Positions 1 through 64,000 of a DNA stretch of 64,000 nt are shown here, one piece after another. The DNA is from Planctomycetaceae bacterium (GTDB lineage Bacteria; Planctomycetota; Planctomycetia; Planctomycetales; Planctomycetaceae), in NCBI GenBank assembly GCA_021732845.1, contig JAKFUF010000004.1, forward strand, positions 1 to 64,000, in the 5' to 3' direction. Numbering within the stretch: the stretch's first letter is position 1; every line of letters starts with the position of its first letter. The notes below the pieces were generated by a model. It saw only the letters and a program-made list of their open reading frames with translations, had not been told where the DNA came from and did not search any database. The translations under genes and the position numbers were made by a program.

Positions 1-221
1 TCGAGATCTTCTACCTGCCCTGCGGAGCCCCCGAACTCAATCCGGACGAATACCTCAACCACGACACGAAGGCGGCGGTCAACGCCGAAAGACTCCCCTC
101 CACACGGGAGGAGCTCCAGTCCAACCTGAACGCCTTCATGCAGAGGCTCGCACGGCTCCCCCAGCATGTCATGGCCTTCTTCCAGCACCCCTGCGCCCAA
201 TACGCCGCCGAACTTAGGTGA
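1..221 (+). pseudogene. IS630-family transposase, C-terminal fragment
   Basis: The open frame enters from the left edge (first full codon at base 3) and stops with TGA at 219-221. It contains the segment APELNPDEYLNHDTK, the signature around the last acidic residue of the DDE catalytic triad in IS630-type transposases, followed by the usual short helical tail. Only about 72 residues lie in the window, so whether the 5' part is intact cannot be judged here. The stop codon is only 7 bases from the end of the convergent WD40 reading frame, so the insertion element probably abuts or cut that gene. Confidence 0.75.
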
Positions 222-228
222 TGTTGTT

Positions 229-2427
229 TCAGGCCGAGGTAATAACATCCCTTACGATGCAGGTGCCCTTGAAATCCGATCTTGTGAGGACGAATCTGCC
301 ATCAGGGCTAAAGACCAAGCTGTGAAGCCCCCCCCAGTTCATCGGCTCACCTGCACTTTCACCAGATTCAGAACACCTGCGTTGCGCGGCACCGTTACTT
401 GACACAGTGACAAACTGCGATCCATCAGTCGTAAAAGCGACTCCCCGGCACGTTTCAAATGCAGTTCCGATCGCTTCGCCCGTTCTTGCATTGCAGAGAA
501 TAGCTGAGTCGTACGCATGGGTAACCAAACGATCGCCCGCCGAATTGAATTGAACACGATTGACGGCATGGCTGTGGTGAAGGGACTGGCCGATTTGTGT
601 GCGTGTTCTGAAATTCCAGAGTTCAGTCGTGCCTGATTGCTCGGTCACTGTTTCCGCTTCAAAAAAAGGTTCTCTGACTCCAGTCAAAAGCTCCCTGTAC
701 GACCCACGGCCAATGGCGATGAGCGCACCGTCTGAGTTGAATGCGACAATGGCTCCCCGCCCATCCTTGTTCGGAACGCCAATCGAAAGGGATTCTGCAC
801 GACATGCCTCAGTCCAGACTCGAATTTCACCGTCATCCGACCCACACGCAAAGAACGTGCCAGCGTGGCTGAAGGCCAAACAAGTTACATGACCTTCGAC
901 CTGAAATGTCCCTCCAAGTGCACGTCCCGAGACTAGATCCCAGAGGCGCGCCTCGCCAGTGCCAGACGAATTGTATCCCCCGACCAGGATTCGCGAACCA
1001 TCCGGACTAAATAAGGCGCAGAGGACGCAATGGAGAGGTTGTCGTGGCAGTTTGGCAGACTCGCCAGTCTGAAGGTCCCGAACAGTAACCGTGGAATTAG
1101 TGGTTACCAGAAACCTCTTTCCATCCGGGCTGATCTCCATCTGGGATCGGCCGGACGAACTGATCGGAGTGCCCAAGCGATTCCCCGCCTTCAGGTCATA
1201 CCTATGTATCGTCCCGTCTTCGTATTGCACGACTGCCCAACGAGCGCTCTGGTCCATCGCAGCGGAAGTTGCAACTGCGGAGTATGTAATTGGCATGCCG
1301 GCCGGTTGTGCAGCCACGGCGTCCCATAGCTGAACGTGTGCTTTCGGCTCGTCATCGCCACCGATCGTGCGGAAACCAACGAGAACGTGGGTGTTGTCAC
1401 CGCAAAATTCCGCGAACGATACCGGACCACGAGTTCTGCGCATCAATAACCTTAAAGGCTTTCCGGTCCACCCATCCATTACATATGTCTCGTAACCCGG
1501 TGAGCTATCTCCACTGCCCCCTGGTAGGCGGTCGCCGTCAGCGCCACGGCGAACATGGACACAGTCCAGGAAAAAAGCACTATTTGGCGTCGGAATGAGC
1601 GATTGATGGGCATTTATGAATACATAGCCGCCCTGCAACTCACCAACTGGCATGAGTGTATTTGCATCCCATGCCTCAGTCCTCCTGGGCTCCAGGCCGA
1701 TGTTCGTAATAGTTCGGATGTATTGCCCATCGGCCCTAAATACTGCTGCCGCGAGACTGCCGCCCGTGATTTTCAATATGCGGTCGCTCGCAATGCCAGT
1801 TCTGGCATCCCAAAAGCCAAGCTCTGCAGAGGAGCCCGCCATGAGGCAATTGTCATCGGGGCTAAACTGAATGCATGTCACGCCACTCCGAAGTCGCATC
1901 GCCAAGGGGATCGCGCGGCAGTCCGAAGTTATAGCATTGACGAGCAGTCGTCGATATGATGGTTGTAATGGGTCATGGCGGTCTGAATGAAATAATGCGC
2001 AGCTGAACTGTAGTGTCGCAACAGTTACGCGGCCGTCACTGAGTGACTTGACGCCTTTCTGGAAGAATGTCTGTGCCAGTTGGCGTTTCGCTGTTCGAAG
2101 TGCCTTTCGCGTTTCGCGACGCCGGCGCTCAGCGTGCAATTGTCGCAACGTGTCCTCTCGGATCGATGCTGAAATAAAAGCAATTGTTGCAGGGGCGATG
2201 ATTTCTGCAGCATCTGAAAGTATTTGTCGACCTTCTTCCAGGGGCAGTCCCGGTGAAAGCAGCAGGCTGGGGTCAGGGGTTTGCTCCCATTTCCGTTGAC
2301 TTTGCTCGACTTTGCTCCACTCGGGCGCGGAGTCGCAGATTGTCATGATATTTATTGATCCATTCAGCGAGTTGGCCCCAGTTGCGGAGTATTGCCTCAT
2401 GGACAAAACTGGCAATCGGAGTATCAC
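229..2427 (-). pseudogene. WD40 half of a frameshifted DUF4062-STAND-WD40 protein
   Basis: This frame encodes the distal part of the STAND gene whose first half is at 2273-4165. Homologous sequence starts near base 2318 (EQSQRKWEQTPDPSLLLSPG, a linker typical of nSTAND1-WD40 proteins). The first ~35 residues of the open frame are read out of phase over the upstream gene. After a coiled linker come at least six WD40-like blades ending in motifs such as FSPDG and LWDLVSG; these are presumed ligand sensors. No plausible ribosome site supports independent translation. A 10-bp tandem duplication at 2298-2317 separates it from the first half. The last blade ends against the IS630 fragment, so the C-terminus may also be truncated. 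Confidence 0.72.
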
Positions 2428-4165
2428 CTTCGCGATCCGTCGTTAGAAACCGTGCGGCGACGAGTGCTTCCGTCAACTTGCGACGGTCGTCATCGGATGT
2501 TAGGTCGGAGATGCTGGCGCGGCGGCGAACCATGGATTGCTCTCCACTCGTACTAGTGTCGGCAGTGATCAAGAGGGGGAGGATTTCTGGAAGTGCCGCG
2601 CGGACTTTGTCAGGAAGGGCGTTGAAGACTTCGGTGACGCGCTTCCCCAATGCTCCTTCGACTCCGGCCATTGACTGGTATGCGGCGATCATGAGGGTAC
2701 GCTGGTTTGGGTTGCGCTGCTGGTACAGTTCACTGAGGGCATATTGCAGCAATGGTAGGGCCGCAGGGTCGTCTGAGGCGTCTTCGAGGAGAAGTTCATC
2801 GAGGGTGCGACCGCTGTTCTGGTCTCGCTCAAACTGCAGCCCAGCCAGCCGTGCGGGCTCGGTAATCAGTCGGTGCAAGTCTGCAGTGCCTGGCGGGAGA
2901 AGGTCGAAATGGCCGTTGCCCGCTTTGAGCCGAATGAATGCCGGCTCCTGCTGGGCATGTGGAAAGAAATCGCTTCGCAAGGTAGCGAGAACTGCAATGT
3001 GGCCGGAGCGGGCAAAAACTTCCAGCAATTCCAAGAAGTGCTTCCTGTTCTCCCCGGGGATTCGGACGTCGGTCCAGAGTTCTTCTAACTGGTCAACCAC
3101 AAGCAACAGTTTGACGACGCCTTTTTCATTGTTGCCCGCACGGAGAAAGGCTGGTGCCAGGGTTAGCCTCATAGTTAGCGTGGGGTCTTTTGCGAAGCCC
3201 ACAGCAATGTCTTCCAAAGATGAGGCAGACGCACGCAATTCGGGCAATGTGTCAGCAAGTGCGCGGGTGAGACTTGACACCGGATCACCGCTTGCGAGGG
3301 ATGGTAAGAATGGAATCACGCGCCAAGCTTTTACATGCTCATCGTACGCGTGCTGGGTGAGGGCGGCGGCCACTCCGGCGCGTGCAAGGGAACTCTTGCC
3401 GGAGCCACTTGCACCCACGATGACCACACTGGCGCAGCCAGCCTGCTCCCGCTCACGCAGTCGCTGCAGCAGGTCGCATGTCTGTTCATCCCGGCCGTGG
3501 AAAATCGCGGCATGTTCAACATCGAAGAACTGTAGGCCGCGATACGGGTCGTCGAGCCACGTCGGCGCAAGATCCATGCCAAGTAGTTCCTGCAGCGCGC
3601 CTCGCAGGTGGGTGTGTAACCGCTGAGCGAAACTCACTGGTTCCGGGTAGCTGTGATAAGCACGGAGGTTTCGGCCGTGTTCATCGTGGAACTGTTCCTG
3701 AATGAAGGATTTTCCCAATTCCCGCTGAGCCACGAGATCCTGCCAGCGGTCAACCGGATGCTTCAATACGCCCTGTTGAAATCCCTCTTCGTCCTGTCGG
3801 GCGTACGCCAAGATTACCGGTCGCTTCCTGCCGCTCTGCTCAAACGAGGCGAGCATTAGGTCGAACTCTCGCTCGGTGCCACTGCGGTAGGGCAAACCGT
3901 CGGGGCGGGTTATCGCCGCGCCCAGCGGACTGCCGAGCCGCGACCAAAGGATGAAAACCGCCACGTCGATCGGCTGATGATGCAGAAAGACGTCAATCGT
4001 CTCCTGAAAGGACGCCGTGGCTGGAAGTGCCATATCTTCCCACATCACGGCCTGCAACGTCACACCCGTGTAGTGCCGCTGCAGGCTGTCGATCACCCGG
4101 CGGGCCTGATCTCGTTCTTCGGCAACATCGCCAGGACTGGAGATGAAAATGCGTAGCGTTGGCAT
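2273..4165 (-). CDS. DUF4062 / STAND NTPase (first half of a WD40 defence protein)
   Basis: The 630-residue product starts with a DUF4062 domain (residues about 1-110; FISSPGDVAEERDQAR), a fold related to TIR and other effector domains. It continues into a STAND-type P-loop ATPase (Walker A VGASGSGKSSLAR near residue 249, Walker B-like LLLVVDQLEELW). Such proteins usually carry C-terminal WD40 sensor repeats and act in antiphage abortive responses; that role is family knowledge, not shown here. The expected linker is interrupted at LRLRARVEQSRAK, where the frame runs to an early stop. Removing one copy of the 10-bp repeat at 2298-2317 restores one long frame to base 229. The truncated product could still be made, but without its sensor. 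Confidence 0.8.
   Translation of the reverse strand: MPTLRIFISSPGDVAEERDQARRVIDSLQRHYTGVTLQAVMWEDMALPATASFQETIDVFLHHQPIDVAVFILWSRLGSPLGAAITRPDGLPYRSGTEREFDLMLASFEQSGRKRPVILAYARQDEEGFQQGVLKHPVDRWQDLVAQRELGKSFIQEQFHDEHGRNLRAYHSYPEPVSFAQRLHTHLRGALQELLGMDLAPTWLDDPYRGLQFFDVEHAAIFHGRDEQTCDLLQRLREREQAGCASVVIVGASGSGKSSLARAGVAAALTQHAYDEHVKAWRVIPFLPSLASGDPVSSLTRALADTLPELRASASSLEDIAVGFAKDPTLTMRLTLAPAFLRAGNNEKGVVKLLLVVDQLEELWTDVRIPGENRKHFLELLEVFARSGHIAVLATLRSDFFPHAQQEPAFIRLKAGNGHFDLLPPGTADLHRLITEPARLAGLQFERDQNSGRTLDELLLEDASDDPAALPLLQYALSELYQQRNPNQRTLMIAAYQSMAGVEGALGKRVTEVFNALPDKVRAALPEILPLLITADTSTSGEQSMVRRRASISDLTSDDDRRKLTEALVAARFLTTDREGDTPIASFVHEAILRNWGQLAEWINKYHDNLRLRARVEQSRAKSTEMGANP
2298..2317. repeat. 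10-bp tandem duplication causing a frameshift
   Basis: GACTTTGCTC occurs twice in direct succession (2298-2307 and 2308-2317, plus strand). Because 10 is not a multiple of 3, the second copy shifts the minus-strand frame of the STAND gene. With one copy the frame reads RARVEQSQRKWEQTPDPSL, as expected for the family. Confidence 0.9.
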
Positions 4166-4323
4166 TTGAACCGGTCGCCAGAACTGTTCGAGATGTCAGC
4201 AGATGCGTGCGGTAGGAAGCTCAAACGGAGGCACGAATCTGTAGCAAGATCGTACTGCGGGCATGACAAACGTGCCAGCGGCAACTGCCAGATGAGGGTA
4301 GCAGCCTCGCCGGATCGCGAAAG

Positions 4324-4367
4324 CTGTTAACCGAGACTCTCGAACTGTTAACCGCTGCTGTTAACCG
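4324..4367. promoter_or_regulatory. Three direct copies of CTGTTAACCG
   Basis: The decamer CTGTTAACCG is present exactly at 4324-4333, 4345-4354 and 4358-4367 (starts 21 and 13 bases apart), 160-200 bases upstream of the DUF4062 gene start. Iterated boxes in a promoter region suggest a regulator binding site. The protein that binds is unknown. Confidence 0.45.
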
Positions 4368-4515
4368 GGGCAGAGAGTTGGAGAGTTTCCAGAGGGGTGC
4401 GGCCCAAATTGCCACCCTTCGGGACAGATCCCGTTGCATCAGGTGCGGACCGAGAGCGCCCACCTGTCGCGGTTCGTTTGCCGCAAACCCTTTACGGGCA
4501 TAGAGGTATACGAAA

Positions 4516-4545
4516 AAACGCCGGGCGATTTCTCACTCGGCGTTT
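4516..4545. terminator. Weak hairpin
   Basis: AAACGCCG at 4516-4523 pairs with CGGCGTTT at 4538-4545. The stem is 8 bp with a 14-base loop and only a short T run follows, so termination is uncertain. It lies in the otherwise gene-free stretch 4166-4748 between the STAND gene and the small HTH ORF. Confidence 0.3.
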
Positions 4546-4748
4546 CCGTAAACCATTGGGGACGTTGAAGTTATCCCAAAATGAAAAGCTCCCCGAGGCT
4601 GTCTCAACTCGATTCATGTTTCGTTGAGCGGGGAACCTTTCGTATCAACAGGTTACATCGAAGGGCCGTCATCGCCCTTCATCCCTGGAACGGTTCCGGC
4701 AGCCGCGTCCCCGAGGCAAAGCCGGTCCCGAAGGAGCGTCCTGATGGA

Positions 4749-4880
4749 ATGAAACTAGCCCGCCACTACCAGGCATTGCTCGATTCCGGCAAGTTCGAGA
4801 ACCGGGCTGCACTTGCCCGCCATTTGGGTGTCAGCCGGGCACGGGTGACACAGGTACTGCGGCGGCTTGGTGCACAGTAG
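4749..4880 (+). CDS. Small HTH protein, possibly a recombinase-associated remnant
   Basis: From ATG at 4749, preceded by GAAGGAG about 11 bases upstream, a 43-residue product reads as one helix-turn-helix unit (ALARHLGVSRARVTQVLRRL). The same HTH pattern follows the catalytic part of some planctomycete serine recombinases, so this may be a fragment of one rather than a separate regulator. The frame is open further upstream (to 4581), but that part shows no recognisable domain. The 135 bases after it before the convergent coiled-coil gene hold nothing recognisable. Confidence 0.4.
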   Translation: MKLARHYQALLDSGKFENRAALARHLGVSRARVTQVLRRLGAQ

Positions 4881-5015
4881 GGATCGGGTGCGGAAACGCG
4901 CTGTTATCCGCACTGCGTAGCTTTTCCGGGCGAGGGGCCTGACGGAAGCATCCTTTCTTCCCAGCAACAGCCCCATACCTGGAACGGCTTGTCCCTGCTT
5001 CGTGCCCAGAACCTC

Positions 5016-6575
5016 TTATGCGATTCCCTCGCCCTGGCCGCGTTGCTTCATTGGACCCGACGCCTGAGAAGGTCCTGAACCACCGGCAATTCCCTCAGGA
5101 GTGGCCGACGGATTATCGAAAGTACGCCCCTCGGTTTGCAGTTTCGCCACCATTTGCATGAGCGGGTCAACTCCCACGTCCTTAGTAATCGCCATATCAG
5201 CGCTAATACGCAAATCTTCCACGCTGATATACTCGGATTGGCCATCAACACCGGGAGTTACACGATCATTTGACGCCAGACGCGTTGGCGGCGAGCTCAA
5301 CTCAGGGTCCGGCAGTCTGGAGTTGGGCTTGTCCAAACCGAGCACCTTCTGGATAGAAGATCTAAGTTTATCAATGGTTTTGCGGAAAAACCCTTTCTTC
5401 TTTTCATCCGGCTTTACGGGCTGCTTCGGCTTGATCTGCGTTTGGGGTTTCTCTGCCTGAAGCTGTGCGGGAGGCTTGATAGGCTTGGCGATTTTTCTGG
5501 CCAGCTCTTCCTGTCTTGTTTTTTCTTCCTGTCTAACTCGCTCTTCCTGCCGGGCTTTTTCGTCTGCCCTGGCTTTTTCTTCCCTAGCCCTTGCTTCCTG
5601 TTGAGTTTTCTCAGCTTCCTGATCCTGGATCTTTGGTTTCGTCGGCTGAGTGTCCTGCGACCCTTTCTTTTGCAAGTCCTCAGCGGTATGCTCAACAACG
5701 GTTGAGGATCCAGCACGGCCGCTCTTCTCAGTGGTTTGAGTGGCTACCAGAACCGATCCCTGCTTGACAGGGTTGCCGAATTTATCCACTGCTTTCAAAT
5801 TCATCTGACTGTGGACACGACCGTCCTTGTCCGTCACGTTCACTATCTCGACTTTGACTCCCTCACCCTGTTTGAGCAGGTCCTGGAGTTTTTGTTTCGG
5901 GATAGCATCTTTTGGAAGCATTTTCTCCAACCGCCCGGCAGCCGCCTTCAGTTCATCATCCGTCGCAGGCTTGCCACTTTCCTTGTCAATAAAGGCCGTC
6001 CCGACTGACTGCGAATAGCTGGTCTTTGTCTTGGGATCGGTTACTGTAACATTAACAAAGTCGGGGGTTGTTTTTTCGTTCGTGCTGGATGATCTATCGA
6101 TTGCACTCACAATAGTAGTCGTTTGCTCCAGCCCACCACGATACTTGACGCTCTTGGTCATCACATCACGGTGCAAGTCGCCTTCCTGTCCGCGATCTTC
6201 GTACTGGAATGAGTCCTTGCTAAACCCAAACTTGGCCAGGATGTCGTTGGCCTGCTTGCTACCGTGCTCGTCTAGCTTGAATCCACTACCCTTGACCAGC
6301 GGAACATTCTCCTTGTCCTCGCCACCACCTGCACGCATTTCGGTCCCAATCAGCTTCTTGACATCTACGTTCACGCTGTTTGTCGAAAACTTGATTTCGC
6401 CGCGCTTCATCAGCACACCGCGCTCATCTTTCAGCTTGTCCTCGAGGATGGCAGCACCTTCCTCGTACTGCTTGCGTTTTGCCTCCCTGTTCTCCTTGTC
6501 CTTATTAGCCTTGGCGGCCTCCTGCTCCTGTAGCTCTTTCAGCTTCCTTTGCAGTTCTTTGATTTCTTCTGCCAT
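5016..6575 (-). CDS. Coiled-coil protein of unknown function
   Basis: I do not recognise a family for this 519-residue protein. It starts with a charged coiled coil (MAEEIKELQRKLKELQEQE). A mixed central region of about 250 residues follows, then a strongly repetitive Glu/Arg/Lys segment (repeats of the type EEKARQEERVRQEEK), a Pro/Lys-rich linker and a short acidic tail. There is no signal peptide or membrane segment. Long charged coiled coils of this type are common in structural or scaffolding proteins, but no specific role can be assigned. It is transcribed away from the sspB operon; the preceding gene on the same strand ends 374 bases upstream. Confidence 0.75.
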   Translation of the reverse strand: MAEEIKELQRKLKELQEQEAAKANKDKENREAKRKQYEEGAAILEDKLKDERGVLMKRGEIKFSTNSVNVDVKKLIGTEMRAGGGEDKENVPLVKGSGFKLDEHGSKQANDILAKFGFSKDSFQYEDRGQEGDLHRDVMTKSVKYRGGLEQTTTIVSAIDRSSSTNEKTTPDFVNVTVTDPKTKTSYSQSVGTAFIDKESGKPATDDELKAAAGRLEKMLPKDAIPKQKLQDLLKQGEGVKVEIVNVTDKDGRVHSQMNLKAVDKFGNPVKQGSVLVATQTTEKSGRAGSSTVVEHTAEDLQKKGSQDTQPTKPKIQDQEAEKTQQEARAREEKARADEKARQEERVRQEEKTRQEELARKIAKPIKPPAQLQAEKPQTQIKPKQPVKPDEKKKGFFRKTIDKLRSSIQKVLGLDKPNSRLPDPELSSPPTRLASNDRVTPGVDGQSEYISVEDLRISADMAITKDVGVDPLMQMVAKLQTEGRTFDNPSATPEGIAGGSGPSQASGPMKQRGQGEGIA

Positions 6576-6856
6576 AAACCATCCTTTTCATCCTGTCATT
6601 ATGTAGAGTGCAGCATCTTGCCTGCCTATCGCAAGTGTGTGAGTACACCACCGTGATTCTCCAACGGTAACATATAAACGTTACAGGTTTATGACGATTC
6701 AGTGACGCTATGCGGACGATGTGAATAACTACAATTAATGTTTTCACCTATGCGCCGTTTCTGCACTCGCCCTAAGAAATGCGGTTTCTGCAATGCAATC
6801 ATAGACTTATTCGAGGCCCGCCATGTCATCGTGGCACGCTGCACCTGTTACGGACG

Positions 6857-6873
6857 GTTAACGTCTTGTTAAC
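6857..6873. promoter_or_regulatory. Paired GTTAAC boxes, 11-bp spacing
   Basis: GTTAAC at 6857-6862 and again at 6868-6873, exactly 11 bases apart, in the gap 6576-6948 between two minus-strand genes of unknown function. A related inverted pair, GTAAC (6667-6671) and GTTAC (6680-6684), lies about 100 bases from the start of the coiled-coil gene. The same 11-bp pairing recurs at 7540-7556 and 47502-47518, which suggests a shared operator. No other gene was seen in this gap. Confidence 0.4.
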
Positions 6874-6948
6874 TATTTGAGGAATCGCTTAAACGCCTTG
6901 CCCTGTATTTTGTCGCTGGCAACGAACGTGACGCAGGCAGGGGATGGA

Positions 6949-7482
6949 CTACGCACCGCGACCTTCGGATTGACCGGCCCGGCGACTCATGGATGCGAGA
7001 ATGTTTCCAATGAGGCCGGGCAGGTTCTCTCGGCCCTGATCGGTCACGGCGCCGCCAGTCCTCACGATGAGATCAATAACGCTACGGGAGATCCCGTCCG
7101 GCGTGTTCGGCTCAATGTTTGGTGCGACCGTCTCTGCTGGCTGTTGCTTCGTCTTCCAAGTGCTCATACGGTAGGAGAAGGCCTGAGCCGTTCCCATGCT
7201 GATCGACAGATTGGTCAGCACTGAGTCCAGTGTGTCGCCGACATCGCCTGCATTGAAGGTGATGGATCGTGGCGTGTCCGCCTTTCCTTCCTTTATCACG
7301 CCAGACTGCACTTGCTTTCCCGTTGCAAAGGCGACTCCTTCACGGATGCGGGCGGTAAGGAAATCGACTTGCCCTGGCTCATACCCGCCATCAAGGGAAA
7401 TTATCATACTCTTGCCCAGTTGACCCAGGTGTACTTTATTGCCACCAATGCTAAATGCTTTCCTGTTGTCGGATGATGTCAT
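6949..7482 (-). CDS. Protein of unknown function
   Basis: I do not recognise the family of this 177-residue product. The start at 7482 is chosen because GGAGAGG sits 8-10 bases upstream; the frame is open for 14 more codons. The N-terminal half has beta-rich sequence (FSIGGNKVHLGQLGKSMIIS), followed by a Pro-rich linker and a C-terminal helical segment. No membrane or signal sequence is present. It is divergent from the sigma-like gene at 7781, and a GTTACT/GTTAAC pair 11 bases apart (7540-7556) lies in the shared upstream region. Confidence 0.7.
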   Translation of the reverse strand: MTSSDNRKAFSIGGNKVHLGQLGKSMIISLDGGYEPGQVDFLTARIREGVAFATGKQVQSGVIKEGKADTPRSITFNAGDVGDTLDSVLTNLSISMGTAQAFSYRMSTWKTKQQPAETVAPNIEPNTPDGISRSVIDLIVRTGGAVTDQGRENLPGLIGNILASMSRRAGQSEGRGA

Positions 7483-7539
7483 AGTCACGCCCTCTCCATG
7501 CTTTCTGCGTATTGGTGGAACCAAGTGTACCGCCGAAGC

Positions 7540-7556
7540 GTTACTAATTCGTTAAC
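7540..7556. promoter_or_regulatory. GTTACT-N5-GTTAAC box pair
   Basis: GTTACT (7540-7545) and GTTAAC (7551-7556) are spaced 11 bases apart, about 60 bases upstream of the minus-strand start at 7482, in the divergent region shared with the sigma-like gene. This matches the arrangement seen at 6857-6873 and 47502-47518. Confidence 0.35.
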
Positions 7557-7780
7557 GCCGGACTCGACTACACGTCACGTCAGCGCGCGCATTGAGGCAC
7601 TGGCTACATAGGCATCGGGTTCAGGAATGTGCAAGTAGAGTGCCGCTCTTTGGAAACGTGATGCTATATCTTTGGTGACATATCACGCTGGAATAGTGAT
7701 TGCCACACACTCTCCAGTGTGTTAATTACCGTCAACTATTATTCAATAACACAGACCAGCGTAAGGAGGCGTGGCCATGC

Positions 7781-8773
7781 ATGACCCAGTCCAAGAACAC
7801 TGATACCCTTTCCCCCCAATTGCATTTCTCCGGCCCGCAGGATGACGCGCATTTGAATGCCTGGCGGGAACTCCGCCGTCGTATGAGCGGTGGACTGGAC
7901 GACGGAAAGTATGTGCTCCCCCACATGAACCTGCTCAATGAACTCGCCTTCGGCAATCAGCCTTTACACGTCACCATTGCTGCCATTCCGGGCGGAAGCG
8001 ATGGCTATACACGCGCCAAGCAGTCGGTCGAGTCCCTCATGGCAGACCTCTCGTTCCTGCAACTGGAGGACAAGAGGTATCGGCCGCTCTACCGAAGCCT
8101 GGTTGCTGGCTTGGTCGGAAAATGGACCGCATACCGCGACGGGGACGGGCAACTGGATGGTGACAGTCCCGACAGATTGGCAAACCTGCTCGCGACGCGT
8201 GAAGGAGCCTTCCTCTGCGGTGCCCTCCGGATGTCCCAGGACGGCACACTCACCATAAAAATTGACTATGTAGGCCAGCAATTAGGTGTCGTGCCTGCGT
8301 CACCCGGACACGACAAGATCGTCGAGAAGGCCGAACAACTTCTTTCTCGCGCGCTCCTGACCTACGAACTTTCCGGGGGGGGGCATTTCAACACTTTCGT
8401 CATTGGCGCGCTGGATCGATTCCTCCTGCTCGGTGTCACGAAGTCAACGAAATCTGACAAAGACCCCGTTTTGACAGCGCGTGAGGTGATTCCTGAATTT
8501 GTCCCCTCACGCACGGCATCACCCCTCGACACCATTCTGGAGGATGAGGACCGGCATCTGCGACTGACCAAACTGCATTCCGTACTTCGGAATCTTCCGG
8601 AAAATGACCGCAAGTTGGCCCAGGACCTCTTCGGGTTGGACGGCAACAGCAAACGGGGACAGAATGCGATTGCTCAGGAACTGGGGGTCAGGAAGCAAGC
8701 CGTAAGTCTACAGCGTAAGCGTCTGCTGAAAGAACTTCGCGAGGCAATGGGCGACGAAGAAATCGAGCGGTAA
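7781..8773 (+). CDS. Sigma-region-4-like transcriptional regulator
   Basis: The 330-residue product ends in a helix-turn-helix that resembles sigma factor region 4 (RNLPENDRKLAQDLFGLDG ... AIAQELGVRKQAVSLQRKRL, last ~65 residues). The first 230 residues match no sigma region 2 that I can see, so it may be a sigma-like DNA-binding protein and not a full sigma factor. The ATG at 7781 follows AAGGAGG at 7763-7769; the 11-base spacer is long, and a TTG at 7700 keeps the frame open upstream. It points towards the DUF6088 regulator and the phosphorothioation operon, separated by 238 bases with no other gene, so it could influence their expression. That link is inference. Confidence 0.65.
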   Translation: MTQSKNTDTLSPQLHFSGPQDDAHLNAWRELRRRMSGGLDDGKYVLPHMNLLNELAFGNQPLHVTIAAIPGGSDGYTRAKQSVESLMADLSFLQLEDKRYRPLYRSLVAGLVGKWTAYRDGDGQLDGDSPDRLANLLATREGAFLCGALRMSQDGTLTIKIDYVGQQLGVVPASPGHDKIVEKAEQLLSRALLTYELSGGGHFNTFVIGALDRFLLLGVTKSTKSDKDPVLTAREVIPEFVPSRTASPLDTILEDEDRHLRLTKLHSVLRNLPENDRKLAQDLFGLDGNSKRGQNAIAQELGVRKQAVSLQRKRLLKELREAMGDEEIER

Positions 8774-8970
8774 GTCACGCTCCAGGCCGCCTTGACTGCT
8801 TGCAGGAATTCTCCCACATCCTTGTTCAGGGCTTCCCTGCCCACACCGTTCTTCACAGCAAATTCAGGTTGAACCCGATCCCTCGGATTCGCTCGCCAAT
8901 TCACCACGTTCGGAACTGGCGTGCGGATAGCTGGTTGCGTCGGCCAATCGTTGGGCGCGACCCTTGCGTT

Positions 8971-9000
8971 TGTCAGAAAATCGCATACGATTTCCTGACA
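8971..9000. promoter_or_regulatory. 30-bp inverted repeat, probable operator
   Basis: TGTCAGAAAATCG (8971-8983) and CGATTTCCTGACA (8988-9000) are inverted copies with one mismatch around CATA. The element ends 11 bases before the ATG of the DUF6088 gene and overlaps its ribosome site region (GGAGGG). AbiEi-type antitoxins are known to repress their own promoter through inverted repeats, which fits this position. Confidence 0.7.
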
Positions 9001-9011
9001 GGAGGGCTTGA

Positions 9012-9635
9012 ATGTCTGCCGTGCAGGACCAGATTCTGGCCAGGATTCGCGCGGGCGGTCGTGGTCATGTTTTCATTCCGAAGGACTTCCTTGATCTGGG
9101 AAGTCGTGATGCGGCCGATCAGGCGCTTTCGAGGTTGGCCAAGCTGGGTGCCATCCAGAGACTGGGGCGGGGTCTGTACCTCTACCCAAGTCGTGGAATT
9201 GCTGCTGTTGCTGTTTCGGCCGATCAGGACGAAATTGCGGCAGCGCTGGGACGGCAGACGGGTAGCCAGGTGGTTCCCTCGGGTGCAGTAGCTGCAAATC
9301 GCCTTGGTTTGACGCGGCAGATTCCTGCCGTTCCGCTCTACCTGACAGACGGGCGGACAAGGCGAGTCGCCATTGGCGGCAGTGTTTTTCAGTTGCGTCA
9401 TGCGGCACCGAAGGACCTGCCGGCAGCAAGCCAGACCAGTTCGATGGTGTTCCAGGCGCTGAGGCATCTCGGCAGGGAGTCGGTGGATGATCGCGTTATC
9501 GAGAGGATTCGCAAGGGTCTCACAGCCGAACAGCGTGCGGAGCTGCTGGGGGATGCCGGGTACACAACGGATTGGATTTCGGCGGCGGTCCGCCAGATTG
9601 CAAAGGATGAAGCCGATGTCGTGCTGCATGTGTAA
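9012..9635 (+). CDS. DUF6088 / AbiEi-type antitoxin-like regulator
   Basis: The 207-residue protein has an N-terminal winged-helix (residues 1-60; FIPKDFLDLGSRDAADQALSRL, then the wing GLYLYPSRG). It is followed by the AbiEi-like body (SGAVAANRLGLTRQIPAVPLYLTDG) found in DUF6088 proteins. Family members act as antitoxin and autorepressor for AbiEii nucleotidyltransferase toxins. No AbiEii gene follows here; the next genes are the phosphorothioation operon, beginning 123 bases downstream. It therefore may serve as the repressor of that operon. GGAGGG lies 6-11 bases before the ATG, and the 30-bp inverted repeat lies directly upstream. Confidence 0.8.
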   Translation: MSAVQDQILARIRAGGRGHVFIPKDFLDLGSRDAADQALSRLAKLGAIQRLGRGLYLYPSRGIAAVAVSADQDEIAAALGRQTGSQVVPSGAVAANRLGLTRQIPAVPLYLTDGRTRRVAIGGSVFQLRHAAPKDLPAASQTSSMVFQALRHLGRESVDDRVIERIRKGLTAEQRAELLGDAGYTTDWISAAVRQIAKDEADVVLHV

Positions 9636-9667
9636 CGCATGGAAGCGTGCCATCGAGGGCGCGCGAA

Positions 9668-9784
9668 ATGACTGAATACCAGAATGTTGTTGACATGCTC
9701 GCTCCCGATGTGGCACTGGCTGAGGTCCGGGAAAACAGGTTTCATGAAAGGGTTAGAAATGGGCTTCCGATTCTCTGGTCATGA
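9668..9784 (+). CDS. Possible small bridging ORF
   Basis: A 38-codon frame (starting MTEYQNVVDMLAPDVALAEV) spans most of the gap between the DUF6088 gene and sspB and overlaps the sspB start by 26 bases in another frame. Its sequence looks protein-like, but no strong ribosome site is visible and no family is recognised. It could be a leader, a toxin remnant or chance. Confidence 0.3.
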   Translation: MTEYQNVVDMLAPDVALAEVRENRFHERVRNGLPILWS

Positions 9785-10688
9785 GACTTTTCCCTGTCGC
9801 TATGCGTGGCTCCCGAAGGCATTCGCCGCCATCGAAGCGGATCACGCTGCGTTCTCTGATGACGAACGGGCGATGATTCGCCTTGGAGTGGGAAAGAACA
9901 TGGTCAGGGCCATCCGGTTCTGGATGGTCGAGATGTCGGTGGCCGTGAGGCATCACGGCGGCGGGTACGAACCCTCCGGGTTCGCGAAGGCCGTGTTCAA
10001 CCGGAAAAAGGGCATTGACCCGTTCCTCCAGGACATACGGACGCTCTGGCTCTTGCATTGGAAACTCTCGACGCACAGCGTGCAGGAACCCCTCCTGGCC
10101 TGGGATTTTCTGATTAACCAGTGGCAGTCGCCCGACATTAGCCGGTCTGCCGTTCTTCAGGCCTTTCGGCGGGCTGCGGATAAGGAAGCACGTCCTCCGT
10201 CCGATGTGACGCTTGAGCAGCACTTCGATACGTTCCTGCACACTTATGTGCCGACCCGGAGCCGCAAGGGTGAGATTCAGGAGGACAATCTGGACTGTCC
10301 TCTCGTCGAACTTGAGTTCATCAACGCCGTGGGTGAGCGGCGGATCGATGGCACGGGCAAACGCGAGCCGATTTACGCATTCCGCATGGAAGACAAGCCA
10401 GACATCACGCCGGAAATGTTTGCCTTCGCGCTGGATGATTTCTGGACGTCGCGGCGTAGCACGGAGCGGACCCTGACGTTTAAGGATGTTACCTTCGGGC
10501 ATGGCAGTCCCGGCCAGGTCTTCAAACTGCCTGAGTGGGCTGTCCGTCAGCGGCTTGAAGTTATCTCTTCCGATTCATCCGGACCGTTCCGTTACGTTGA
10601 ATCGGCCACACAGCAGCAGATCTCGCGGCGCGACGGAGTGCCCAGCCCTTCCGTCGTGGCGGCATACGGGGAGGTCGTGCCATGCTGA
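9759..10688 (+). CDS. sspB: DUF4007 protein, SspB-like (phosphorothioation)
   Basis: The 309-residue product begins with the DUF4007 signature FSGHETFPCRYAWLPKA and continues with AIRLGVGKNMVRAIRFW-like helices. DUF4007 proteins are the SspB component of Ssp DNA phosphorothioation systems, described as a DNA-nicking subunit. The name rests on this domain plus the presence of sspA, C, D, F, G and H homologues in the same operon. The ATG at 9759 is chosen because AAGGG is 6 bases upstream and family members start just before FSGHE; an in-frame ATG at 9744 is the alternative. It overlaps the next gene by 7 bases (ATGCTGA), showing translational coupling. Confidence 0.8.
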   Translation: MGFRFSGHETFPCRYAWLPKAFAAIEADHAAFSDDERAMIRLGVGKNMVRAIRFWMVEMSVAVRHHGGGYEPSGFAKAVFNRKKGIDPFLQDIRTLWLLHWKLSTHSVQEPLLAWDFLINQWQSPDISRSAVLQAFRRAADKEARPPSDVTLEQHFDTFLHTYVPTRSRKGEIQEDNLDCPLVELEFINAVGERRIDGTGKREPIYAFRMEDKPDITPEMFAFALDDFWTSRRSTERTLTFKDVTFGHGSPGQVFKLPEWAVRQRLEVISSDSSGPFRYVESATQQQISRRDGVPSPSVVAAYGEVVPC

Positions 10689-13600
10689 ACACGAACCGGA
10701 TCGCCAATCTTTTCGACATTCAGAAACGGTTCATCCGTTCCACGCACCTTGAACGGGATTTCGACGATCACACAGCACTTCGCGGATACGTCGTGACGCC
10801 GCCGGCCCAGGAGGGTTTCGAGCGGCTGCTCCAGGGACTGAACCCGAAATCCGGCCAGCGCGCGTGGCGTGTCACCGGTGACTACGGAACAGGTAAATCA
10901 TCCTTCGCACTCGCCCTGGCCCATCTCTTGTCCGATGGCGGTGGCTTGCCGCAGGAAGTGCGCAAATGCGTCGATTTCCGAAGCCTTGGTGTGAAGCGGC
11001 CGAATCTGCTGCCGGTGCTCGTTACGGGCACGCGCGCACCGTTGGGCGAGGCACTCCGGATGGCACTGGCCAGGTCGCTCGAAGAGCTATGCAAGCGCGG
11101 GAAGCCTCCGCAACTCATCTCCAGGCTCCGGTCCCCGGCCGGGAAAAAACCAGGCGATCAGGATGGGTCGGAGGAGATTGCATTGCTTCTGGAAGCGGGA
11201 CGTTTCCTGAGTCAATCCGGCAAAGCGGATGGACTGATCATCATTCTGGATGAGATGGGCAAGTTCCTGGAATTCGCGGCACTGCATCCGGACAGGCAGG
11301 ACATTTACTTGCTGCAAATGCTTGCGGAGGCCGCATCGCGGAGTGGCGATACGCCGATCTTTGTCGTCGGCCTGCTGCACCAGGGATTCCACGCTTACGC
11401 CGAACAATTAACCCTCTCTACGCAGAAGGAATGGGACAAGGTTGCCGGTCGATTTGAAGAAATACTCTTCAACCAGCCACTGGAACAAACCACAACTCTT
11501 GTGGCCAATGCCCTCAACATCCGGCGTGACAAGCTGCCCAGGGGCACGACTGGACGGCTTGAAGAGGAAATGGCTGGGGCAATCGGGCTTGGCTGGTATG
11601 GCGTGGATGTGGTCAGGCATCGCCTGACGGCCATCGCGCCGGAGATTTTCCCGCTGCATCCGACGGTGATCCCCGTGCTGGTGAAGCTCTTCAGCCGCTT
11701 CGGGCAGAATGAGCGTTCCCTGTACAGCTTCCTTCTGTCCAGCGAGCCCTTCGCACTACAGTCGTTTGCCGAGCAACCGGCGAAGGCGGATAGTTTTTAT
11801 CGGCTGCACCATCTCTATGACTTCGCACGCGCTGCCTTCGGGCATCGCCTGGCGTTGCAGACGTTCCGCAGTCACTGGAACCAGATTGAGTCGGTGGTGG
11901 AGAGCTTCCCACGCGATCAGGCGGCGGAGCTTCAGATACTGAAGACCGTAGCCATTCTTAACCTCATGGATTCGCCGCACCTGTTGGCATCCGAAGATGC
12001 CATAGCGCTTGCGGTTGACTCCACGTCGGCAGAAGTAGGGGCGAAAGTCCGGAAGTCGCTGAAATCGCTTCAGCGGGGAAAGGCCGTTCTTTATTACCGT
12101 GGTGCCGCAGGCGGGTACTGCCTTTGGCCGCATACCAGTGTCAATCTGGAGCGAGCCTACCAGGATGCCCGCGACACTGTGCCGCCTCCGAAAAACATTG
12201 GACCGCTGATCCGCGAAAAACTGGAGACGCGGCCACTGGTCGCTCGCAGGCACTACATCGAGACCGGCAACCTTCGGCATTTCGATGTTCAGTTCGTACC
12301 GGCCGCAGAGTTGCAAGAGGCGCTCACTGCCCGCACGAATGCAGATGGTCAGGTCATCGTTGCCCTGTGCGAAACGGAAGCCGAACGCAGGAAGGCCATT
12401 GAATTTGCCTCATCCAAGCCGATGGCAACCCGCAAAGCAGTGCTTACTGCCGTACCTCAGCCGCTTCAAGGACTCGCAAGTCTGGTTGCCGAGGTGCAGC
12501 GGTGGGAATGGGTGCTGGCTAACGTACCGGAGCTGAATCACGACAACTACGCGATGGAGGAAGTAACAAGACAGTTGGCCGCTTCCCGGCAGGTGCTTAC
12601 GAAGCGTCTCCAGAGTTACGTCGGGTTGCGGCAGTTTACCGAGACGCTCGGCCTTGAGTGGTTTTACAAGAGCCAGTCCGTTTCCATTGGAACCGGGCGT
12701 TCCTTGCTCGAAAAGCTGTCGAATGTCTGCGACAAACTCTACCCGGATGCACCGAAGATTCAGAACGAACTGGTCAACCGCCACGAACTTAGCTCGGCTG
12801 CTGCGGCTGCCCGCCTGAGATTGATTGAGCGGTTGCTGCAACATTCGACAGAACCGTATCTTGGCATGGACCCCGCCACCAAGCCTCCCGAGATGTCGAT
12901 GTACCTTTCGGTATTACAGGAGGCCAGGTTGCACCAGGACGGCCCCGAAGGATGGGCTGCGTGCATTCCCGGCGAGGATGAAGACACATGCCAGGTCCGG
13001 CCAGTGCTGCTGCGTATGCAGGAGGTACTTGAAGCTGCCAAAGGTCGCCGCGTGAAGGTAACGGCGCTGTTCGGGGAGATGAAATCCCAGCCATACGGTG
13101 TCAGGGATGGGCTGTGCCCGCTGTTGCTCGCGGCGTTTGCCGTCATTCATGAGCAGGATGTGGCGTTCTATGACCAGAACAGCTTCATGAAGCAGGTCAC
13201 CGGCCAGGAGTTCCACCGGCTGATCAAAGCGCCGGAAAACTTCGAGTTGCAGTATTGCCGCATAGCAGGCGTGCGAACGGTGGTCTTTGAACAACTCTTC
13301 AAGGTGCTTCATCCGGACAAGAAGCCCAAGTCCATCGATTTGCTCGATGTGGTCAGGCCGCTTTGCGTCTTTGCAGCCCAGTTACCTGATTTCGCGAAGA
13401 AGACCACGCGGGTCTCGCGCACGTCTGTGTCAGTACGAGATGCGCTGGTGCGGGCCGAAGAGCCGGCCACGCTGCTATTTCAGACGCTTCCCGAAGCGTG
13501 CGGCTGTGACCATTTTGAAGCCGATGCTCCACCGTCGCCGCCAAAAGTGAAACGATTCGTGGAGCGTCTTAGAGACAGCATCGAAGAACTTCGTGCGGCA

Positions 13601-14137
13601 TTCCCGCAACTGCTTCAGACGATGAAGGATGAGTTCCAGACCTGCTTCAATCGCCCCGGCAACCTGGAGTCGGCGCGAACGGAAGTGGCACACTCTGCGA
13701 ATCGCGTCCTGGTATCGGTAAAGGAGCCGCGACTCAAGGCGTTCTGCCTTCGCCTTGCGGACCGTGGCCTGAATGACGACCAGTGGATTGAGTCAATGGG
13801 AAGTTTTCTTTGCTCCAAGCCGCCCTCGAAATGGATCGACAACGATCTGTCGCAGTTCGAGGACGAGCTGCACCGATGTGCCAGACAATTCTTTCGAGTT
13901 GAGAGCACATTGTTCGATCAGAAAGCAGAACCGGCAGGATCGCAAGCCATGCGGGTCTCGATTACCTGTCAAGACGGCAGCGAGGTGGACAAAGTAGTGC
14001 GCCTGAATGAAGGAGAATTGAAGAAGGTGGCCACACTGGAGGAGAAGATTCGTCTGGTGCTGGGCGAGGATAGTCGATTGGGCCTGGTTGCAGCGACCAG
14101 GGTCGTTCGTGACCGGCTTCTCCAGGAGACAAACTGA
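10682..14137 (+). CDS. sspC: SspC-like P-loop ATPase
   Basis: A large cytoplasmic ATPase of 1151 residues. Walker A is GDYGTGKS at residues 66-73 and a Walker B-like strand LIIILDEMG lies near residue 184. The N-terminal third is the nucleotide-binding part; the remainder is mostly helical with no domain I can name. In Ssp systems SspC supplies the ATPase needed with SspB and SspD for sulfur insertion, and the gene order B-C here fits. The assignment as SspC is by position and ATPase motifs, so moderately sure. Its ATG lies in the sspB stop region, and its own TGA shares a base with the next ATG (TGATG). Confidence 0.72.
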   Translation: MLNTNRIANLFDIQKRFIRSTHLERDFDDHTALRGYVVTPPAQEGFERLLQGLNPKSGQRAWRVTGDYGTGKSSFALALAHLLSDGGGLPQEVRKCVDFRSLGVKRPNLLPVLVTGTRAPLGEALRMALARSLEELCKRGKPPQLISRLRSPAGKKPGDQDGSEEIALLLEAGRFLSQSGKADGLIIILDEMGKFLEFAALHPDRQDIYLLQMLAEAASRSGDTPIFVVGLLHQGFHAYAEQLTLSTQKEWDKVAGRFEEILFNQPLEQTTTLVANALNIRRDKLPRGTTGRLEEEMAGAIGLGWYGVDVVRHRLTAIAPEIFPLHPTVIPVLVKLFSRFGQNERSLYSFLLSSEPFALQSFAEQPAKADSFYRLHHLYDFARAAFGHRLALQTFRSHWNQIESVVESFPRDQAAELQILKTVAILNLMDSPHLLASEDAIALAVDSTSAEVGAKVRKSLKSLQRGKAVLYYRGAAGGYCLWPHTSVNLERAYQDARDTVPPPKNIGPLIREKLETRPLVARRHYIETGNLRHFDVQFVPAAELQEALTARTNADGQVIVALCETEAERRKAIEFASSKPMATRKAVLTAVPQPLQGLASLVAEVQRWEWVLANVPELNHDNYAMEEVTRQLAASRQVLTKRLQSYVGLRQFTETLGLEWFYKSQSVSIGTGRSLLEKLSNVCDKLYPDAPKIQNELVNRHELSSAAAAARLRLIERLLQHSTEPYLGMDPATKPPEMSMYLSVLQEARLHQDGPEGWAACIPGEDEDTCQVRPVLLRMQEVLEAAKGRRVKVTALFGEMKSQPYGVRDGLCPLLLAAFAVIHEQDVAFYDQNSFMKQVTGQEFHRLIKAPENFELQYCRIAGVRTVVFEQLFKVLHPDKKPKSIDLLDVVRPLCVFAAQLPDFAKKTTRVSRTSVSVRDALVRAEEPATLLFQTLPEACGCDHFEADAPPSPPKVKRFVERLRDSIEELRAAFPQLLQTMKDEFQTCFNRPGNLESARTEVAHSANRVLVSVKEPRLKAFCLRLADRGLNDDQWIESMGSFLCSKPPSKWIDNDLSQFEDELHRCARQFFRVESTLFDQKAEPAGSQAMRVSITCQDGSEVDKVVRLNEGELKKVATLEEKIRLVLGEDSRLGLVAATRVVRDRLLQETN

Positions 14138-16497
14138 TGTTCCGCGTCTCTGCGAGGACGGTCCTGCAACTGGGAGCGGAGTTGATCAGCTCCGACGCGG
14201 TTGCGTTTTATGAACTCATCAAGAACGCATTTGACGCCGGATCGAAACGTGTGGCCGTGCGGGTTGTCGAACGATTGCCGTTTGAGAAGATCGCCGAACT
14301 CAAGGAGTTACTTCGTTCTGTCGTGGAGATGCCGGTCCGGAGCAAGGCTTCACAAGAGGCAGTTCGCAAAGTTCAGGATGGAATAAGTGCGTCTACTCTG
14401 AAGACGGCCCCGGAGATCGGCGAGTATCTGCAACGCGTCGAGGACACACGCACCCCGGCGGCGTTGCTAAGCCTGCTGGATGAAGGCAGTTCCATCGAGT
14501 TTTCCGATACGGGTGAGGGCATGAGCTTAAAAGAGCTTAACGATGTCTACCTGACCATCGGAACAAGTTCACGCCTCAAGACGCGTGCTGCCCGAGTGGG
14601 CAAACCAGAAAACGGAAGACCCGTCCTGGGTGAAAAGGGAATTGGCCGGTTATCGGCCATGCGCCTTGGCATGAGGCTTGAGGTCAGAACCGCAAAAAAA
14701 GGCGAATCGAAATGGAACCTTCTTTCGATTGATTGGCGTGCATTCGCGGAAGACCAAGACGCGCTGATTGAGAGCGTTCACATCGAGCCCGTACATGGGC
14801 CGGAAAAGAATCGAGACGAACAGGGGACCCGCATACTTATCTCTGCGCTTAACAGCGCATGGTCCGAAGACAAGCTCTGTCAGATTGCTGTTTCAGAGCT
14901 GAGTAAGTTGATGGACCCGTTTACCGAGACGACCGTCTTTCCGATCGCTGTCTACTTCAACAAAGCGAAGGTGCAGATTCCGCCCTTCAACCACCTGCTG
15001 TTTGACCATGCACACGCCACCGTCAGGGCGACGTTTACCATTGATCCGGGAGGTCACCCGGTGCTTCGGGGACAGGTCAAATACCTGCTTGAGCGCAAGG
15101 AGAAAACATTCGTCCTGGATGGAGCCAATCTCAAGAGTAGCGCCGGCGTCGAATCCATTGATACGTTGCGAACGCTGGGTCCGTTCTCGATGGAGGCGTA
15201 CTGGTACAACCGGAGGATACTCGAAGAAATCACTGGGATTGGCGACCGTGAGCAGGTAAAGGAATTAATCGAGGCGTGGTCAGGCGGGCTGATGATGTTC
15301 CGCGATGGCTTCCGCGTCGCACCCTACGGCGGTCCAAACGATGACTGGCTGAAACTGGATCACCATGCGCTCAAAGGGCAGGCTTTCAAAGTCAACCGGT
15401 CTCAAATCATTGGCAAGGTCGATATTACATCCGACGACAATCCTCGTCTTATAGACCAAACCAACCGCGAAGGGCTCCGCGACAACTCCGAGAAAAACGG
15501 ATTACAGACTCTACTTCTTCACATCCTTCACGGGCAGTTACGAGACTTCCTCCAGAAAGTGGACAAGTCAAACCGAAAGCCCGTTACGTTTGGTGAGCTG
15601 GAAGGTCGCGTTGAGTCCGAAGAGCGGAGCCTAAACCAGACGTTGGCGAGATTGCGGGCGATTGCGAAAGAGTTTGATGACCTGGATATCGCCCCTATCG
15701 AGCGTGCGTTACGTGAGTCGATCAAGCAGATTGAGCGGACGATGACGGATGCCAAGGAGTTGGCAGAACAATACGACCAGGATCGTTCGCAGGTGATCCA
15801 TCTGGCCGGTTTGGGCATGATGGTGGAACATGTCGCACATGAGCTGGTGCGAACGACGGAACACACGCTTCGTACCTTAAGCGACATGCTTGCCCGCAAT
15901 CTTCCTGCGGATGCAAAGACGCACCTTAGCAATGTCGAATCACAGCTAGTGTCCCTGCGGAAGCGACTTACACTTCTCGATCCGCATACCACTTCAGGCC
16001 GGCAGGTGAAAGAACAAGTGCCGCTGGTGGCTACCGTTTCAGATATTCTGCGCGGTCATGAGGCACAATTTGTTCGTCACGGCATCAAGGCCACAGTCGT
16101 ATCAGCGCCGCCTAAGACAGAATGCACGCTGAAGATTGTTCGTGGAATGTTTATCCAGGTCATCGAGAACCTCATCAGCAATTCGGTCTACTGGTTAAAG
16201 CAGCAAAGCGACCTGGAGTCGGATTTCTCGCCTGCTATCTCCATCACCGTGCGAACGGCAGAAAAGGAAATACTCTTCAGCGACAATGGTCCGGGCATTG
16301 ACCCGGCAGACCGTGAAGATGTCTTCCGGCCGTTTTTCACTCGCAAGCCTCCGGGCAAGGGAAAAGGGCTTGGACTCTATATTTCACGGCAGATTGCAGA
16401 ATATCACGGCGCATCACTCGACCTGACAGCCACGAAGGATCGCCATAGAGGGCGCCACCACACATTTATTCTCGATCTGTCGGGGGCAAAGAAATGA
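14137..16497 (+). CDS. Dual GHKL ATPase: Hsp90/MutL-like N-terminus plus histidine kinase core
   Basis: This 786-residue protein holds two GHKL modules. The N-terminal one has the N box ELIKNAFDAG (residues 26-35), DTGEGM near 124 and LGEKGIGRLSAMRLG near 165, as in Hsp90, MutL and MORC ATPases. The C-terminal half resembles a histidine kinase: an H box with VEHVAHELVRTTEHTL near residue 565, N box VIENLISNSVYWL near 675, DNGPGI near 716 and GKGKGLGLYIS near 740. There is no membrane segment, so it is a soluble sensor or remodeller. It overlaps sspC and the receiver protein by one and four bases, so the three are coupled. I know of no such pair as a standard Ssp subunit. Confidence 0.8.
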   Translation: MFRVSARTVLQLGAELISSDAVAFYELIKNAFDAGSKRVAVRVVERLPFEKIAELKELLRSVVEMPVRSKASQEAVRKVQDGISASTLKTAPEIGEYLQRVEDTRTPAALLSLLDEGSSIEFSDTGEGMSLKELNDVYLTIGTSSRLKTRAARVGKPENGRPVLGEKGIGRLSAMRLGMRLEVRTAKKGESKWNLLSIDWRAFAEDQDALIESVHIEPVHGPEKNRDEQGTRILISALNSAWSEDKLCQIAVSELSKLMDPFTETTVFPIAVYFNKAKVQIPPFNHLLFDHAHATVRATFTIDPGGHPVLRGQVKYLLERKEKTFVLDGANLKSSAGVESIDTLRTLGPFSMEAYWYNRRILEEITGIGDREQVKELIEAWSGGLMMFRDGFRVAPYGGPNDDWLKLDHHALKGQAFKVNRSQIIGKVDITSDDNPRLIDQTNREGLRDNSEKNGLQTLLLHILHGQLRDFLQKVDKSNRKPVTFGELEGRVESEERSLNQTLARLRAIAKEFDDLDIAPIERALRESIKQIERTMTDAKELAEQYDQDRSQVIHLAGLGMMVEHVAHELVRTTEHTLRTLSDMLARNLPADAKTHLSNVESQLVSLRKRLTLLDPHTTSGRQVKEQVPLVATVSDILRGHEAQFVRHGIKATVVSAPPKTECTLKIVRGMFIQVIENLISNSVYWLKQQSDLESDFSPAISITVRTAEKEILFSDNGPGIDPADREDVFRPFFTRKPPGKGKGLGLYISRQIAEYHGASLDLTATKDRHRGRHHTFILDLSGAKK

Positions 16498-18803
16498 CTC
16501 AGGCAATACCTCATCCGCTCCGCGAGAGCATGAGTAAACACAACATCACGCGCGTCGCAGTGGTCGATGACGCATTTGATCCGGTATCGCTTAGCTCTTT
16601 TCAAGAAGGTGAAGACCGGGAGTTCATCGATGCCGTCAACGAAGACGACGGTTTGCTGCGAGAGTTCCACAGTGTCGCCACGGGTGCGGAGAGCAACCGG
16701 GTTCTGAGTGTGGCAGACCTGACTGAAGACATCGCTGCCCGGCTTTGGCAAAATCGCGAGTCATTAGTAGGTCTCAAAGGAATCCTGGGCACCACGTTAT
16801 TCCGTGTCCAGGACCGCAAGGTTGCGCAGGTGACTGCCTTATATAAGTTTCTGAAGGAAGTGCTGGAGATTGCCTCGGTTAAGACATATGGCACCGGATC
16901 GGAAATGCCCGCGGACGAATTCGACCTGGCATTCATCGACTACCGATTCGGCCCGTCCCGCGATGAGCGATCGGTTGAAAGGGCGGTACGGTGGGCAACG
17001 CATCTTTATCACAACGGGCGCACGTTTATCGTTCTCATGTCGGCTGAGTCGGAGGCGAAGGCTCGTCAGGACGTATTTCGCAAGAATTCCAAACTGACAC
17101 GCGGGCTATTTGAGTTCGTTGCAAAGGATGAGATTGAGGATAGCGGCAAGTTCAGCAATCGCCTGAAGAGCTTTTGTGCTGGTTTAAGCACGCGCCATGA
17201 GATTCACCATTTTGCCGTTGCTGCCGAAGCAGCGGCGACCGAATCACTCGATGCTCTGAAGGAGTCCATCCACTCCCTTGGGATTGAGGACTACGCCTAT
17301 CTTGAACAGATCAGCCTTCGCGAAGACGGTCACCCGTTGGGCGACTACATGCTATGGCTGTTCGGCGAATACTTTGCCCACAAACTTTCCGTGAACCAAT
17401 CGCTGCACAAGGCCCGCAGTAGCGTCAATGGGCTAAAGTACGAACGATTCTTACCCCTGCAGCGTCCGCCGTCGGTCATGCTGGCGACCATGTATAGCGC
17501 GGCCATTACTGAGCCGGTATTTGAAGGCTGGGGACCGCATCCCCGCGATCTACCGAAAGACGATAACGCGAGCGCAGCCGCTTCTCATCCGGAGGGTCTT
17601 GTTGCGGAAGGGGCAATTGAAAGCCCGGCTGGCGAGCGCGCTCAGGAACCAGCCCCGGCCACTGCCCCGGCAACGGCCACAGGCCAGACTGACGCTGCGG
17701 GGTCGCAGGTACCCGCTGTGGCCCAGGACGTCATGCCCCTGTACCAACTGGGTGATCTTCTGGTCGCAACCAAGGAAAAGCCTGCCTACCTCGTCATCAA
17801 TGCTGGCTGTGATCTCCAGTTCTCGCCAGGCACAACGCGGGAATGCGATCCTGAGCAGTCAATCCTGCTCATACCCGGACGATTTGAGTTGCTTCACGAG
17901 CGGGGTGAGGAGACCAACGCAAAGCGGACCGAGCTTTACGAACTCCAGGGAGAGCGATTTCGTGTCATCTGGCAACATACCCGCGCTACTGCTGTTCCAC
18001 ACAAGTCCGTCCGGCAGCAGTTTGAGGCGAAAGGATACCACCGAAAAACGCGACTGAAGCTCGCCTACGCTCTGGAAGTTCAGCAACATTTTGCGGCTCA
18101 GTTGACTCGGGTGGGAGTACCGACTCCGACTCCCGTCTTCCGCGAACATCCTGTCGAAGTCTATGGCAAAGGTGCAGATAACAACTTTCTGAAAATTGGT
18201 TCCGTCGCCAACGGCGTGGTCGTCTTCCATCACAAGGACAGCGATCAGTTTGTCCTGACGGTTGACTGTATCAACGAAGTACTGCAACTGATCGACCGGT
18301 ATGCCGCACAGGTAGAAGGTGAGATAAGCAGAGACGCGACCGTTGCCGCTGGCAGTGCTGTTCCAGTCCCGCAACAGAGAGCAACAGAGCCTGTTGCCCC
18401 CAGCCCTGAATCCAGGAAGGGCGCAGGAGGTGTTGAAAGGGATGCCGGTCAGGAGGCAGCCACCAGGGCAAAGCGCCGGAGAAAATACCTGGAAGAGTTG
18501 CGTACGTCACGCGAGGCACTTGCATTGAGCTGCTGCTTTCAGGAATCGCTTAGCGACATTCCCGTCGCGGGAGAAGCGAATCAACATATTGACGTCATTT
18601 CTCCGACGGATAAGCGAACTCGCCTTGAAATACGTCACGCTCCATCACTGAACGGGAAGTTTCTTGGAAATGCGCCCCTTGTATTGGCGTTCGCCATGCC
18701 AAAAGCGAGTGCGCCAGAGCAACCGGAGGTTGATCAGGCCTCGATGGCTGGGGTCATTCAACAACAGGCAGACATTGCGGAAGGAGTGCGCGCAACCACA
18801 TGA
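16494..18803 (+). CDS. Receiver-domain protein partnered with the GHKL kinase
   Basis: The first ~220 residues form a divergent response-regulator receiver. It has the acidic pair VAVVDDAFDP (Asp25-Asp26), a candidate phosphoacceptor Asp149 in AFIDYRF, a hydroxyl residue in LMSAES near 183, and a Lys in VAKDE near 212. The domain is longer than a normal receiver, with an insertion before the phosphoacceptor. An Ala/Pro-rich linker (about residues 355-410) leads to a C-terminal region of unknown fold; no DNA-binding domain is recognised, so it may act by protein contact. Start and stop each overlap the neighbours by ATGA, placing it between the GHKL kinase and sspD. Confidence 0.72.
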   Translation: MTQAIPHPLRESMSKHNITRVAVVDDAFDPVSLSSFQEGEDREFIDAVNEDDGLLREFHSVATGAESNRVLSVADLTEDIAARLWQNRESLVGLKGILGTTLFRVQDRKVAQVTALYKFLKEVLEIASVKTYGTGSEMPADEFDLAFIDYRFGPSRDERSVERAVRWATHLYHNGRTFIVLMSAESEAKARQDVFRKNSKLTRGLFEFVAKDEIEDSGKFSNRLKSFCAGLSTRHEIHHFAVAAEAAATESLDALKESIHSLGIEDYAYLEQISLREDGHPLGDYMLWLFGEYFAHKLSVNQSLHKARSSVNGLKYERFLPLQRPPSVMLATMYSAAITEPVFEGWGPHPRDLPKDDNASAAASHPEGLVAEGAIESPAGERAQEPAPATAPATATGQTDAAGSQVPAVAQDVMPLYQLGDLLVATKEKPAYLVINAGCDLQFSPGTTRECDPEQSILLIPGRFELLHERGEETNAKRTELYELQGERFRVIWQHTRATAVPHKSVRQQFEAKGYHRKTRLKLAYALEVQQHFAAQLTRVGVPTPTPVFREHPVEVYGKGADNNFLKIGSVANGVVVFHHKDSDQFVLTVDCINEVLQLIDRYAAQVEGEISRDATVAAGSAVPVPQQRATEPVAPSPESRKGAGGVERDAGQEAATRAKRRRKYLEELRTSREALALSCCFQESLSDIPVAGEANQHIDVISPTDKRTRLEIRHAPSLNGKFLGNAPLVLAFAMPKASAPEQPEVDQASMAGVIQQQADIAEGVRATT

Positions 18804-19612
18804 CCACCCCAGTACGACACATTTTGAGCCTTTCAGGCGGCAAGGACAGCGCCGCCCTGGCAATCTACATGCGCGACCGCATACCCGATATGGAGTACAT
18901 CTTTCACGACACGGATAAGGAACTGCCGGAGACCTACGATTACCTGCATCGCCTAGAGGCCATCCTGGGTCAACGCATCACCAAGACGACGGCTGAGCAT
19001 AACTTCGATCATTGGCTCACGGTATTCGGCGGCATGATCCCTTCGAACCACCGAAGATGGTGCACGAAGCTGCTCAAACTCAAGCCGTTCGAGAAGTATG
19101 TGGGGGATTCGCCCGTCATCAACTATGTGGCGATCCGCGCAGATGAAAAGCGCGAAGGGTATATCAGCCACAAACCGAACATCACGACCGTGTATCCGTT
19201 CAAGGATGACGGCCTGGTGAAAGCAGACGTGCTTCGCATCCTGGAGGAAAGCGGACTCGGACTTCCCCGTTACACCGAGTGGGGACGGACCCGATCCGGG
19301 TGCTTCTTCTGCTTTTACCAGCAGAAGATCGAGTGGGTTCGCCTCAAGGAAACCTACCCCGACAAGTTTGAAGAGGCTAAAGCCTACGAATACGTTGCGA
19401 ACAAGGGTGAGGGCGATCCGTTTTACTGGTGCGGCGATGAGCCGCTGGTGCAACTGGAGCGGCCTGAGCGAATGGAGGAGATCAAACGCAGGTGGGCTGA
19501 ACGGGAGGAGAAGCTGAAGAAGAACGGCAAAAAGAAGAAGCTCATTAACATCCTTGGCGATGGGAATGAGGACGAAGGAGATACCAACGGCTGCCTAATC
19601 TGCCAGCTTTGA
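18800..19612 (+). CDS. sspD: SspD/DndC-like ATP pyrophosphatase (PAPS reductase fold)
   Basis: The 270-residue enzyme has the PP-loop SGGKDS at residues 12-17, which binds ATP and activates the DNA backbone or substrate by adenylation. Conserved cysteines follow: WCTK near residue 88, GCFFC near 167, and CLICQL at the C-terminus. These could bind an iron-sulfur cluster or carry sulfur, as in DndC and SspD. In phosphorothioation the cysteine desulfurase supplies sulfur to this protein. The ATG at 18800 overlaps the receiver gene stop (ATGA). The cysteine-rich tail and position before sspF-G-H fit SspD best; DndC is the close alternative, but no dndD or dndE gene is present. Confidence 0.82.
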   Translation: MTTPVRHILSLSGGKDSAALAIYMRDRIPDMEYIFHDTDKELPETYDYLHRLEAILGQRITKTTAEHNFDHWLTVFGGMIPSNHRRWCTKLLKLKPFEKYVGDSPVINYVAIRADEKREGYISHKPNITTVYPFKDDGLVKADVLRILEESGLGLPRYTEWGRTRSGCFFCFYQQKIEWVRLKETYPDKFEEAKAYEYVANKGEGDPFYWCGDEPLVQLERPERMEEIKRRWAEREEKLKKNGKKKKLINILGDGNEDEGDTNGCLICQL

Positions 19613-19629
19613 CGCTGAACGAGAGACGC

Positions 19630-21489
19630 ATGATTTCACAACCGGCAACGCGATGGATCAGGTTCATACGGCAGTACGGGCCGATCCCTCGCAACGACAA
19701 CATGTACGACGAGCATATCCGGAAATCGGCCAAGCGGGCCGGCATCCGGCCGCTCGCGTTCATCCATCCTGTTGAGCAGGATGTGCTCGCACAGTTTAAC
19801 CTGGCGCGAAAAGAACGCCGGTCAGTCATCCTCACCGGAACTGCCGGTGACGGAAAAAGTCACCTGTGCGGGAAAATCTGGGCACTCATGGGGGGTAGCG
19901 AGGAGCAATGGAATTCCGATGACGTTTACCACACGTTGGACATAGCCAGTGGAGATGAATCACTGAAGGTTCACGTCATTCGCGATCTTACCGCGCTTCC
20001 GCCGCACGATACGAAAGGCCGATACGCCGATAAGGCCGAGCTGCTGACACGATTCTGCGATTCACTGTGCGAACCGGACGCAAAGGTGCAATTCTTGATC
20101 GCGGCCAACGACGGCCAGCTTGTCGAAACCCTCCATCGCTTGCCCACCACGGATAACGTCGCCCGCGTCCGTACCATCGTGGAATCACTCCTGGTGGATG
20201 GACGTCGGGAATCCCCGGAAGCCAAGTTGACGCTTTTCAACCTAAGCCGCGTTCCATGCGTCGCGCTGTTCGACCTGGCACTGGACGCCTTTCTGGATCA
20301 CGAAGGCTGGAAAGAGTGTTACGCAAGCAGCGTTGCTGATGGTTTCTTCGGAGATCGCTGCCCGATTCGGCACAACCACGAGCTACTGAAGTCGCCACTG
20401 GTGCGTGGCCGATTGCGATCCCTCTTTGAACTGTGCGATTGCAACGAATTGCATGTGCCGATTCGCCGAATCCTGTTGCTTTTCGCCAACGCGATACTGG
20501 GGCATCCTGAAGCGAAGGACCGGCTGATGCAGGCCGCCGATGTATCGACGTTCTTGCAGAAGAAAACGACAGCCAGAGCAAGCCTTTTCAACAACCTGTT
20601 TGGTGGCAATCTGTCGGAAGTGCGCCGTGATTCCCTGGAGGTGTTTGATTACCTGAACCGGTTCCGCGTCGGTCATGAAACGTCAAACCGCGTTGACAAC
20701 ATCCTGATTTTCGGCGAGGCGGATGAGAACCTGAAACCGTACTTCGACAAGCTACTGCGGGCCGACACCATGTATGGGGCTGACGACAGCTACTATGCTG
20801 CACAGCGGTCGTATGTCGAAGGTGACGACACCGATCCTGCTAACGACCATTTCCTAAAGCTGTTGGTGAGCCAGCGGCGCGGCTTGTTCTTCAAGATTCC
20901 ACCTGACTGGGAACAGGAGTTGGCGCTCTGGGAACTGACCGTATTTAAGTATGCCGGGGAGTATCTGGACAAGGTGCTGAAACCGCTCCGGCAAGGTGGT
21001 CGCGTGGAACGCCCGTTCCTCGCACGGCTGGTGAAGGGACTGAACCGCATTTTCGTCGGCATGCTGGTAAGTTCAGACCGCGATCTACTCCTGGCCACCA
21101 GCATCTCGTTTTCAAGCTCGAAAGTCAGCCAGATTCTGGAGGACCGGATTCCGGTGACGCCCAGGCTGAACGAGCGCGTGGAACTGGTACTGAAAAACGA
21201 CAAGCCGACGCTGCATGTGCAGTTTTCACCGACGATTTCTACGTCGCTGCCACTGAATCTGACGCGGTACGAATTCTTAAGCCGGGTGGCGGAGGGAGCA
21301 TTGCCGGGGAGCTTTTCGCGGGAATGCTACGAAGACATGCTGGCGTTTAAGTCCCGCCTGCTGTCCTGCCTGAACGAACGTCGGCGCAGTGAAGGGGTCA
21401 CTGACTCCAACACGGTGGCCTTCCACCTGCTCACGCTCGATCCCGCCGGCAATCCACTTGATGACGTTGTGGAGGTGACGCATGGCTAG
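19630..21489 (+). CDS. sspF: SspF/DptF-like restriction ATPase
   Basis: A soluble ATPase of about 619 residues with Walker A in ILTGTAGDGKSHLCGKI (about residues 71-80 from this start). The GTAGDGKSH loop is characteristic of DptF/DndF, one of three subunits of phosphorothioation-dependent restriction complexes that attack unmodified DNA. A TTG at 19609 overlapping the sspD stop would add 7 residues; the ATG at 19630 is chosen as the more usual codon, though neither has a strong ribosome site. It overlaps sspG by 8 bases. The order F-G-H is as in known systems. Confidence 0.82.
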   Translation: MISQPATRWIRFIRQYGPIPRNDNMYDEHIRKSAKRAGIRPLAFIHPVEQDVLAQFNLARKERRSVILTGTAGDGKSHLCGKIWALMGGSEEQWNSDDVYHTLDIASGDESLKVHVIRDLTALPPHDTKGRYADKAELLTRFCDSLCEPDAKVQFLIAANDGQLVETLHRLPTTDNVARVRTIVESLLVDGRRESPEAKLTLFNLSRVPCVALFDLALDAFLDHEGWKECYASSVADGFFGDRCPIRHNHELLKSPLVRGRLRSLFELCDCNELHVPIRRILLLFANAILGHPEAKDRLMQAADVSTFLQKKTTARASLFNNLFGGNLSEVRRDSLEVFDYLNRFRVGHETSNRVDNILIFGEADENLKPYFDKLLRADTMYGADDSYYAAQRSYVEGDDTDPANDHFLKLLVSQRRGLFFKIPPDWEQELALWELTVFKYAGEYLDKVLKPLRQGGRVERPFLARLVKGLNRIFVGMLVSSDRDLLLATSISFSSSKVSQILEDRIPVTPRLNERVELVLKNDKPTLHVQFSPTISTSLPLNLTRYEFLSRVAEGALPGSFSRECYEDMLAFKSRLLSCLNERRRSEGVTDSNTVAFHLLTLDPAGNPLDDVVEVTHG

Positions 21490-23026
21490 TCCGGAAACCA
21501 TGTTGCCACTGCCTCCTCGCGAGGACTACCGCGACAACAGTATGTGGGTCGATGAGCAGCTTTGGGGACACCGCCTGTGGGACTCGGAAAGCCCCTGGCT
21601 GCTGTTCCTAGAGTTCCTGAACGTCGCCGAAGCGAGTAAGCGAAACGGGCAGCTATTCGCAAACGGCGGACACCCGCTGCTGTTCAAGCCATACAAACGG
21701 TTGCACCTTCGCAACATTCTGTTCAACAACGAAGTGCTGACGCGGATAAGTGAGCGCTACCCGGAGAACGGGTCGGCATGGAATGCCTGGCTGGAATGGA
21801 TGAGTGTGAACGCCAAAGGCGTCATTCCCCGCGATTTCACTTACCTCAAAGGGCGGTTTCATTCGTTTCAGCAATTTGTTTCCCTCGTAGGAATCCTGCG
21901 CGGCTCAGCGGTGGAAAGCGAAACGAACAAGCGATGGAGTTCCCGCTTTGTCTTTCCCTTCGGTCCCAATGCGCTTTACGAAGACCTGAATATCTCTGCG
22001 GCGGGCAAGGTCAGCCGCGAATACATCTATTTCGGCCGCACCGGGGAGTTGCTGTACCTGATGCTCTGCCGGTCGAAGAAGAAGAAGGACGAATTGGCGT
22101 CGCGATTTGCTGCGATGCTATCGGGGAATAACCAGTGGAACAAGCTCCTGGCATTGTTTCAGCCGGATGGAACGGAAGACGTAGAGACGCGGGCGAACAG
22201 TTTTCTGCCTTACACCGGACATCCGGTGTTCGATCTGCTGACTGAAGACTGGCTGCATGTGCTGTCCCTGGAACTTCCGGGATTCGATGCCATGCCGCAT
22301 CTCGTCACGCTCGGCGCGTTCCATGTGATGCTGTACCAGTTGCGAGTCAGCAGTGAATTACTGTCGAAACCCTTGCATTTCGTCTGCGAAGTCGTTGCGC
22401 CGAAGAAGACGCTGGTGCGAGAGCTTTCCGCATTTAATTATCAGGAGAACAGTCTTCTCTCGCAGAAAGCCGTTGAGGCATATCTGGCCGGGATCATCTC
22501 ATCAGAGCGATGGCAGCTTGCCCGGTCACAGGCAAGTGCCTTCGCTGCGTGCAAAGCCATACTTGAAGAACAGGTCCGCTGGCCCAATGATCCTGAGGAC
22601 TACGAAGGATGCTCGGAGCCGGACGCTCTTGCCGCCGAATTAAGGCGCGCTGCCATTTCTCGCCATAAGCAGCACGTTGCAAGCGTTCATCGCCAGTACG
22701 GCCGCGATGTCGGGCTGGTGTCGAAACGGGGAACCAACCGTCTTCGCTACGCTCCGACCGATGCCCTGCTCAAGACGCTGGTTCTGGCCAACGTGTCGCG
22801 CCGGATGGAATACAAGGAGTTTCTGGATTTACTCTTCACCCGTTACGGGCTGGTGTTCGGCGAGCGAGAAGCCGAACAGGTGCTGCTCCACGAGGACTTT
22901 GAGAAGAAAGCGTTCCAGACGAACTCGCATCGGCTGGAGCAGCGGCTTTCGAGTCTGGGTATGCTTCGGAGGCTCTCGGATGCATGCGCCTACGTCCAGA
23001 ATCCGCTTGCACGGGGGCAGTCATGA
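21482..23026 (+). CDS. sspG: SspG/DptG-like restriction subunit
   Basis: The 514-residue product lacks obvious catalytic motifs. It is assigned to the DptG/SspG role mainly because it sits between an SspF-like ATPase and an SspH-like translocase with overlapping frames at both ends. Sequence is largely helical, with Trp-rich blocks (WLLFLEFLNVAEASKR) near the N-terminus. GGAGG stands 6 bases before the ATG at 21482. In known FGH complexes the G subunit bridges the other two; that is family knowledge. Confidence 0.72.
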   Translation: MASPETMLPLPPREDYRDNSMWVDEQLWGHRLWDSESPWLLFLEFLNVAEASKRNGQLFANGGHPLLFKPYKRLHLRNILFNNEVLTRISERYPENGSAWNAWLEWMSVNAKGVIPRDFTYLKGRFHSFQQFVSLVGILRGSAVESETNKRWSSRFVFPFGPNALYEDLNISAAGKVSREYIYFGRTGELLYLMLCRSKKKKDELASRFAAMLSGNNQWNKLLALFQPDGTEDVETRANSFLPYTGHPVFDLLTEDWLHVLSLELPGFDAMPHLVTLGAFHVMLYQLRVSSELLSKPLHFVCEVVAPKKTLVRELSAFNYQENSLLSQKAVEAYLAGIISSERWQLARSQASAFAACKAILEEQVRWPNDPEDYEGCSEPDALAAELRRAAISRHKQHVASVHRQYGRDVGLVSKRGTNRLRYAPTDALLKTLVLANVSRRMEYKEFLDLLFTRYGLVFGEREAEQVLLHEDFEKKAFQTNSHRLEQRLSSLGMLRRLSDACAYVQNPLARGQS

Positions 23027-26000
23027 ACATTTCGGAACTGATCGGCAAGATTGTCACCCTGTTGCTCAAGGAAGAGTTGTCCGGGGAGCGCGGAACGCAG
23101 ACAGAAGGAACCGCCCGCTTTACCATCGACTGCCTGAGTGCCGAACACACGGCGGCAGTCGCAAGGCAGATTCTTGCCGAACCATCACTGGCTGCGCAGA
23201 TCGACCTTAAACTTCCGCAGACTTTTCTGTCGGAACAGCAACTTCCGGAAGCGGTGCTGACCACGCTTCCGGCCACCTACTATCGCAACGCTACGACAGA
23301 AAAACCGGTGTTGCTGATTGCCAACACCGGTGACGATGAAGAACAGTCGCTCAAGGAGTTCATCCGCATCGGCGGGCCGGAGTTGCAGGAACACCCCGAG
23401 CTTTGGATCAAGGTCGCATGTGACGGGCTATCGCTTTCCGATCAACATGCGAAGTGGTGGGAAAAGGCACTTACGGGATTGCAGGATCTGCGTGTCGCTC
23501 CGCTTGACCGGATCGCCGCTTACGTCTTGCAGACACGCTCTTCGATTCAGAATGAAGGGCTACCTATCCTTACGGCGTTGGGTGCCGCCCTTCCGGCGTT
23601 GCGATTGCCGAAGGATTCTGTGTTCTCCAGCCGCATCAAGGAAGGGGCACGGGGCCACCTTTCAGCGTGGAAAAAAGAGTTTGGTGCAGCATGTCGCAGC
23701 CGTGGCTGCTATCTGCTCAAGCAGACACCATCGCAGATTCTCCTCAGTGAAGAGGAACTGGAAAACGCCTTTGCGAAGGTGAGTGACGCCATTCCGGTCG
23801 GTCTTCATCCGGTCATCGAAGCGTTTATTCATGCCCCCAGCGGCTGGAATGCTGACTCCGGACGTCTTGCCGAATGCGAATGGGAACAGATCAGACCGCT
23901 ATTCGACGGCGTGAAACGCGAGAAGTTCAATCTCGCTCGCGAAACCATCCATTTCTTTGATGAGCGTGAACCGGAACTTTTGTCCGATGAGGAGCGGCAG
24001 TACCTTCAGAGCCTGGTGACCCGCTCCGGAAACGAGCCAACCGAAGATGACACGGAATTCTATGAATCGCACCGCAATGAACTGAAAGAAGACAGGAAGC
24101 TCAAATCCGCCTGGGATCGGTTTGTCTTCGGCAAGGCACGGGAAACTGATGATTTCCTGCTGGGGATTGCCTTGTGCATGGAATCGCTGTTCAGCCAGGG
24201 CGAGGCGGGAGCCAAACGCAAACTCAAGATCAGGTGCGACCGAGCAACAAAGAAGGAACTGAAAGACCTGAATGTCGATGCGGGCCTGTACTTCGCTCGC
24301 CGCTATGCCGGTGTCAAAGCCCTTTTTGGCGATCGCGTTACATGGAATGCCGGTCAGTTATTCGACTTCCCGAAACTGGTCGCCGAGTGGGTGCGCCAGA
24401 GTAAGGGACCACTGAACCGTTCAGCGGCAAAGGCTGCGATCCAGCTCAAGTTCGTCCTGGAGCTTGAGGTGGATGTCTCGACCGGGGGGACGCAATCGTA
24501 CTCCACGCAATTGCTCTGGAAGTACAACCCTAACGCCGTGTCATCGCAATTCGTAGATGACTGGTCACGGCTGGCCGAGCATCCGCTGGTGCATTGTCGC
24601 GCTCACCAGGAGCCAGTAAGCTCGAAGGGCACGCTGCAAACCGTTGACCTGTCCAACGTCAGGACTTTCGTGCCCGCATACGACCGGGATCGCGGGTCCT
24701 TCGTGAGCGTCTACAAGAAACAGAATGACATTGCCCTTCAGTTCCGTGCAAATCTGCGGGAGGCAGTCAGCCAGCGCTTAGTTCCGGACGAAGTGGGAAC
24801 CCTGATCGAGCAGCGTTTTGGCGAGTTCGAGGCGCAGTATTCGAAGGCGATGGAAGACTTGTCGGAGTCCGGGCTGCATAGCCAGTCGCTTCGCACACAG
24901 GTCGCAACGTACACTGCGCTTCTGGATGCCATCGTCCACCATGCCAAAGGTGATCGTAACCGGGAGCTGCTTTTGCGTCCGTTGCTGTCGATTGGTGCGG
25001 CCCAGATCGAAGGTGGGACGGCGGCGACGGTAGTCACTCCCTGGCATCCGCTCCGGCTTGCGGCCATGCAGGTGAAGGCCGCGATGATTGCCGGACTGGT
25101 GCGGCACCTGCTGACGGCGCCGGAAGTGTTTTTTGGTGACACACGGCTGTATTTCAAGGACCTGGCTCAGGAACTGACGCATCCATTTTACCCGGAGATC
25201 GTACTGGGTTGGCGGGGTAACAAGCCCGAACTAATGGTGATGACCGATACGGTGCAGGACTACACCCTTCATGAGTCGCCCGTCATCAATGACAAGGAGC
25301 CAGATGACACCAACGAGAATCCGACGACCGGAAGCAACTGCGTCCTGGAACTGGTTCAGCGTTATCTGACACTGCACCCGCACGAACACGCCAACATGTC
25401 GGTGGTGCTGTACAACTGCGATTCCGCGCGTCTGCCTCAGGCGGTGGTGGATCGCATCGGGCAGCTTTACGAGGATGAAGATGACGTTCGCTGCCAGGTG
25501 CTGCTTCGTCACGGCGATTCCGGCCGCCTGCGTGATCTGTACCGGGCCATTGTCAGCCAGGGAGATGCGGACGTTGACTCGTTCAACGCGAGCGAAGCCA
25601 CACAGGATTTCATGGCACGCTTACGCATCTGCATCATTGCCGATCAGGCTCCGCCGCCCGATCCGAAGGACGGATGCCCTTATGACATCGTGTTTTCGCA
25701 GGATGTGATTGCGCGCCACTCACAGGTGGAATGGTACCCTGAGACTGCCAAACCTGTTCCGATAGACACGCTGGTTCCGGCGAGGTGGTCAAGACGCCGC
25801 GCTGCTGCCATCGACGACATGAAATCCGTTGTCTATCTGTGCTGCCCGGTCCAGAGCGCCGAGGGGTGGAGTTTCCTGACGGCACTCACGACCTTCCTCA
25901 AAGGAGACTGGGACGAAATCGAAGACCGCAGACTCCTTCCGGCCCGGCAACTGGACTTCCGCGACCAACGCACGGCCAGGATTTTTGAGGAGACGCACAA

Positions 26001-28287
26001 TCTGGGCAACTGGGTAGTGAACTACGATGAGTTGCTGGATCGGCGGCAACTCCTGAATCAGCACGTCCGGGTGATTCGCTACAAGCAATCAACCACGCAA
26101 GGAAGAAATGTCGTCATCTCGTCGAAAGCTCCGTTGGGGCTGCTTATCTCGATGGTGCTGCTGCGGATCAAGGCGCTAAATCTTGGTTTGACCGACACTC
26201 AGTGCCGTGAACTGGCAGAACGGTTCGTCTCAGATGCCAATGACGTTTCCGGCGACATCGTGTTGCGTGCGGCAAAGCGCGGTCGAAACGCGAGTGAGCT
26301 GATGGGAATCGTCCTCAGCCGTTTCCTGTTGCGGCACGAACTGGGACATAAGCGTTATCACGGCTGGTACTTCCTGGACGACTACGCCGACTGGCTGGGG
26401 CAACGCGAAGAGCAGATTGCCGACATTCTTTGCTTGTCTCCCGAGCTTACATCCGAGGGTTCCCTCCGGCTCACGGTACTGGTCTCTGAGGCCAAGTACA
26501 TCGAGCTGGCCGGCCTGTCGGCCAAGCGCAAGGAATCGCAAAAGCAGCTACGCGACACGGTAAAACGCATCAACGAAGCGGTCTTTGGTGCGCCCGAGCG
26601 ACTGGATCGTGACCTCTGGCTGGCACGCTTGTCGGACCTGATTCTGGACGGGGTGCAGTTTCCGGCCAGTGCCCGGATCAACCTGGCTGACTGGCGACGA
26701 GCCATCCGCGAAGGTGCATGCGAAATTGCCATTCGCGGCTATTCCCATGTCTTCGTCTGGGGGCCGGATGATCCGTGCGACTGTTCGTCGTTTGCACCCG
26801 TTGCCGAACTTGAGGGAGCTTACCAGGAAGTGTTCGGGCGACCTGAATTGCGTGAACTGGTGCGTTGCTATTTCGAGAACCGTGATCCGCTTCCCCTACG
26901 GAAAGCCATTGCCCAGGAGGATGTGTGGTCTGAGATGGAATACCAGAGGCCGACGGACCGCACCAAGATCAAAGTCCCGCGCACCCACACATCGGATGAG
27001 GATGACGAACCCCCGCAGATAGATGGCGGAGGTGGCGGAAGCCCGGTTCCGCCGACGGCACCTGCCACGCCTGGCGGTGCGGTGACGAAACCTGTTGCCG
27101 ACATTCGGGACCAAGGCCCGGAAAACGCCGAAGCGAAGTGGGCATATCCGGGAATTGCCGGTGTCGTGTCGAGTGGACAGCCGCAGGCAGAATCGAACGA
27201 TGACACCGAGTGGTTAAAGTCTGTTGAGACGAAGGCGAAGCATGCGCTACAGCAATTCCAGCTTCAGGCGAAAGTCGTTTCCAGTGTGCTCACTCCGAAT
27301 TGCGCCCTGATTAAGTTTGCAGGCAGCTCGAATCTCACGGTTGAGCAGGTGAACCGAAAACGGTCGGAACTGCTCACCACCTACGGCCTGAACGTCGTGG
27401 CGATCCGTCCTGAGCCGGGACTCGTCAGCCTTTCGATTGAGCGGCCAAAGCGCCGCGTGATCCGGACCCAGGAACTCTGGTCCAGATGGCAACCGCCCGC
27501 CGGCTGGGGGAACCGGACATTGCTGATCGGTGTGCGTGAAGACGATGGAGAACTGCTGTTCCTTTCTCCCGGCAAGGCCCACGCTCCACATACATTGATC
27601 GCCGGTTCGACCGGAAGCGGCAAGTCAGTCCTGATGCAGAACATCATCCTGGCCATCGCCGCGACGAATGTCCCGGCACAGGCTCGCATCGTGCTCATCG
27701 ATCCGAAACAGGGCGTTGACTACTTCGCATTCGAGAATCTGCCGCACCTGGATGGTGCGATGGTGGTCGATCCCGCAGAAGCTATCACCAAGCTGGAGCA
27801 TCTGGTCGCCGAAATGGACGCCCGGTACGTGAAGTTTCGGGCTGCCCGGTGTCCGAATCTTGACGAGTTCAACAAGCGCTGCGACGAACCGGCTCGGCTT
27901 CCCGTGATCTGGGTTATCCATGACGAATTCGCCGAGTGGATGATGGTTGACGAATATAAGGAAGCTGTCACGAGCATTGTCGGGCGGCTAGGGGTCAAGG
28001 CACGGGCTGCCGGTATTCATCTGGTGTTTGCCGCACAGCGACCTGATGCGAATGTGATGCCCATGCAACTGCGGGCGAATCTTGGCAATCGGCTCATCCT
28101 CAAGGTGGACTCGGCCGGAACTTCAGAGATTGCGTTGGGTGAACCAGGCGCTGAGTTCCTGCTTGGGCACGGCCATCTGCTGGCGAGGCTGGAGGGCTCC
28201 CCTGGACTTTGCTTTGCCCAGGTACCATTGGCGGAACCCGCTTTCGTCGATGACGTGGTGGGCGTGATGCCGCTGAAGCTGACGTGA
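23023..28287 (+). CDS. sspH: SspH/DptH-like FtsK/HerA translocase
   Basis: The 1754-residue protein ends in an FtsK/HerA-type motor: Walker A GSTGSGKSVLMQN near residue 1529, Walker B VIWVIHDEFAEW near 1628, and a sensor segment GIHLVFAAQRPDANVM typical of FtsK motors. A Pro/Gly-rich linker (about residues 1330-1365) separates it from a long N-terminal region of unknown fold. DptH/SspH is the DNA-translocating effector of phosphorothioation-dependent restriction. The ATG at 23023 overlaps the sspG stop as ATGA and is preferred over an in-frame ATG at 22984 buried in sspG. Confidence 0.82.
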   Translation: MNISELIGKIVTLLLKEELSGERGTQTEGTARFTIDCLSAEHTAAVARQILAEPSLAAQIDLKLPQTFLSEQQLPEAVLTTLPATYYRNATTEKPVLLIANTGDDEEQSLKEFIRIGGPELQEHPELWIKVACDGLSLSDQHAKWWEKALTGLQDLRVAPLDRIAAYVLQTRSSIQNEGLPILTALGAALPALRLPKDSVFSSRIKEGARGHLSAWKKEFGAACRSRGCYLLKQTPSQILLSEEELENAFAKVSDAIPVGLHPVIEAFIHAPSGWNADSGRLAECEWEQIRPLFDGVKREKFNLARETIHFFDEREPELLSDEERQYLQSLVTRSGNEPTEDDTEFYESHRNELKEDRKLKSAWDRFVFGKARETDDFLLGIALCMESLFSQGEAGAKRKLKIRCDRATKKELKDLNVDAGLYFARRYAGVKALFGDRVTWNAGQLFDFPKLVAEWVRQSKGPLNRSAAKAAIQLKFVLELEVDVSTGGTQSYSTQLLWKYNPNAVSSQFVDDWSRLAEHPLVHCRAHQEPVSSKGTLQTVDLSNVRTFVPAYDRDRGSFVSVYKKQNDIALQFRANLREAVSQRLVPDEVGTLIEQRFGEFEAQYSKAMEDLSESGLHSQSLRTQVATYTALLDAIVHHAKGDRNRELLLRPLLSIGAAQIEGGTAATVVTPWHPLRLAAMQVKAAMIAGLVRHLLTAPEVFFGDTRLYFKDLAQELTHPFYPEIVLGWRGNKPELMVMTDTVQDYTLHESPVINDKEPDDTNENPTTGSNCVLELVQRYLTLHPHEHANMSVVLYNCDSARLPQAVVDRIGQLYEDEDDVRCQVLLRHGDSGRLRDLYRAIVSQGDADVDSFNASEATQDFMARLRICIIADQAPPPDPKDGCPYDIVFSQDVIARHSQVEWYPETAKPVPIDTLVPARWSRRRAAAIDDMKSVVYLCCPVQSAEGWSFLTALTTFLKGDWDEIEDRRLLPARQLDFRDQRTARIFEETHNLGNWVVNYDELLDRRQLLNQHVRVIRYKQSTTQGRNVVISSKAPLGLLISMVLLRIKALNLGLTDTQCRELAERFVSDANDVSGDIVLRAAKRGRNASELMGIVLSRFLLRHELGHKRYHGWYFLDDYADWLGQREEQIADILCLSPELTSEGSLRLTVLVSEAKYIELAGLSAKRKESQKQLRDTVKRINEAVFGAPERLDRDLWLARLSDLILDGVQFPASARINLADWRRAIREGACEIAIRGYSHVFVWGPDDPCDCSSFAPVAELEGAYQEVFGRPELRELVRCYFENRDPLPLRKAIAQEDVWSEMEYQRPTDRTKIKVPRTHTSDEDDEPPQIDGGGGGSPVPPTAPATPGGAVTKPVADIRDQGPENAEAKWAYPGIAGVVSSGQPQAESNDDTEWLKSVETKAKHALQQFQLQAKVVSSVLTPNCALIKFAGSSNLTVEQVNRKRSELLTTYGLNVVAIRPEPGLVSLSIERPKRRVIRTQELWSRWQPPAGWGNRTLLIGVREDDGELLFLSPGKAHAPHTLIAGSTGSGKSVLMQNIILAIAATNVPAQARIVLIDPKQGVDYFAFENLPHLDGAMVVDPAEAITKLEHLVAEMDARYVKFRAARCPNLDEFNKRCDEPARLPVIWVIHDEFAEWMMVDEYKEAVTSIVGRLGVKARAAGIHLVFAAQRPDANVMPMQLRANLGNRLILKVDSAGTSEIALGEPGAEFLLGHGHLLARLEGSPGLCFAQVPLAEPAFVDDVVGVMPLKLT

Positions 28288-28302
28288 TCCGGGGAGGGTG
28301 AC

Positions 28303-29043
28303 ATGAGGAATCCGGACTGGGTGCGTGACGAGATCATCTTGGCGATGGACCTCTACCTGCGCGCGGGTCGGAAGCAACTTCCACCTGGCCACGACGATGT
28401 GGTGAGACTCAGCCAGTTACTTAACCGTCTCCCCGTTCATCCGGTCTCGGCACGGGACGAGGCTTTCCGCAATCTGAATGGAATTTCGATGATCCTGGGC
28501 AATTTCCTCGGAATTGACCCACAACATAACCAATCAGGACTGTCGAGGAACAATCAGTTACAAACGACGGTTTGGAACGATTTCATTGACCATCCTGAAC
28601 GGCTGCGGCGTACGTCAGAAGCCATTGAGACCGCGATTTCCTTCGACGATCTCGACGAACATCCAGCTTCCGTCGATGACGAAGAGGTGTTTCCGGAAGG
28701 GCATATTCTCACGAGGCAACACGTCCTGCGTGAACGTAACCGGTCGGCAGTCGCGGCCAAGATTGACCGTGTATTGCGTAATGAAGGCCGACTCGCATGC
28801 GAGGTGTGTGGATTTGATTTCCTCGAATTCTACGGCGAGTTGGGCAGAGGCTTCGCTGAATGCCATCACCTTGTACCACTCGCAGAAGTCGCGTTCCATC
28901 GGAATACACGACTTGACGATCTGGCTATCGTCTGCGCGAACTGTCACAGGATGCTGCACCGGGGACGGCCCGCACTGATACTCGACACACTCAAAGGCCT
29001 CATCGAGCGACTGAATCAGCCGCAGAATGGAAGGGCCTCGTGA
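28303..29043 (+). CDS. McrA-type HNH endonuclease
   Basis: The 246-residue protein carries a C-terminal HNH nuclease with zinc-binding cysteines: CEVC near residue 166, ECHHL near 186 and CANCHRMLHRG near 211. The N-terminal block (PDWVRDEIILAMDLYLRAGR ... FRNLNGI) is shared by a family of McrA-like HNH enzymes in defence loci; its ligand is not evident from sequence. GGGGAGGG lies 4-11 bases before the ATG, and the stop overlaps the cysteine desulfurase GTG. It probably acts as an added nuclease of the phosphorothioation system. It could target modified or invading DNA. Confidence 0.85.
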   Translation: MRNPDWVRDEIILAMDLYLRAGRKQLPPGHDDVVRLSQLLNRLPVHPVSARDEAFRNLNGISMILGNFLGIDPQHNQSGLSRNNQLQTTVWNDFIDHPERLRRTSEAIETAISFDDLDEHPASVDDEEVFPEGHILTRQHVLRERNRSAVAAKIDRVLRNEGRLACEVCGFDFLEFYGELGRGFAECHHLVPLAEVAFHRNTRLDDLAIVCANCHRMLHRGRPALILDTLKGLIERLNQPQNGRAS

Positions 29044-30185
29044 GCTCGCTCATCTATCTTGACAACAACTCGACCACTCCCGTCGATCCGCTGGTGTTTG
29101 AAGCCATGCGGCCGTACTTCACTGAGTGGTACGGAAATCCCTCCAACCAGCATCATTCCGCCGGAAGCCGTGCAGCGCGTGCGGTGGAAAAGGCGCGTGC
29201 TCAGGTTGCCGCTGCTATCGGTGCGGAGCCTGCATCCATCGTGTTCACGAGCGGTGCGACCGAGAGCAATAATCTCGCGATCCTGGGCATATGCAGGGCA
29301 AGTCGTTCAGCGCCCGGCCACATCATCACGTCAGCCATCGAGCACAAATCTGTCGTCGAGCCGTACCGTCACCTGGAGGCATCGGGATGGAAGACTACTT
29401 TCCTTCGCCCAGATTCCCTGGGCACAGTTGACTGGCGATCAGTCGAGGATGCCATTACCCCGGCGACAATGCTGATTAGCATTATGGCGGCCAATAACGA
29501 AGTAGGTACGATTCAGGCCGTGGAGCAGATCGGTGAGGTATGCGACCGCCACGGGGTGATTTTCCATTGTGATGCCGCGCAATCGCTGGGTCGGATGCCG
29601 ATCAATATCAGCCATTGGAATGTTGATCTGTTGAGTTTGTCCGCACACAAGGCATATGGCCCGAAGGGTGTAGGGGCATTATTCGTGCGTGAGAATCGCA
29701 AAACGGACATGCTTGTACCGCTCGCCTTCGGCGGCGGACAGGAATCGGGTATCCGTCCGGGAACGCCTCCAGTGCCTAACATCGTTGGATTCGGGGCCGC
29801 GTGCGAACTGGCCTGCGGGAGCCTGGCGGAAGAGTCTGGTCGTCTTCGGATGCTTCGGCAGTCCTTGCTCGATCAACTCAGGCATTGTGTCCCGGACCTG
29901 GTGGTGCATGGCCATCCGACGGATGCACTTCCTGGTCTGCTTTCGGTCGGGCTTCCGGGTATAAACGGCGATGAATTCCTGTTTGCACTTCAAGATGTGG
30001 CAATCAGCCAGGGGGCAGCCTGTACTGCCGGGAGCCCTGAGCCTAGTCATGTGCTTAAAGCACTTGGCGTCGGATACGAACTCGCCCGTTCCAGCTTCCG
30101 ATTTGGCATTGGGAGATTTACCACCATAGAAGACGTTAATCGGGCGGCCGCAGAAGTGGCCCGAGTTCTTGCCATCTTGCGCTGA
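29040..30185 (+). CDS. sspA: Cysteine desulfurase, SspA/IscS-like
   Basis: A PLP-dependent class V aminotransferase-fold enzyme of 381 residues that would free sulfur from cysteine as an enzyme persulfide for phosphorothioation. Visible features are the N-terminal YLDNNSTTPVDP, the PLP-binding Lys204 in LSAHKAYG, and the catalytic loop with Cys328 in GAACTAGSPEPSHVLKALG. The GTG at 29040 overlaps the HNH stop (GTGA) and fits the family N-terminus. It lies at the end of the operon, far from sspBCD; in described Ssp operons it is usually first. The 220 bases that follow hold no recognisable gene and the next gene is convergent, so transcription should end there. Confidence 0.9.
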   Translation: MSSLIYLDNNSTTPVDPLVFEAMRPYFTEWYGNPSNQHHSAGSRAARAVEKARAQVAAAIGAEPASIVFTSGATESNNLAILGICRASRSAPGHIITSAIEHKSVVEPYRHLEASGWKTTFLRPDSLGTVDWRSVEDAITPATMLISIMAANNEVGTIQAVEQIGEVCDRHGVIFHCDAAQSLGRMPINISHWNVDLLSLSAHKAYGPKGVGALFVRENRKTDMLVPLAFGGGQESGIRPGTPPVPNIVGFGAACELACGSLAEESGRLRMLRQSLLDQLRHCVPDLVVHGHPTDALPGLLSVGLPGINGDEFLFALQDVAISQGAACTAGSPEPSHVLKALGVGYELARSSFRFGIGRFTTIEDVNRAAAEVARVLAILR

Positions 30186-30406
30186 CGGTTTTCCGATTCG
30201 CTGCTTCCAGCATTAAGCTGGCTTTAGGATCGGTTCATTCACCGTCGCCGTCGGAGTGTTTCGTCGCAGGGGTTCACAAGCCCCGCGCCCCTGTGACGAA
30301 ATGCGACAAAGGCAGAGGTGATGCCCTGGCCTTACCAACCATTCACCAGAGCCGGAGGTGGATTCCGAGCGGGGTTCCTCCTTCGCCTTCTGGCTCGAAG
30401 GTGCAG

Positions 30407-33400
30407 TTATGTGGGGCTTTGGCCATCGGGCTTTTGCAGGCGCTCCGCCACGATGCGTTCTCGGAATGTCATCGGTGGTTGCGGGTTGATATCCGCCACG
30501 GGTATGGCATCGGCTTCGTTTGCTGAACCGGATGCGGCTATGGACTCAGTCCTACGCCGGATGCGGGCGGTGACAGGTTCCTCGGCGGAGGAATGCTTTT
30601 GGCGGACGCGCTGTGGCGTGGCCTCAATGCTGTGTGCCGCCTTGAGTGCCTTGATCTTCTCGGCGAGTTCGGAAACGCTCGGCCCTTCTTTTTTGTCCGA
30701 CTGATGGGCACTGCTCGAAAGTCCCGCCTTGAGCTGGTCACGCAGGCTTGTCAGTTCGGCCAGATATGCGTCATGCACGAACGGCTTGCCGAGCCGTGCC
30801 TGATAGTCGCGAACCTGGGCTTCGGCGATGGCGAGGTCTTGTCGAACACGGTCGCAGTCAGAGCCGTAGCCTGTGGCGAGACGGTCAAGGGCGTTCAGGA
30901 CGGCACGCGGTCCCTGGTGTTCCCGCGACAGCATGGTCGAGCGGGTCGTGCTGCCTTCGAGATAAACATCGGGCGGGAATTGCGGATGAACCACCATGCC
31001 AAAACGTAAGCCACGGTAAGTGCCAAGCGGAACGCGCGTCCTTTCCTGGATGTGCATCGGCATGGCATCAAATTTTGCACCGAGTACCTCGGTGATGGCG
31101 TCGCGGGCAATGTCTCGACCGCCGATGGCGATGGGGTCGGTGGCGTGCGCTTTCGCGGTGGCGTCGTCCGCCGAGAGCTTCGACAACCGCTCTTTCTGGC
31201 TTGCAATGGTTCCCGGCAAGTCCCGCACGCTGCGGCGGGCGACGTATTGTTCGTCGAGATGGTTTTTCTTGAGCAAGGTGAGCCGTTGCAATTCGGCGTC
31301 GGCCTCGGCGAGCGTCAACACCGCCGGGTTGCCTGATGCAATCGCTTTCACTTCGGCATAAGAGAGTTCCTGGCCGCCGATGTCCTCGGCACGCCGTAGC
31401 GCGTTGTCGCCGGTGATGACCTGGCCGATGAAGCGGGCCTTGGTCTCTAACGCCTGCCACATATAGGCGTCGAATGATCCTTCCGTGACATAGCGATAGA
31501 TCGACACTGCCGCGTTCTCGTTACCCTGCCGGAGTATGCGACCGTCGCGCTGCTCGACTTCCGCAGGCTTCCACGGGGCGTCGAGGTGATGCAGCGCAAC
31601 CAGTCGTTTCTGGACGTTGGTGCCGGTCCCCATCTTCTGTGTGCTGCCGATCAGCACGCGAACCGAACCGTTCCTGACCTTCTCGAAGAGCGCCTGTTTC
31701 TTGGCGTCGGATTCGGCGTCGCCGATGGCCGCGATCTGCTCGCGGGGGATGCCGTTTGCGATCAGCTTAGTGACGATCTCCTCGTAGGGTGAATACCCCC
31801 ACGCGGTAGGATTCACGCCCATGTCGGCGAAGATCATCTGTGTGCCGCGTGTCGCGGTGGATTGATTCCAGTTGGCCACGACATTATCGACGAGGCGGTT
31901 GACCTTCGATTCCGGGAAGTCAGGTGCCGTGGCGGAGAGCATCCGTGCGTCGGTCGCCAGTTTGCGTCCGTCGGTGGTGATGGAAAGGGCGTTGTCCTCA
32001 CGCGGATCAACCTTTTGTGACCGCAATCGTTCGTAACGCTCGACCAGTTCCTGCTGAAGGGCTTGCTGCTCTTCCGACATCGGGCAGGCAACCACGGTGG
32101 GCTTGCCGCCTTGCAGGCGGGGACGCGGCAGATTCAGCATCTCGGCAGTCTGCACATCCGAGAAAGCCCGGAACATCTGCTGGAGTTCCGGCAAGTTAGT
32201 AAATCGTGCGAATCGGCTGCGTGGCCTGAGTCCCGCGCCGTCTGGCGAGATTTCCATCGTGTCGATGACTTCGCCGAACGTCGCTGCCCATGCGTCGAAA
32301 TGCTCCAGCCCGCGGCTGCGTAGTCCTTCGGGATCGAGGAATCTCTGCATCGTGTACATCTCAACCATCGTGTTGGAAATCGGCGTGCCGGTGGCGAACG
32401 TCACTCCATGCCCGGCGTGCTGCTCGTCCAGGTAACGCGCTTTCATGTACACGTCAAAAGCCCGCTCCGATCCGCCGGTCTGGATGCCGGCGACACGTTC
32501 CATCTTGGTCGGCGTCTCCAGGTTCTTGAAATAATGGGCTTCGTCGATGAAGACGTGATCGACGCCGAGTTCATCGAACACCAGCCCGTCATCCTTCTTG
32601 TCCTCGGCGAGTAAATCCTTCAGGCGTTCGCATCTCGCTGCCTTCTGTTTCTCGATGGTCTTGATGAGGTTGCGGTTGGCACCTTTTGCACCCGCGTGCT
32701 CGATCAGCAACGCGTCGTACTCGGCGATCTGCTCAAGGAGAAACTTCTCCTGGTAGTCGCGTGACATGCCGATCCGCTCGAAGCTGCTGTGGGTGACGAT
32801 GATGCCGTCCCATTCGCCGCTGGCCATCTTGGCGGTCAGGAATTTGCGGCGGTCGCGGGTCAGGTCTTCCTTGGCGGCAACGAGCAATTTGGCGTTGGGG
32901 TAAAGCTGCATGAACTCGCGGGAGAACTGCTCCAGCAGGTGGTTGGGAACCACGTACATCGGCTTCTTGATAAGCCCGGCCTGCTTCATCTTCATGCCGG
33001 TCGCGGCCATCGTAAACGTCTTGCCTGCGCCGACGACATGGGCGAGCAGCGTGTTGCCCGAACTCATGCCGCGCCAGACGGCATCGTTCTGGTGGGGCCG
33101 AAGCGTCAGGGCTTGATTCATGCCGGGGAAATCGAGGTGCGACCCGTCGAACAGGCGGGGACGCAAATTGTTGTAAGTGTCGTTGTAAAGTCGCACGAGG
33201 CGTTCGGTGCGATCCGGCTCTTTGAATACCCAGGAGCGGAAGCGTTCCTTGATGAGTTTCTGCTTCTCTCTCGCGGCCATCGTGTCTTCCTGATTGACGA
33301 CGCGCTCCTCGCGATCGCCATTCTGGATCGTGTCGTAGATGGTCGGCGATTTCATGTTGAGCGCCAGTTCCAGCAGCCAGGTGCCGTTGGCTCGCGATGT

Positions 33401-36121
33401 GCCAAACTCCGACGTGGCGGCCACCGATTGTTTAGCGGCGTAGTCCGCGTCCAGGCTCCAGACGGCATCCTTCTTCAGGTGGGCAACGGGAACCGATGAT
33501 GGATCGACTTTGAATAGATCGGCGGCGAAGGCTTGAACGTCCCGCTCCGGTATCCACGGTGCGCCGAGATTGGCGTCGATGTCGCCGGGCAGTACGTCCT
33601 CGGGCTGCACGCTCTTCAGTGCCGTGACGTTGCGGGCATATTGCGGGCCTGCACGCTCTACAGCGGCGAGTTTTTCACGGACGTTGCCGGACAGATACGC
33701 ATCGGCGGTCTGCCATGTTCTCGATACCGGGTCGGGGTAAATCAGGTCTGCAAGCTCTGCGACAATCTCTGCTTTCGTCTTGCCGTAGAGCGTTCCAATG
33801 AATGGCAGGTCAACCGTGCCCCGTTGATTCAAGGAAACCAGCAGCCCTTCCTCGGCGCTGCGGACATGCGTGATGGGCGGCGTCTTGCCGACCACGTCCT
33901 TCGTCATGATCGCGGCCTTGGTCGCCTTGTTCGATACCTCGTCGTAATCCTCCAGCGACATGACCAGCATGGCGTCCGGGTCTTCCTTGAATTTCACGAG
34001 ATTGGGCATTCGCCGGATCATGCTGCCGTCGGATGTTTCCCCGAACGTCGTCTTGTTGATCGGGCCATACGTTGCCACGAACCGGTCGTAGGCGTGGCCC
34101 AGCTCCCGGCGCGCCTCATCGCGGTTGTTATCGGGCCAGCCTTCGTTCTGTGATTGCAGGACGCGGCGGGCATGGTCACGCAAGCCCACGAGGGCGGAAA
34201 GACGTTTGCCGATCAGCGTGCCATCTGACTTCAGCGTCTTGCCGCCATAGACGACGGGGACACCCTGACCGCCCTGGGATTGATGAACGACGCGATCAGT
34301 GCCAACGAAGAAGCTGCCTTCGCTGATATGTCGTTCGGGCGGTGGCGGTGTAAAGGCGGGGGCGGGTGCATCCAGATTTGTTGATACCTGTCCGGCAGCG
34401 AACTCGGGTAGGCGGTGTATTGCTTCCTTCAGTTTCCCGGAAAGATCCCCATTGCCTTTGACGCTGTAACCTTCGCCTCCATAGAGCGTGTCTTTGCGGG
34501 TGAAAGTACCCAGCACCATTTCCGGATGATTCAGGAAGTAGCGATTGATGGGAATGTCCATGCCTTCAATGGCAAGCGGTGCAACGCCCAGCCAATCAGG
34601 ATCAACGTGCTTCTCGGTTTCGCCCGGTGCCCGCTTGCGCAGAAACACGATGTCCGTGACCACGGCCGTGCCTTCCCGCTTGAAGGCATCGGAGGGGAGG
34701 CGGATCGCACCAACAAAGTCCGCCACACCTGCAAGGTGTTCGCGGATGGCGGCGTTCTGCTTGTCGAGCGTGAAGTGCGTCGTGACCAGTGCCATCACTC
34801 CGCCGGGCTTCAGGGCGTCGATGGATTTGGCGAAGAAGTAATCGTGCAGGGAGAGCTTCTGCCCCCGGTAATCGAGCTTCACGTCGGCGAACGGCACATT
34901 GCCGACCACGGCGTCAATGCGGTCCTCGGGTAGCTTCGTATCGCGGAAGTTCTCGATGCGGATGTCCTGGCCGGGGTGGAGTGCTTTCGCAATCCGCCCC
35001 GATATGGAATCCATTTCAATGCCGATGAAACGTGCCCCCGACTGGCCGTGGCTCATGAAGTTGCCGGTGCCGCATCCTGGCTCCAGGATCGTGGCGCCCT
35101 CGGGTACGCCAAGCCGGGCGATGGCCTCGTGAATTGATGCGATGACTGCCCGTGATGTGTAGAAGGCATTGAAGGTGGTGCGTTTGGCACTGTCGTACTC
35201 CGCTGGCGGAAGCAGCGTCTTCAGTTCCTCACCGACGGCCTGCCATCCGGCGTCCTTGTATGTGCCGGTGACCGGGTTGGGAAAGATCGAGAGGGCGACT
35301 GGCCCGAAACCTGAGAAGCGGGCAAGGATGTGTTTTTCGTCCGGCGTTGCCGGTCGGTGTTCCTGCTCGATGGCCTTCAGCGTGCGGATGGCGGCGATGA
35401 TGTCGCGGGCCTTGGTCTTTTCGCCGCTGGCCATGCCGCCGTTTGGATGCGTCGCTTCATGCCCGCCGGGGGTATCGCGTTCTGCTAAGGTTGGCTCTGG
35501 CTGCGGTCGTATGCCGGTTGTGGACTCTTCTGGATGGGAGTCAGCAAGGCTGGACTGGCTTCGGATAGGCAGAGTCGCCTCATGCCTGGCAGGGGTATCG
35601 TGCTCTGTTGAAGTTGGCGCTGGCGGGGGTTGCGTGTCGCTTGTGGACGGTTCGGCGGCGAAGTCGAAAAGGCTGTGCTGTTTCCGGGACGCCTTTACCT
35701 TTTCGGTGTGTGACCTACCAGATACGCCATCGCCCCGTCGAGCGTAGGCAGTTCCGTTTCGGCCTGATGAGACACGGTGGGCAAACGATCCTCCAGTTCC
35801 CCGAGAGCCATTTCCATTGCTTCCGAAGAGATCTGGCTGGGATGGCTTTCGGGCTGGGACTTCGCGAGCGTCTCCTTCCAGGTCTCGTGGCTGGCCTTCA
35901 GTTCCCTGGCGCAGCTCTCCACGGTCGGCAGGAGACGGCGTGTCAGCCGAAGTTGTTCGTGCAACTCCGTCCGTTCCTTCAGAAGTTCGAGGACTATGGT
36001 TTTGTACTGCATGGTTGTCTCCTTTATATGGTGAGTTTACTGGATTGGTCGGTTCAAGTGAATCGTCGGCATCGAGTGGGAACAGTGTGGGTTGGCCCTC
36101 TGAGGGCGGTTTCTTCGGCAT
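30407..36121 (-). CDS. Giant DNA methylase-helicase (DarB-like antirestriction protein)
   Basis: The 1904-residue product combines an N6-adenine-methylase-like domain (motif I EPGCGTGNF near 347, motif IV-like VVGNVPF near 408) with an SNF2-type superfamily II helicase (Walker A VGAGKT near 1030, FIDEAHYF near 1195, GTPISNTMVEMY, and motif VI QRDGRILRQGN). The C-terminus is coiled. Such proteins are common on conjugative elements and resemble phage P1 DarB, which protects incoming DNA from restriction. The first ~230 residues are low complexity with three QxxLF motifs, and they overlap the better-supported small gene at 35695-36012. The real start may be as late as ATG 35434. The ribosome site at 36121 is poor. 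Confidence 0.85.
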   Translation of the reverse strand: MPKKPPSEGQPTLFPLDADDSLEPTNPVNSPYKGDNHAVQNHSPRTSEGTDGVARTTSADTPSPADRGELRQGTEGQPRDLEGDAREVPARKPSQPDLFGSNGNGSRGTGGSFAHRVSSGRNGTAYARRGDGVSGRSHTEKVKASRKQHSLFDFAAEPSTSDTQPPPAPTSTEHDTPARHEATLPIRSQSSLADSHPEESTTGIRPQPEPTLAERDTPGGHEATHPNGGMASGEKTKARDIIAAIRTLKAIEQEHRPATPDEKHILARFSGFGPVALSIFPNPVTGTYKDAGWQAVGEELKTLLPPAEYDSAKRTTFNAFYTSRAVIASIHEAIARLGVPEGATILEPGCGTGNFMSHGQSGARFIGIEMDSISGRIAKALHPGQDIRIENFRDTKLPEDRIDAVVGNVPFADVKLDYRGQKLSLHDYFFAKSIDALKPGGVMALVTTHFTLDKQNAAIREHLAGVADFVGAIRLPSDAFKREGTAVVTDIVFLRKRAPGETEKHVDPDWLGVAPLAIEGMDIPINRYFLNHPEMVLGTFTRKDTLYGGEGYSVKGNGDLSGKLKEAIHRLPEFAAGQVSTNLDAPAPAFTPPPPERHISEGSFFVGTDRVVHQSQGGQGVPVVYGGKTLKSDGTLIGKRLSALVGLRDHARRVLQSQNEGWPDNNRDEARRELGHAYDRFVATYGPINKTTFGETSDGSMIRRMPNLVKFKEDPDAMLVMSLEDYDEVSNKATKAAIMTKDVVGKTPPITHVRSAEEGLLVSLNQRGTVDLPFIGTLYGKTKAEIVAELADLIYPDPVSRTWQTADAYLSGNVREKLAAVERAGPQYARNVTALKSVQPEDVLPGDIDANLGAPWIPERDVQAFAADLFKVDPSSVPVAHLKKDAVWSLDADYAAKQSVAATSEFGTSRANGTWLLELALNMKSPTIYDTIQNGDREERVVNQEDTMAAREKQKLIKERFRSWVFKEPDRTERLVRLYNDTYNNLRPRLFDGSHLDFPGMNQALTLRPHQNDAVWRGMSSGNTLLAHVVGAGKTFTMAATGMKMKQAGLIKKPMYVVPNHLLEQFSREFMQLYPNAKLLVAAKEDLTRDRRKFLTAKMASGEWDGIIVTHSSFERIGMSRDYQEKFLLEQIAEYDALLIEHAGAKGANRNLIKTIEKQKAARCERLKDLLAEDKKDDGLVFDELGVDHVFIDEAHYFKNLETPTKMERVAGIQTGGSERAFDVYMKARYLDEQHAGHGVTFATGTPISNTMVEMYTMQRFLDPEGLRSRGLEHFDAWAATFGEVIDTMEISPDGAGLRPRSRFARFTNLPELQQMFRAFSDVQTAEMLNLPRPRLQGGKPTVVACPMSEEQQALQQELVERYERLRSQKVDPREDNALSITTDGRKLATDARMLSATAPDFPESKVNRLVDNVVANWNQSTATRGTQMIFADMGVNPTAWGYSPYEEIVTKLIANGIPREQIAAIGDAESDAKKQALFEKVRNGSVRVLIGSTQKMGTGTNVQKRLVALHHLDAPWKPAEVEQRDGRILRQGNENAAVSIYRYVTEGSFDAYMWQALETKARFIGQVITGDNALRRAEDIGGQELSYAEVKAIASGNPAVLTLAEADAELQRLTLLKKNHLDEQYVARRSVRDLPGTIASQKERLSKLSADDATAKAHATDPIAIGGRDIARDAITEVLGAKFDAMPMHIQERTRVPLGTYRGLRFGMVVHPQFPPDVYLEGSTTRSTMLSREHQGPRAVLNALDRLATGYGSDCDRVRQDLAIAEAQVRDYQARLGKPFVHDAYLAELTSLRDQLKAGLSSSAHQSDKKEGPSVSELAEKIKALKAAHSIEATPQRVRQKHSSAEEPVTARIRRRTESIAASGSANEADAIPVADINPQPPMTFRERIVAERLQKPDGQSPT
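35695..36012 (-). CDS. Small helical protein nested in the methylase-helicase frame
   Basis: A 105-residue product lies on the same strand, in another frame, inside the N-terminal low-complexity part of the methylase-helicase. AAGGAG stands 6 bases before the ATG, far better than the ribosome site of the long frame. The sequence is amphipathic-helical (VLELLKERTELHEQLRLTRRLL) and looks like a real protein; no family is recognised. Either the two genes truly overlap over their whole shared length, or the helicase starts further downstream. Its stop lies among the codons just before the QHSLFDF motif. Confidence 0.65.
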   Translation of the reverse strand: MQYKTIVLELLKERTELHEQLRLTRRLLPTVESCARELKASHETWKETLAKSQPESHPSQISSEAMEMALGELEDRLPTVSHQAETELPTLDGAMAYLVGHTPKR

Positions 36122-36222
36122 ACGTCAGGGGAAAACCTCCGCCCGCTGATCGCCGCCATTGGCGTGCCGTGCATCCCGATGCGATTGCTGTTTGCGTTCC
36201 TGACGGCGTTGGTGCGGCATGG

Positions 36223-36429
36223 TCACCTCGACCGGCCGTGGCCCCGGCTGTCGGTGGGGCCGAATGCGTCTCGTAGAACCTGCTGGGCGGCGACGCCCGC
36301 CATCACGATCATGCAGCCGAGGGCGACATACTGCATGACCATTGCCATGCGCTCATTGCCGCAATTCTTGGACATCATCTGGGCCTGCGGGCCGAGCTCG
36401 TGTAGGAAATGGGTTGGGGGAAGGGACAT
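36223..36429 (-). CDS. Small single-pass membrane protein
   Basis: A 68-residue product with one hydrophobic segment (YVALGCMIVMAGVAAQQVL, about residues 34-52) and a charged tail. AAAGGG lies 6-7 bases before the ATG at 36429. It follows the conserved element protein at 36448 by 18 bases and probably shares its transcript. Function unknown. Confidence 0.6.
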   Translation of the reverse strand: MSLPPTHFLHELGPQAQMMSKNCGNERMAMVMQYVALGCMIVMAGVAAQQVLRDAFGPTDSRGHGRSR

Positions 36430-36447
36430 AGCAAACCCTTTCGATCA

Positions 36448-36882
36448 TCAAAACGGAATCTCGGGGCTTGCTTCGATTCCCTTCTCGTGGCGGACCATCT
36501 GACGGACTTCCTGGTAGAGCCGTTCGGCTTCAATACGCGTGGTCATGGCTGAATCGTGCCTGACCGGGTGCGTCCAGATCATGTCGGTCGGGTTCCAGCG
36601 GTAGCCGGCGTCCTTCAACTTTTCAATGACTGCCGGGCTTGGCTTCTCGTCGAACTTGATCGCCATCTGGCGGTCCTGCTTACTCTCGAAGAGCCTGACA
36701 CCAGCGAGATAGTCCGTGGCGATGCCGAACGGATCGGGGGCGGTGACACGCTTCTTTTGCCCTACCCTGTCGGCGAAGCTCTGGCTGCCCTCCTGGATTT
36801 CGGCTGGCGGCGGCTCGGCAACGGCGGTAGAGGTTTCTTCCTTGGGAGATTGTTGATCGGGTGTGCGTTTGCGTGTAGACAT
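36448..36882 (-). CDS. Element-associated protein of unknown function
   Basis: A 144-residue product with a disordered, charged N-terminal third. A compact C-terminal domain includes MAIKFDEKPSPAVIEKLKDA followed by GYRWNPTDMIWTH. This small alpha/beta module recurs in plasmid and integrative-element proteins, often near ArdC-like or methylase-helicase genes; its role is unknown. An upstream pair of TTAAC boxes (36917-36932) lies 35-50 bases before the start. It is the first gene of a minus-strand group that continues to the membrane protein and the methylase-helicase. Confidence 0.65.
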   Translation of the reverse strand: MSTRKRTPDQQSPKEETSTAVAEPPPAEIQEGSQSFADRVGQKKRVTAPDPFGIATDYLAGVRLFESKQDRQMAIKFDEKPSPAVIEKLKDAGYRWNPTDMIWTHPVRHDSAMTTRIEAERLYQEVRQMVRHEKGIEASPEIPF

Positions 36883-37634
36883 GTGGTGATCCTCCTTGTT
36901 GTAATGCAGGGCTATCCTTAACCCTCATTAACGATATTAGCACAGGTGCAAACGCTCGCGCAATAGGCTGAGTGCGAGTTTGCGAGGTGTGAGCATCACG
37001 TAAGGCGCAGAAAATAAGGCATCACCGCGTTTCATATCTCTGTAAACCGCAGAAACACAGGCATCATGGAGGATTGGCTTTAGCGGTTTTCGCCCACCAT
37101 CGACACCGGCAGCAAGGCAGTTTCTGCCTGGGTAGCTACTCCGGTCTACTCCGGTGGATGGTGGCGACAAGCGAGTCAACAGGTGAAAGGTGAGGGACTA
37201 TCCGGCGCGCATCCGACGCCAGCGGGATAGCTCACCGAAAACCGAGCTTGGCGGGGCGTCTGGCGGCTGGAACCGTTCCAGCCGACCTATGCAGAGCATA
37301 GGGAAGACGCCTGTACAAAAATGATTTGTCAAGCTCCATCAGTTTCTGATGGGTGCAGTCCCCACCAGGTGCCCAGGATGGCGGGCCAGAATGGCCTGCT
37401 TCCGGTCATGGAACCAGGTCCGTCCAACGAGACGGCCCCGCCTGGCTCTGGCGGGGAAAGAGGTGATTTGAGACAAATTCGATTAAGGGAGTTGGGGATG
37501 CGGAAGCAAGCCCGGCCGCTGGCCAGAGCGGAGTGACGCGGGTGATGCCGGTCTTGTGATTTTTGAACTCTCCCCTTGCGGGAAACGCGAATAGCGTTTT
37601 TTGGGCGGAAGGGGGACGAAAGAAGCGGAGGGGC
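36883..37634. other. Gene-free region with hairpins
   Basis: I see no convincing gene here. Two perfect hairpins stand out: CGGCTGGAA (37264-37272) with TTCCAGCCG (37276-37284), and CCATCAG (37336-37342) with CTGATGG (37346-37352). CTTAAC/ATTAAC boxes near 36917-36932 probably belong to the promoter of the gene starting at 36882. A replication, transfer or regulatory RNA function is possible but unsupported. Confidence 0.35.
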
Positions 37635-37672
37635 ACAATGTCTGCACAAGCGAGGCTCTGGGAGCGCGGAAG
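37635..37672. repeat. 38-bp direct repeat, copy 1
   Basis: A perfect 38-base match to 39870-39907, in the same orientation, beginning ACAATGTCTGCACAAGCGAG. Weaker similarity continues for about 70 bases after each copy, including GGGGGATTCAC. The two copies bracket the duplicated beta-repeat genes. Confidence 0.8.
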
Positions 37673-37835
37673 ATCGGGGAGGAGGCCGCGAAGGGAGCCT
37701 GGCCTGATCCTTGACGGCCGGGGGATTCACCCCCGATTTGCGATGACTAAGCCATGAACGGCCCTGAGGTATGCTGCTTCTTCGTCTAACATCTCCGAAA
37801 CTCGCATGGATTGATTAACAGCGGGTAAACGCCAA

Positions 37836-38816
37836 CTACGGTCGCGGCGGTGTGTCCCGCCCGGTATTCGTTTCAGGCAGACGGCGGGCTTGGTCGGCGA
37901 GAGCGGGGAAGAGAGCGGTTTCAAGGCCTCTGATTTTGGCCTGTTTGGACAGGTTGGGCATGGTGAGGATGCGCTGGGCGGTGTCGGAAGAGATGCTAGT
38001 GCCCCAGAGGTTGAGATCACCGCCGACATGCAGGTCGGGCGGCAGGGTGGTGATGCGGGTGTGGCTGAGGTTGAGGTTTCCGCCGACATGCAGGTCGGGC
38101 GGCAGGGTGAGGATGCGCTGGGCGGTGTCGGAAGAGATGCTAGTGCCCCAGAGGTTGAGATCACCGCCGACATGCAGGTCGGGCGGCAGGGTGGTGATGT
38201 GGGTGTGGCTGAGGTTGAGGTTTCCGCCGACATGCAGGTCGGGCGGCAGGGTGGTGATGCGGGTGTGGCTGAGGTTGAGGTTTCCGCCGACATGGAGGCC
38301 AGTCGGCAAGGTGAGGATGCGCTGGGCGGTGTCGAAGTAGAGGCTACCGCCGACATGCAGGCCGGTCGGCAGGGCGGTGATGGGGGTGTGCCAGAGGTCG
38401 AGATCACCTCCGACATGCAGGCCGGTCGGCAGGGCGGTGATGCGGGTGTCGGTGAGGGCGAGGTTTTCGACCATGCCGCGGCAGAAGCTGATGCGCTGGG
38501 GTTCGTCGGCGACGATCCTGGCGATCTCGGGCGTGAGTTCGCGGATGCCGGGCCGCTCGCCCGCTTTGCAGGGGGCTAACATCTTTTCGATGAGTTCCTG
38601 TTCCCTGTTTCTCAGTGCCTCAAGGTGTGCAGCATCGGGCGGCTGGAGGGTGTTCCAGTCCAGTCCTCGTTCCAGGTTGCACTGGAGGCGGATCAATTCG
38701 GCGCGGTTCGGGTCGCCATTGTCTTCGAGCCAGTCGGCGTAAATAAGCCGGTCGGCATCGTCAGCCGGCTTGCTGGCAATGGCATCGAGGAATCCTGCTT
38801 CTTCTGATTCTGACAT
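37836..38816 (-). CDS. TIGR02996 domain plus LRR-like beta-repeat protein
   Basis: A 326-residue product. It opens with the TIGR02996 companion domain (LIYADWLEDNGDPNRAELIR), typical of Planctomycetes. The rest is built from about 20-residue repeats of the form ITALPTGLHVGGDLDLWHTP, expected to stack into a solenoid. No signal peptide is present, so a cytoplasmic binding role is likely. It is the downstream member of a tandem pair with the gene at 38861; the C-terminal ~70 residues are identical, and internal 60-bp and longer repeats show recent expansion. No enzyme motif is visible. Confidence 0.8.
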   Translation of the reverse strand: MSESEEAGFLDAIASKPADDADRLIYADWLEDNGDPNRAELIRLQCNLERGLDWNTLQPPDAAHLEALRNREQELIEKMLAPCKAGERPGIRELTPEIARIVADEPQRISFCRGMVENLALTDTRITALPTGLHVGGDLDLWHTPITALPTGLHVGGSLYFDTAQRILTLPTGLHVGGNLNLSHTRITTLPPDLHVGGNLNLSHTHITTLPPDLHVGGDLNLWGTSISSDTAQRILTLPPDLHVGGNLNLSHTRITTLPPDLHVGGDLNLWGTSISSDTAQRILTMPNLSKQAKIRGLETALFPALADQARRLPETNTGRDTPPRP

Positions 38817-38860
38817 GTCCAGAGTTTCGCATGGAATGGTTAACGGCGGGTAAACGCCAA

Positions 38861-39694
38861 CTACGGTCGCGGCGGTGTGTCCCGCCCGGTATTCGTTTCA
38901 GGCAGACGGCGGGCTTGGTCGGCGAGAGCGGGGAAGAGAGCGGTTTCAAGGCCTCTGATTTTGGCCTGTTTGGACAGGTTGGGCATGGTGAGGATGCGCT
39001 GGGCGGTGTCGGAAGAGATGCTAGTGCCCCAGAGGTCGAGATCACCGCCGACATGCAGGTCGGGCGGCAGGGTGGTGATGCGGGTGTGGTCGAGGTCGAG
39101 ATCACCTCCGACATGCAGGTCGGGCGGCAGGGTGGTGATGCGGGTGTGGCTGAGGCTGAGGTTTCCGCCGACATGCAGGCCAGTCGGCAGGGCGCTGATA
39201 GGGGTGTTGTCGAGGTAGAGGCTACCGCCGACATGCAGGCCGGTCGGCAGGGCGGTGATGGGGGTGTGCCAGAGGTCGAGATCACCTCCGACATTCAGGC
39301 CAGTCGGCAGGGCGGTGATGCGGGTGTCGGTGAGGGCGAGGTTTTCGACCATGCCGCGGCAGAAGCTGATGCGCTGGGGTTCGTCGGCGACGATCCTGGC
39401 GATCTCGGGCGTGAGTTCGCGGATGCCGGGCCGCTCGCCCGCTTTGCAGGGGGCTAACATCTTTTCGATGAGTTCCTGTTCCCTGTTTCTCAGTGCCTCA
39501 AGGCGTGCAGCATCGGGCGGCTGGAGGGTGTTCCAGTCCAGTCCTCGTTCCAGGTTGCACTGGAGGTGGATCAATTCGGCGCGGTTCGGGTCGCCATTGT
39601 CTTCGAGCCAGTCGGCGTAAATAAGCCGGTCGGCATCGTCAGCCGGCTTGCGGGCAATGGCATCGAGGAATCCTGCTTCTTCTGATTCTGACAT
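38861..39694 (-). CDS. TIGR02996 domain plus LRR-like beta-repeat protein, paralogue
   Basis: A 277-residue tandem paralogue of the protein at 37836, with the same N-terminal domain and the same C-terminal end (ALADQARRLPETNTGRD). It is shorter because it has fewer 20-residue repeats. The 44-base gap between the two genes repeats the sequence that follows the downstream copy, so the unit (about 1 kb) was duplicated as a block. The short stretch at about 39730-39750 upstream of it still encodes a PRP-stop end like these proteins, suggesting a third, lost copy. Confidence 0.8.
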   Translation of the reverse strand: MSESEEAGFLDAIARKPADDADRLIYADWLEDNGDPNRAELIHLQCNLERGLDWNTLQPPDAARLEALRNREQELIEKMLAPCKAGERPGIRELTPEIARIVADEPQRISFCRGMVENLALTDTRITALPTGLNVGGDLDLWHTPITALPTGLHVGGSLYLDNTPISALPTGLHVGGNLSLSHTRITTLPPDLHVGGDLDLDHTRITTLPPDLHVGGDLDLWGTSISSDTAQRILTMPNLSKQAKIRGLETALFPALADQARRLPETNTGRDTPPRP

Positions 39695-39869
39695 GTCCAG
39701 AGTTTCGCATGGAATGGTTAACGGCGGGTAAACGCCAATTACGGTCGCGGCAGATCATGGCTTCTGTTTCCGATTAGTGTTGCAATGCCCGGTTTGATCG
39801 CACGCGATCAACCGAAACAGAGGGAAAGCTGAGAGGGAGAGTGCAGTCAAAGACGGCCATTGTGGGGGT

Positions 39870-39907
39870 ACAATGTCTGCACAAGCGAGGCTCTGGGAGC
39901 GCGGAAG
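39870..39907. repeat. 38-bp direct repeat, copy 2
   Basis: Perfect copy of 37635-37672. It sits in the gap 39695-40060, which has no convincing gene. The gap also holds GGTTAACGGCGGGTAAACGCC near 39717, which is repeated after each beta-repeat gene. Confidence 0.8.
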
Positions 39908-40060
39908 CTAGGGTGGTGCCGCGCCGAACGCCGGAGGGCATCCTTGACGCCATGGGGGATTCACACCCTGTCGATTGCCGTGGTGAAGTGATCCGACGTT
40001 TTCAAGCGTATCCGCGACGCACGTCATCCGCCAATCTTTGGCGTGTCATCGCGCTGGCAA

Positions 40061-40678
40061 TTAGCTGGCGACGTGGTCGGCATGGCCTTGTTGGTCTGAG
40101 GTGGCTTCCATCAAAATTGTCACGAGTGTGATATGGCGGTTCAAAATTGCCATATCGAGCGGCGTCTGCCGCCGGATGTCGCTGGCATTTAGCTCTGCGC
40201 CTTTCTCGATCAGCACCCTCGCGAGGTCGGTATGACCCCTGCTGGCAGCCAGATGCAGCGGTGTCCCGCCCCGGTCGTCGCGGGCATTGGGGTCAGCGCC
40301 TTTTTCGATCAACAGCAGGGCGAGGCCGGTATACCCCTCGCTGGCAGCCAAATGCAGCGGAGTTTGCCGCCGGTCGTCGCGGGCATTGGAGTCAGCGCCA
40401 TTCTCGATCAGCATTCGGGCGAGGTCGGTGTGGCCGCCCAAGGCAGCCAAATGCAGCGGTGCCCGTTTCTGGTAGTCCTGGGCGCTTGCCGCGATTTTCA
40501 CGATCAGCATCCGGGCGAGTTCGGTGTGGCCCTGCTGGGCGGCCAAGTGAAGAGGCGTCCGCTGCCATTCGTCCCTGGCAGTTGGGTCAGCGCCAGAATT
40601 CAGGGCTGCTTCTGCGTCGTAAACCTGGCCGCTTTCTGCGGCCTTAAAGAGTTTTCGGTCGGCTACTTTCGGTGTCAT
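40061..40678 (-). CDS. Ankyrin-repeat protein
   Basis: A 205-residue protein made of about five ankyrin repeats (for example TPLHLAASEGYTGLALLLIE followed by KGADPNARDDRG). The start at 40678 is chosen for GGAGG 5-9 bases upstream; the frame is open for 13 more codons. There is no signal peptide or membrane segment. Ankyrin repeats mediate protein binding; the partner is unknown. It lies beside the beta-repeat genes in an accessory segment of the element. Confidence 0.82.
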   Translation of the reverse strand: MTPKVADRKLFKAAESGQVYDAEAALNSGADPTARDEWQRTPLHLAAQQGHTELARMLIVKIAASAQDYQKRAPLHLAALGGHTDLARMLIENGADSNARDDRRQTPLHLAASEGYTGLALLLIEKGADPNARDDRGGTPLHLAASRGHTDLARVLIEKGAELNASDIRRQTPLDMAILNRHITLVTILMEATSDQQGHADHVAS

Positions 40679-40927
40679 TACATCCTCCGGAGTGAGAATC
40701 AGCCCTTTTCGAGGCAAAACTTGAATTGATGATTACCGCAGACGATGCGTAAGCGCAACTATGGAAATGCGAGAGCGATCTGGCAAAAATATGATGGCGG
40801 ACGTGAAAGGAACCAGCGCTTGGGCCAACACCTACTCGGTTGATGCTGACGTGATCCGGAAATTGGTTGCCATTTCCATCATTTGCGGATATTCGTGGTG
40901 CCGCTGATAACCACACTTTCAATGCTC

Positions 40928-41065
40928 ATGAAACCAGACAGCGACTATGCTAGGAACCGACGGGTCGAACGGTTAATAAACGTCGCCCTGAGCCTCATCA
41001 TCGTGATCTTCAGCATGGCAACAGCTACGCTCATTTTCATGGGCACTTTAGCCTGGCGACATTGA
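40928..41065 (+). CDS. Possible small membrane protein
   Basis: A 45-residue frame from ATG 40928 (MKPDSDYARNRRVERLINVA) with one strongly hydrophobic stretch (LSLIIVIFSMATATLIFMG). No clear ribosome site is seen, and other ATGs at 40883 and 40922 are in frame. The hydrophobic pattern is plausible, but the call is weak. Confidence 0.35.
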   Translation: MKPDSDYARNRRVERLINVALSLIIVIFSMATATLIFMGTLAWRH

Positions 41066-41146
41066 TCTATCCTCTCAAAGGGCGGAAATGACCTTCCATC
41101 GCATGTTGCGACGTCATCCATGAATCTCTGACCGGGCGACCTCTCG

Positions 41147-41440
41147 CTATCTTCCGGCAAATCGTGCCGCATCGAACGACCTGCCGAACACCTCATTGAC
41201 CCAGTCCACAAACTCTGGCTCTGGATCAGTGACCTCGTTCCAGTTCATATGTCGGGGGTCGTCCTCATCGCGTTCGGGCGAGCCATCGACATTCATCGGG
41301 CAAGTGAAGATAGTGGCCTTGTCCTCGGAGACAGCGGCAAAGCACCCAAACTCATTACATTTGACATAGGTGTTGTGGAGGTACGTCAGCAATTTGCGAA
41401 GTGCGGCGCTCGGCTCTTCTACGTTGTGCGGGGCATTCAT
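41147..41440 (-). CDS. Small protein of unknown function
   Basis: A 97-residue acidic product starting at ATG 41440, with AAAGGA about 8 bases upstream. It contains two Cys residues (CNEFGCFAA, TCPMN) and an acidic loop rich in Asp and Glu; no family recognised. It precedes no other gene closely and lies 109 bases downstream of the conserved protein at 41550 on the same strand. Confidence 0.55.
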   Translation of the reverse strand: MNAPHNVEEPSAALRKLLTYLHNTYVKCNEFGCFAAVSEDKATIFTCPMNVDGSPERDEDDPRHMNWNEVTDPEPEFVDWVNEVFGRSFDAARFAGR

Positions 41441-41549
41441 AGGCGAATTCCTTTCCGGGCCGGTCTGGGCCGACAATGTGTCTCTGTTACTACGCTTTGG
41501 CATCCGAAGCAACTCGTTGATACGGTCATGAGTGGTTCCTCCCTGCTGT

Positions 41550-41822
41550 TCAATAGTCTTCGGGTAACAGGATCGTGGTCACCGAGCGGTCGGACTCGGT
41601 GATGATCCAGAAGCGGTGCTGGCCTTTTCCGTATGCCGAGAACAGACGGCATCCCTGCTGCACGGCGGATTCATTCGCCAGCGTATCTTCCGGGCACAGG
41701 TCGCCCCAGTCGCCGCAGGCATGTCGGCGCAGGGCAGTCATGACCTCTTCGGTGGTGAGCTGCAAGCTGGCGTTCGCCGTGACGGCCACTTGGCCGAGCG
41801 GAAACCGTGCGGTTCCGGTCAT
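41550..41822 (-). CDS. Conserved element-associated protein
   Basis: A 90-residue product whose pattern (LRRHACGDWGDLCPEDTLAN, then RFWIITESDRSVTTILLPEDY) matches a family of small proteins common on plasmids and integrative elements. The function is not known. It overlaps the stop of the ArdC-like gene by 4 bases (41819-41822), so it is probably translated with it. Confidence 0.75.
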   Translation of the reverse strand: MTGTARFPLGQVAVTANASLQLTTEEVMTALRRHACGDWGDLCPEDTLANESAVQQGCRLFSAYGKGQHRFWIITESDRSVTTILLPEDY

Positions 41823-42739
41823 GGCTGGTCTCCCGGCTCGATAGTCTGGGTGCGATTACTGCCGGGCTGTAGCCCGTGCAGGAAGTCCACCGCACGCTGG
41901 GCGTGGGCAGCCGCCTTGAAAATGGCGCGACTGTCGTCTTTCAGGACTTTCAGCCAGTGGTCGAGATACGCGGCGTGGTCCTCACGAATCTCGGGGGTGA
42001 TGCCAAGGTCGCAGCAGAGGAAGGCCGCACCGATCTCGGCGACCAGTTCTTCCTGGGCGTATCCTTCGTCGCCATACTTCTTGCGCCCGAATTCGCGGGT
42101 CAGTCGGCTGGGATGCTTGGTCCAGTGGGTCAGCTCGTGAGCGAGCGTCGCGGAATAGCTCTCGGCGTCCCGGAAAGCCGCGAAGGGCGGCATCTGCACA
42201 TAGTCCGCAGCGCAGGCGTAGTAAGCCTGATTCCCGCCGTGGCGGATGTCGGCACCGGTATTGGCGAAGAACTGGTCAGCGGTTTCGATCCGCTGCACCG
42301 GGTCGAGTTGCGGGGCGGCAGTGGCGTAGAAGTGATCGGGGAGTCCCTCGATCTGCTCGACGTTGAAGACGGTGTAACCTTTCATGAAGTAGATGTCGCG
42401 CGCGTTCTCCTCGCCGCCTTCGATGGCCTCGGTCTTGGTGATGCGGTTGGCATAGACGACCAGCGATCCCCTGGAGTCCTTCCGGACGTTGCCATTCAAT
42501 TCCTTCGCCTGATTGAAGGTCATCCAGATGGGGGCGGTAAAGTTATGGCTCATGGCAGATGCCCAGAGCATCAGCACGTTGATGCCCTTGTAGGGCTGAC
42601 CAATCGCTCGTAAGGGCCGGGTGATGCGCCCGGCGGCGTGTTCGGCGTCCCACGGTTTGAGCCAAGGGCGGACACCGTTTTCGAGGTCGGTGATGATGGC
42701 GTTTGTAACGCGGGTATAGAGGTCAGTGCGTGTCGTCAT
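41819..42739 (-). CDS. ArdC-like antirestriction protein
   Basis: The 306-residue product has an N-terminal ssDNA-binding domain of the ArdC type (LYTRVTNAIITDLENGVRPW, and KGINVLMLWASAM) and a C-terminal zincin-like metalloprotease domain with HELTHW near residue 203. ArdC proteins bind single-stranded DNA entering during conjugation and blunt restriction. The start at 42739 is preferred over 42757 because AAAGGA is 8 bases upstream. It belongs to the left arm of the mobile element with the ParB-like gene 54 bases upstream. Confidence 0.85.
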   Translation of the reverse strand: MTTRTDLYTRVTNAIITDLENGVRPWLKPWDAEHAAGRITRPLRAIGQPYKGINVLMLWASAMSHNFTAPIWMTFNQAKELNGNVRKDSRGSLVVYANRITKTEAIEGGEENARDIYFMKGYTVFNVEQIEGLPDHFYATAAPQLDPVQRIETADQFFANTGADIRHGGNQAYYACAADYVQMPPFAAFRDAESYSATLAHELTHWTKHPSRLTREFGRKKYGDEGYAQEELVAEIGAAFLCCDLGITPEIREDHAAYLDHWLKVLKDDSRAIFKAAAHAQRAVDFLHGLQPGSNRTQTIEPGDQP

Positions 42740-42792
42740 GGTTGGAATCCTTTCCAAGAGTGGGCGGGTGTTTCCACCCGCCCGGTTGCTGG

Positions 42793-44736
42793 TTATGCCG
42801 CCTTCCTGGCTTTTTTGGCTTTGGCCGGTTTCAGACTCTCGGCGATGCCGAAGGCCATGCTGGTCGGAAGCCAGCCTTTCAGCCTCTCCACCTGGTCTGG
42901 CGTCCGGCCATGCTTCTCGGGATCGGAAAAAGCCCGGTCAAGCTGATCGACGAGCGATGCTTTCTTTTCGCCCACTCGGGATTGCGACCATGCTTCCCCA
43001 AGGACTTCGCGGCTGATTCCAAGCAATTGCTCGCGGGTGATGCGGCCCAGATAGTTACCCTTGGTCGGCCGCCAGTAGCCGGCCATGTCGGCGTCTGTCA
43101 GTGACAAGGCGACATCGTAGGCCGTGGCATCCTCGCCTGCGGCGGGGGCCAGCTTTGGTTTCAGCGTCAACGCCACGCAATAGGCCAGCAATTCCAGCTT
43201 GGCCGTATCGGGCAACGAACGGAACGAATCGAACCGGGCGGCTTCTGATCGCGGCTTGAACCAATTGGCGGGAAGGGACTTCGCGATCGCGGCGAGAGCG
43301 TCGCCAGCCGCCGTCGGTTCTTTCTCGCTCGCCGGATTCAGGCGAGGGCGCTTGAACTGCACGTCGGCACCGTCATCGGCAGAAGGGATGTCGAGCATCG
43401 TGCTGGCCACCTGAAAGACCAACAGGTCCAGGGCAATCGCCGGATGCTTTGCGATCTCCACCTGTGCAACCTGTAAGCGGTCGGCTGCAAGGTCGCGGCG
43501 GAGGCTTTCGGTCAGTGGGTTTTTCGGCTTGGCCCGGTCCGGCTCGCCGTCGCCGCCATCCGTCCTCAGCAGCTTTGCCAGTTGCTTGCGCTGCTCCGGT
43601 CTGACCAGTCCCTTGTCGATGAACGGCGTTCCGTCCTGGCCGATAGAAACAAAGCAGCCAGCCAACGCCTTGTGCTCGGCTTCAAAGCCGACGAAAGTCG
43701 CCAGCTTTTGTTCCACCTCGTCCTGACAGTCACGAACGGCTTGCTGCTGGTCGAGCAACTCATCCGACTCGGTATCCTCAAGAGCCGCCTCGATTGCTTC
43801 CAGTTCGCCGTCAAGTTGCTGCTTGAAGGCGAGAAGTTCGGCCGGTGCGTCGATAAGCTGCGGCGGAATCCGCGTGCAGCGATTGACCAGCGTGTAATCA
43901 CGCTCCGGATTGATCTCTATCCAGTTCCAGCCTTCGGCTTCGAGTTCCCGGCGGATGCCGTCGAGCTTCTTCTCGGCTAACCGGTTGAGCAATGCGGGCT
44001 TTTCAAGATAGACCTCCTCGCTGAACAGGTCAGTCCGGCTGGCACCGCCAGCGGCAGTGTAAGCGTCCAGCCCGACAAAGCGTGCCAGCTTGCTGGAAGC
44101 ATCGACCATCTTTTCGGTAAGTGCGTCGCGGATAACGCTCGGGTCGTCCTTCTGCCAGTCCTGAAGCGATTTGAACACCTTGAGCTGTCGGCGGTGGTCG
44201 TCGGTGATGGTAAAGGCCATCAGGCATTCAAGGGTAATGCCTTCGTCGCGATATTCCTGGAGCAGGTCGGGTGCGACGCGAGCCAGTTTCATGCGCTTTT
44301 GGACGAGGCTTTCCTCGACTCCAAACCGCACAGCCACATCGGCGGCAGTCTGTCCCTTGTCGATCAGTTCAGCGAATGCCTGGAACTGGTCGGCCGGGTG
44401 CATGGCCAGCCGGACGGTGTTTTCGGCTAGGCTCATTTCAAGGGCATGGGCCTCGGTAACGATCTGGCATGGCACCGCGAAATCCGTTGGCAGCTTGCCC
44501 TCGGCCTGAATCGAACGGATTGCCTCCAGTCGCCGACCCCCGGCTATGACGAGAAACGCGCCGTCACCTGCGTCGGTGACGACGAGGTTCTGCATCAGTC
44601 CGTGCGACAGGATGGATGCTTTCAATTCGCCGATTCCGTCTTGCCGGATGGTGCGGCGGGCATTGAGTGGGGATTTCTCAAGCCTTGAAACAGCGATGAG
44701 CTGCGGTTGAGTCGTAGTAATGTCAGTGTTGGTCAT
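42793..44736 (-). CDS. ParB/RepB/Spo0J-type protein, long form
   Basis: A 647-residue protein with an N-terminal ParB nuclease-like domain (AVSRLEKSPLNARR, the GGRRLEAIRS box, and the ENTVRLAMHPADQ helix) and an HTH (TAADVAVRFGVEESLVQKRM). The long C-terminal half is unique, mostly helical, and ends in a Lys/Ala-rich tail. ATG 44736 follows GGAG by 6 bases; the frame is open upstream to 44793. Such ParB-like proteins on mobile elements function in partition, replication control or transcription; no ParA is visible in the window. Confidence 0.82.
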   Translation of the reverse strand: MTNTDITTTQPQLIAVSRLEKSPLNARRTIRQDGIGELKASILSHGLMQNLVVTDAGDGAFLVIAGGRRLEAIRSIQAEGKLPTDFAVPCQIVTEAHALEMSLAENTVRLAMHPADQFQAFAELIDKGQTAADVAVRFGVEESLVQKRMKLARVAPDLLQEYRDEGITLECLMAFTITDDHRRQLKVFKSLQDWQKDDPSVIRDALTEKMVDASSKLARFVGLDAYTAAGGASRTDLFSEEVYLEKPALLNRLAEKKLDGIRRELEAEGWNWIEINPERDYTLVNRCTRIPPQLIDAPAELLAFKQQLDGELEAIEAALEDTESDELLDQQQAVRDCQDEVEQKLATFVGFEAEHKALAGCFVSIGQDGTPFIDKGLVRPEQRKQLAKLLRTDGGDGEPDRAKPKNPLTESLRRDLAADRLQVAQVEIAKHPAIALDLLVFQVASTMLDIPSADDGADVQFKRPRLNPASEKEPTAAGDALAAIAKSLPANWFKPRSEAARFDSFRSLPDTAKLELLAYCVALTLKPKLAPAAGEDATAYDVALSLTDADMAGYWRPTKGNYLGRITREQLLGISREVLGEAWSQSRVGEKKASLVDQLDRAFSDPEKHGRTPDQVERLKGWLPTSMAFGIAESLKPAKAKKARKAA

Positions 44737-44804
44737 AAGTAACTCCATGAATTGTTGGTTGAAAATGAAACCGGTGGGCGGCGAACCACCCACCGGTACC
44801 CAAC

Positions 44805-45068
44805 TCAGGCTGCTGCCTGAGCGGATTCTTTGCGGCCTTTGGCGTCGGCCTGCTGCTGGTGCATGATCCAGGTGTGGGCCAGGTCGAGCAGCTTGGCCAT
44901 CGTCAGCAGGTCGTCGGAGCCGAGGCTGTCGGTCTCTTTCCAGGTATCATCACCCTGCTTGTAGCCGCGGCTGGGATTGACGCTGTACCAGTTGCCCTTC
45001 TCGCCGTGGTTTCTCCAGATCGTGACTTGCAGGACGCCGATGCGGATTTTGTGTGCTGGTTGTGACAT
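44805..45068 (-). CDS. Small element protein of unknown function
   Basis: An 87-residue product starting at ATG 45068, with GAAGGAAA upstream. Sequence such as IGVLQVTIWRNHGEKGNWYS followed by SRGYKQGDDTWKETDSL resembles a family of short plasmid proteins with a predicted small beta sheet and helix. The function is unknown. It is 68 bases upstream of the ParB-like gene and likely cotranscribed. Confidence 0.72.
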   Translation of the reverse strand: MSQPAHKIRIGVLQVTIWRNHGEKGNWYSVNPSRGYKQGDDTWKETDSLGSDDLLTMAKLLDLAHTWIMHQQQADAKGRKESAQAAA

Positions 45069-45165
45069 GTTGATTTCCTTCTCTTTTGTTTCCGGCCCCA
45101 CCATTGAGGCCTTACGGCACGCCACTGAATCGGCTCTAGTCCGGGGCGAAGCGAGCGCAGCGAAC

Positions 45166-45223
45166 CGGGCAAGCGGAAAATTGGGGGCGACCTTCAGGGG
45201 GAACCGATTATCCGCTTGCCCGG
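45166..45223. repeat. 13-bp inverted repeat, large hairpin
   Basis: CCGGGCAAGCGGA (45166-45178) and TCCGCTTGCCCGG (45211-45223) are perfect inverted copies around a 32-base, G-rich spacer. It lies in the gene-free stretch 45069-45542 between the small protein start and the tRNA gene. It could be a regulatory RNA structure, a recombination site or an origin. Confidence 0.6.
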
Positions 45224-45542
45224 CCCGGCGGCTGATTCACAGTGCCAGTAATAAGGCCACAGGAGGGGTTGGATCGAAGCGGGGGGAGACGACTTGGATG
45301 ACCGGATTAACACAACGCTTTAATGTCTCGGGTCAAGCCTTTGACGATCAGGGAGTTTTCAGGGCGAAACGAAACAATTGGAAAGGGCCGATTATCGGCC
45401 TGGTGCCTGGAAAGGGGCGGGGAGAAAAGCGGAGTCCAGAAACACTCGGCTGGCCGGATGGTGACGTGGCATTACGATCACACAGATGGGTTACATTCGC
45501 CTGTCGGCGCGAGACCGATTGGGCCAGACTCCCGATAGGCGA

Positions 45543-45627
45543 TGGTGCGGATGATCGGACTCGAACCGATACTCTTTTGGGAACGGAAACCTAAATCCCG
45601 CGCGTCTGCCAATTCCGCCACACCCGC
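45543..45627 (-). tRNA. tRNA-Leu (UAG anticodon)
   Basis: Read on the minus strand, the acceptor arm GCGGGTG pairs with CATCCGC, followed by the A discriminator and an encoded CCA. The anticodon stem CGGGA/TTCCG holds the loop TTTAGGT with anticodon TAG, which reads CUA. A long variable arm and the T-loop GGTTCGAGTCC are as expected for tRNA-Leu. It lies 64 bases from the integrase stop, a common integration setting, but the integrase is on the 5' side of the tRNA. Confidence 0.93.
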
Positions 45628-45691
45628 ACAATTCACCTCTATAGCTGTGAAGGATGCTTCAGCCAACAAATATTGTTTCGATGGATCGCTC

Positions 45692-46891
45692 TCAGTCTTC
45701 TTCAATGGGTGAGGACTGCTCAGTTTTGCTTAGGTTCGGCTTGTTTTTCCGCACGTTAATGGCTGCCGCGTCCAGCGTGTTCTTGATGTGTGAGGCATAG
45801 TATTTCTCAATCATCTCGACGCTTGTACGGCAGTTCTTCGCAATCTGGTAAATGTCGGCGCCCTCCATCAGGCGTAGGCAGATGTAGGTGTGCCTCAAGC
45901 TGTAGGCGGTGCGGCGATTTCCGTCCCGATCAACCTTCAATTCAAGCTCGTTCAGAATGATATTGAACAGGTCACGTTGGGTTTTCCCAAAGACTCGGTC
46001 CTTTGGCAGCGGTTTCTTGCGCTTCCGCAACCGCTCAAAGGGCATGACTGCGCCGGTCATGCTTTTGCAGTAACCCACACCACGCTTGCCGCGTACTTCG
46101 ATTTCGAGGATGCGTTCGCTCGTTGCTTCATCGGTAACGATGGCAACGTCTCGAAATTCGAGGCGGGCGGCCTCGTCCGGCCTCAACCCAGTGTTTGCCA
46201 TGAAAAGAACGTAATCGTGCAAGTTCTCGCACGCCATTTTCCAACGAGGGTTCTTCGGGCTTTGGGCCCTTTTGCGAGTTGCCTGATAAAGCTGCTTGTA
46301 CTCTTCGGGCGAGAACCACGCCCGATGGGTGATTTTGCCAGACATCTTGTAAGGTGCTGAAATGTCGGGCAGATACGGTAACCAGCCTTGCCGGTTGGCA
46401 GTTTTCAGGACTTGCCGGAGGACCACCAATTCCTGTTGAAGAGTGCTCCGCGACGGCCGGAGAGGTTCGCCCGTCTTCTTATCCTTGCGGGATGTCACCC
46501 GATGGATGCGGTAATCTTGCACCAATCCCGGTGTTATCTCCGAAAGAGCCTTGTCGCCGAAAAAGGGAAGCAGGTGAACTCGTAGCCGGTCGCGCACGCC
46601 TTCCACGTATTTCGGGCTGCGTTCACCAAAAGTGATAACTTCGTATTCGACAAGGAACCTGTCAGCGGCGAGTCGGAACGTCTTTCCGCCTTTAAGCTCG
46701 CCCAAACGGTCTTTGACTTTCAGGCCAAGATACCAGTCCTCAGCGAAGTCTTTTGCATGTGAAAGACTTTCCTCCATCGTGGAGACTCGCCAGTTCTTGC
46801 CCGCGAGGTAGGTCGAGCATTGCCAGTAGCTGCTGTTTTCCCGGCGGTAGATATGGAGCTTTCCTCCCATCATTTCATGGTGTTCTGGCAT
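45692..46891 (-). CDS. Tyrosine recombinase / integrase
   Basis: A 399-residue site-specific recombinase. The N-terminal part has an arm-binding-like region and a SAM-like core-binding domain (about residues 70-175). The catalytic domain shows Arg237 in TGLRPDEAARL, a Lys near 269, SLRHTYICLRL (Arg333-His334) and the nucleophilic Tyr365 in VEMIEKYYAS. The usual second histidine position is occupied by NCRTS, which is seen in other element integrases. It probably integrates the element at the adjacent tRNA-Leu. Two TGTGTAAGT direct repeats lie 48-67 bases upstream of its start. Confidence 0.9.
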   Translation of the reverse strand: MPEHHEMMGGKLHIYRRENSSYWQCSTYLAGKNWRVSTMEESLSHAKDFAEDWYLGLKVKDRLGELKGGKTFRLAADRFLVEYEVITFGERSPKYVEGVRDRLRVHLLPFFGDKALSEITPGLVQDYRIHRVTSRKDKKTGEPLRPSRSTLQQELVVLRQVLKTANRQGWLPYLPDISAPYKMSGKITHRAWFSPEEYKQLYQATRKRAQSPKNPRWKMACENLHDYVLFMANTGLRPDEAARLEFRDVAIVTDEATSERILEIEVRGKRGVGYCKSMTGAVMPFERLRKRKKPLPKDRVFGKTQRDLFNIILNELELKVDRDGNRRTAYSLRHTYICLRLMEGADIYQIAKNCRTSVEMIEKYYASHIKNTLDAAAINVRKNKPNLSKTEQSSPIEED

Positions 46892-46938
46892 CCTGGGCTT
46901 CCCTGCCTCATCAATAATGACGATTTAGTGTGAAATAC

Positions 46939-46958
46939 TGTGTAAGTTATGTGTAAGT
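46939..46958. promoter_or_regulatory. TGTGTAAGT direct repeat upstream of the integrase
   Basis: TGTGTAAGT occurs at 46939-46947 and 46950-46958, one helical turn apart, in the promoter region of the integrase. It may be an operator or an integrase arm site. Confidence 0.4.
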
Positions 46959-47407
46959 CATTTTCTCTTGGCGGTCAATCAAAATGTGCTTGTTTCAGTG
47001 GTGTTTAACGCATGTGCGAGTGGTCGTTTACTGGATTTAGGTTCGGATGCTGTGTTGACTAAAGCATTAATATTACAAGAGAAAATGCCTAAGAAAGAAC
47101 GTATGTGAAAGAGAATGTGTAAAAATGATGCGTTTATGCATGTGGTTTAGTTATTTAGATGACTTAGAACCACTAGATGTAGACATTCGATGAATTGGTA
47201 TTTTCATTTGAAGTGATTGAATGTCCAGACGCAGCCGTTGACCAGGACAAACGACGGCCATTCGGCAGTGTTTTGAGGCTCAACATGGCCCGGTAGCCAT
47301 TTCAGAGCTTTGAACCAGTGGTGATGACAGGAACCCGAGTGACGACCAGGTGTCCATCAAGCTCCTCCAAGAATTGGCAAAAAATATCGCTTTGCGGAAA
47401 GCCTGGC

Positions 47408-47448
47408 AATGTCTATGCGTGACATTGCGGTGGCGCATAGGTGACATT
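47408..47448. other. Candidate oriT hairpin
   Basis: CTATGCG (47413-47419) pairs with CGCATAG (47434-47440), and outside it AATGT (47408-47412) pairs with ACATT (47444-47448) with a 3-base bulge. It is 97 bases upstream of the MobF relaxase, where oriT sites of this class usually lie. The rest of the 650-base gap (46892-47544) is AT-rich and has no gene. Confidence 0.4.
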
Positions 47449-47501
47449 TAGGAAAGATCAATCCCGGCAAATTGAGGGTGAGTGCCGGTTACGGAGCAGT
47501 C

Positions 47502-47518
47502 GTTAACATTTCGTTAAC
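47502..47518. promoter_or_regulatory. Paired GTTAAC boxes upstream of the relaxase
   Basis: GTTAAC at 47502-47507 and 47513-47518, 11 bases apart, 27 bases before the relaxase ATG; the same arrangement occurs at 6857-6873. Confidence 0.45.
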
Positions 47519-47544
47519 GCGATTGTGATAGTCTAAAATGAGGC

Positions 47545-50241
47545 ATGATCCGCATCACGCAACAGGATAGTGCCAAGGACGCCAAACGCTACTACGCGAC
47601 GGCGGACTATTACAGCGAAGGGCAGGAGCTGGTTGGCTCCTGGGGCGGCAAGGGCGCATCCCGGCTTGGTCTTGAAGGGACCGTTGACAAGTTCTCTTTT
47701 GAGCGGCTTTGCGACAACCTTGATCCACGGACCGGGGAACCGCTGACAGTCCGGACACGTTCCGACCGGACGGTGGGGTACGACTTCACATTCTCGGTGC
47801 CGAAGTCGGTGTCATTGCTGTACGCCTTGAGCGGCGACCAGGACATTCTGGGTGCGTTCCGTGCGGCGGTCGATGAGACGATGCGTGAGATGGAAGCGGA
47901 GATGAAGACACGCATTCGCAGGAATCTCCAGGATACCGACCGCACTACCGGCAACATGGCCTGGGCAGAATTCATCCACACCACATCCCGGCCCGTTGAC
48001 GGCCTCCCCGATCCGCAATTGCACGCCCATGTCTTCGTGTTCAACACAACCTGGGACGAAGAGGAAAGCCGCTGGAAAGCGGGCCAGTTCCGGGAACTCA
48101 AGCGGGATGCCCCGTACTTCCAGGCGGCATTCCGGGTCCGCCTCGCGGGCAAGCTTCAGGATCTGGGCTTTGGCGTTGCTCGCAAGCGGGACGATTTCGA
48201 GATTGCCGGGATTCCGGCCGATGTGCTGGGGCGATTCTCGCGGCGCACGGCGTTGATCGAGAAGCTGGCTGAGGAAAAAGGCATCACCGATCCCGACCGC
48301 AAAGCGGAACTCGGGGCCGAAACCCGCGAAAAGAAAGGCAAGCCACTTGGCTGGGATTCGCTGCGTAAAGAATGGGACGCACGTCTTACCGACAAGGAAC
48401 GCAAGGCGCTGGCGGCGGTCCACCGCCGTGAAATCTTAATTGCAAGGCCCGAGCGTGGTGAGGTCTACTCCGTCGATCACGCCGTCGAGCATAGTTTCGT
48501 GCGCGAGGCGGTGGTGCCGGAGCGCAAGCTGCTTACCGAAGCCCTGAAACGCGGAATCGGCGCAGTGACGGTCGAGGGCGTGACTCGCGAAATGGCGGAG
48601 CGTCCCCTGATCCGCAGCGAGGTCGCCGGTCGCAAGATGGCGACCACAAAAGAAATGGTGGCGCTGGAATCGCGTCTGATCGACTTCGCACGCCAGGGAC
48701 GCGGGCGTTGCCGGCCGCTGGGTGATCCGGATCGCCCATGCTCGCGGGAATGGTTCAACGACGGCCAGAAGGAAGCTGTCCGGCACGTCCTCGGCTCCCG
48801 CGACCGCGTGATGATTATCCGCGGTGTTGCCGGGACGGGAAAAACGACGCTCGAACAGGAAATCGGCGAAGCATTGGCGGACGCCAATCGGCCGGTCGTC
48901 GCCCTGGCTCAGTCGGTGAAGGCCAGCCGGGAAGTGCTGCGTGAAGAGGCAGGCTTCAAAATGGCCGACACCGTGGCCCGGTTCATGAAAGACTCGGCCA
49001 TGCAGGAAGCGGCGAGGGGCGGCGTCATCCTCGTCGATGAGGCCAGCCAGCTCGGCACGCGGGACATGCTCAGCGTGTTCGACGTGGCGCAGTCTGTAAA
49101 CGCCCGCGTCATTCTCGTGGGCGACCGCAGGCAACACCGCAGTGTCACTGCCGGTGAACCGCTGAAGCTGCTGGAAGAAACGGCGGGTCTGCAAGTAGCC
49201 GAAGTGACGGACATCCTGCGCCAGCAGGGCGATTACAAGAAAGCGGCGCAGGCGCTGAGCGAAGGCAGGACGGATGAAGGATTCGAGGAACTCGACAAGC
49301 TGGGCTGGATCAAGGAAGTGGCCGATGGCGACCGCTACAAGCAGTTGGCCGACGCATACCTCTCGGCGGTGGCCGAGAAGAAAAAGGGCGACCAGCCCAA
49401 GTCGGCACTCGTCGTGTCGCCGACACACGCCGAAGCGAACCGAATCACGGATGCGATTCGCAGCGGGTTGAAGGCGCAAGGCAAGCTCGGCGAGGAACAC
49501 ATCGTCAAAGGATGGGTTGCGGCCCATCTGACGGATGCGCAGAAAACCGATGCCACTCAGTACGAGCCGGGCGACCTGCTTCAGTTCCACCAGAATGCAC
49601 CCGGCTACCAGAAAGGATCGCGCCTGATCGTGGATGAGGGGGCCAAACCGCCGACCGAGCTTGCGACCCGTTTCGAGGCGTACCGCCCGACGCAGTTCGC
49701 CCTGGCCGCCGGAGACCGCGTGCGGGTCACGGCGGGCGGCAAGACCAAGGACGGCAAACATCGCTTAAGCAACGGGTCACTCCTGACCGTTCAGGGATTC
49801 ACCAAGGCCGGCGACATTGTTGTCGATCACGGCTGGGTCATCGCTCAGGATTTCGGCCATTTGACGCACGGATACGTCGTGACCAGTCATGCCAGCCAGG
49901 GCGTGACGGTGGACAAGGTATTTGTCGGCGTTTCCAGCGAGTCCTTCCCCGCGACGTACCAGCGGACGGCCTACGTCGCACTGACGCGGGGGAAAGAACA
50001 GGCACAGATATTCACAAACGACCGTAACGAGCTTTTGAAAGCGATCTGCCGACCCGACGATCCGATGTCGGCAACGGAGCTTTCAACGCCGACGCAACCG
50101 AAACCGAGTTTGCGCAGCGGCATGATGAAGCGTCTGGCGTTCGCACGCGGGCACGGCGTCTACGCTGCACGCAACGAGTCGCTCCAGCCGGGTGTCACCA
50201 GAGACGGTGTGGCCGTAAGGGGAATGGACCATGACCGATGA
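47545..50241 (+). CDS. MobF (TrwC/TraI-type) relaxase-helicase
   Basis: The 898-residue protein has an N-terminal relaxase domain with candidate catalytic tyrosines in RYYATADYY (residues 15-23) and the metal-binding HUH-type motif LHAHVFVFN near residue 158. It is followed by a RecD-like helicase with Walker A GVAGTGKTT near 427 and Walker B VILVDEASQLG. It would nick the element at oriT and unwind the strand for transfer. The stop overlaps the next gene start by 11 bases. The size is close to that of other MobF relaxases. Confidence 0.92.
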   Translation: MIRITQQDSAKDAKRYYATADYYSEGQELVGSWGGKGASRLGLEGTVDKFSFERLCDNLDPRTGEPLTVRTRSDRTVGYDFTFSVPKSVSLLYALSGDQDILGAFRAAVDETMREMEAEMKTRIRRNLQDTDRTTGNMAWAEFIHTTSRPVDGLPDPQLHAHVFVFNTTWDEEESRWKAGQFRELKRDAPYFQAAFRVRLAGKLQDLGFGVARKRDDFEIAGIPADVLGRFSRRTALIEKLAEEKGITDPDRKAELGAETREKKGKPLGWDSLRKEWDARLTDKERKALAAVHRREILIARPERGEVYSVDHAVEHSFVREAVVPERKLLTEALKRGIGAVTVEGVTREMAERPLIRSEVAGRKMATTKEMVALESRLIDFARQGRGRCRPLGDPDRPCSREWFNDGQKEAVRHVLGSRDRVMIIRGVAGTGKTTLEQEIGEALADANRPVVALAQSVKASREVLREEAGFKMADTVARFMKDSAMQEAARGGVILVDEASQLGTRDMLSVFDVAQSVNARVILVGDRRQHRSVTAGEPLKLLEETAGLQVAEVTDILRQQGDYKKAAQALSEGRTDEGFEELDKLGWIKEVADGDRYKQLADAYLSAVAEKKKGDQPKSALVVSPTHAEANRITDAIRSGLKAQGKLGEEHIVKGWVAAHLTDAQKTDATQYEPGDLLQFHQNAPGYQKGSRLIVDEGAKPPTELATRFEAYRPTQFALAAGDRVRVTAGGKTKDGKHRLSNGSLLTVQGFTKAGDIVVDHGWVIAQDFGHLTHGYVVTSHASQGVTVDKVFVGVSSESFPATYQRTAYVALTRGKEQAQIFTNDRNELLKAICRPDDPMSATELSTPTQPKPSLRSGMMKRLAFARGHGVYAARNESLQPGVTRDGVAVRGMDHDR

Positions 50242-50746
50242 CAGGCCGACCTATCGCAATCGCTTGCAGGGAATCCTCCACCCCGAAGGACACACCGCTC
50301 CACCACCGAAAAAAGAAGCGGACACTGAGGAAGCGGAAGGCTCGTGTGCGGCGTTTGGTTACTTGCGGGGCATCCGCGATTTGCCCGGTGCGGTGGAGTT
50401 CCGTTTCCGCGATGGCAACAGCACCTGGTTTCCTTACGGATGGATGGGACCGTGGCGGTACAACCCTTCCGAAGGACTGCTGCTGAAATTCTCCGGTGAC
50501 CTCGTGTACCTGGTGCTGATCCGGGGGAGCAACCTCGACAAGCCGCTGAGTGAAGGGGCCATCAATCTCACTACCGGCGGACTTCAACGGCACCGGGTGG
50601 TCTGGATTCGCGAGATGACTGATGAAGACATCCAGCAAGTGGGAGAGACGGGGCCGACCATCGACAGTATCGAAGTTGCGGAGTGCGAATCACAAGAGGC
50701 CGTCAAGGAATGGCTACAAAAGAACGCCCCGGCGTTTGCTCAGTGA
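50231..50746 (+). CDS. Protein of unknown function linked to the relaxase
   Basis: A 171-residue product whose ATG lies in the relaxase tail. The central part is beta-rich (GAVEFRFRDGNSTWFPYGWM), and the acidic C-terminus ends CESQEAVKEWLQKNAPAFAQ. No family is named. The same C-terminal pattern is recognisable as a remnant at about 58390-58455 (ETHEALKEWLQ, stop, TAPAF), so the gene family was once present there too. Coupled to the relaxase, it may be an accessory transfer protein. Confidence 0.72.
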   Translation: MTDDRPTYRNRLQGILHPEGHTAPPPKKEADTEEAEGSCAAFGYLRGIRDLPGAVEFRFRDGNSTWFPYGWMGPWRYNPSEGLLLKFSGDLVYLVLIRGSNLDKPLSEGAINLTTGGLQRHRVVWIREMTDEDIQQVGETGPTIDSIEVAECESQEAVKEWLQKNAPAFAQ

Positions 50747-50887
50747 ACCTGATTGCAAAGTAGGTGTGGTGATTCACCCCCGGATGTCGCACGAGAGGGC
50801 GAGAGAGGGCGATAGCCGTCCGAATGAGTCGCAGCGCCTTGAGAACGAAACGTGTTCGCGAATCGTTTACTGAGATGATTGGGGATT

Positions 50888-51571
50888 CTAAGGCAAATAA
50901 CCAGATGCGATGCTGTCCCAGTCTATTGGTTCTTTAGGCTCAAAACCATCAGCGGATTGCAGCGTTTTGCCTCGGAACGGCTCCAGAGGGCAATCATGTG
51001 GGAATCGAATATCCTCGATAAAGGGGAGCAAGGGAAGACGCAGCAGCCTCCTCCAAGGCGAGGATACGAGATCTGTACCAACACAATCTTGCAATCGTGA
51101 TGCAGTAACTAGGGCAAGATATATTTTAGCCAGGCTCTTCGCAGGGATTTCAATGGTGATAGCGACACGGCCTTCGTTATCATCATAGTCTACTAAAGTA
51201 GATTCCTGTGAGCTAATTTCCTTGAGCCAGCTTGTGAAGTTTTGAATCAGTACCGAGTTCTCGTCGAAGCTGTCAGGCATGTCGCAGAGGTTGATGGAGA
51301 ATTCCGCCCTTTTTTTGATGTTAGGTTCTTCCTCTCTGGTATTCGTGTCCTCGCAATGTGGTTGTGAGAGCATAAGCTCTTCCGGCTTGACCTCGAAAAG
51401 GTCCGCAAGCCTCTTCAGGTTCGTCCTGAACACACGGCCTCCCTGCATGAGTTGCTCAACTCGGCGTTGAGAAAACACGCCGCGCACGGCGATTTCGCTT
51501 GCCGCCCACCCCTTTTGAACGAGCAAGAGTTCGAGCTTATTCACATCGATGTGGTAGTACCGCGTAAGCAT
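50888..51571 (-). CDS. XRE-like HTH regulator with a conserved C-terminal domain
   Basis: A 227-residue product from ATG 51571 (GGGGAG 4-9 bases upstream). The N-terminal HTH (WAASEIAVRGVFSQRRVEQL, then LADLFEVKPEELM) resembles XRE/Cro regulators. The C-terminal ~130 residues (STLVDYDDNEGRVAITIEIP, then AKSLAKIYLALVTASRLQDC) recur in the partial gene at the right window edge. The 330 bases between this gene and the divergent ParB-like gene at 51903 hold no other gene and probably both promoters. A role in controlling element genes is inferred. Confidence 0.7.
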   Translation of the reverse strand: MLTRYYHIDVNKLELLLVQKGWAASEIAVRGVFSQRRVEQLMQGGRVFRTNLKRLADLFEVKPEELMLSQPHCEDTNTREEEPNIKKRAEFSINLCDMPDSFDENSVLIQNFTSWLKEISSQESTLVDYDDNEGRVAITIEIPAKSLAKIYLALVTASRLQDCVGTDLVSSPWRRLLRLPLLPFIEDIRFPHDCPLEPFRGKTLQSADGFEPKEPIDWDSIASGYLP

Positions 51572-51902
51572 CAACTCCCCGACTTTTCGCTGAGATTGCG
51601 GGCAAACTGCGGAGCCACTTCCGGCAGCCTCGTTTAGGATTCGTTCAGTCAAGGCGATCCGGGACGCAAAGGCATTTTCCGGCGAGCAACTGATCGAAGG
51701 CGGTTGGGAGATTCTACGGAAATCGAACCGCCACTGCCAGGCGGCTCGACGACGATGCGGGCGGGCGGCTCCAGCGACGCGGCGAAAACGCTTTTGGGTT
51801 TGAACGGATTCTGATGATGAGACGTGGCGTTCTTCTTCACTGCTCCGGCGGGCTGATGAAGGGGAGCGATTCCGACCTGTTCTGTGGAAAAGGAGAATCG
51901 AA

Positions 51903-52733
51903 ATGCTGACCGCGAAACCTTTGGACATGTTCGATCTGCCCACCGAACGGAAGCCCCTCGGCTGGTTCAAACCGGATGAGCGGGAACTGGCCCGGCATGA
52001 CGACCGGCAGGAGCTTCGTAGGCGAGGCGAGGACATGCTGGCGAACGGCCAGCTTCAGGCGGTGGGTGCCACGGAAGACGGCCGGATGGTCTACGGTCAT
52101 GGCCGCTACCTGTCAGCGGAGGCAGTCGGAATCAAGACGCTGGAGGTGAAGATCTACCCCGCCTCACTGCCCGACACACAGTTCAGTCTCATCCGGGCAG
52201 CGGAAAACCTGCAACGCAAGGATCTCACGAGCCACAGGAAATGGCTCCTGTGCGCCGACTTGATGCGCGGCAACCCCACTTGGCAAATGAAAGACCTGGC
52301 CGAGCACCTGCACCTCGATCCGTCGATGGGGTGCCGCCTGCTGTCACCCAGCAAATGTATCCCCGCCGTTCAGGAAGCGCTGGCCGTCGGCAAGCTCGGC
52401 CTCAGCGATTGCTACGCGATCAGCAAATTGCCCGAACCCGAACAAGCCGGGATGCTGGCACTCAAGCTGTCGGGTGCCAGCCGGGACGCCATTGAGCAAG
52501 CCGGACGGAAAACCCGCAACGTCGGCAAGCAATCGGTCAGGGTCGCCCGCATCAAGTGCCCGATGACCAGGGCAGTCGTGCAGATCAGCGGCGCTGACAT
52601 CAGCCTCGATGAAGCCATTGAGGCGGCTCAGGAATGGGTCAAGGAAGCGAAGAAGGCCAGCGAGCAGGGGCTATGTGCCAAGACGTTCGAGCGGCTCTGT
52701 AGGGACAAGGCGAAGAAGGAGAAACGCCCATGA
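51903..52733 (+). CDS. ParB-like nuclease-domain protein
   Basis: A 276-residue product with a ParB-type N-terminal domain (GRMVYGHGRYLSAEAVGIKT) and RAAENLQRKDLTSHRKW, followed by an HTH (MKDLAEHLHLDPSMGCRLLS). It is a second, shorter and distinct ParB homologue besides the one at 42793. AAGGAG is 8-13 bases before the ATG. It begins the plus-strand run of small genes that ends in the coupling protein and may regulate transfer or partition. Confidence 0.82.
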   Translation: MLTAKPLDMFDLPTERKPLGWFKPDERELARHDDRQELRRRGEDMLANGQLQAVGATEDGRMVYGHGRYLSAEAVGIKTLEVKIYPASLPDTQFSLIRAAENLQRKDLTSHRKWLLCADLMRGNPTWQMKDLAEHLHLDPSMGCRLLSPSKCIPAVQEALAVGKLGLSDCYAISKLPEPEQAGMLALKLSGASRDAIEQAGRKTRNVGKQSVRVARIKCPMTRAVVQISGADISLDEAIEAAQEWVKEAKKASEQGLCAKTFERLCRDKAKKEKRP

Positions 52734-53299
52734 AAAGCCTGTGCAGGATTCTGGTCGGGCTGGCGCTACTCTACCCGGCCTATTGGGACCATGTAGCGGC
52801 TCACAAGCTGTCGGACACGGCCATCGGCATCGAGGAGACGGTGGTCAACACCGGGCCTGCGATTACAGACACCAGGTTGCGCCCGGCACGACCGGAGGAT
52901 GCTGATTTCTTCAGCGGTGATCCCAGAGAAATTATGAAGAAGCCGGAAAACAAAAAGAAGCTGGAAGAGGCCATCGATATGGACCGGCGTGCAGCACTGA
53001 TGGCACTTGCAGCAGGGCTGCTGATCGTCTGGGGCCTGTATCCGGTGCTGCGTGTTGCCGGGCTGTGGCTGCTGATGCCTCAGTGGGTGAAACAGCGAAT
53101 CGCGCAACAGGCCGAAGCCGCTCAATCAACCGAAAGCAAGGAGGCGGGTCATGGACAACCAGAGATTGAAACACGACGTGGCGACGGCACTGAGCAAGGC
53201 GATTCTGGACATCTTCCAGAACCTCCTGCGCCCGGAGGAATTCCGGGACGCGATGGAGGAAACCTACTTGGCAGTGAAGGCGGGACTGGAAACCTATGA
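52730..53299 (+). CDS. Membrane protein of the transfer region
   Basis: A 189-residue product overlapping the ParB-like stop by 4 bases. It has an N-terminal signal-like hydrophobic stretch (CRILVGLALLYPAYW) and a second hydrophobic segment (ALMALAAGLLIVWGLYPVLR) near residues 90-110. The C-terminal ~50 residues are Gly/Pro/Glu-rich and overlap the next gene in another frame, so the last part may be a frame-driven tail. The role is unknown; position suggests an envelope protein linked to conjugation. Confidence 0.6.
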   Translation: MKSLCRILVGLALLYPAYWDHVAAHKLSDTAIGIEETVVNTGPAITDTRLRPARPEDADFFSGDPREIMKKPENKKKLEEAIDMDRRAALMALAAGLLIVWGLYPVLRVAGLWLLMPQWVKQRIAQQAEAAQSTESKEAGHGQPEIETRRGDGTEQGDSGHLPEPPAPGGIPGRDGGNLLGSEGGTGNL

Positions 53300-53345
53300 C
53301 GCGCGGCGAGAGCAACCACGAATGCTCCGCCCGCCGCAACACTAA
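53151..53345 (+). CDS. Small helical protein, unknown
   Basis: A 64-residue product with an excellent ribosome site (AAGGAGG, 6 bases before ATG 53151). Sequence is helical (VATALSKAILDIFQNLL). The stop overlaps a downstream in-frame ATG of the coupling protein gene. No family is recognised. Confidence 0.65.
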   Translation: MDNQRLKHDVATALSKAILDIFQNLLRPEEFRDAMEETYLAVKAGLETYDARREQPRMLRPPQH

Positions 53346-53356
53346 TGGAGGGAACC

Positions 53357-55102
53357 ATGTACACGCTGACTCGATTCGCGCTCATCGCCACTGTCCTGCT
53401 CGCCGCTTACTGCGCCTTTATGCTCACCATCATGATCCCGTGGGCGTGGGTGGCCCTGGCCATCGGGGCCGCTATCGCGTTGGCAAAGCGCGGCTATCGC
53501 TACACCGCCTTCGGTACAGCGCGATGGGCCGATGCCTCCGATCTTCAGGGAATGCTCGACGGCAACGGACTCATCATCGGGCGGATTGAGTCCGGTCGCA
53601 GCCTGAAATTCTGGCCGCTGTTCAATCCCCGGATCGCGTCAGCGGTCGCCTGCGATCAGTTCCTCGCCCGGTTCCGCCGGAAGTGTCCGCAGATGGTCAC
53701 GCTGTCGAAGGCCGTGCATACGGCGGTCTTCGCTCCGACCGGCGTTGGCAAAGGCGTCTCCTGCGTCATCCCGCACCTGCTGACCTGCACGGATTCGATG
53801 GTAGTCGTTGATTTCAAAGGCGAGAACGCCCGCATTACTGCAAAAGCGCGGCGGGCGATGGGCCACCGTGTCGTACTGCTCGATCCGTTCAAATTGGAGA
53901 CGCAATCTCCGGACAGTTTCAACCCGCTGGACTTTATCGGGGCGGACACTCCGAACGCACTGGATGAGTGCCGCGACCTCGCCGAGTCGCTGGTGATTCG
54001 TACCGGCCAGGAGAAAGACCCGCACTGGGGAGATTCCGCCGAAGTGTGGATCGCCGCGATGGTCGCTGCGGTGGTGCATTACGGGGAAGGTTCGGACCGT
54101 TCATTGCAGGCCGTCCGGATGCTGCTCACCGACCAGCAGAAGATGGAGGCCATCATCAAGCTGATGCAGGCTTCGGATGCCTGGGACGGGATGCTTTCAC
54201 GGCTTGGGCATCAGCTCACGCAATTCAAGGAGAAGGAACTCGGCTCGACGCTGACCACGACCAACCGGTTCATGCGGTTCCTCGACACGATGTCCGTCGC
54301 CGATAGCACAATGGCCAGTTCCTTCGATCCCGCCGACCTGCTCAAGGGCAGGGTGACGGTCTACCTCATCCTGCCGCCGGAACACATGCGGGCGCAGTCG
54401 GCGTTACTCCGAATGTGGATCGGCTCGCTGCTGCGGGCGGTGGTGCGGGGAGGGCTTCAGGAACGGAAGAAAGTTCATTTCGTCCTCGACGAGGCGGCAA
54501 GCCTCGGCCACATGGATGCGCTCGATGACGCGGTGGACAAGTTCCGGGGCTACGGCGTGCGGCTCCAGCTTTACTACCAGTCGCTCGGACAGTTGAAGAA
54601 GTGTTTCCCGGAGGGCGGCGATCTAACGCTTTTGGGCAATTGCACAACGATCTGGTTCGGCGTCAACGACAACGACACGGCGGAGTATGTCAGCAACCGG
54701 CTCGGCGAGGAGACCATCGTCATCACGAGCGGCGGGACCAGTTCGGGCATGTCCCGGCAGACGGGGCACGATGGCAGTTACAGCTACTCGACGAACGAAA
54801 GTGAAAACTGGCAGCAGCATGGACGGAAGCTGCTCAAGCCTGAAGAGGTGATGGCCCTGCCGGAGCGGACGGCCATCACCTTCACTCCCGGCGTGCCGCC
54901 GATCTGGACAACGCTGATTCGCTACTACGAGGGGTCGCTCAAACAGCCCGGCCGGTTCTGGCCGGCAATCAGGTCGTTCGTGGACGCCGTGTGCCTGCTG
55001 CTGTTGGCCCTGATGCTGGCGGCGCTGCTGAGCGGGATGGCAAACGATGTGGGTGGGAGCGCACCGGGCGCTCCTACCCAAGAGGATTGGCTCTTCAAGT
55101 AA
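53357..55102 (+). CDS. VirD4/TraG-type coupling protein
   Basis: A 581-residue protein with two N-terminal transmembrane segments (residues 5-40), Walker A APTGVGKGVS near residue 126 and Walker B HFVLDEAASLGHMD near 375. This is the type IV secretion coupling protein that brings relaxase and DNA to the channel. GGAGGG is 4 bases before ATG 53357; ATG 53345 in the same frame is possible. The C-terminus carries a third hydrophobic segment (LLLLALMLAALLSGM), which is less usual for this family. No T4SS channel genes are in the window. Confidence 0.85.
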   Translation: MYTLTRFALIATVLLAAYCAFMLTIMIPWAWVALAIGAAIALAKRGYRYTAFGTARWADASDLQGMLDGNGLIIGRIESGRSLKFWPLFNPRIASAVACDQFLARFRRKCPQMVTLSKAVHTAVFAPTGVGKGVSCVIPHLLTCTDSMVVVDFKGENARITAKARRAMGHRVVLLDPFKLETQSPDSFNPLDFIGADTPNALDECRDLAESLVIRTGQEKDPHWGDSAEVWIAAMVAAVVHYGEGSDRSLQAVRMLLTDQQKMEAIIKLMQASDAWDGMLSRLGHQLTQFKEKELGSTLTTTNRFMRFLDTMSVADSTMASSFDPADLLKGRVTVYLILPPEHMRAQSALLRMWIGSLLRAVVRGGLQERKKVHFVLDEAASLGHMDALDDAVDKFRGYGVRLQLYYQSLGQLKKCFPEGGDLTLLGNCTTIWFGVNDNDTAEYVSNRLGEETIVITSGGTSSGMSRQTGHDGSYSYSTNESENWQQHGRKLLKPEEVMALPERTAITFTPGVPPIWTTLIRYYEGSLKQPGRFWPAIRSFVDAVCLLLLALMLAALLSGMANDVGGSAPGAPTQEDWLFK

Positions 55103-55114
55103 AGGAGGATCGTC

Positions 55115-55435
55115 ATGTCGAAGAGTACGCGGGAACTGTTTGATCGCCTCAAGGAAAACCCGAAGTCGATGGGTGCCATCGAGGCGGCTGTCGAAGGGGT
55201 GAAGGAGGGCGTGAAAGCCTTCGCTCCTCGCCTCACCCTCAAGGACATCTTGCAGGACGTGAGGTCTGAACTGACGCAGGTGGTCGCCCACGGCGCTCAC
55301 GAGCTGGCTGCAACGCTGTTCAACGGTTCGTCGTTCGTCATGTACGCGCGTACAGAACAAGAGAGCGTCGAGGACCCGCTGCACGGGAAGCCGCTTGAAG
55401 CAAACAACGAGCATGACATCGGAAGAGAAATGTAA
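55115..55435 (+). CDS. Small protein of unknown function
   Basis: A 106-residue helical product (LFDRLKENPKSMGAIEAAVE) behind AAAGGAGG. It follows the coupling protein by 12 bases and is likely cotranscribed. There is no membrane segment and no known family. Confidence 0.65.
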   Translation: MSKSTRELFDRLKENPKSMGAIEAAVEGVKEGVKAFAPRLTLKDILQDVRSELTQVVAHGAHELAATLFNGSSFVMYARTEQESVEDPLHGKPLEANNEHDIGREM

Positions 55436-55469
55436 CCACGGAATCTAACCCATCTCAAGGAGGTCTGTC

Positions 55470-55637
55470 ATGTTATTCGCGTCATCGTTCGGTGAATCGG
55501 TTTTCTGGACTTTCATGTTCGTCGGTGTGGGCATCTGGTCCGCCCGCAGACTGTTCGGGCAGTTCGACGGCAAGGGCGAGATCAAGGGTGCTGCCCAGAA
55601 GGGCATCATCAGCATGATCGGCCGCTGGCTCAAGTAA
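55470..55637 (+). CDS. Small membrane protein (55 aa)
   Basis: ATG 55470 follows AAGGAGG; the product begins MLFASSFGESVFWTFMFVGV, has one transmembrane-like segment and ends in a basic tail (ISMIGRWLK). It sits between other small transfer-region genes with equally good ribosome sites. A hairpin follows (55654-55678). The function is unknown. Confidence 0.7.
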   Translation: MLFASSFGESVFWTFMFVGVGIWSARRLFGQFDGKGEIKGAAQKGIISMIGRWLK

Positions 55638-55653
55638 CCGGCCAAACAATACC

Positions 55654-55678
55654 GGTGGGGGCGCGCCCGGCCCCCGCC
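55654..55678 (+). terminator. Hairpin, possible attenuator
   Basis: GGTGGGGGC (55654-55662) pairs with GCCCCCGCC (55670-55678) around 7 bases; only a short A/T stretch follows, so it may slow rather than end transcription. Confidence 0.45.
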
Positions 55679-55697
55679 ATTTTCAAGGAGGAAAGCG

Positions 55698-56003
55698 ATG
55701 GAACTCATTTACCTGGTCGTGACCGTTCTCATCATGGCGGTCATCTTCGCCGTCCTCAAGAGCCTGTGGGTGGGCCTGGCACTTCGCGTGTTCGGCTGGA
55801 AGCCCCGGATTCTCGACGAGAAGCAGGTGGCTCGCACCGTCGAGCAATGCACGGCTGAGTTTTTCCAGCAGTGCCACAATCTCCGGGAGGATCAGGTCGA
55901 GGCCATGTCGGACAGCGACAAGCGGATGATGCTCGAAGACATCGACACATACACGCGATTCGTGATCGAACGCTACGTCCAGAATTACTTACTGGCCCAC
56001 TGA
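55698..56003 (+). CDS. Small membrane-anchored protein
   Basis: A 101-residue product behind AAGGAGG with an N-terminal membrane segment (LIYLVVTVLIMAVIFAVL) and a cytoplasmic-looking helical tail ending QNYLLAH. It may be an accessory subunit of the transfer machinery, judged only by position. A terminator-like hairpin lies directly downstream. Confidence 0.7.
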   Translation: MELIYLVVTVLIMAVIFAVLKSLWVGLALRVFGWKPRILDEKQVARTVEQCTAEFFQQCHNLREDQVEAMSDSDKRMMLEDIDTYTRFVIERYVQNYLLAH

Positions 56004-56005
56004 CA

Positions 56006-56033
56006 AAAGCGGGGGCTGCCCGGCCCCCGCTTT
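56006..56033 (+). terminator. Rho-independent terminator
   Basis: AAAGCGGGGGC (56006-56016) and GCCCCCGCTTT (56023-56033) form a perfect 11-bp stem with a 6-base loop, followed by CTTTT. It lies right after the stop at 56003. Confidence 0.75.
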
Positions 56034-56052
56034 CTTTTAAGGAGACATCGTC

Positions 56053-56427
56053 ATGACGACAGTCAGGTTTCGTGAGTGGGACTGCAAAGTAGAGCGGCTG
56101 AAATACTCGAACGGCCGCACCGCTCTCGTTCTGGTTGATGCCCGGAATCAGGAAGAGGTTGCCGTGGCGACGATCAACCTGCCGGATCAGCCTCTGGAAC
56201 CGGGGCAGGTCTTCATCAAGGACTATTCCGAGAACGCTGGAATGCTCGCCGCGCTGGAACGGGCGGGCATCGTGAAGGCGACGGGCGAAACCATCCAGGC
56301 TGGTTTCGCACAGATTCCGAAAGCCTCGCTGCTTTCGCCCGAGCATGAACGCAGTGGCCACCAACACAAGGTCGGTGAAGCGGCGAAGCGCCCGTCACCG
56401 GCCAAAACCAATGAACGCGAAAGGTAG
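56053..56427 (+). CDS. DUF4313-like element protein
   Basis: A 124-residue product behind AAGGAG. Its pattern (LVDARNQEEVAVATINLPD, then FIKDYSENAGMLAALERAGI) matches a short protein family that is common on mobile elements and that I recall as DUF4313. The function is unknown. The C-terminal ~30 residues are charged and probably disordered. Confidence 0.7.
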   Translation: MTTVRFREWDCKVERLKYSNGRTALVLVDARNQEEVAVATINLPDQPLEPGQVFIKDYSENAGMLAALERAGIVKATGETIQAGFAQIPKASLLSPEHERSGHQHKVGEAAKRPSPAKTNERER

Positions 56428-56434
56428 GTGAGTG

Positions 56435-56554
56435 ATGGGAATTTTCTTGTTTGTCATTGCGACGTTCGAGGTGGTGATTGTCGCGCTAGCCGTCCGGGAA
56501 ACGCCAAACCCGGCAAGCAGTGAAGACGAATGCGACTCGGGGTGCGCGAGCTAA
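56435..56554 (+). CDS. Tiny membrane peptide (39 aa)
   Basis: ATG 56435 is preceded by AAAGGTAGGTG. The peptide starts MGIFLFVIATFEVVIVALAV and ends in an acidic, two-cysteine tail. Its stop codon is directly followed by the ribosome site of the next gene, so the two are likely coupled. No family known. Confidence 0.5.
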   Translation: MGIFLFVIATFEVVIVALAVRETPNPASSEDECDSGCAS

Positions 56555-56565
56555 AGGAGCAAAGG

Positions 56566-56826
56566 ATGATCCTTGAAGCACGGCTGGAGCGAATCGAAGC
56601 CATGCTTGCCGTGCTGGTCGAGCGGCAGACGATCCGCGAATGGTATTCCACGGATGAGTTTGCCCGGATCGTCGCACGCGTGGAGTTCACAGTGCGGGAG
56701 TGGGCAAGGCGCGGTCGAATCAATGCCGCGAAGAAAGACAGTGGTCGCGGCGCTCATGCCTCGTGGGTCATCTCCCATGCCGAGTTACTGCGCTATCAGC
56801 GGGAAGGCTTGTTGCCGTCCCGATAA
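56566..56826 (+). CDS. Excisionase/MerR-like HTH protein
   Basis: An 86-residue product from ATG 56566 (AAAGGAG 6 bases upstream). A short coiled coil (LEARLERIEAMLAVLVERQ) leads to a winged helix-turn-helix (WYSTDEFARIVARVEFTVRE) with a basic wing (WARRGRINAAKK). The pattern is typical of excisionases and MerR-like regulators beside recombinase genes in Planctomycetes. It may steer excision or control the neighbouring recombinase remnants. Confidence 0.75.
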   Translation: MILEARLERIEAMLAVLVERQTIREWYSTDEFARIVARVEFTVREWARRGRINAAKKDSGRGAHASWVISHAELLRYQREGLLPSR

Positions 56827-56931
56827 CCCCCCTCCGCAACCAGACTATGTGACGTGCGGGCGAGTCAGGCCGCGCGGCCTGGCCCGCACGTTTTTCAAAC
56901 CGTTTCCACTCTCAGGCGATGGATGCCTTTC

Positions 56932-57222
56932 ATGTCCCGTGGCAATCACAAAAAGGATTGCGAAGTCGAGGCGGTTGCTCTCCCGAGCATCGTCCCGGCC
57001 GGGACACCGGATTGGATCACGCTAGAGCTGATCGAACGCACGATCAAAGTGTGGCAACCGTACTACGAGCAGGTACTTTCTGCCGAAGAAGCCGTTACAA
57101 TGATCCGGAATGCGGGTCGTTTGTTTGTGGCTCTATCTTCGGAAAATACAGCTAAAACAATTTGTTGCTTGAATCTTTGGTTGTCACACATTCATTCGCA
57201 CTCGGAACATCTGCCGTTGTAA
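56932..57222 (+). CDS. Small recombinase-associated protein
   Basis: A 96-residue product with ITLELIERTIKVWQPYYEQV followed by EEAVTMIRNAGRLF. This small helical family normally sits directly in front of a serine recombinase gene in planctomycete elements. Here the recombinase is missing and the C-terminal 25 residues look degraded. A decayed copy of the same family does precede a recombinase remnant at 58006-58412. Confidence 0.55.
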   Translation: MSRGNHKKDCEVEAVALPSIVPAGTPDWITLELIERTIKVWQPYYEQVLSAEEAVTMIRNAGRLFVALSSENTAKTICCLNLWLSHIHSHSEHLPL

Positions 57223-57300
57223 TAAATCCGTAACACTTTTGTGGTATTCTGGCTGAGTAACGTTTAATTCTTGAGCAACACGCATAGTAAGGGAGTAGTT

Positions 57301-57534
57301 ATGCCAAAAGATATTAAAACAGATACGACAAAAGCCCCACTTATCACTACTCCAGCACGAATCGACATGAACGCACTGAATGAGATCACTGAGATAATGG
57401 CAAAGGCAGGCGTAAAGTCCGACCTTGTACCTGACTCGTCAATGACTGCCTTTCCAAAAGAAGCCACACAGAAAATGGAAGAACTCCAAAGAGAGCAAGA
57501 CAAGACAAAGAAAGATTCAGGAATGAGTCGCTAA
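57301..57534 (+). CDS. Small protein of unknown function
   Basis: A 77-residue charged product with AAGGGAG 5 bases before the ATG. The sequence (DIKTDTTKAPLITTPARIDM) is hydrophilic with a helical C-terminus (QKMEELQREQDKTKK). AT-rich surroundings differ from neighbours, so recent acquisition is possible. No family recognised. Confidence 0.55.
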   Translation: MPKDIKTDTTKAPLITTPARIDMNALNEITEIMAKAGVKSDLVPDSSMTAFPKEATQKMEELQREQDKTKKDSGMSR

Positions 57535-58005
57535 CTTCTGCTACTGCCGTTAGCTCATTAAAGGCAAAGTGCGGGTATCTTGGGGAGCACCTGTTGAGCC
57601 GCAGGAGTGCAATGTGTGACAAGGTTGATGAAGTTAATGCTCGACCCAATGCGGGGGAGGACACCTGGCGCACTCATAGACGACTATACGGATTACATGA
57701 CCAGGGTTGGTTTCGCCGAGCCAGCGCATATTCCGCAAACACACTCACCGCGTTCTCCTGCTGATTATGCAAGCGGTCGCACAGTCGTCCAATGCTGAGA
57801 TTGGGCCTGGTGCTGCGGACGGTAACGTTATTGCTCAGGTGCTTCGATTGCCATCCCGTTCTACTGAACCCGGCTTGCACGCTGGAATCATTGACAACCG
57901 CGTTGAGTGGCGCTCGCACGAGCAGTCCAAACCGCGTCAGTAATGCACCAGTCATGTGCAATACCCTCGGAAGTTGATAGCCGATATTCAGGATACGAGG
58001 AGGGC

Positions 58006-58142
58006 TGGATCACTCCGGTCCGATCCGGCGTGCGACCAAAGCCTGGAAGCAGCACCCTGAACAGGTACGCTCCAACGAAGAATCCGTTAGAATGATCGTG
58101 GCGGCGAGTCGGTTGTGTCAGGCTCTCTTCGGAATCCTCGTC
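58006..58142 (+). pseudogene. Decayed copy of the recombinase-associated protein
   Basis: The segment reads WITP, then after a frameshift IRRATKAWKQHPEQ and NEESVRMIVAASRLCQAL. This matches the intact relative at 56932 (ITLELIERTIKVWQPYYEQV and so on). It runs directly into the serine recombinase remnant. The stretch 57535-58005 holds no gene that I can support. Confidence 0.5.
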
Positions 58143-58440
58143 ATGAAACAATTTGTGGCACTTGCTCGGGTCAGCAGCCGGGAACAGGAACGCGAAGGCT
58201 TCAGCCTCGAAGTGCAGGAAGATGCCCTGCGGCGGTATGCGACGCAGGCTGGCGGTGAAATCGCCAAGTTCTTCCGCATCGCCGAGACCGCGAGCAAGGG
58301 CGACGAACGCAAGACGTTCCGCGAACTGGTCAACTACGCCAAGAAGAACGCGGGCGTTCTCGACGGCCTGCTCTTCTACAAGCATCCAGATCGCGGAGTT
58401 CGAGACTCATGAGGCGTTGAAGGAGTGGCTCCAGTAAACG
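58143..58440 (+). pseudogene. Serine recombinase N-terminal fragment, chimeric
   Basis: ATG 58143 begins MKQFVALARVSSREQEREGF, the resolvase-type catalytic start with the active serine in the ARVSS region, and continues to LLFYKHPDRG. Normal enzymes go on for several hundred residues. Here the frame changes near 58379 and the sequence in the other frame (IAEFETHEALKEWLQ) matches the C-terminus of the relaxase-linked protein at 50231. The locus is therefore a fusion of two broken genes. Confidence 0.65.
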
Positions 58441-58530
58441 GCCCCGGCGTTCATGAGATAACCAACTAACTAATCGCGAGTATCACAAATACATAATGAT
58501 GCCAACATCGATGGCTCGCAACTTCAACAA

Positions 58531-58544
58531 GTTAACAAATTAAC
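58531..58544. promoter_or_regulatory. GTTAAC/ATTAAC boxes
   Basis: GTTAAC (58531-58536) and ATTAAC (58539-58544) lie about 100 bases before the secreted protein gene in an AT-rich stretch, similar to boxes upstream of other genes here but with 8-bp spacing. Confidence 0.25.
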
Positions 58545-58640
58545 CAATATTTAAGGTAATTGTGTCAGAATACTAACTGATACACATCTACTACACGTTC
58601 GCGGTGTGTGTTGTTCAACTAACTCGAAAGGGGTATCTAA

Positions 58641-59012
58641 ATGCGTATTCAATGTAAATGGAATTCTACTCTGGCCTGCGTGGCAATGATCTCCATGTTT
58701 GTGATGCCGCCTGCAAGCTATGCGGTCCCTGGCTCGATAGAGCTGGACAATGGGCTTCTCAGTAACCCGACTGCGCCAATAGTATATGAATGCAAATCCT
58801 ACAAGGATGGAAGCACTGGCCTATACGATGAGTATGGCCACGTTGACCTGGTCAGCAACGGAACCATATTACAAACATGGTCGTATGAGACAGTGATAGA
58901 GAATGGGAAGACTGACTTGGATACAGTATTTAAAAAGTGCAAAGCTGAGGCTGCTCGCCTCGAAGGTGAAGACGAAGTGGTGGGCAACGCCATCAAAGGT
59001 GGTGGAATGTAA
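58641..59012 (+). CDS. Small secreted protein
   Basis: A 123-residue product with AAAGGGG 7 bases before the ATG. An N-terminal signal peptide is clear (basic start, then LACVAMISMFVMPPASYA, cleavage likely after Ala). The mature part contains two Cys (YECKSY, KKCKAE) that could form a disulfide. No family is recognised. It converges on the LRR operon, and both share the strong terminator at 59031-59065. Confidence 0.7.
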   Translation: MRIQCKWNSTLACVAMISMFVMPPASYAVPGSIELDNGLLSNPTAPIVYECKSYKDGSTGLYDEYGHVDLVSNGTILQTWSYETVIENGKTDLDTVFKKCKAEAARLEGEDEVVGNAIKGGGM

Positions 59013-59030
59013 TATACATTTGCCGACGAC

Positions 59031-59065
59031 AAAAAGCGCGCGGACCTGTGTTCCGCGCGCTTTTT
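59031..59065. terminator. Strong bidirectional terminator
   Basis: AAAAAGCGCGCGGA (59031-59044) and TCCGCGCGCTTTTT (59052-59065) form a perfect 14-bp stem with T runs on both strands. It ends both the plus-strand secreted protein gene and the minus-strand LRR operon. Confidence 0.9.
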
Positions 59066-59105
59066 CACCTGACCGATGCTTTCGGTCGAAGGCGGTGTGA
59101 GTGCG

Positions 59106-60089
59106 TCATCGTTGCCTGGCCCCGGCGCGACGATGATCCATCGTCCGGTTGATTTCCTGCATAGCATAGTCACCAATGTTGTTGCCTCCGAGGTCAAGGC
59201 AAGTGAGGTTTTTCAGGTGCGGCAAGTTCACCAGCTCCTGTGCGCCTTCGTCGTGAATGACGTTGCCGAAGAGGTTGAGGTGGGTGAGGTTTTTCAGGTA
59301 CGGCGAATTCGCAAGTGATAGTGCTCCATTATTCCCGATACTGTTCAAGCCCAGGCTGAGCTGCACCAGGTTCTTCAGGTTCGGAGAGTTTGCCAGCGCC
59401 TCTACGCCTTCGTCGTGAATGACGTTGCCGAAGAGGTTGAGGTGGGTGAGGTTTTTCAGGTGCGGAGAGCTTGCCAGCGCCTCTACGCCTTCGTCGCCAA
59501 TGACGTTGCCGAAGAGGTTGAGGTGGGTGAGGTTTTTCAGGTGCGGCGAGTTCGCAAGTAATCGTGCTCCATTATTCCCGATACGGTTAAAGCCCAGGCT
59601 GAGGTGGGTGAGCTTCTCCATGTGCGGGGAGTTGGCCAGGGGCGTTATCTGCTCAGCGGTAACACCGACCAGCCAGGCTTCCCGGATCGGGGCCTTCGCG
59701 AACAGGACCTTGCCGTGGCTCAGGAAATCACTGGCGGAGATCGTGATTCCGTCCGGCAGACCCCGGCTGAATTCGACTCCAGTGGCACCAAGCGCACGGA
59801 GTGGTTCCTCCCAGGCATCTTGGTACTGCCCCAGCAATTCCCGCTCCCGAGCCGCAAAATACTGGCGGCGTTCGTCCGTGAGTACACCGCCATCGAGTTC
59901 CAATCCGGAGGCAAGCACCACCTGTGCCCGGATGAACTCCGCCTTATCGTTGAAGGGCTTCTGTTTCTCTTTGTTCCCAAGCCCATCGGCATGGTCATCG
60001 AGCCAGTCGGCGTAGATCAGCCGCGGTACATCCTCATCGGGATGCTCGATGATGTCCGCAAGGAATTGCTTCTCCATCGCGTCCGTCAT
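59106..60089 (-). CDS. TIGR02996 plus leucine-rich-repeat protein, fourth in operon
   Basis: A 327-residue product. The TIGR02996 domain (DVPRLIYADWLDDHADG) is followed by a linker and about seven ribonuclease-inhibitor-like LRRs (LKNLTHLNLFGNVIGDEGVE). There is no signal peptide, so it is probably intracellular and binds protein. Start and previous stop overlap as ATGA (60086-60089), with GAGGCGAGG in the preceding gene tail as ribosome site. The repeat number and order differ from its three upstream paralogues. It is the last gene before the terminator. Confidence 0.85.
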   Translation of the reverse strand: MTDAMEKQFLADIIEHPDEDVPRLIYADWLDDHADGLGNKEKQKPFNDKAEFIRAQVVLASGLELDGGVLTDERRQYFAARERELLGQYQDAWEEPLRALGATGVEFSRGLPDGITISASDFLSHGKVLFAKAPIREAWLVGVTAEQITPLANSPHMEKLTHLSLGFNRIGNNGARLLANSPHLKNLTHLNLFGNVIGDEGVEALASSPHLKNLTHLNLFGNVIHDEGVEALANSPNLKNLVQLSLGLNSIGNNGALSLANSPYLKNLTHLNLFGNVIHDEGAQELVNLPHLKNLTCLDLGGNNIGDYAMQEINRTMDHRRAGARQR

Positions 60090-61228
60090 CGCTGCCTCGC
60101 CTCGGCGCGACGACGATCCATCGTCCGATTGATTTCCCGTAGGGTATTGTCGTCAATGGCGGCGTCAATCAGGTAGAGTTCAGCGAGGCTGGCGAGGCTC
60201 GGCGAATTCGCAAGAACCCATGCTCCATTGTTACCGATTCGGTTCCGACTCAGGTCGAGCCGCTTTAAGTTCTTCAGGTGCGTGGAGTCGGCCAGCGCCT
60301 GTGCGCCAGTGGGACCGATGTTGTTGTTCATCAGGCTGAGATCAGTGAGGTTCTGCATGTGCGGAGAACTCGCCAGTGCTTGTACTCCACCGTCACCGAT
60401 CTCGTTGATACTCAAGTCGAGGTTAGTGAGTTTCTCCATGTGCTGCGAATTCGCCAGCGCCCGTATGCCGGTAATTCCGATTTCGTTGCACCCCATACGG
60501 AGGCTGGTGAGGTTCTCTAGGTGCGGTGACTCCGCAATTGCTCGCGCTCCATCGTTCCCGATCTCGTTGTTACTCAAGTCGAGCTGCTTTAGATTCTTTA
60601 CATGTGGCGAATTCGCAAGTGATCGCGCTCCATCGTTCCCGATCTCGTTGTTACTCAAGTCGAGCTGCTTTAGATTCTTTACATGTGGCGAATTCGCAAG
60701 TGATCGTGCTCCATTATTCCCGATACTGTTCAAGCCCAGGTTGAGGCTGGTAAGCTTCTCCAGGTGCGGGGAGTTGGCCAGGGGCGTCATCTGCTCAGCG
60801 GTAACATCGAACAGCCAGGCTTCCCGGATCGGGGCCAGATCGAACAGTTGGTCGGCATAGCTGAAGAAATCACTGGCGGAGATCGTGATTCCGTCCGGCA
60901 GACCCCGGCGATATTCGACACATGTGACGCCACGGTCGCGAAGTGGTTGTTCCCACGTGGCCTGATATGTTTCCAACAACTTCTGCTCGCGGCACTCCAG
61001 TTCCTTGCGGCGGTCGTCCGTGAGTACACCGCCGTGCTCCTTACCGGATGCGAGTGCCACCTGGGCGCGGATGAACTCCGCCTTATCGTTGAAGGGCTTC
61101 TGTTTCTCTTTGTTCCCAAGCCCATCGGCATGGTCATCGAGCCAGTCGGCGTAGATCAGCCGCGGTACATCCTCATCGGGATGCTCGATAATATCCGCAA
61201 GGAATTGCTTCTCCATCGCATCCGTCAT
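60086..61228 (-). CDS. TIGR02996 plus leucine-rich-repeat protein, third in operon
   Basis: A 380-residue paralogue, the longest of the four. Two adjacent LRR units are identical at DNA level (around 60535-60700), evidence of recent internal duplication. It overlaps both neighbours by 4 bases. It ends NRTMDRRRAEARQR like its paralogues, since this tail carries the ribosome site for the next gene. Confidence 0.85.
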   Translation of the reverse strand: MTDAMEKQFLADIIEHPDEDVPRLIYADWLDDHADGLGNKEKQKPFNDKAEFIRAQVALASGKEHGGVLTDDRRKELECREQKLLETYQATWEQPLRDRGVTCVEYRRGLPDGITISASDFFSYADQLFDLAPIREAWLFDVTAEQMTPLANSPHLEKLTSLNLGLNSIGNNGARSLANSPHVKNLKQLDLSNNEIGNDGARSLANSPHVKNLKQLDLSNNEIGNDGARAIAESPHLENLTSLRMGCNEIGITGIRALANSQHMEKLTNLDLSINEIGDGGVQALASSPHMQNLTDLSLMNNNIGPTGAQALADSTHLKNLKRLDLSRNRIGNNGAWVLANSPSLASLAELYLIDAAIDDNTLREINRTMDRRRAEARQR

Positions 61229-62208
61229 CGCTGCTTCGCCTCAGTGCGACGACGATCCATCGTCCGGTTGATCTCCTGTAGGACATTGTCGCCAATGGCG
61301 GCATTAATCAGGTCGAGATGGGTAAGGTTCTCCAGATGCGGCGATTTTGCCAGCGCCCATGCTCCATCGGTATCGATTTGGTTCCGACTCAGGTCGAGCC
61401 GCTTTAAGTTCTTCAGGTGCGTGGAGTCGGCAAGCGCCTGTACGCCGACATTCCCGATCTCGTTGTTACTCAGGTCGAGCCGCTTTAAGTTCTTCAGGTG
61501 CGTGGAGTCGGCAAGCGCCTGTACGCCGACATTCCCGATCTCGTTGTTACTCAAGTCGAGGTTAGTGAGGTTCTCCATGTGGGACGAACTCGCCAACAAC
61601 TGCACGCCTTCGTCGCCGAGCATGCTGCCATACAAGCTGAGGCTAGTGAGGTGCTTCAGGTGCGTGGAGTCTGCCAGTGCCCGCGCTCCTGCCACGCCGA
61701 GCGGGCGGCCTCTCAGGCTGAGGCTGGTCAGGTTCTCCAGGTGCGGGGAGTTGGCCAGGGGCGTCATCTGCTCAGCGGTAACACCGACCAGCCAGGCTTC
61801 CCGGATTGGGGCCCGCGCGAACAGGTCCTCGCCGTGGCTGAGGAAATTCCCGGCGGAAATGGTGATTACGTTTGGCAGCCCCCGGCGGAATGTGACAGTA
61901 CGGGCACCAAGGGCGAGGAGTGGTTTTTCCCAAGCATCTCGGTACTGCTGCATAAGTTTCTGTTCCCGGCCCTCAAGCGCCTTACGGCGGTCGTCCGTGA
62001 GTACACCGCCATCGAGTTCCAATCCGGAGGCAAGCACCACCTGTGCCCGGATGAACTCCGCCTTATCGTTGAAGGGCTTGTGTTTCTCTTTGTTCCCAAG
62101 CCCATCGGCATGGTCATCGAGCCAGTCGGCGTAGATCAGCCGCGGTACATCCTCATCGGGATGCTGGATAATATCCGCAAGGAATTGCCGCTCCATCGCG
62201 TCCGTCAT
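61225..62208 (-). CDS. TIGR02996 plus leucine-rich-repeat protein, second in operon
   Basis: A 327-residue paralogue with the same domain order. It contains two tandem near-identical LRR units (about 61400-61560, NEIGNVGVQALADSTHLKNL). The N-terminal domain is nearly identical to those of the third and fourth genes, while the LRRs are more like the first. It is coupled to both neighbours by ATGA overlaps. No catalytic motif is present. Confidence 0.85.
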   Translation of the reverse strand: MTDAMERQFLADIIQHPDEDVPRLIYADWLDDHADGLGNKEKHKPFNDKAEFIRAQVVLASGLELDGGVLTDDRRKALEGREQKLMQQYRDAWEKPLLALGARTVTFRRGLPNVITISAGNFLSHGEDLFARAPIREAWLVGVTAEQMTPLANSPHLENLTSLSLRGRPLGVAGARALADSTHLKHLTSLSLYGSMLGDEGVQLLASSSHMENLTNLDLSNNEIGNVGVQALADSTHLKNLKRLDLSNNEIGNVGVQALADSTHLKNLKRLDLSRNQIDTDGAWALAKSPHLENLTHLDLINAAIGDNVLQEINRTMDRRRTEAKQR

Positions 62209-63185
62209 CGCTGCCTCGCCTCGGCGCGACGACGATCCATCGTCCGATTGATTTCCCGTAGGGTATTGTCGTCAATGGCGGCATTAAACAGGTCGAGATG
62301 GGTAAGGTTCTCCAGACGCGGCGATTTTGCCAGCGCCCATGCTCCATCGGTATCGATTTGGTTCCGACTCAGGTTGAGCCGCTTTAGGTTCTTCAGGTGC
62401 GGGGACTCCGCAAGCGCCTGTACGCCGACATTCCCGATCTCGTTGTTACTCAAGTCGAGTTGTTTTAGGTGCTTCAGGTGCGGGGACTCCGCAAGCGCCC
62501 GTGCTCCACCCTCATTGATATTGTTACAACTCAAGTCGAGGTTAGTGAGGTTCTCCAGGTGGGACGAACTCGCCAACACCCGCACGCCTTCGTCGCCGAA
62601 CATGCTGCCATACAAGCTGAGGCTAGTGAGGTGCTTCAGGTACGGGGAGTCTACCAGCGCCCGCGCTCCTGCCACGCCGAGCGGGAGGCCTCTCAGGCTG
62701 AGGCTGGTGAGGTTCTCCATGTGCGGGGAGTTGGCCAGGGGCGTTATCTTCTCAGCGGTAACACCGACCAGCCAGGCTTCCCGGATCGGGGCCAGATCGA
62801 ACAGGGCTTCGCCGTGGCTCAGGAAATTCCCGGTGGAAATGGTGATTGCGTTTGGCAGCCCCCGGCGGAATGTGACAGTCCGGGCACCAAGGTCGACGAT
62901 TGGCTTTTGCCACGCCTTTCGGTACTGCTGCATAAGTTTCTGTTCCCGGCCCTCAAGCGCCTTACGGCGGTCGTCCGGGAGTACACCGCCGTGCTCCTTA
63001 CCTGATGCGAGTGCCACCTGGGCGCGGATGAACTCCGCCTTATCGCAGAATGCCGCACGTTGCTGTTGGTTTTGTTGTTCCCCGGCATGGTCTTCGAGCC
63101 AGTCGGCGTAGATCAGCCGCCGCCCGTCATCATCGGGATGCTCGATGATGTCCGCAAGGAATTGCTTCTCCATCGCGTCCGTCAT
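62205..63185 (-). CDS. TIGR02996 plus leucine-rich-repeat protein, first in operon
   Basis: A 326-residue paralogue. The N-terminal TIGR02996 domain differs slightly (DDDGRRLIYADWLEDHAGEQ). LRRs follow to the tail NRTMDRRRAEARQR. Its ATG overlaps the stop of a 40-residue ORF upstream (63182-63304), so translation likely depends on that ORF. Confidence 0.85.
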   Translation of the reverse strand: MTDAMEKQFLADIIEHPDDDGRRLIYADWLEDHAGEQQNQQQRAAFCDKAEFIRAQVALASGKEHGGVLPDDRRKALEGREQKLMQQYRKAWQKPIVDLGARTVTFRRGLPNAITISTGNFLSHGEALFDLAPIREAWLVGVTAEKITPLANSPHMENLTSLSLRGLPLGVAGARALVDSPYLKHLTSLSLYGSMFGDEGVRVLASSSHLENLTNLDLSCNNINEGGARALAESPHLKHLKQLDLSNNEIGNVGVQALAESPHLKNLKRLNLSRNQIDTDGAWALAKSPRLENLTHLDLFNAAIDDNTLREINRTMDRRRAEARQR

Positions 63186-63304
63186 GGCCGCCTCGCCTCG
63201 GCGCGACGATGTTCCAGTGCAATCCTGTGCATCAGCCGCCGACGCATTGCATCTTCTCTTTGCCCAGAACCTGAATCAAGTGCCTGATTGATAACTATAA
63301 ACAT
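63182..63304 (-). CDS. 40-residue leader ORF of the LRR operon
   Basis: ATG at 63304 has AAGGA about 7 bases upstream. The peptide starts MFIVINQALDSGSGQREDAM and ends with RRAEARRP. The DNA of this tail matches the tails of the LRR genes (CGTCGCGCCGAGGCGAGGC), and the stop overlaps the first LRR gene as ATGA. It appears to be a translated leader providing coupling. The region 63305-63616 upstream is AT-rich, presumably promoter, with no other gene. Confidence 0.55.
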   Translation of the reverse strand: MFIVINQALDSGSGQREDAMRRRLMHRIALEHRRAEARRP

Positions 63305-63616
63305 GTCATTTCCTTAGTGAAGCTGACAAATACGGTGTCGAATATGCAGTCATGGTATCACGAGTTTATTACAAAAATGCTACCAAATGATTACACATTT
63401 ATGACATGGTGCAAAATGCGAACAAACTATCGATATACATCTGATTGAACTCAATAAACAGACTCTTGATCGCCTCGTGCCGAGCCGTCCCAGAGAGTCC
63501 AGCACAACTGGATTATCTTTCGCTTGCCTGGGCGGGCAATGCAATGTTCGAAGCATCACTCTGTTCTGAAAGCCGATAGGCAACCGCCGGAAGAGACGCC
63601 AAGGGAATGGCCGGTT

Positions 63617-64000
63617 TCAGAGATCAACCCCATCCCAATTGATGCGCTCTTTGCTCTCAAAGCTATCGGTCGCGAGAAGGGTTTGTCCGCGCAACGGCAG
63701 GAGAGGGGAATCGTCGGGAAAGTGAATGGCGTCGATGAACGGGAGCAGGGGCATGCGCAGGATTCGTCTCCAGAAGGAACGATGCTCGTCGATGCCCACG
63801 CAACTGAACAATTCCGATGCGGTAACCAGTGCCAGGTAGATTTTGATCAGGCTTTTTGCGGGCAGTTCGATGGTCAGTCGCACGCGACCATCATTGTCAT
63901 CGAAATCCACCAGTGTCGCGTCCTTTTGACTAACCTCCTTGATCCAGGCACCGAATTGCTGAAGCAGCACGGAATGGTCGCTGAATTCCGCCGTCATTTC
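63617..64000 (-). CDS. C-terminal part of a paralogue of the 51-kb XRE-like regulator
   Basis: The frame is open to the right edge; the visible part from 63997 reads TAEFSDHSVLLQQFGAWIKE then ATLVDFDDNDGRVRLTIELP. It aligns closely over ~125 residues with the C-terminal domain of the regulator at 50888-51571. The Met near the edge corresponds to an internal residue of that protein, so the gene probably continues into an HTH domain outside the window. Confidence 0.7.
   Translation of the reverse strand, partial: EMTAEFSDHSVLLQQFGAWIKEVSQKDATLVDFDDNDGRVRLTIELPAKSLIKIYLALVTASELFSCVGIDEHRSFWRRILRMPLLPFIDAIHFPDDSPLLPLRGQTLLATDSFESKERINWDGVDL

Follow-up and report, generated by a model that had tools for sequence, protein, structure and literature searches.

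A four-gene LRR array in a Planctomycetaceae bacterium shares a stop-start junction sequence and probably grew by tandem copying

How four consecutive LRR genes, and the short ORF in front of them, came to end in nearly the same DNA is the question raised by one part of a 64,000-nt stretch of a Planctomycetaceae bacterium genome (contig JAKFUF010000004.1), the whole of which we refer to as the window. ORF reading confirmed four minus-strand genes arranged head to tail, namely g1 (62205..63185, 326 aa), g2 (61225..62208, 327 aa), g3 (60086..61228, 380 aa, about two repeats longer) and the last gene, g4 (59106..60089, 327 aa). They lie behind a leader ORF of 40 aa on the same strand (63182..63304) with an SD-like TAAGGAA 5' of its ATG. 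The first-pass annotation described an ATGA overlap preceded by the same DNA at every junction. The 4-nt overlap was present at all four (leader>g1, g1>g2, g2>g3 and g3>g4), but the identical preceding DNA was found at only three: leader>g1, g1>g2 and g3>g4 carry GAGGCGAGG without a difference, and g2>g3 has the variant GAGGCGAAG in its place. In a common register (-31 to +8 of the start, minus strand), J0 at leader>g1 (63177..63216) matches both J1 at g1>g2 (62200..62239) and J3 at g3>g4 (60081..60120) at 36 of 40 positions, J1 and J3 match at 40 of 40, and J2 at g2>g3 (61220..61259) holds the variant.

Judged by sequence, the array proteins are TIGR02996 domains joined to ribonuclease-inhibitor (RI)-type LRRs, like known TIGR02996 (rpt_mate_G_obs) and LRR proteins, which come mostly from Planctomycetota. 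The domain scored 57.1 bits in g4, 57.1 in g3, 56.4 in g2 and 48.8 in g1, all exceeding the curated 29.05-bit cut-off, and was followed in each protein by LRR_6 repeats (Pfam E values from 2.6e-21 to 1.4e-36). A structure model of g1 showed a repeat domain after the N-terminal part and a C-terminal helix (residues 306-325, pLDDT 96.6) that corresponds to the gene tail. The LRR part resembles that of RI, the NLRP family and bacterial LRR proteins both in fold (1dfj, TM 0.54 by query length) and in sequence; the array proteins differ from these in their N-terminal TIGR02996 domain and in having no NTPase or effector domain by Pfam. A model of the TIGR02996 domain had no significant match in the PDB (best E 1.8), a term search of the open-access literature found no paper on the domain, and g1, scanned against the PADLOC anti-phage defence models, matched 0 families at E <= 0.001.

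Taken alone, both the ATGA overlap and the short overlapping ORF are common features. When plus-strand ORFs of 200 aa or more in the window were paired, with starts taken mechanically, 4 of 8 tight pairs also overlapped by 4 nt, and -4 nt is published as by far the commonest gene spacing (PMC10666635). We considered whether the leader is remarkable in itself and ruled this out, as short ORFs that overlap TIGR02996 starts by 4 nt are not rare: across 170 genes the list gives 72 overlaps, of which 4 belong to the LRR array, and by hand count 27 of the others have an upstream ORF of 20-100 aa. Searched as a conserved small protein in its own genome, the leader retrieved itself and weak matches (best other E 0.02); the site of that best match, read in one frame, added nothing. 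The unusual feature of the locus is the common sequence, neither the overlap nor the ORF.

That the short upstream ORF ends with the same tail as the genes was borne out. Over the last 31 bp of the leader before the g1 start, covering its last ~10 codons, 24-27 positions agree with the gene tails, and the likeness falls abruptly to 7-8 of 30 further upstream; an ungapped match of 27/30 bp to the g1 tail scored 24, against a maximum of 13 in 2000 dinucleotide shuffles. A match so far beyond shuffles argues against plain paralogy, by which purifying selection on the C-terminal helix would have kept the genes alike and the leader would resemble them through a coincidence of Arg/Ala/Glu-rich, GC-rich coding. 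The tail does belong to the fold in the g1 model, and the commonness of ATGA overlaps and short overlapping ORFs would suit this explanation, but a 92-bp stretch spanning the junction is the same in J1 and J3, silent sites included, with flanks that differ. We consider it very improbable.

The likeness between junctions extends well into the genes. A tract of 292 bp, with limits set by eye (-74 to +217 of the start), is common to g1>g2 and g3>g4 with 6 differences, and outside it 28 of 126 positions differ before and 18 of 43 after; in this 262-contig assembly such near-identical tracts could be misassembled and the copy number understated. When scored, the J1/J3 tract ran from -64 to +197, with a permutation p of 0.0002, the floor for 5000 permutations. 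The tract spans the start amid diverged flanks, which upholds the proposal that copying of a unit brings along the ribosome site of the gene that follows. Because the tract crosses the stop-start overlap, copying or conversion has acted on the junction as one piece. Other junction pairs also have significant tracts of their own, and the array is therefore mosaic throughout. For example, g1 and g2 are sisters in the linker (dS 0.17) and the LRR part (dS 0.11) and not in the first 60 codons (dS 0.55), where g2 is nearest to g4 (dS 0.07); LRR dS values of g4 against the others may come from repeats aligned out of register. Tract relatedness that conflicts with the rest of the gene, the pattern by which gene conversion is recognized, was found in the array.

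The array looks like part of a mobile island, and a large serine recombinase gene starts 0.8 kb outside the window. This gene, the hairpins that can be drawn at J1-J3 and the fact that the same sequence bounds the units could all be accommodated if the ~40-bp junction were a site-specific recombinase site and the LRR genes exchangeable island cassettes. However, the unit bodies are close paralogues and not unrelated cassettes, the common tracts extend well past 40 bp, and the adjoining tRNA-Asn copy explains the recombinase as an island integrase. There is little chance that this account is correct.

Plant NLR clusters are tandem paralogue arrays with gene conversion, and the present array is like them in its mosaic tracts between copies and its diverged LRRs. 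It differs in being bacterial, in probably being read as one transcript and in having translation signals within the repeated unit. The variable LRR positions fit the description of its products as diversified binding proteins, but in the g1-g2 comparison codon differences that change the amino acid stood to silent ones as 28:11 in the LRR part, no higher a ratio than the 18:7 of the N-terminal part and little above the 13:6 of the linker.

If the operon were self-extending, as proposed, array length would be expected to vary among relatives with constant junctions, and relatives were sought for that comparison. The only genome of the genus is the source's own, and no near relative of the array was detected in 170 genomes of the family and order (with up to 13 candidates per genome scored, E <= 1e-30) or in 397 genomes of the class (with up to five per genome scored, E <= 1e-35); none with a different array length is known. 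With a profile made from the array, members scored 1e-191 to 1e-200 (g3 as two pieces), and the best non-array match, among up to five scored candidates per genome, reached 6.9e-62. Two narrow peptide patterns fitted 50 stretches in genome contigs and 77 in viral contigs, none confirmed as an array relative, and the four plasmid records that matched, all below 60% identity, included no near relative. The array's junction sequence was absent from all 28 other tandem TIGR02996 pairs examined. A census of 31 tandem pairs, whose loci were picked by similarity and adjacency so that counts are not frequencies, gave nine overlaps of 4 nt (three of them in the LRR array), one other overlap, 15 gaps of 0-50 nt and six above 50; a -4 gap was favoured where several starts were possible, which affects loci L093 and L107. 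Separated genes or leaderless relatives had been named as findings that would refute the proposed array history, and these were encountered among distant relatives only, 21 of the 28 other pairs being non-overlapping and one locus, L152, lacking an overlapping leader.

Locus L152 has the most similar C-terminus among relatives. It ends NAVRHEIERTMEERRPGRPR, similar by eye to EINRTMDRRRAEARQR; the gene stands outside any tandem, no leader overlaps it, and a 4-nt overlap is not possible there because its start reads ATGG. This locus bears on whether the leader is the older element and passed its last ~10 codons, its SD and ATGA to the genes when the first duplication fused the founder's C-terminus to its tail in frame. 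Such an order would fit the restriction of leader homology to ~31 bp 5' of the start, the CAT codon common to the leader and g4 where g1-g3 have CGT, and the lack of a relative with a statistically detectable tail. Against it stand L152, a leaderless gene whose C-terminal helix looks similar by eye, and the end of g4: the founder's original end would be expected on the last copy, but g4 has the same tail. We regard a leader-first origin as unlikely and somewhat favour the leader as a truncated unit rather than the source. An order of tail first and leader later is not firm, because the likeness of L152 was judged by eye and a search with the last 46 residues of g1 against the 397 genomes recovered nothing at E <= 1e-6 beyond the four array genes.

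We also considered a ~40-bp direct repeat flanking both edges of the array. In junction register, the g4 end (J4, 59101..59140, minus strand), which reads GGGGCCAGGCAACGATGACG, resembles the junctions and matches J0 at 33 of 40 positions, with 7 of 30 outside on each side. However, such likeness is expected because g4 is the fourth copy of the gene end, and past the stop only 4 of 5 bp match before the likeness ends; J4 was therefore no longer counted in favour of a repeat at the 3' edge, and a blastn search with the 3' flank gave no junction match there. For the LRR array, the 5' edge alone is informative on junction relics. A fifth copy may once have followed g4 and since been lost.

An SD-like motif lies in the 3' end of each upstream gene, with predicted pairing of -8.1 kcal at J0, J1 and J3 and -5.6 at J2, calculated with an assumed anti-SD sequence because 16S was not found in the assembly. 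The arrangement is like that of systems with termination-reinitiation coupling at ATGA, in having a 4-nt overlap and an SD-like sequence in the upstream end; here the putative coupling sequence has been multiplied along with the gene. Coupling at ATGA overlaps is described as widespread (PMC6728339, PMC10666635), and the second source reports that, for two E. coli gene pairs, the final 15 nt of the upstream gene were enough to give coupling (PMC10666635). AGG is absent from the 72 Arg codons of the gene bodies, whereas it makes up 3 of the 18 that fall within the last 12 codons. Selection of the SD through codon choice was nevertheless rejected, as the tails arose from each other by copying and synonymous resampling gave an equally strong SD in 16% of draws. 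Junction hairpins had z scores from -0.16 to -2.25. Predicted folds placed most of the SD in a loop; the start codon was paired within a stem at J1, J2 and J3 and open at J0. We rejected start-codon closure as a special trait, with closure below 0.05 at 11 of 147 other TIGR02996 starts and the three copied junctions not being independent cases. Between g4 and the convergent ORF at 58641-59012 is a terminator-like hairpin (59031..59065; z -3.71, 0 of 200 shuffles as stable), which was absent from the list produced by a pattern scan.

The best overall explanation, to which we assign a probability of about 0.7, combines tandem copying, exchange between copies, a leader that is a relic and a coupled operon; tandem copying in phase with the junction is, taken singly, very likely. 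A founder TIGR02996-LRR gene, in which the DNA for the C-terminal helix held an SD-like sequence and ended CGATGA, would have been amplified in tandem with every stop overlapping the next start, each copy thus being born with GAGG ~5 nt 5' of the next ATG. Exchange from copy to copy would have kept the junction and N-terminal stretches alike while the LRR parts diverged, and the leader would most likely descend from a further unit upstream, now lost except for its tail, which acquired a new start codon. A single transcript is predicted to run from the leader region to the hairpin past g4, with translation passing from gene to gene by termination-reinitiation. The RI-type LRR proteins so made would be cytosolic, alike in their N-terminal domain and unlike in the faces of their repeats, and may serve in binding. 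All of these parts are of known kinds, and their fit is the neat point. Tandem copies often lack their own expression signals; because the copied unit includes a ribosome-restart sequence, gene number could rise here without new promoters or leaders. This offers a concrete, testable model for the expansion of large paralogue families such as TIGR02996.

A second TIGR02996 array lies in the window, 20 kb from the first on the minus strand, with genes B1 (38861..39694, TIGR02996 and repeats) and B2 (37836..38816). Here clear junction relics stand at both edges: a copy of the B junction before B1 (39695..39751; 62 bp including the start, 98% identity) and, after B2, a decayed copy with a third start (37766..37835, ATG at 37792; 74 bp, 81% identity). 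A wider proposal, which we think rather improbable and the less likely since the 3' edge of the LRR array proved uninformative, is that the junction is a dual-purpose portable element, both a DNA repeat that seeds amplification and likeness and an RNA reinitiation module, and that it offers a general route of TIGR02996 growth. If so, any gene amplified on such a junction would yield an ordered, strictly coupled operon, and the relics around B1 and B2 would make junction copying general for TIGR02996 families. Among the loci examined TIGR02996 genes were often in tandem, and five one- or two-contig genomes of the class each contain 17 to 92 TIGR02996 domains.

The leader ORF and the four LRR genes behind it (g1-g4) occupy 59106-63304 on the minus strand and encode 40 and then 326, 327, 380 and 327 amino acids, with a terminator-like hairpin (59031-59065) about 40 nt past the g4 stop. 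The first-pass annotation had described an ATGA overlap at each junction, and this was borne out: every stop overlaps the next start in this way. Its proposal that all junctions are preceded by the same DNA held in part; GAGGCGAGG lies exactly before three of the four starts, but the g2>g3 junction has GAGGCGAAG instead. Aligned on the start codon, the junctions leader>g1 (J0), g1>g2 (J1), g2>g3 (J2) and g3>g4 (J3) match at 32-40 of 40 positions from -31 to +8, while upstream of -31 the leader matches the genes at just 7-8 of 30. The same register at the end of g4 (J4) matches J0 at 33 of 40 positions and at 7 of 30 on either side. We rejected J0 and J4 as a repeat bounding the array; because the g4 tail is what paralogy predicts and only 4 of the 5 bp beyond its stop match, the 5' edge alone is informative.

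By themselves, ATGA overlaps are ordinary. On the plus strand of the window, 4 of the 8 tightly spaced ORF pairs have a 4-nt overlap (minimum ORF length 200 aa, starts assigned mechanically), and in a survey of 2,661,236 gene pairs this spacing is reported to outnumber all others by a wide margin (PMC10666635). Nor is it rare for the end of a short ORF to overlap a TIGR02996 start: for 170 genes with this N-terminal domain, 72 overlaps between an ORF end and a start were listed, four of them from the LRR array, and a hand count gave 27 of the other overlapping ORFs as 20-100 aa long. The leader does carry the gene-like tail claimed for it, matching the g1 tail at 27 of 30 bp with a score of 24, where 2000 shuffles reached at most 13. 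The signal is thus the common sequence of the junctions, rather than the overlap or the short ORF.

J1 and J3 are identical across 92 bp (-74 to +17). Between -74 and +217, limits picked by eye, they differ at 6 of 292 positions, whereas the preceding 126 positions contain 28 differences and the following 43 contain 18. A polymorphic-site permutation scored the tract from -64 to +197 (p 0.0002, 21 of 27 sites shared) and found significant tracts of their own in other junction pairs too. The genes g1 and g2 are sisters in the linker (dS 0.17) and LRR (dS 0.11). Over the first 60 codons they are not (dS 0.55), and g2 is there closest to g4 (0.07). The J1/J3 tract, the other tracts and these conflicting dS values therefore indicate that exchange between copies ran across the stop-start overlap, the junction having been copied as a single piece. 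The array illustrates well how tandem gene growth can take translation signals along. Its parts and mechanism are of known kinds; the points of interest are the copied junction, the leader tail and a parallel second array. Term searches of one open-access library returned no paper on 'TIGR02996' or 'repeat-companion domain'.

That second array is a TIGR02996 pair with junction copies at its edges (37766-39751, minus strand), in which B1 (39694-38861) and B2 (38816-37836) are separated by 44 nt. Before B1 lies a junction copy (98% over 62 bp, start included) that takes in 13 bp of gene tail, and after B2 a decayed junction with the start of a third copy (74 bp, 81%; relic ATG at 37792). Among 27 tandem pairs outside the window, none had an outer edge resembling its own junction for at least 12 bp beyond the start or stop, with several loci ending close to the array and some edges incompletely covered. 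Two longer junction matches, in L107 and L168, were internal, falling between genes within three-gene arrays. Many of the fetched loci contain TIGR02996 genes in tandem (31 pairs), with varied spacing and different junctions. Of the 79 named loci, which were the best of 334 confirmed stretches, 77 are labelled planctomycetes of some rank (exceptions L099 and L102), which suggests a planctomycete origin for the window's genome too.

The g1 tail forms the second half of the C-terminal helix (residues 306-325; model pLDDT 96.6, 38 sequences), and an SD-like (Shine-Dalgarno) TAAGGAA precedes the leader start. On the reading we prefer, the tail is part of the gene itself and the leader would be a remnant, in which the end of a lost unit follows a new start; it is possible that the leader was instead the donor of the gene tails. 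A related gene from another family of the same class, L152, which has no adjacent copy, ends NAVRHEIERTMEERRPGRPR and resembles the tail by eye. Across 397 genomes the last 46 residues of g1 matched just the array's genes at E <= 1e-6, so this likeness is without statistical backing. Because the L152 gene starts with ATGG, a 4-nt overlap with a leader is impossible there.

A single transcript would begin before the leader and stop at the hairpin after g4; in a pattern scan, -35/-10-like matches at 63321-63294 and 63539-63512 were weak and within the shuffle range. Ribosomes ending one ORF would start again at the AUG that overlaps its stop, aided by GAGG 5 nt upstream. Predicted SD pairing is weaker at J2 (-5.6 kcal) than at J0, J1 and J3 (-8.1 kcal), using an assumed anti-SD (no 16S was found in the assembly). 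For two E. coli pairs, the last 15 nt of the upstream gene are reported to be enough for coupling (PMC10666635). Folding in a 120-nt context predicts an open AUG at J0 (unpaired 0.77-0.89) and a closed one at J1, J2 and J3 (0.00-0.03), which weakly suggests that g2-g4 would depend on coupling more than g1. The start-closure evidence is weak, since junction fold z-scores ran from -0.16 to -2.25, synonymous resampling gave 0.037 for J1, and 11 of 147 other starts were likewise closed below 0.05.

All four array proteins combine TIGR02996 with LRR_6 repeats of ribonuclease-inhibitor type. Modelled on its own (pLDDT 91.5), the N-terminal domain had no significant PDB match, and no signal peptide was seen by eye. 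In the 17 repeat units that our pattern captured, framework positions are almost invariant and positions 6, 8, 10, 11, 13, 16, 17, 20 and 24 vary most, a layout like that of binding faces generally. Between g1 and g2, amino-acid-changing and silent codons number 28 and 11 in the LRR, 18 and 7 in the N-terminal part and 13 and 6 in the linker; the ratio is about equal in all three, which counts against special LRR diversification. From small numbers, g1/g2 dN/dS is 0.096/0.112 in the LRR, which exceeds the 0.177/0.551 of the N-terminal part.

The array appears to sit on a mobile island, which would account for the absence of a near match from the other 169 genomes of the family. A TrwC relaxase (47545-50241), a type IV coupling protein (53345-55102) and a resolvase fragment (58092-58412) lie in the window, and a large serine recombinase lies beyond it (C16:64785-66572 = L011:8786-10573). 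Because a copy of the tRNA-Asn 3' half (56-bp match, 94.6%) overlaps the 3' end of the recombinase gene and an intact tRNA-Asn is present on contig C210 (L153:31-103), this copy is a probable attachment site. A tRNA-Leu(TAG) lies beside a weakly matching tyrosine integrase (45543-46891), followed by the relaxase and coupling protein, and the region is possibly a second integrative element.

A phosphorothioate-type defence cluster on the plus strand (9684-30185) comprises SspB (9684-10688), SspC (10682-14137), SspD (18800-19612) and SspA/DndA (29040-30185), all as PADLOC matches, with HATPase and HNH genes interspersed. Within its coding region ARAGORN called a 101-nt tRNA-Gly (19892-19992, plus strand), probably falsely. 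On the minus strand, nSTAND1 NTPase and WD40 ORFs (229-4165) overlap by 155 bp and may be one split or frame-shifted STAND protein, and a 1904-aa protein (30407-36121) that matches SNF2/ResIII helicase and, weakly, methylase is possibly a large restriction-type enzyme.
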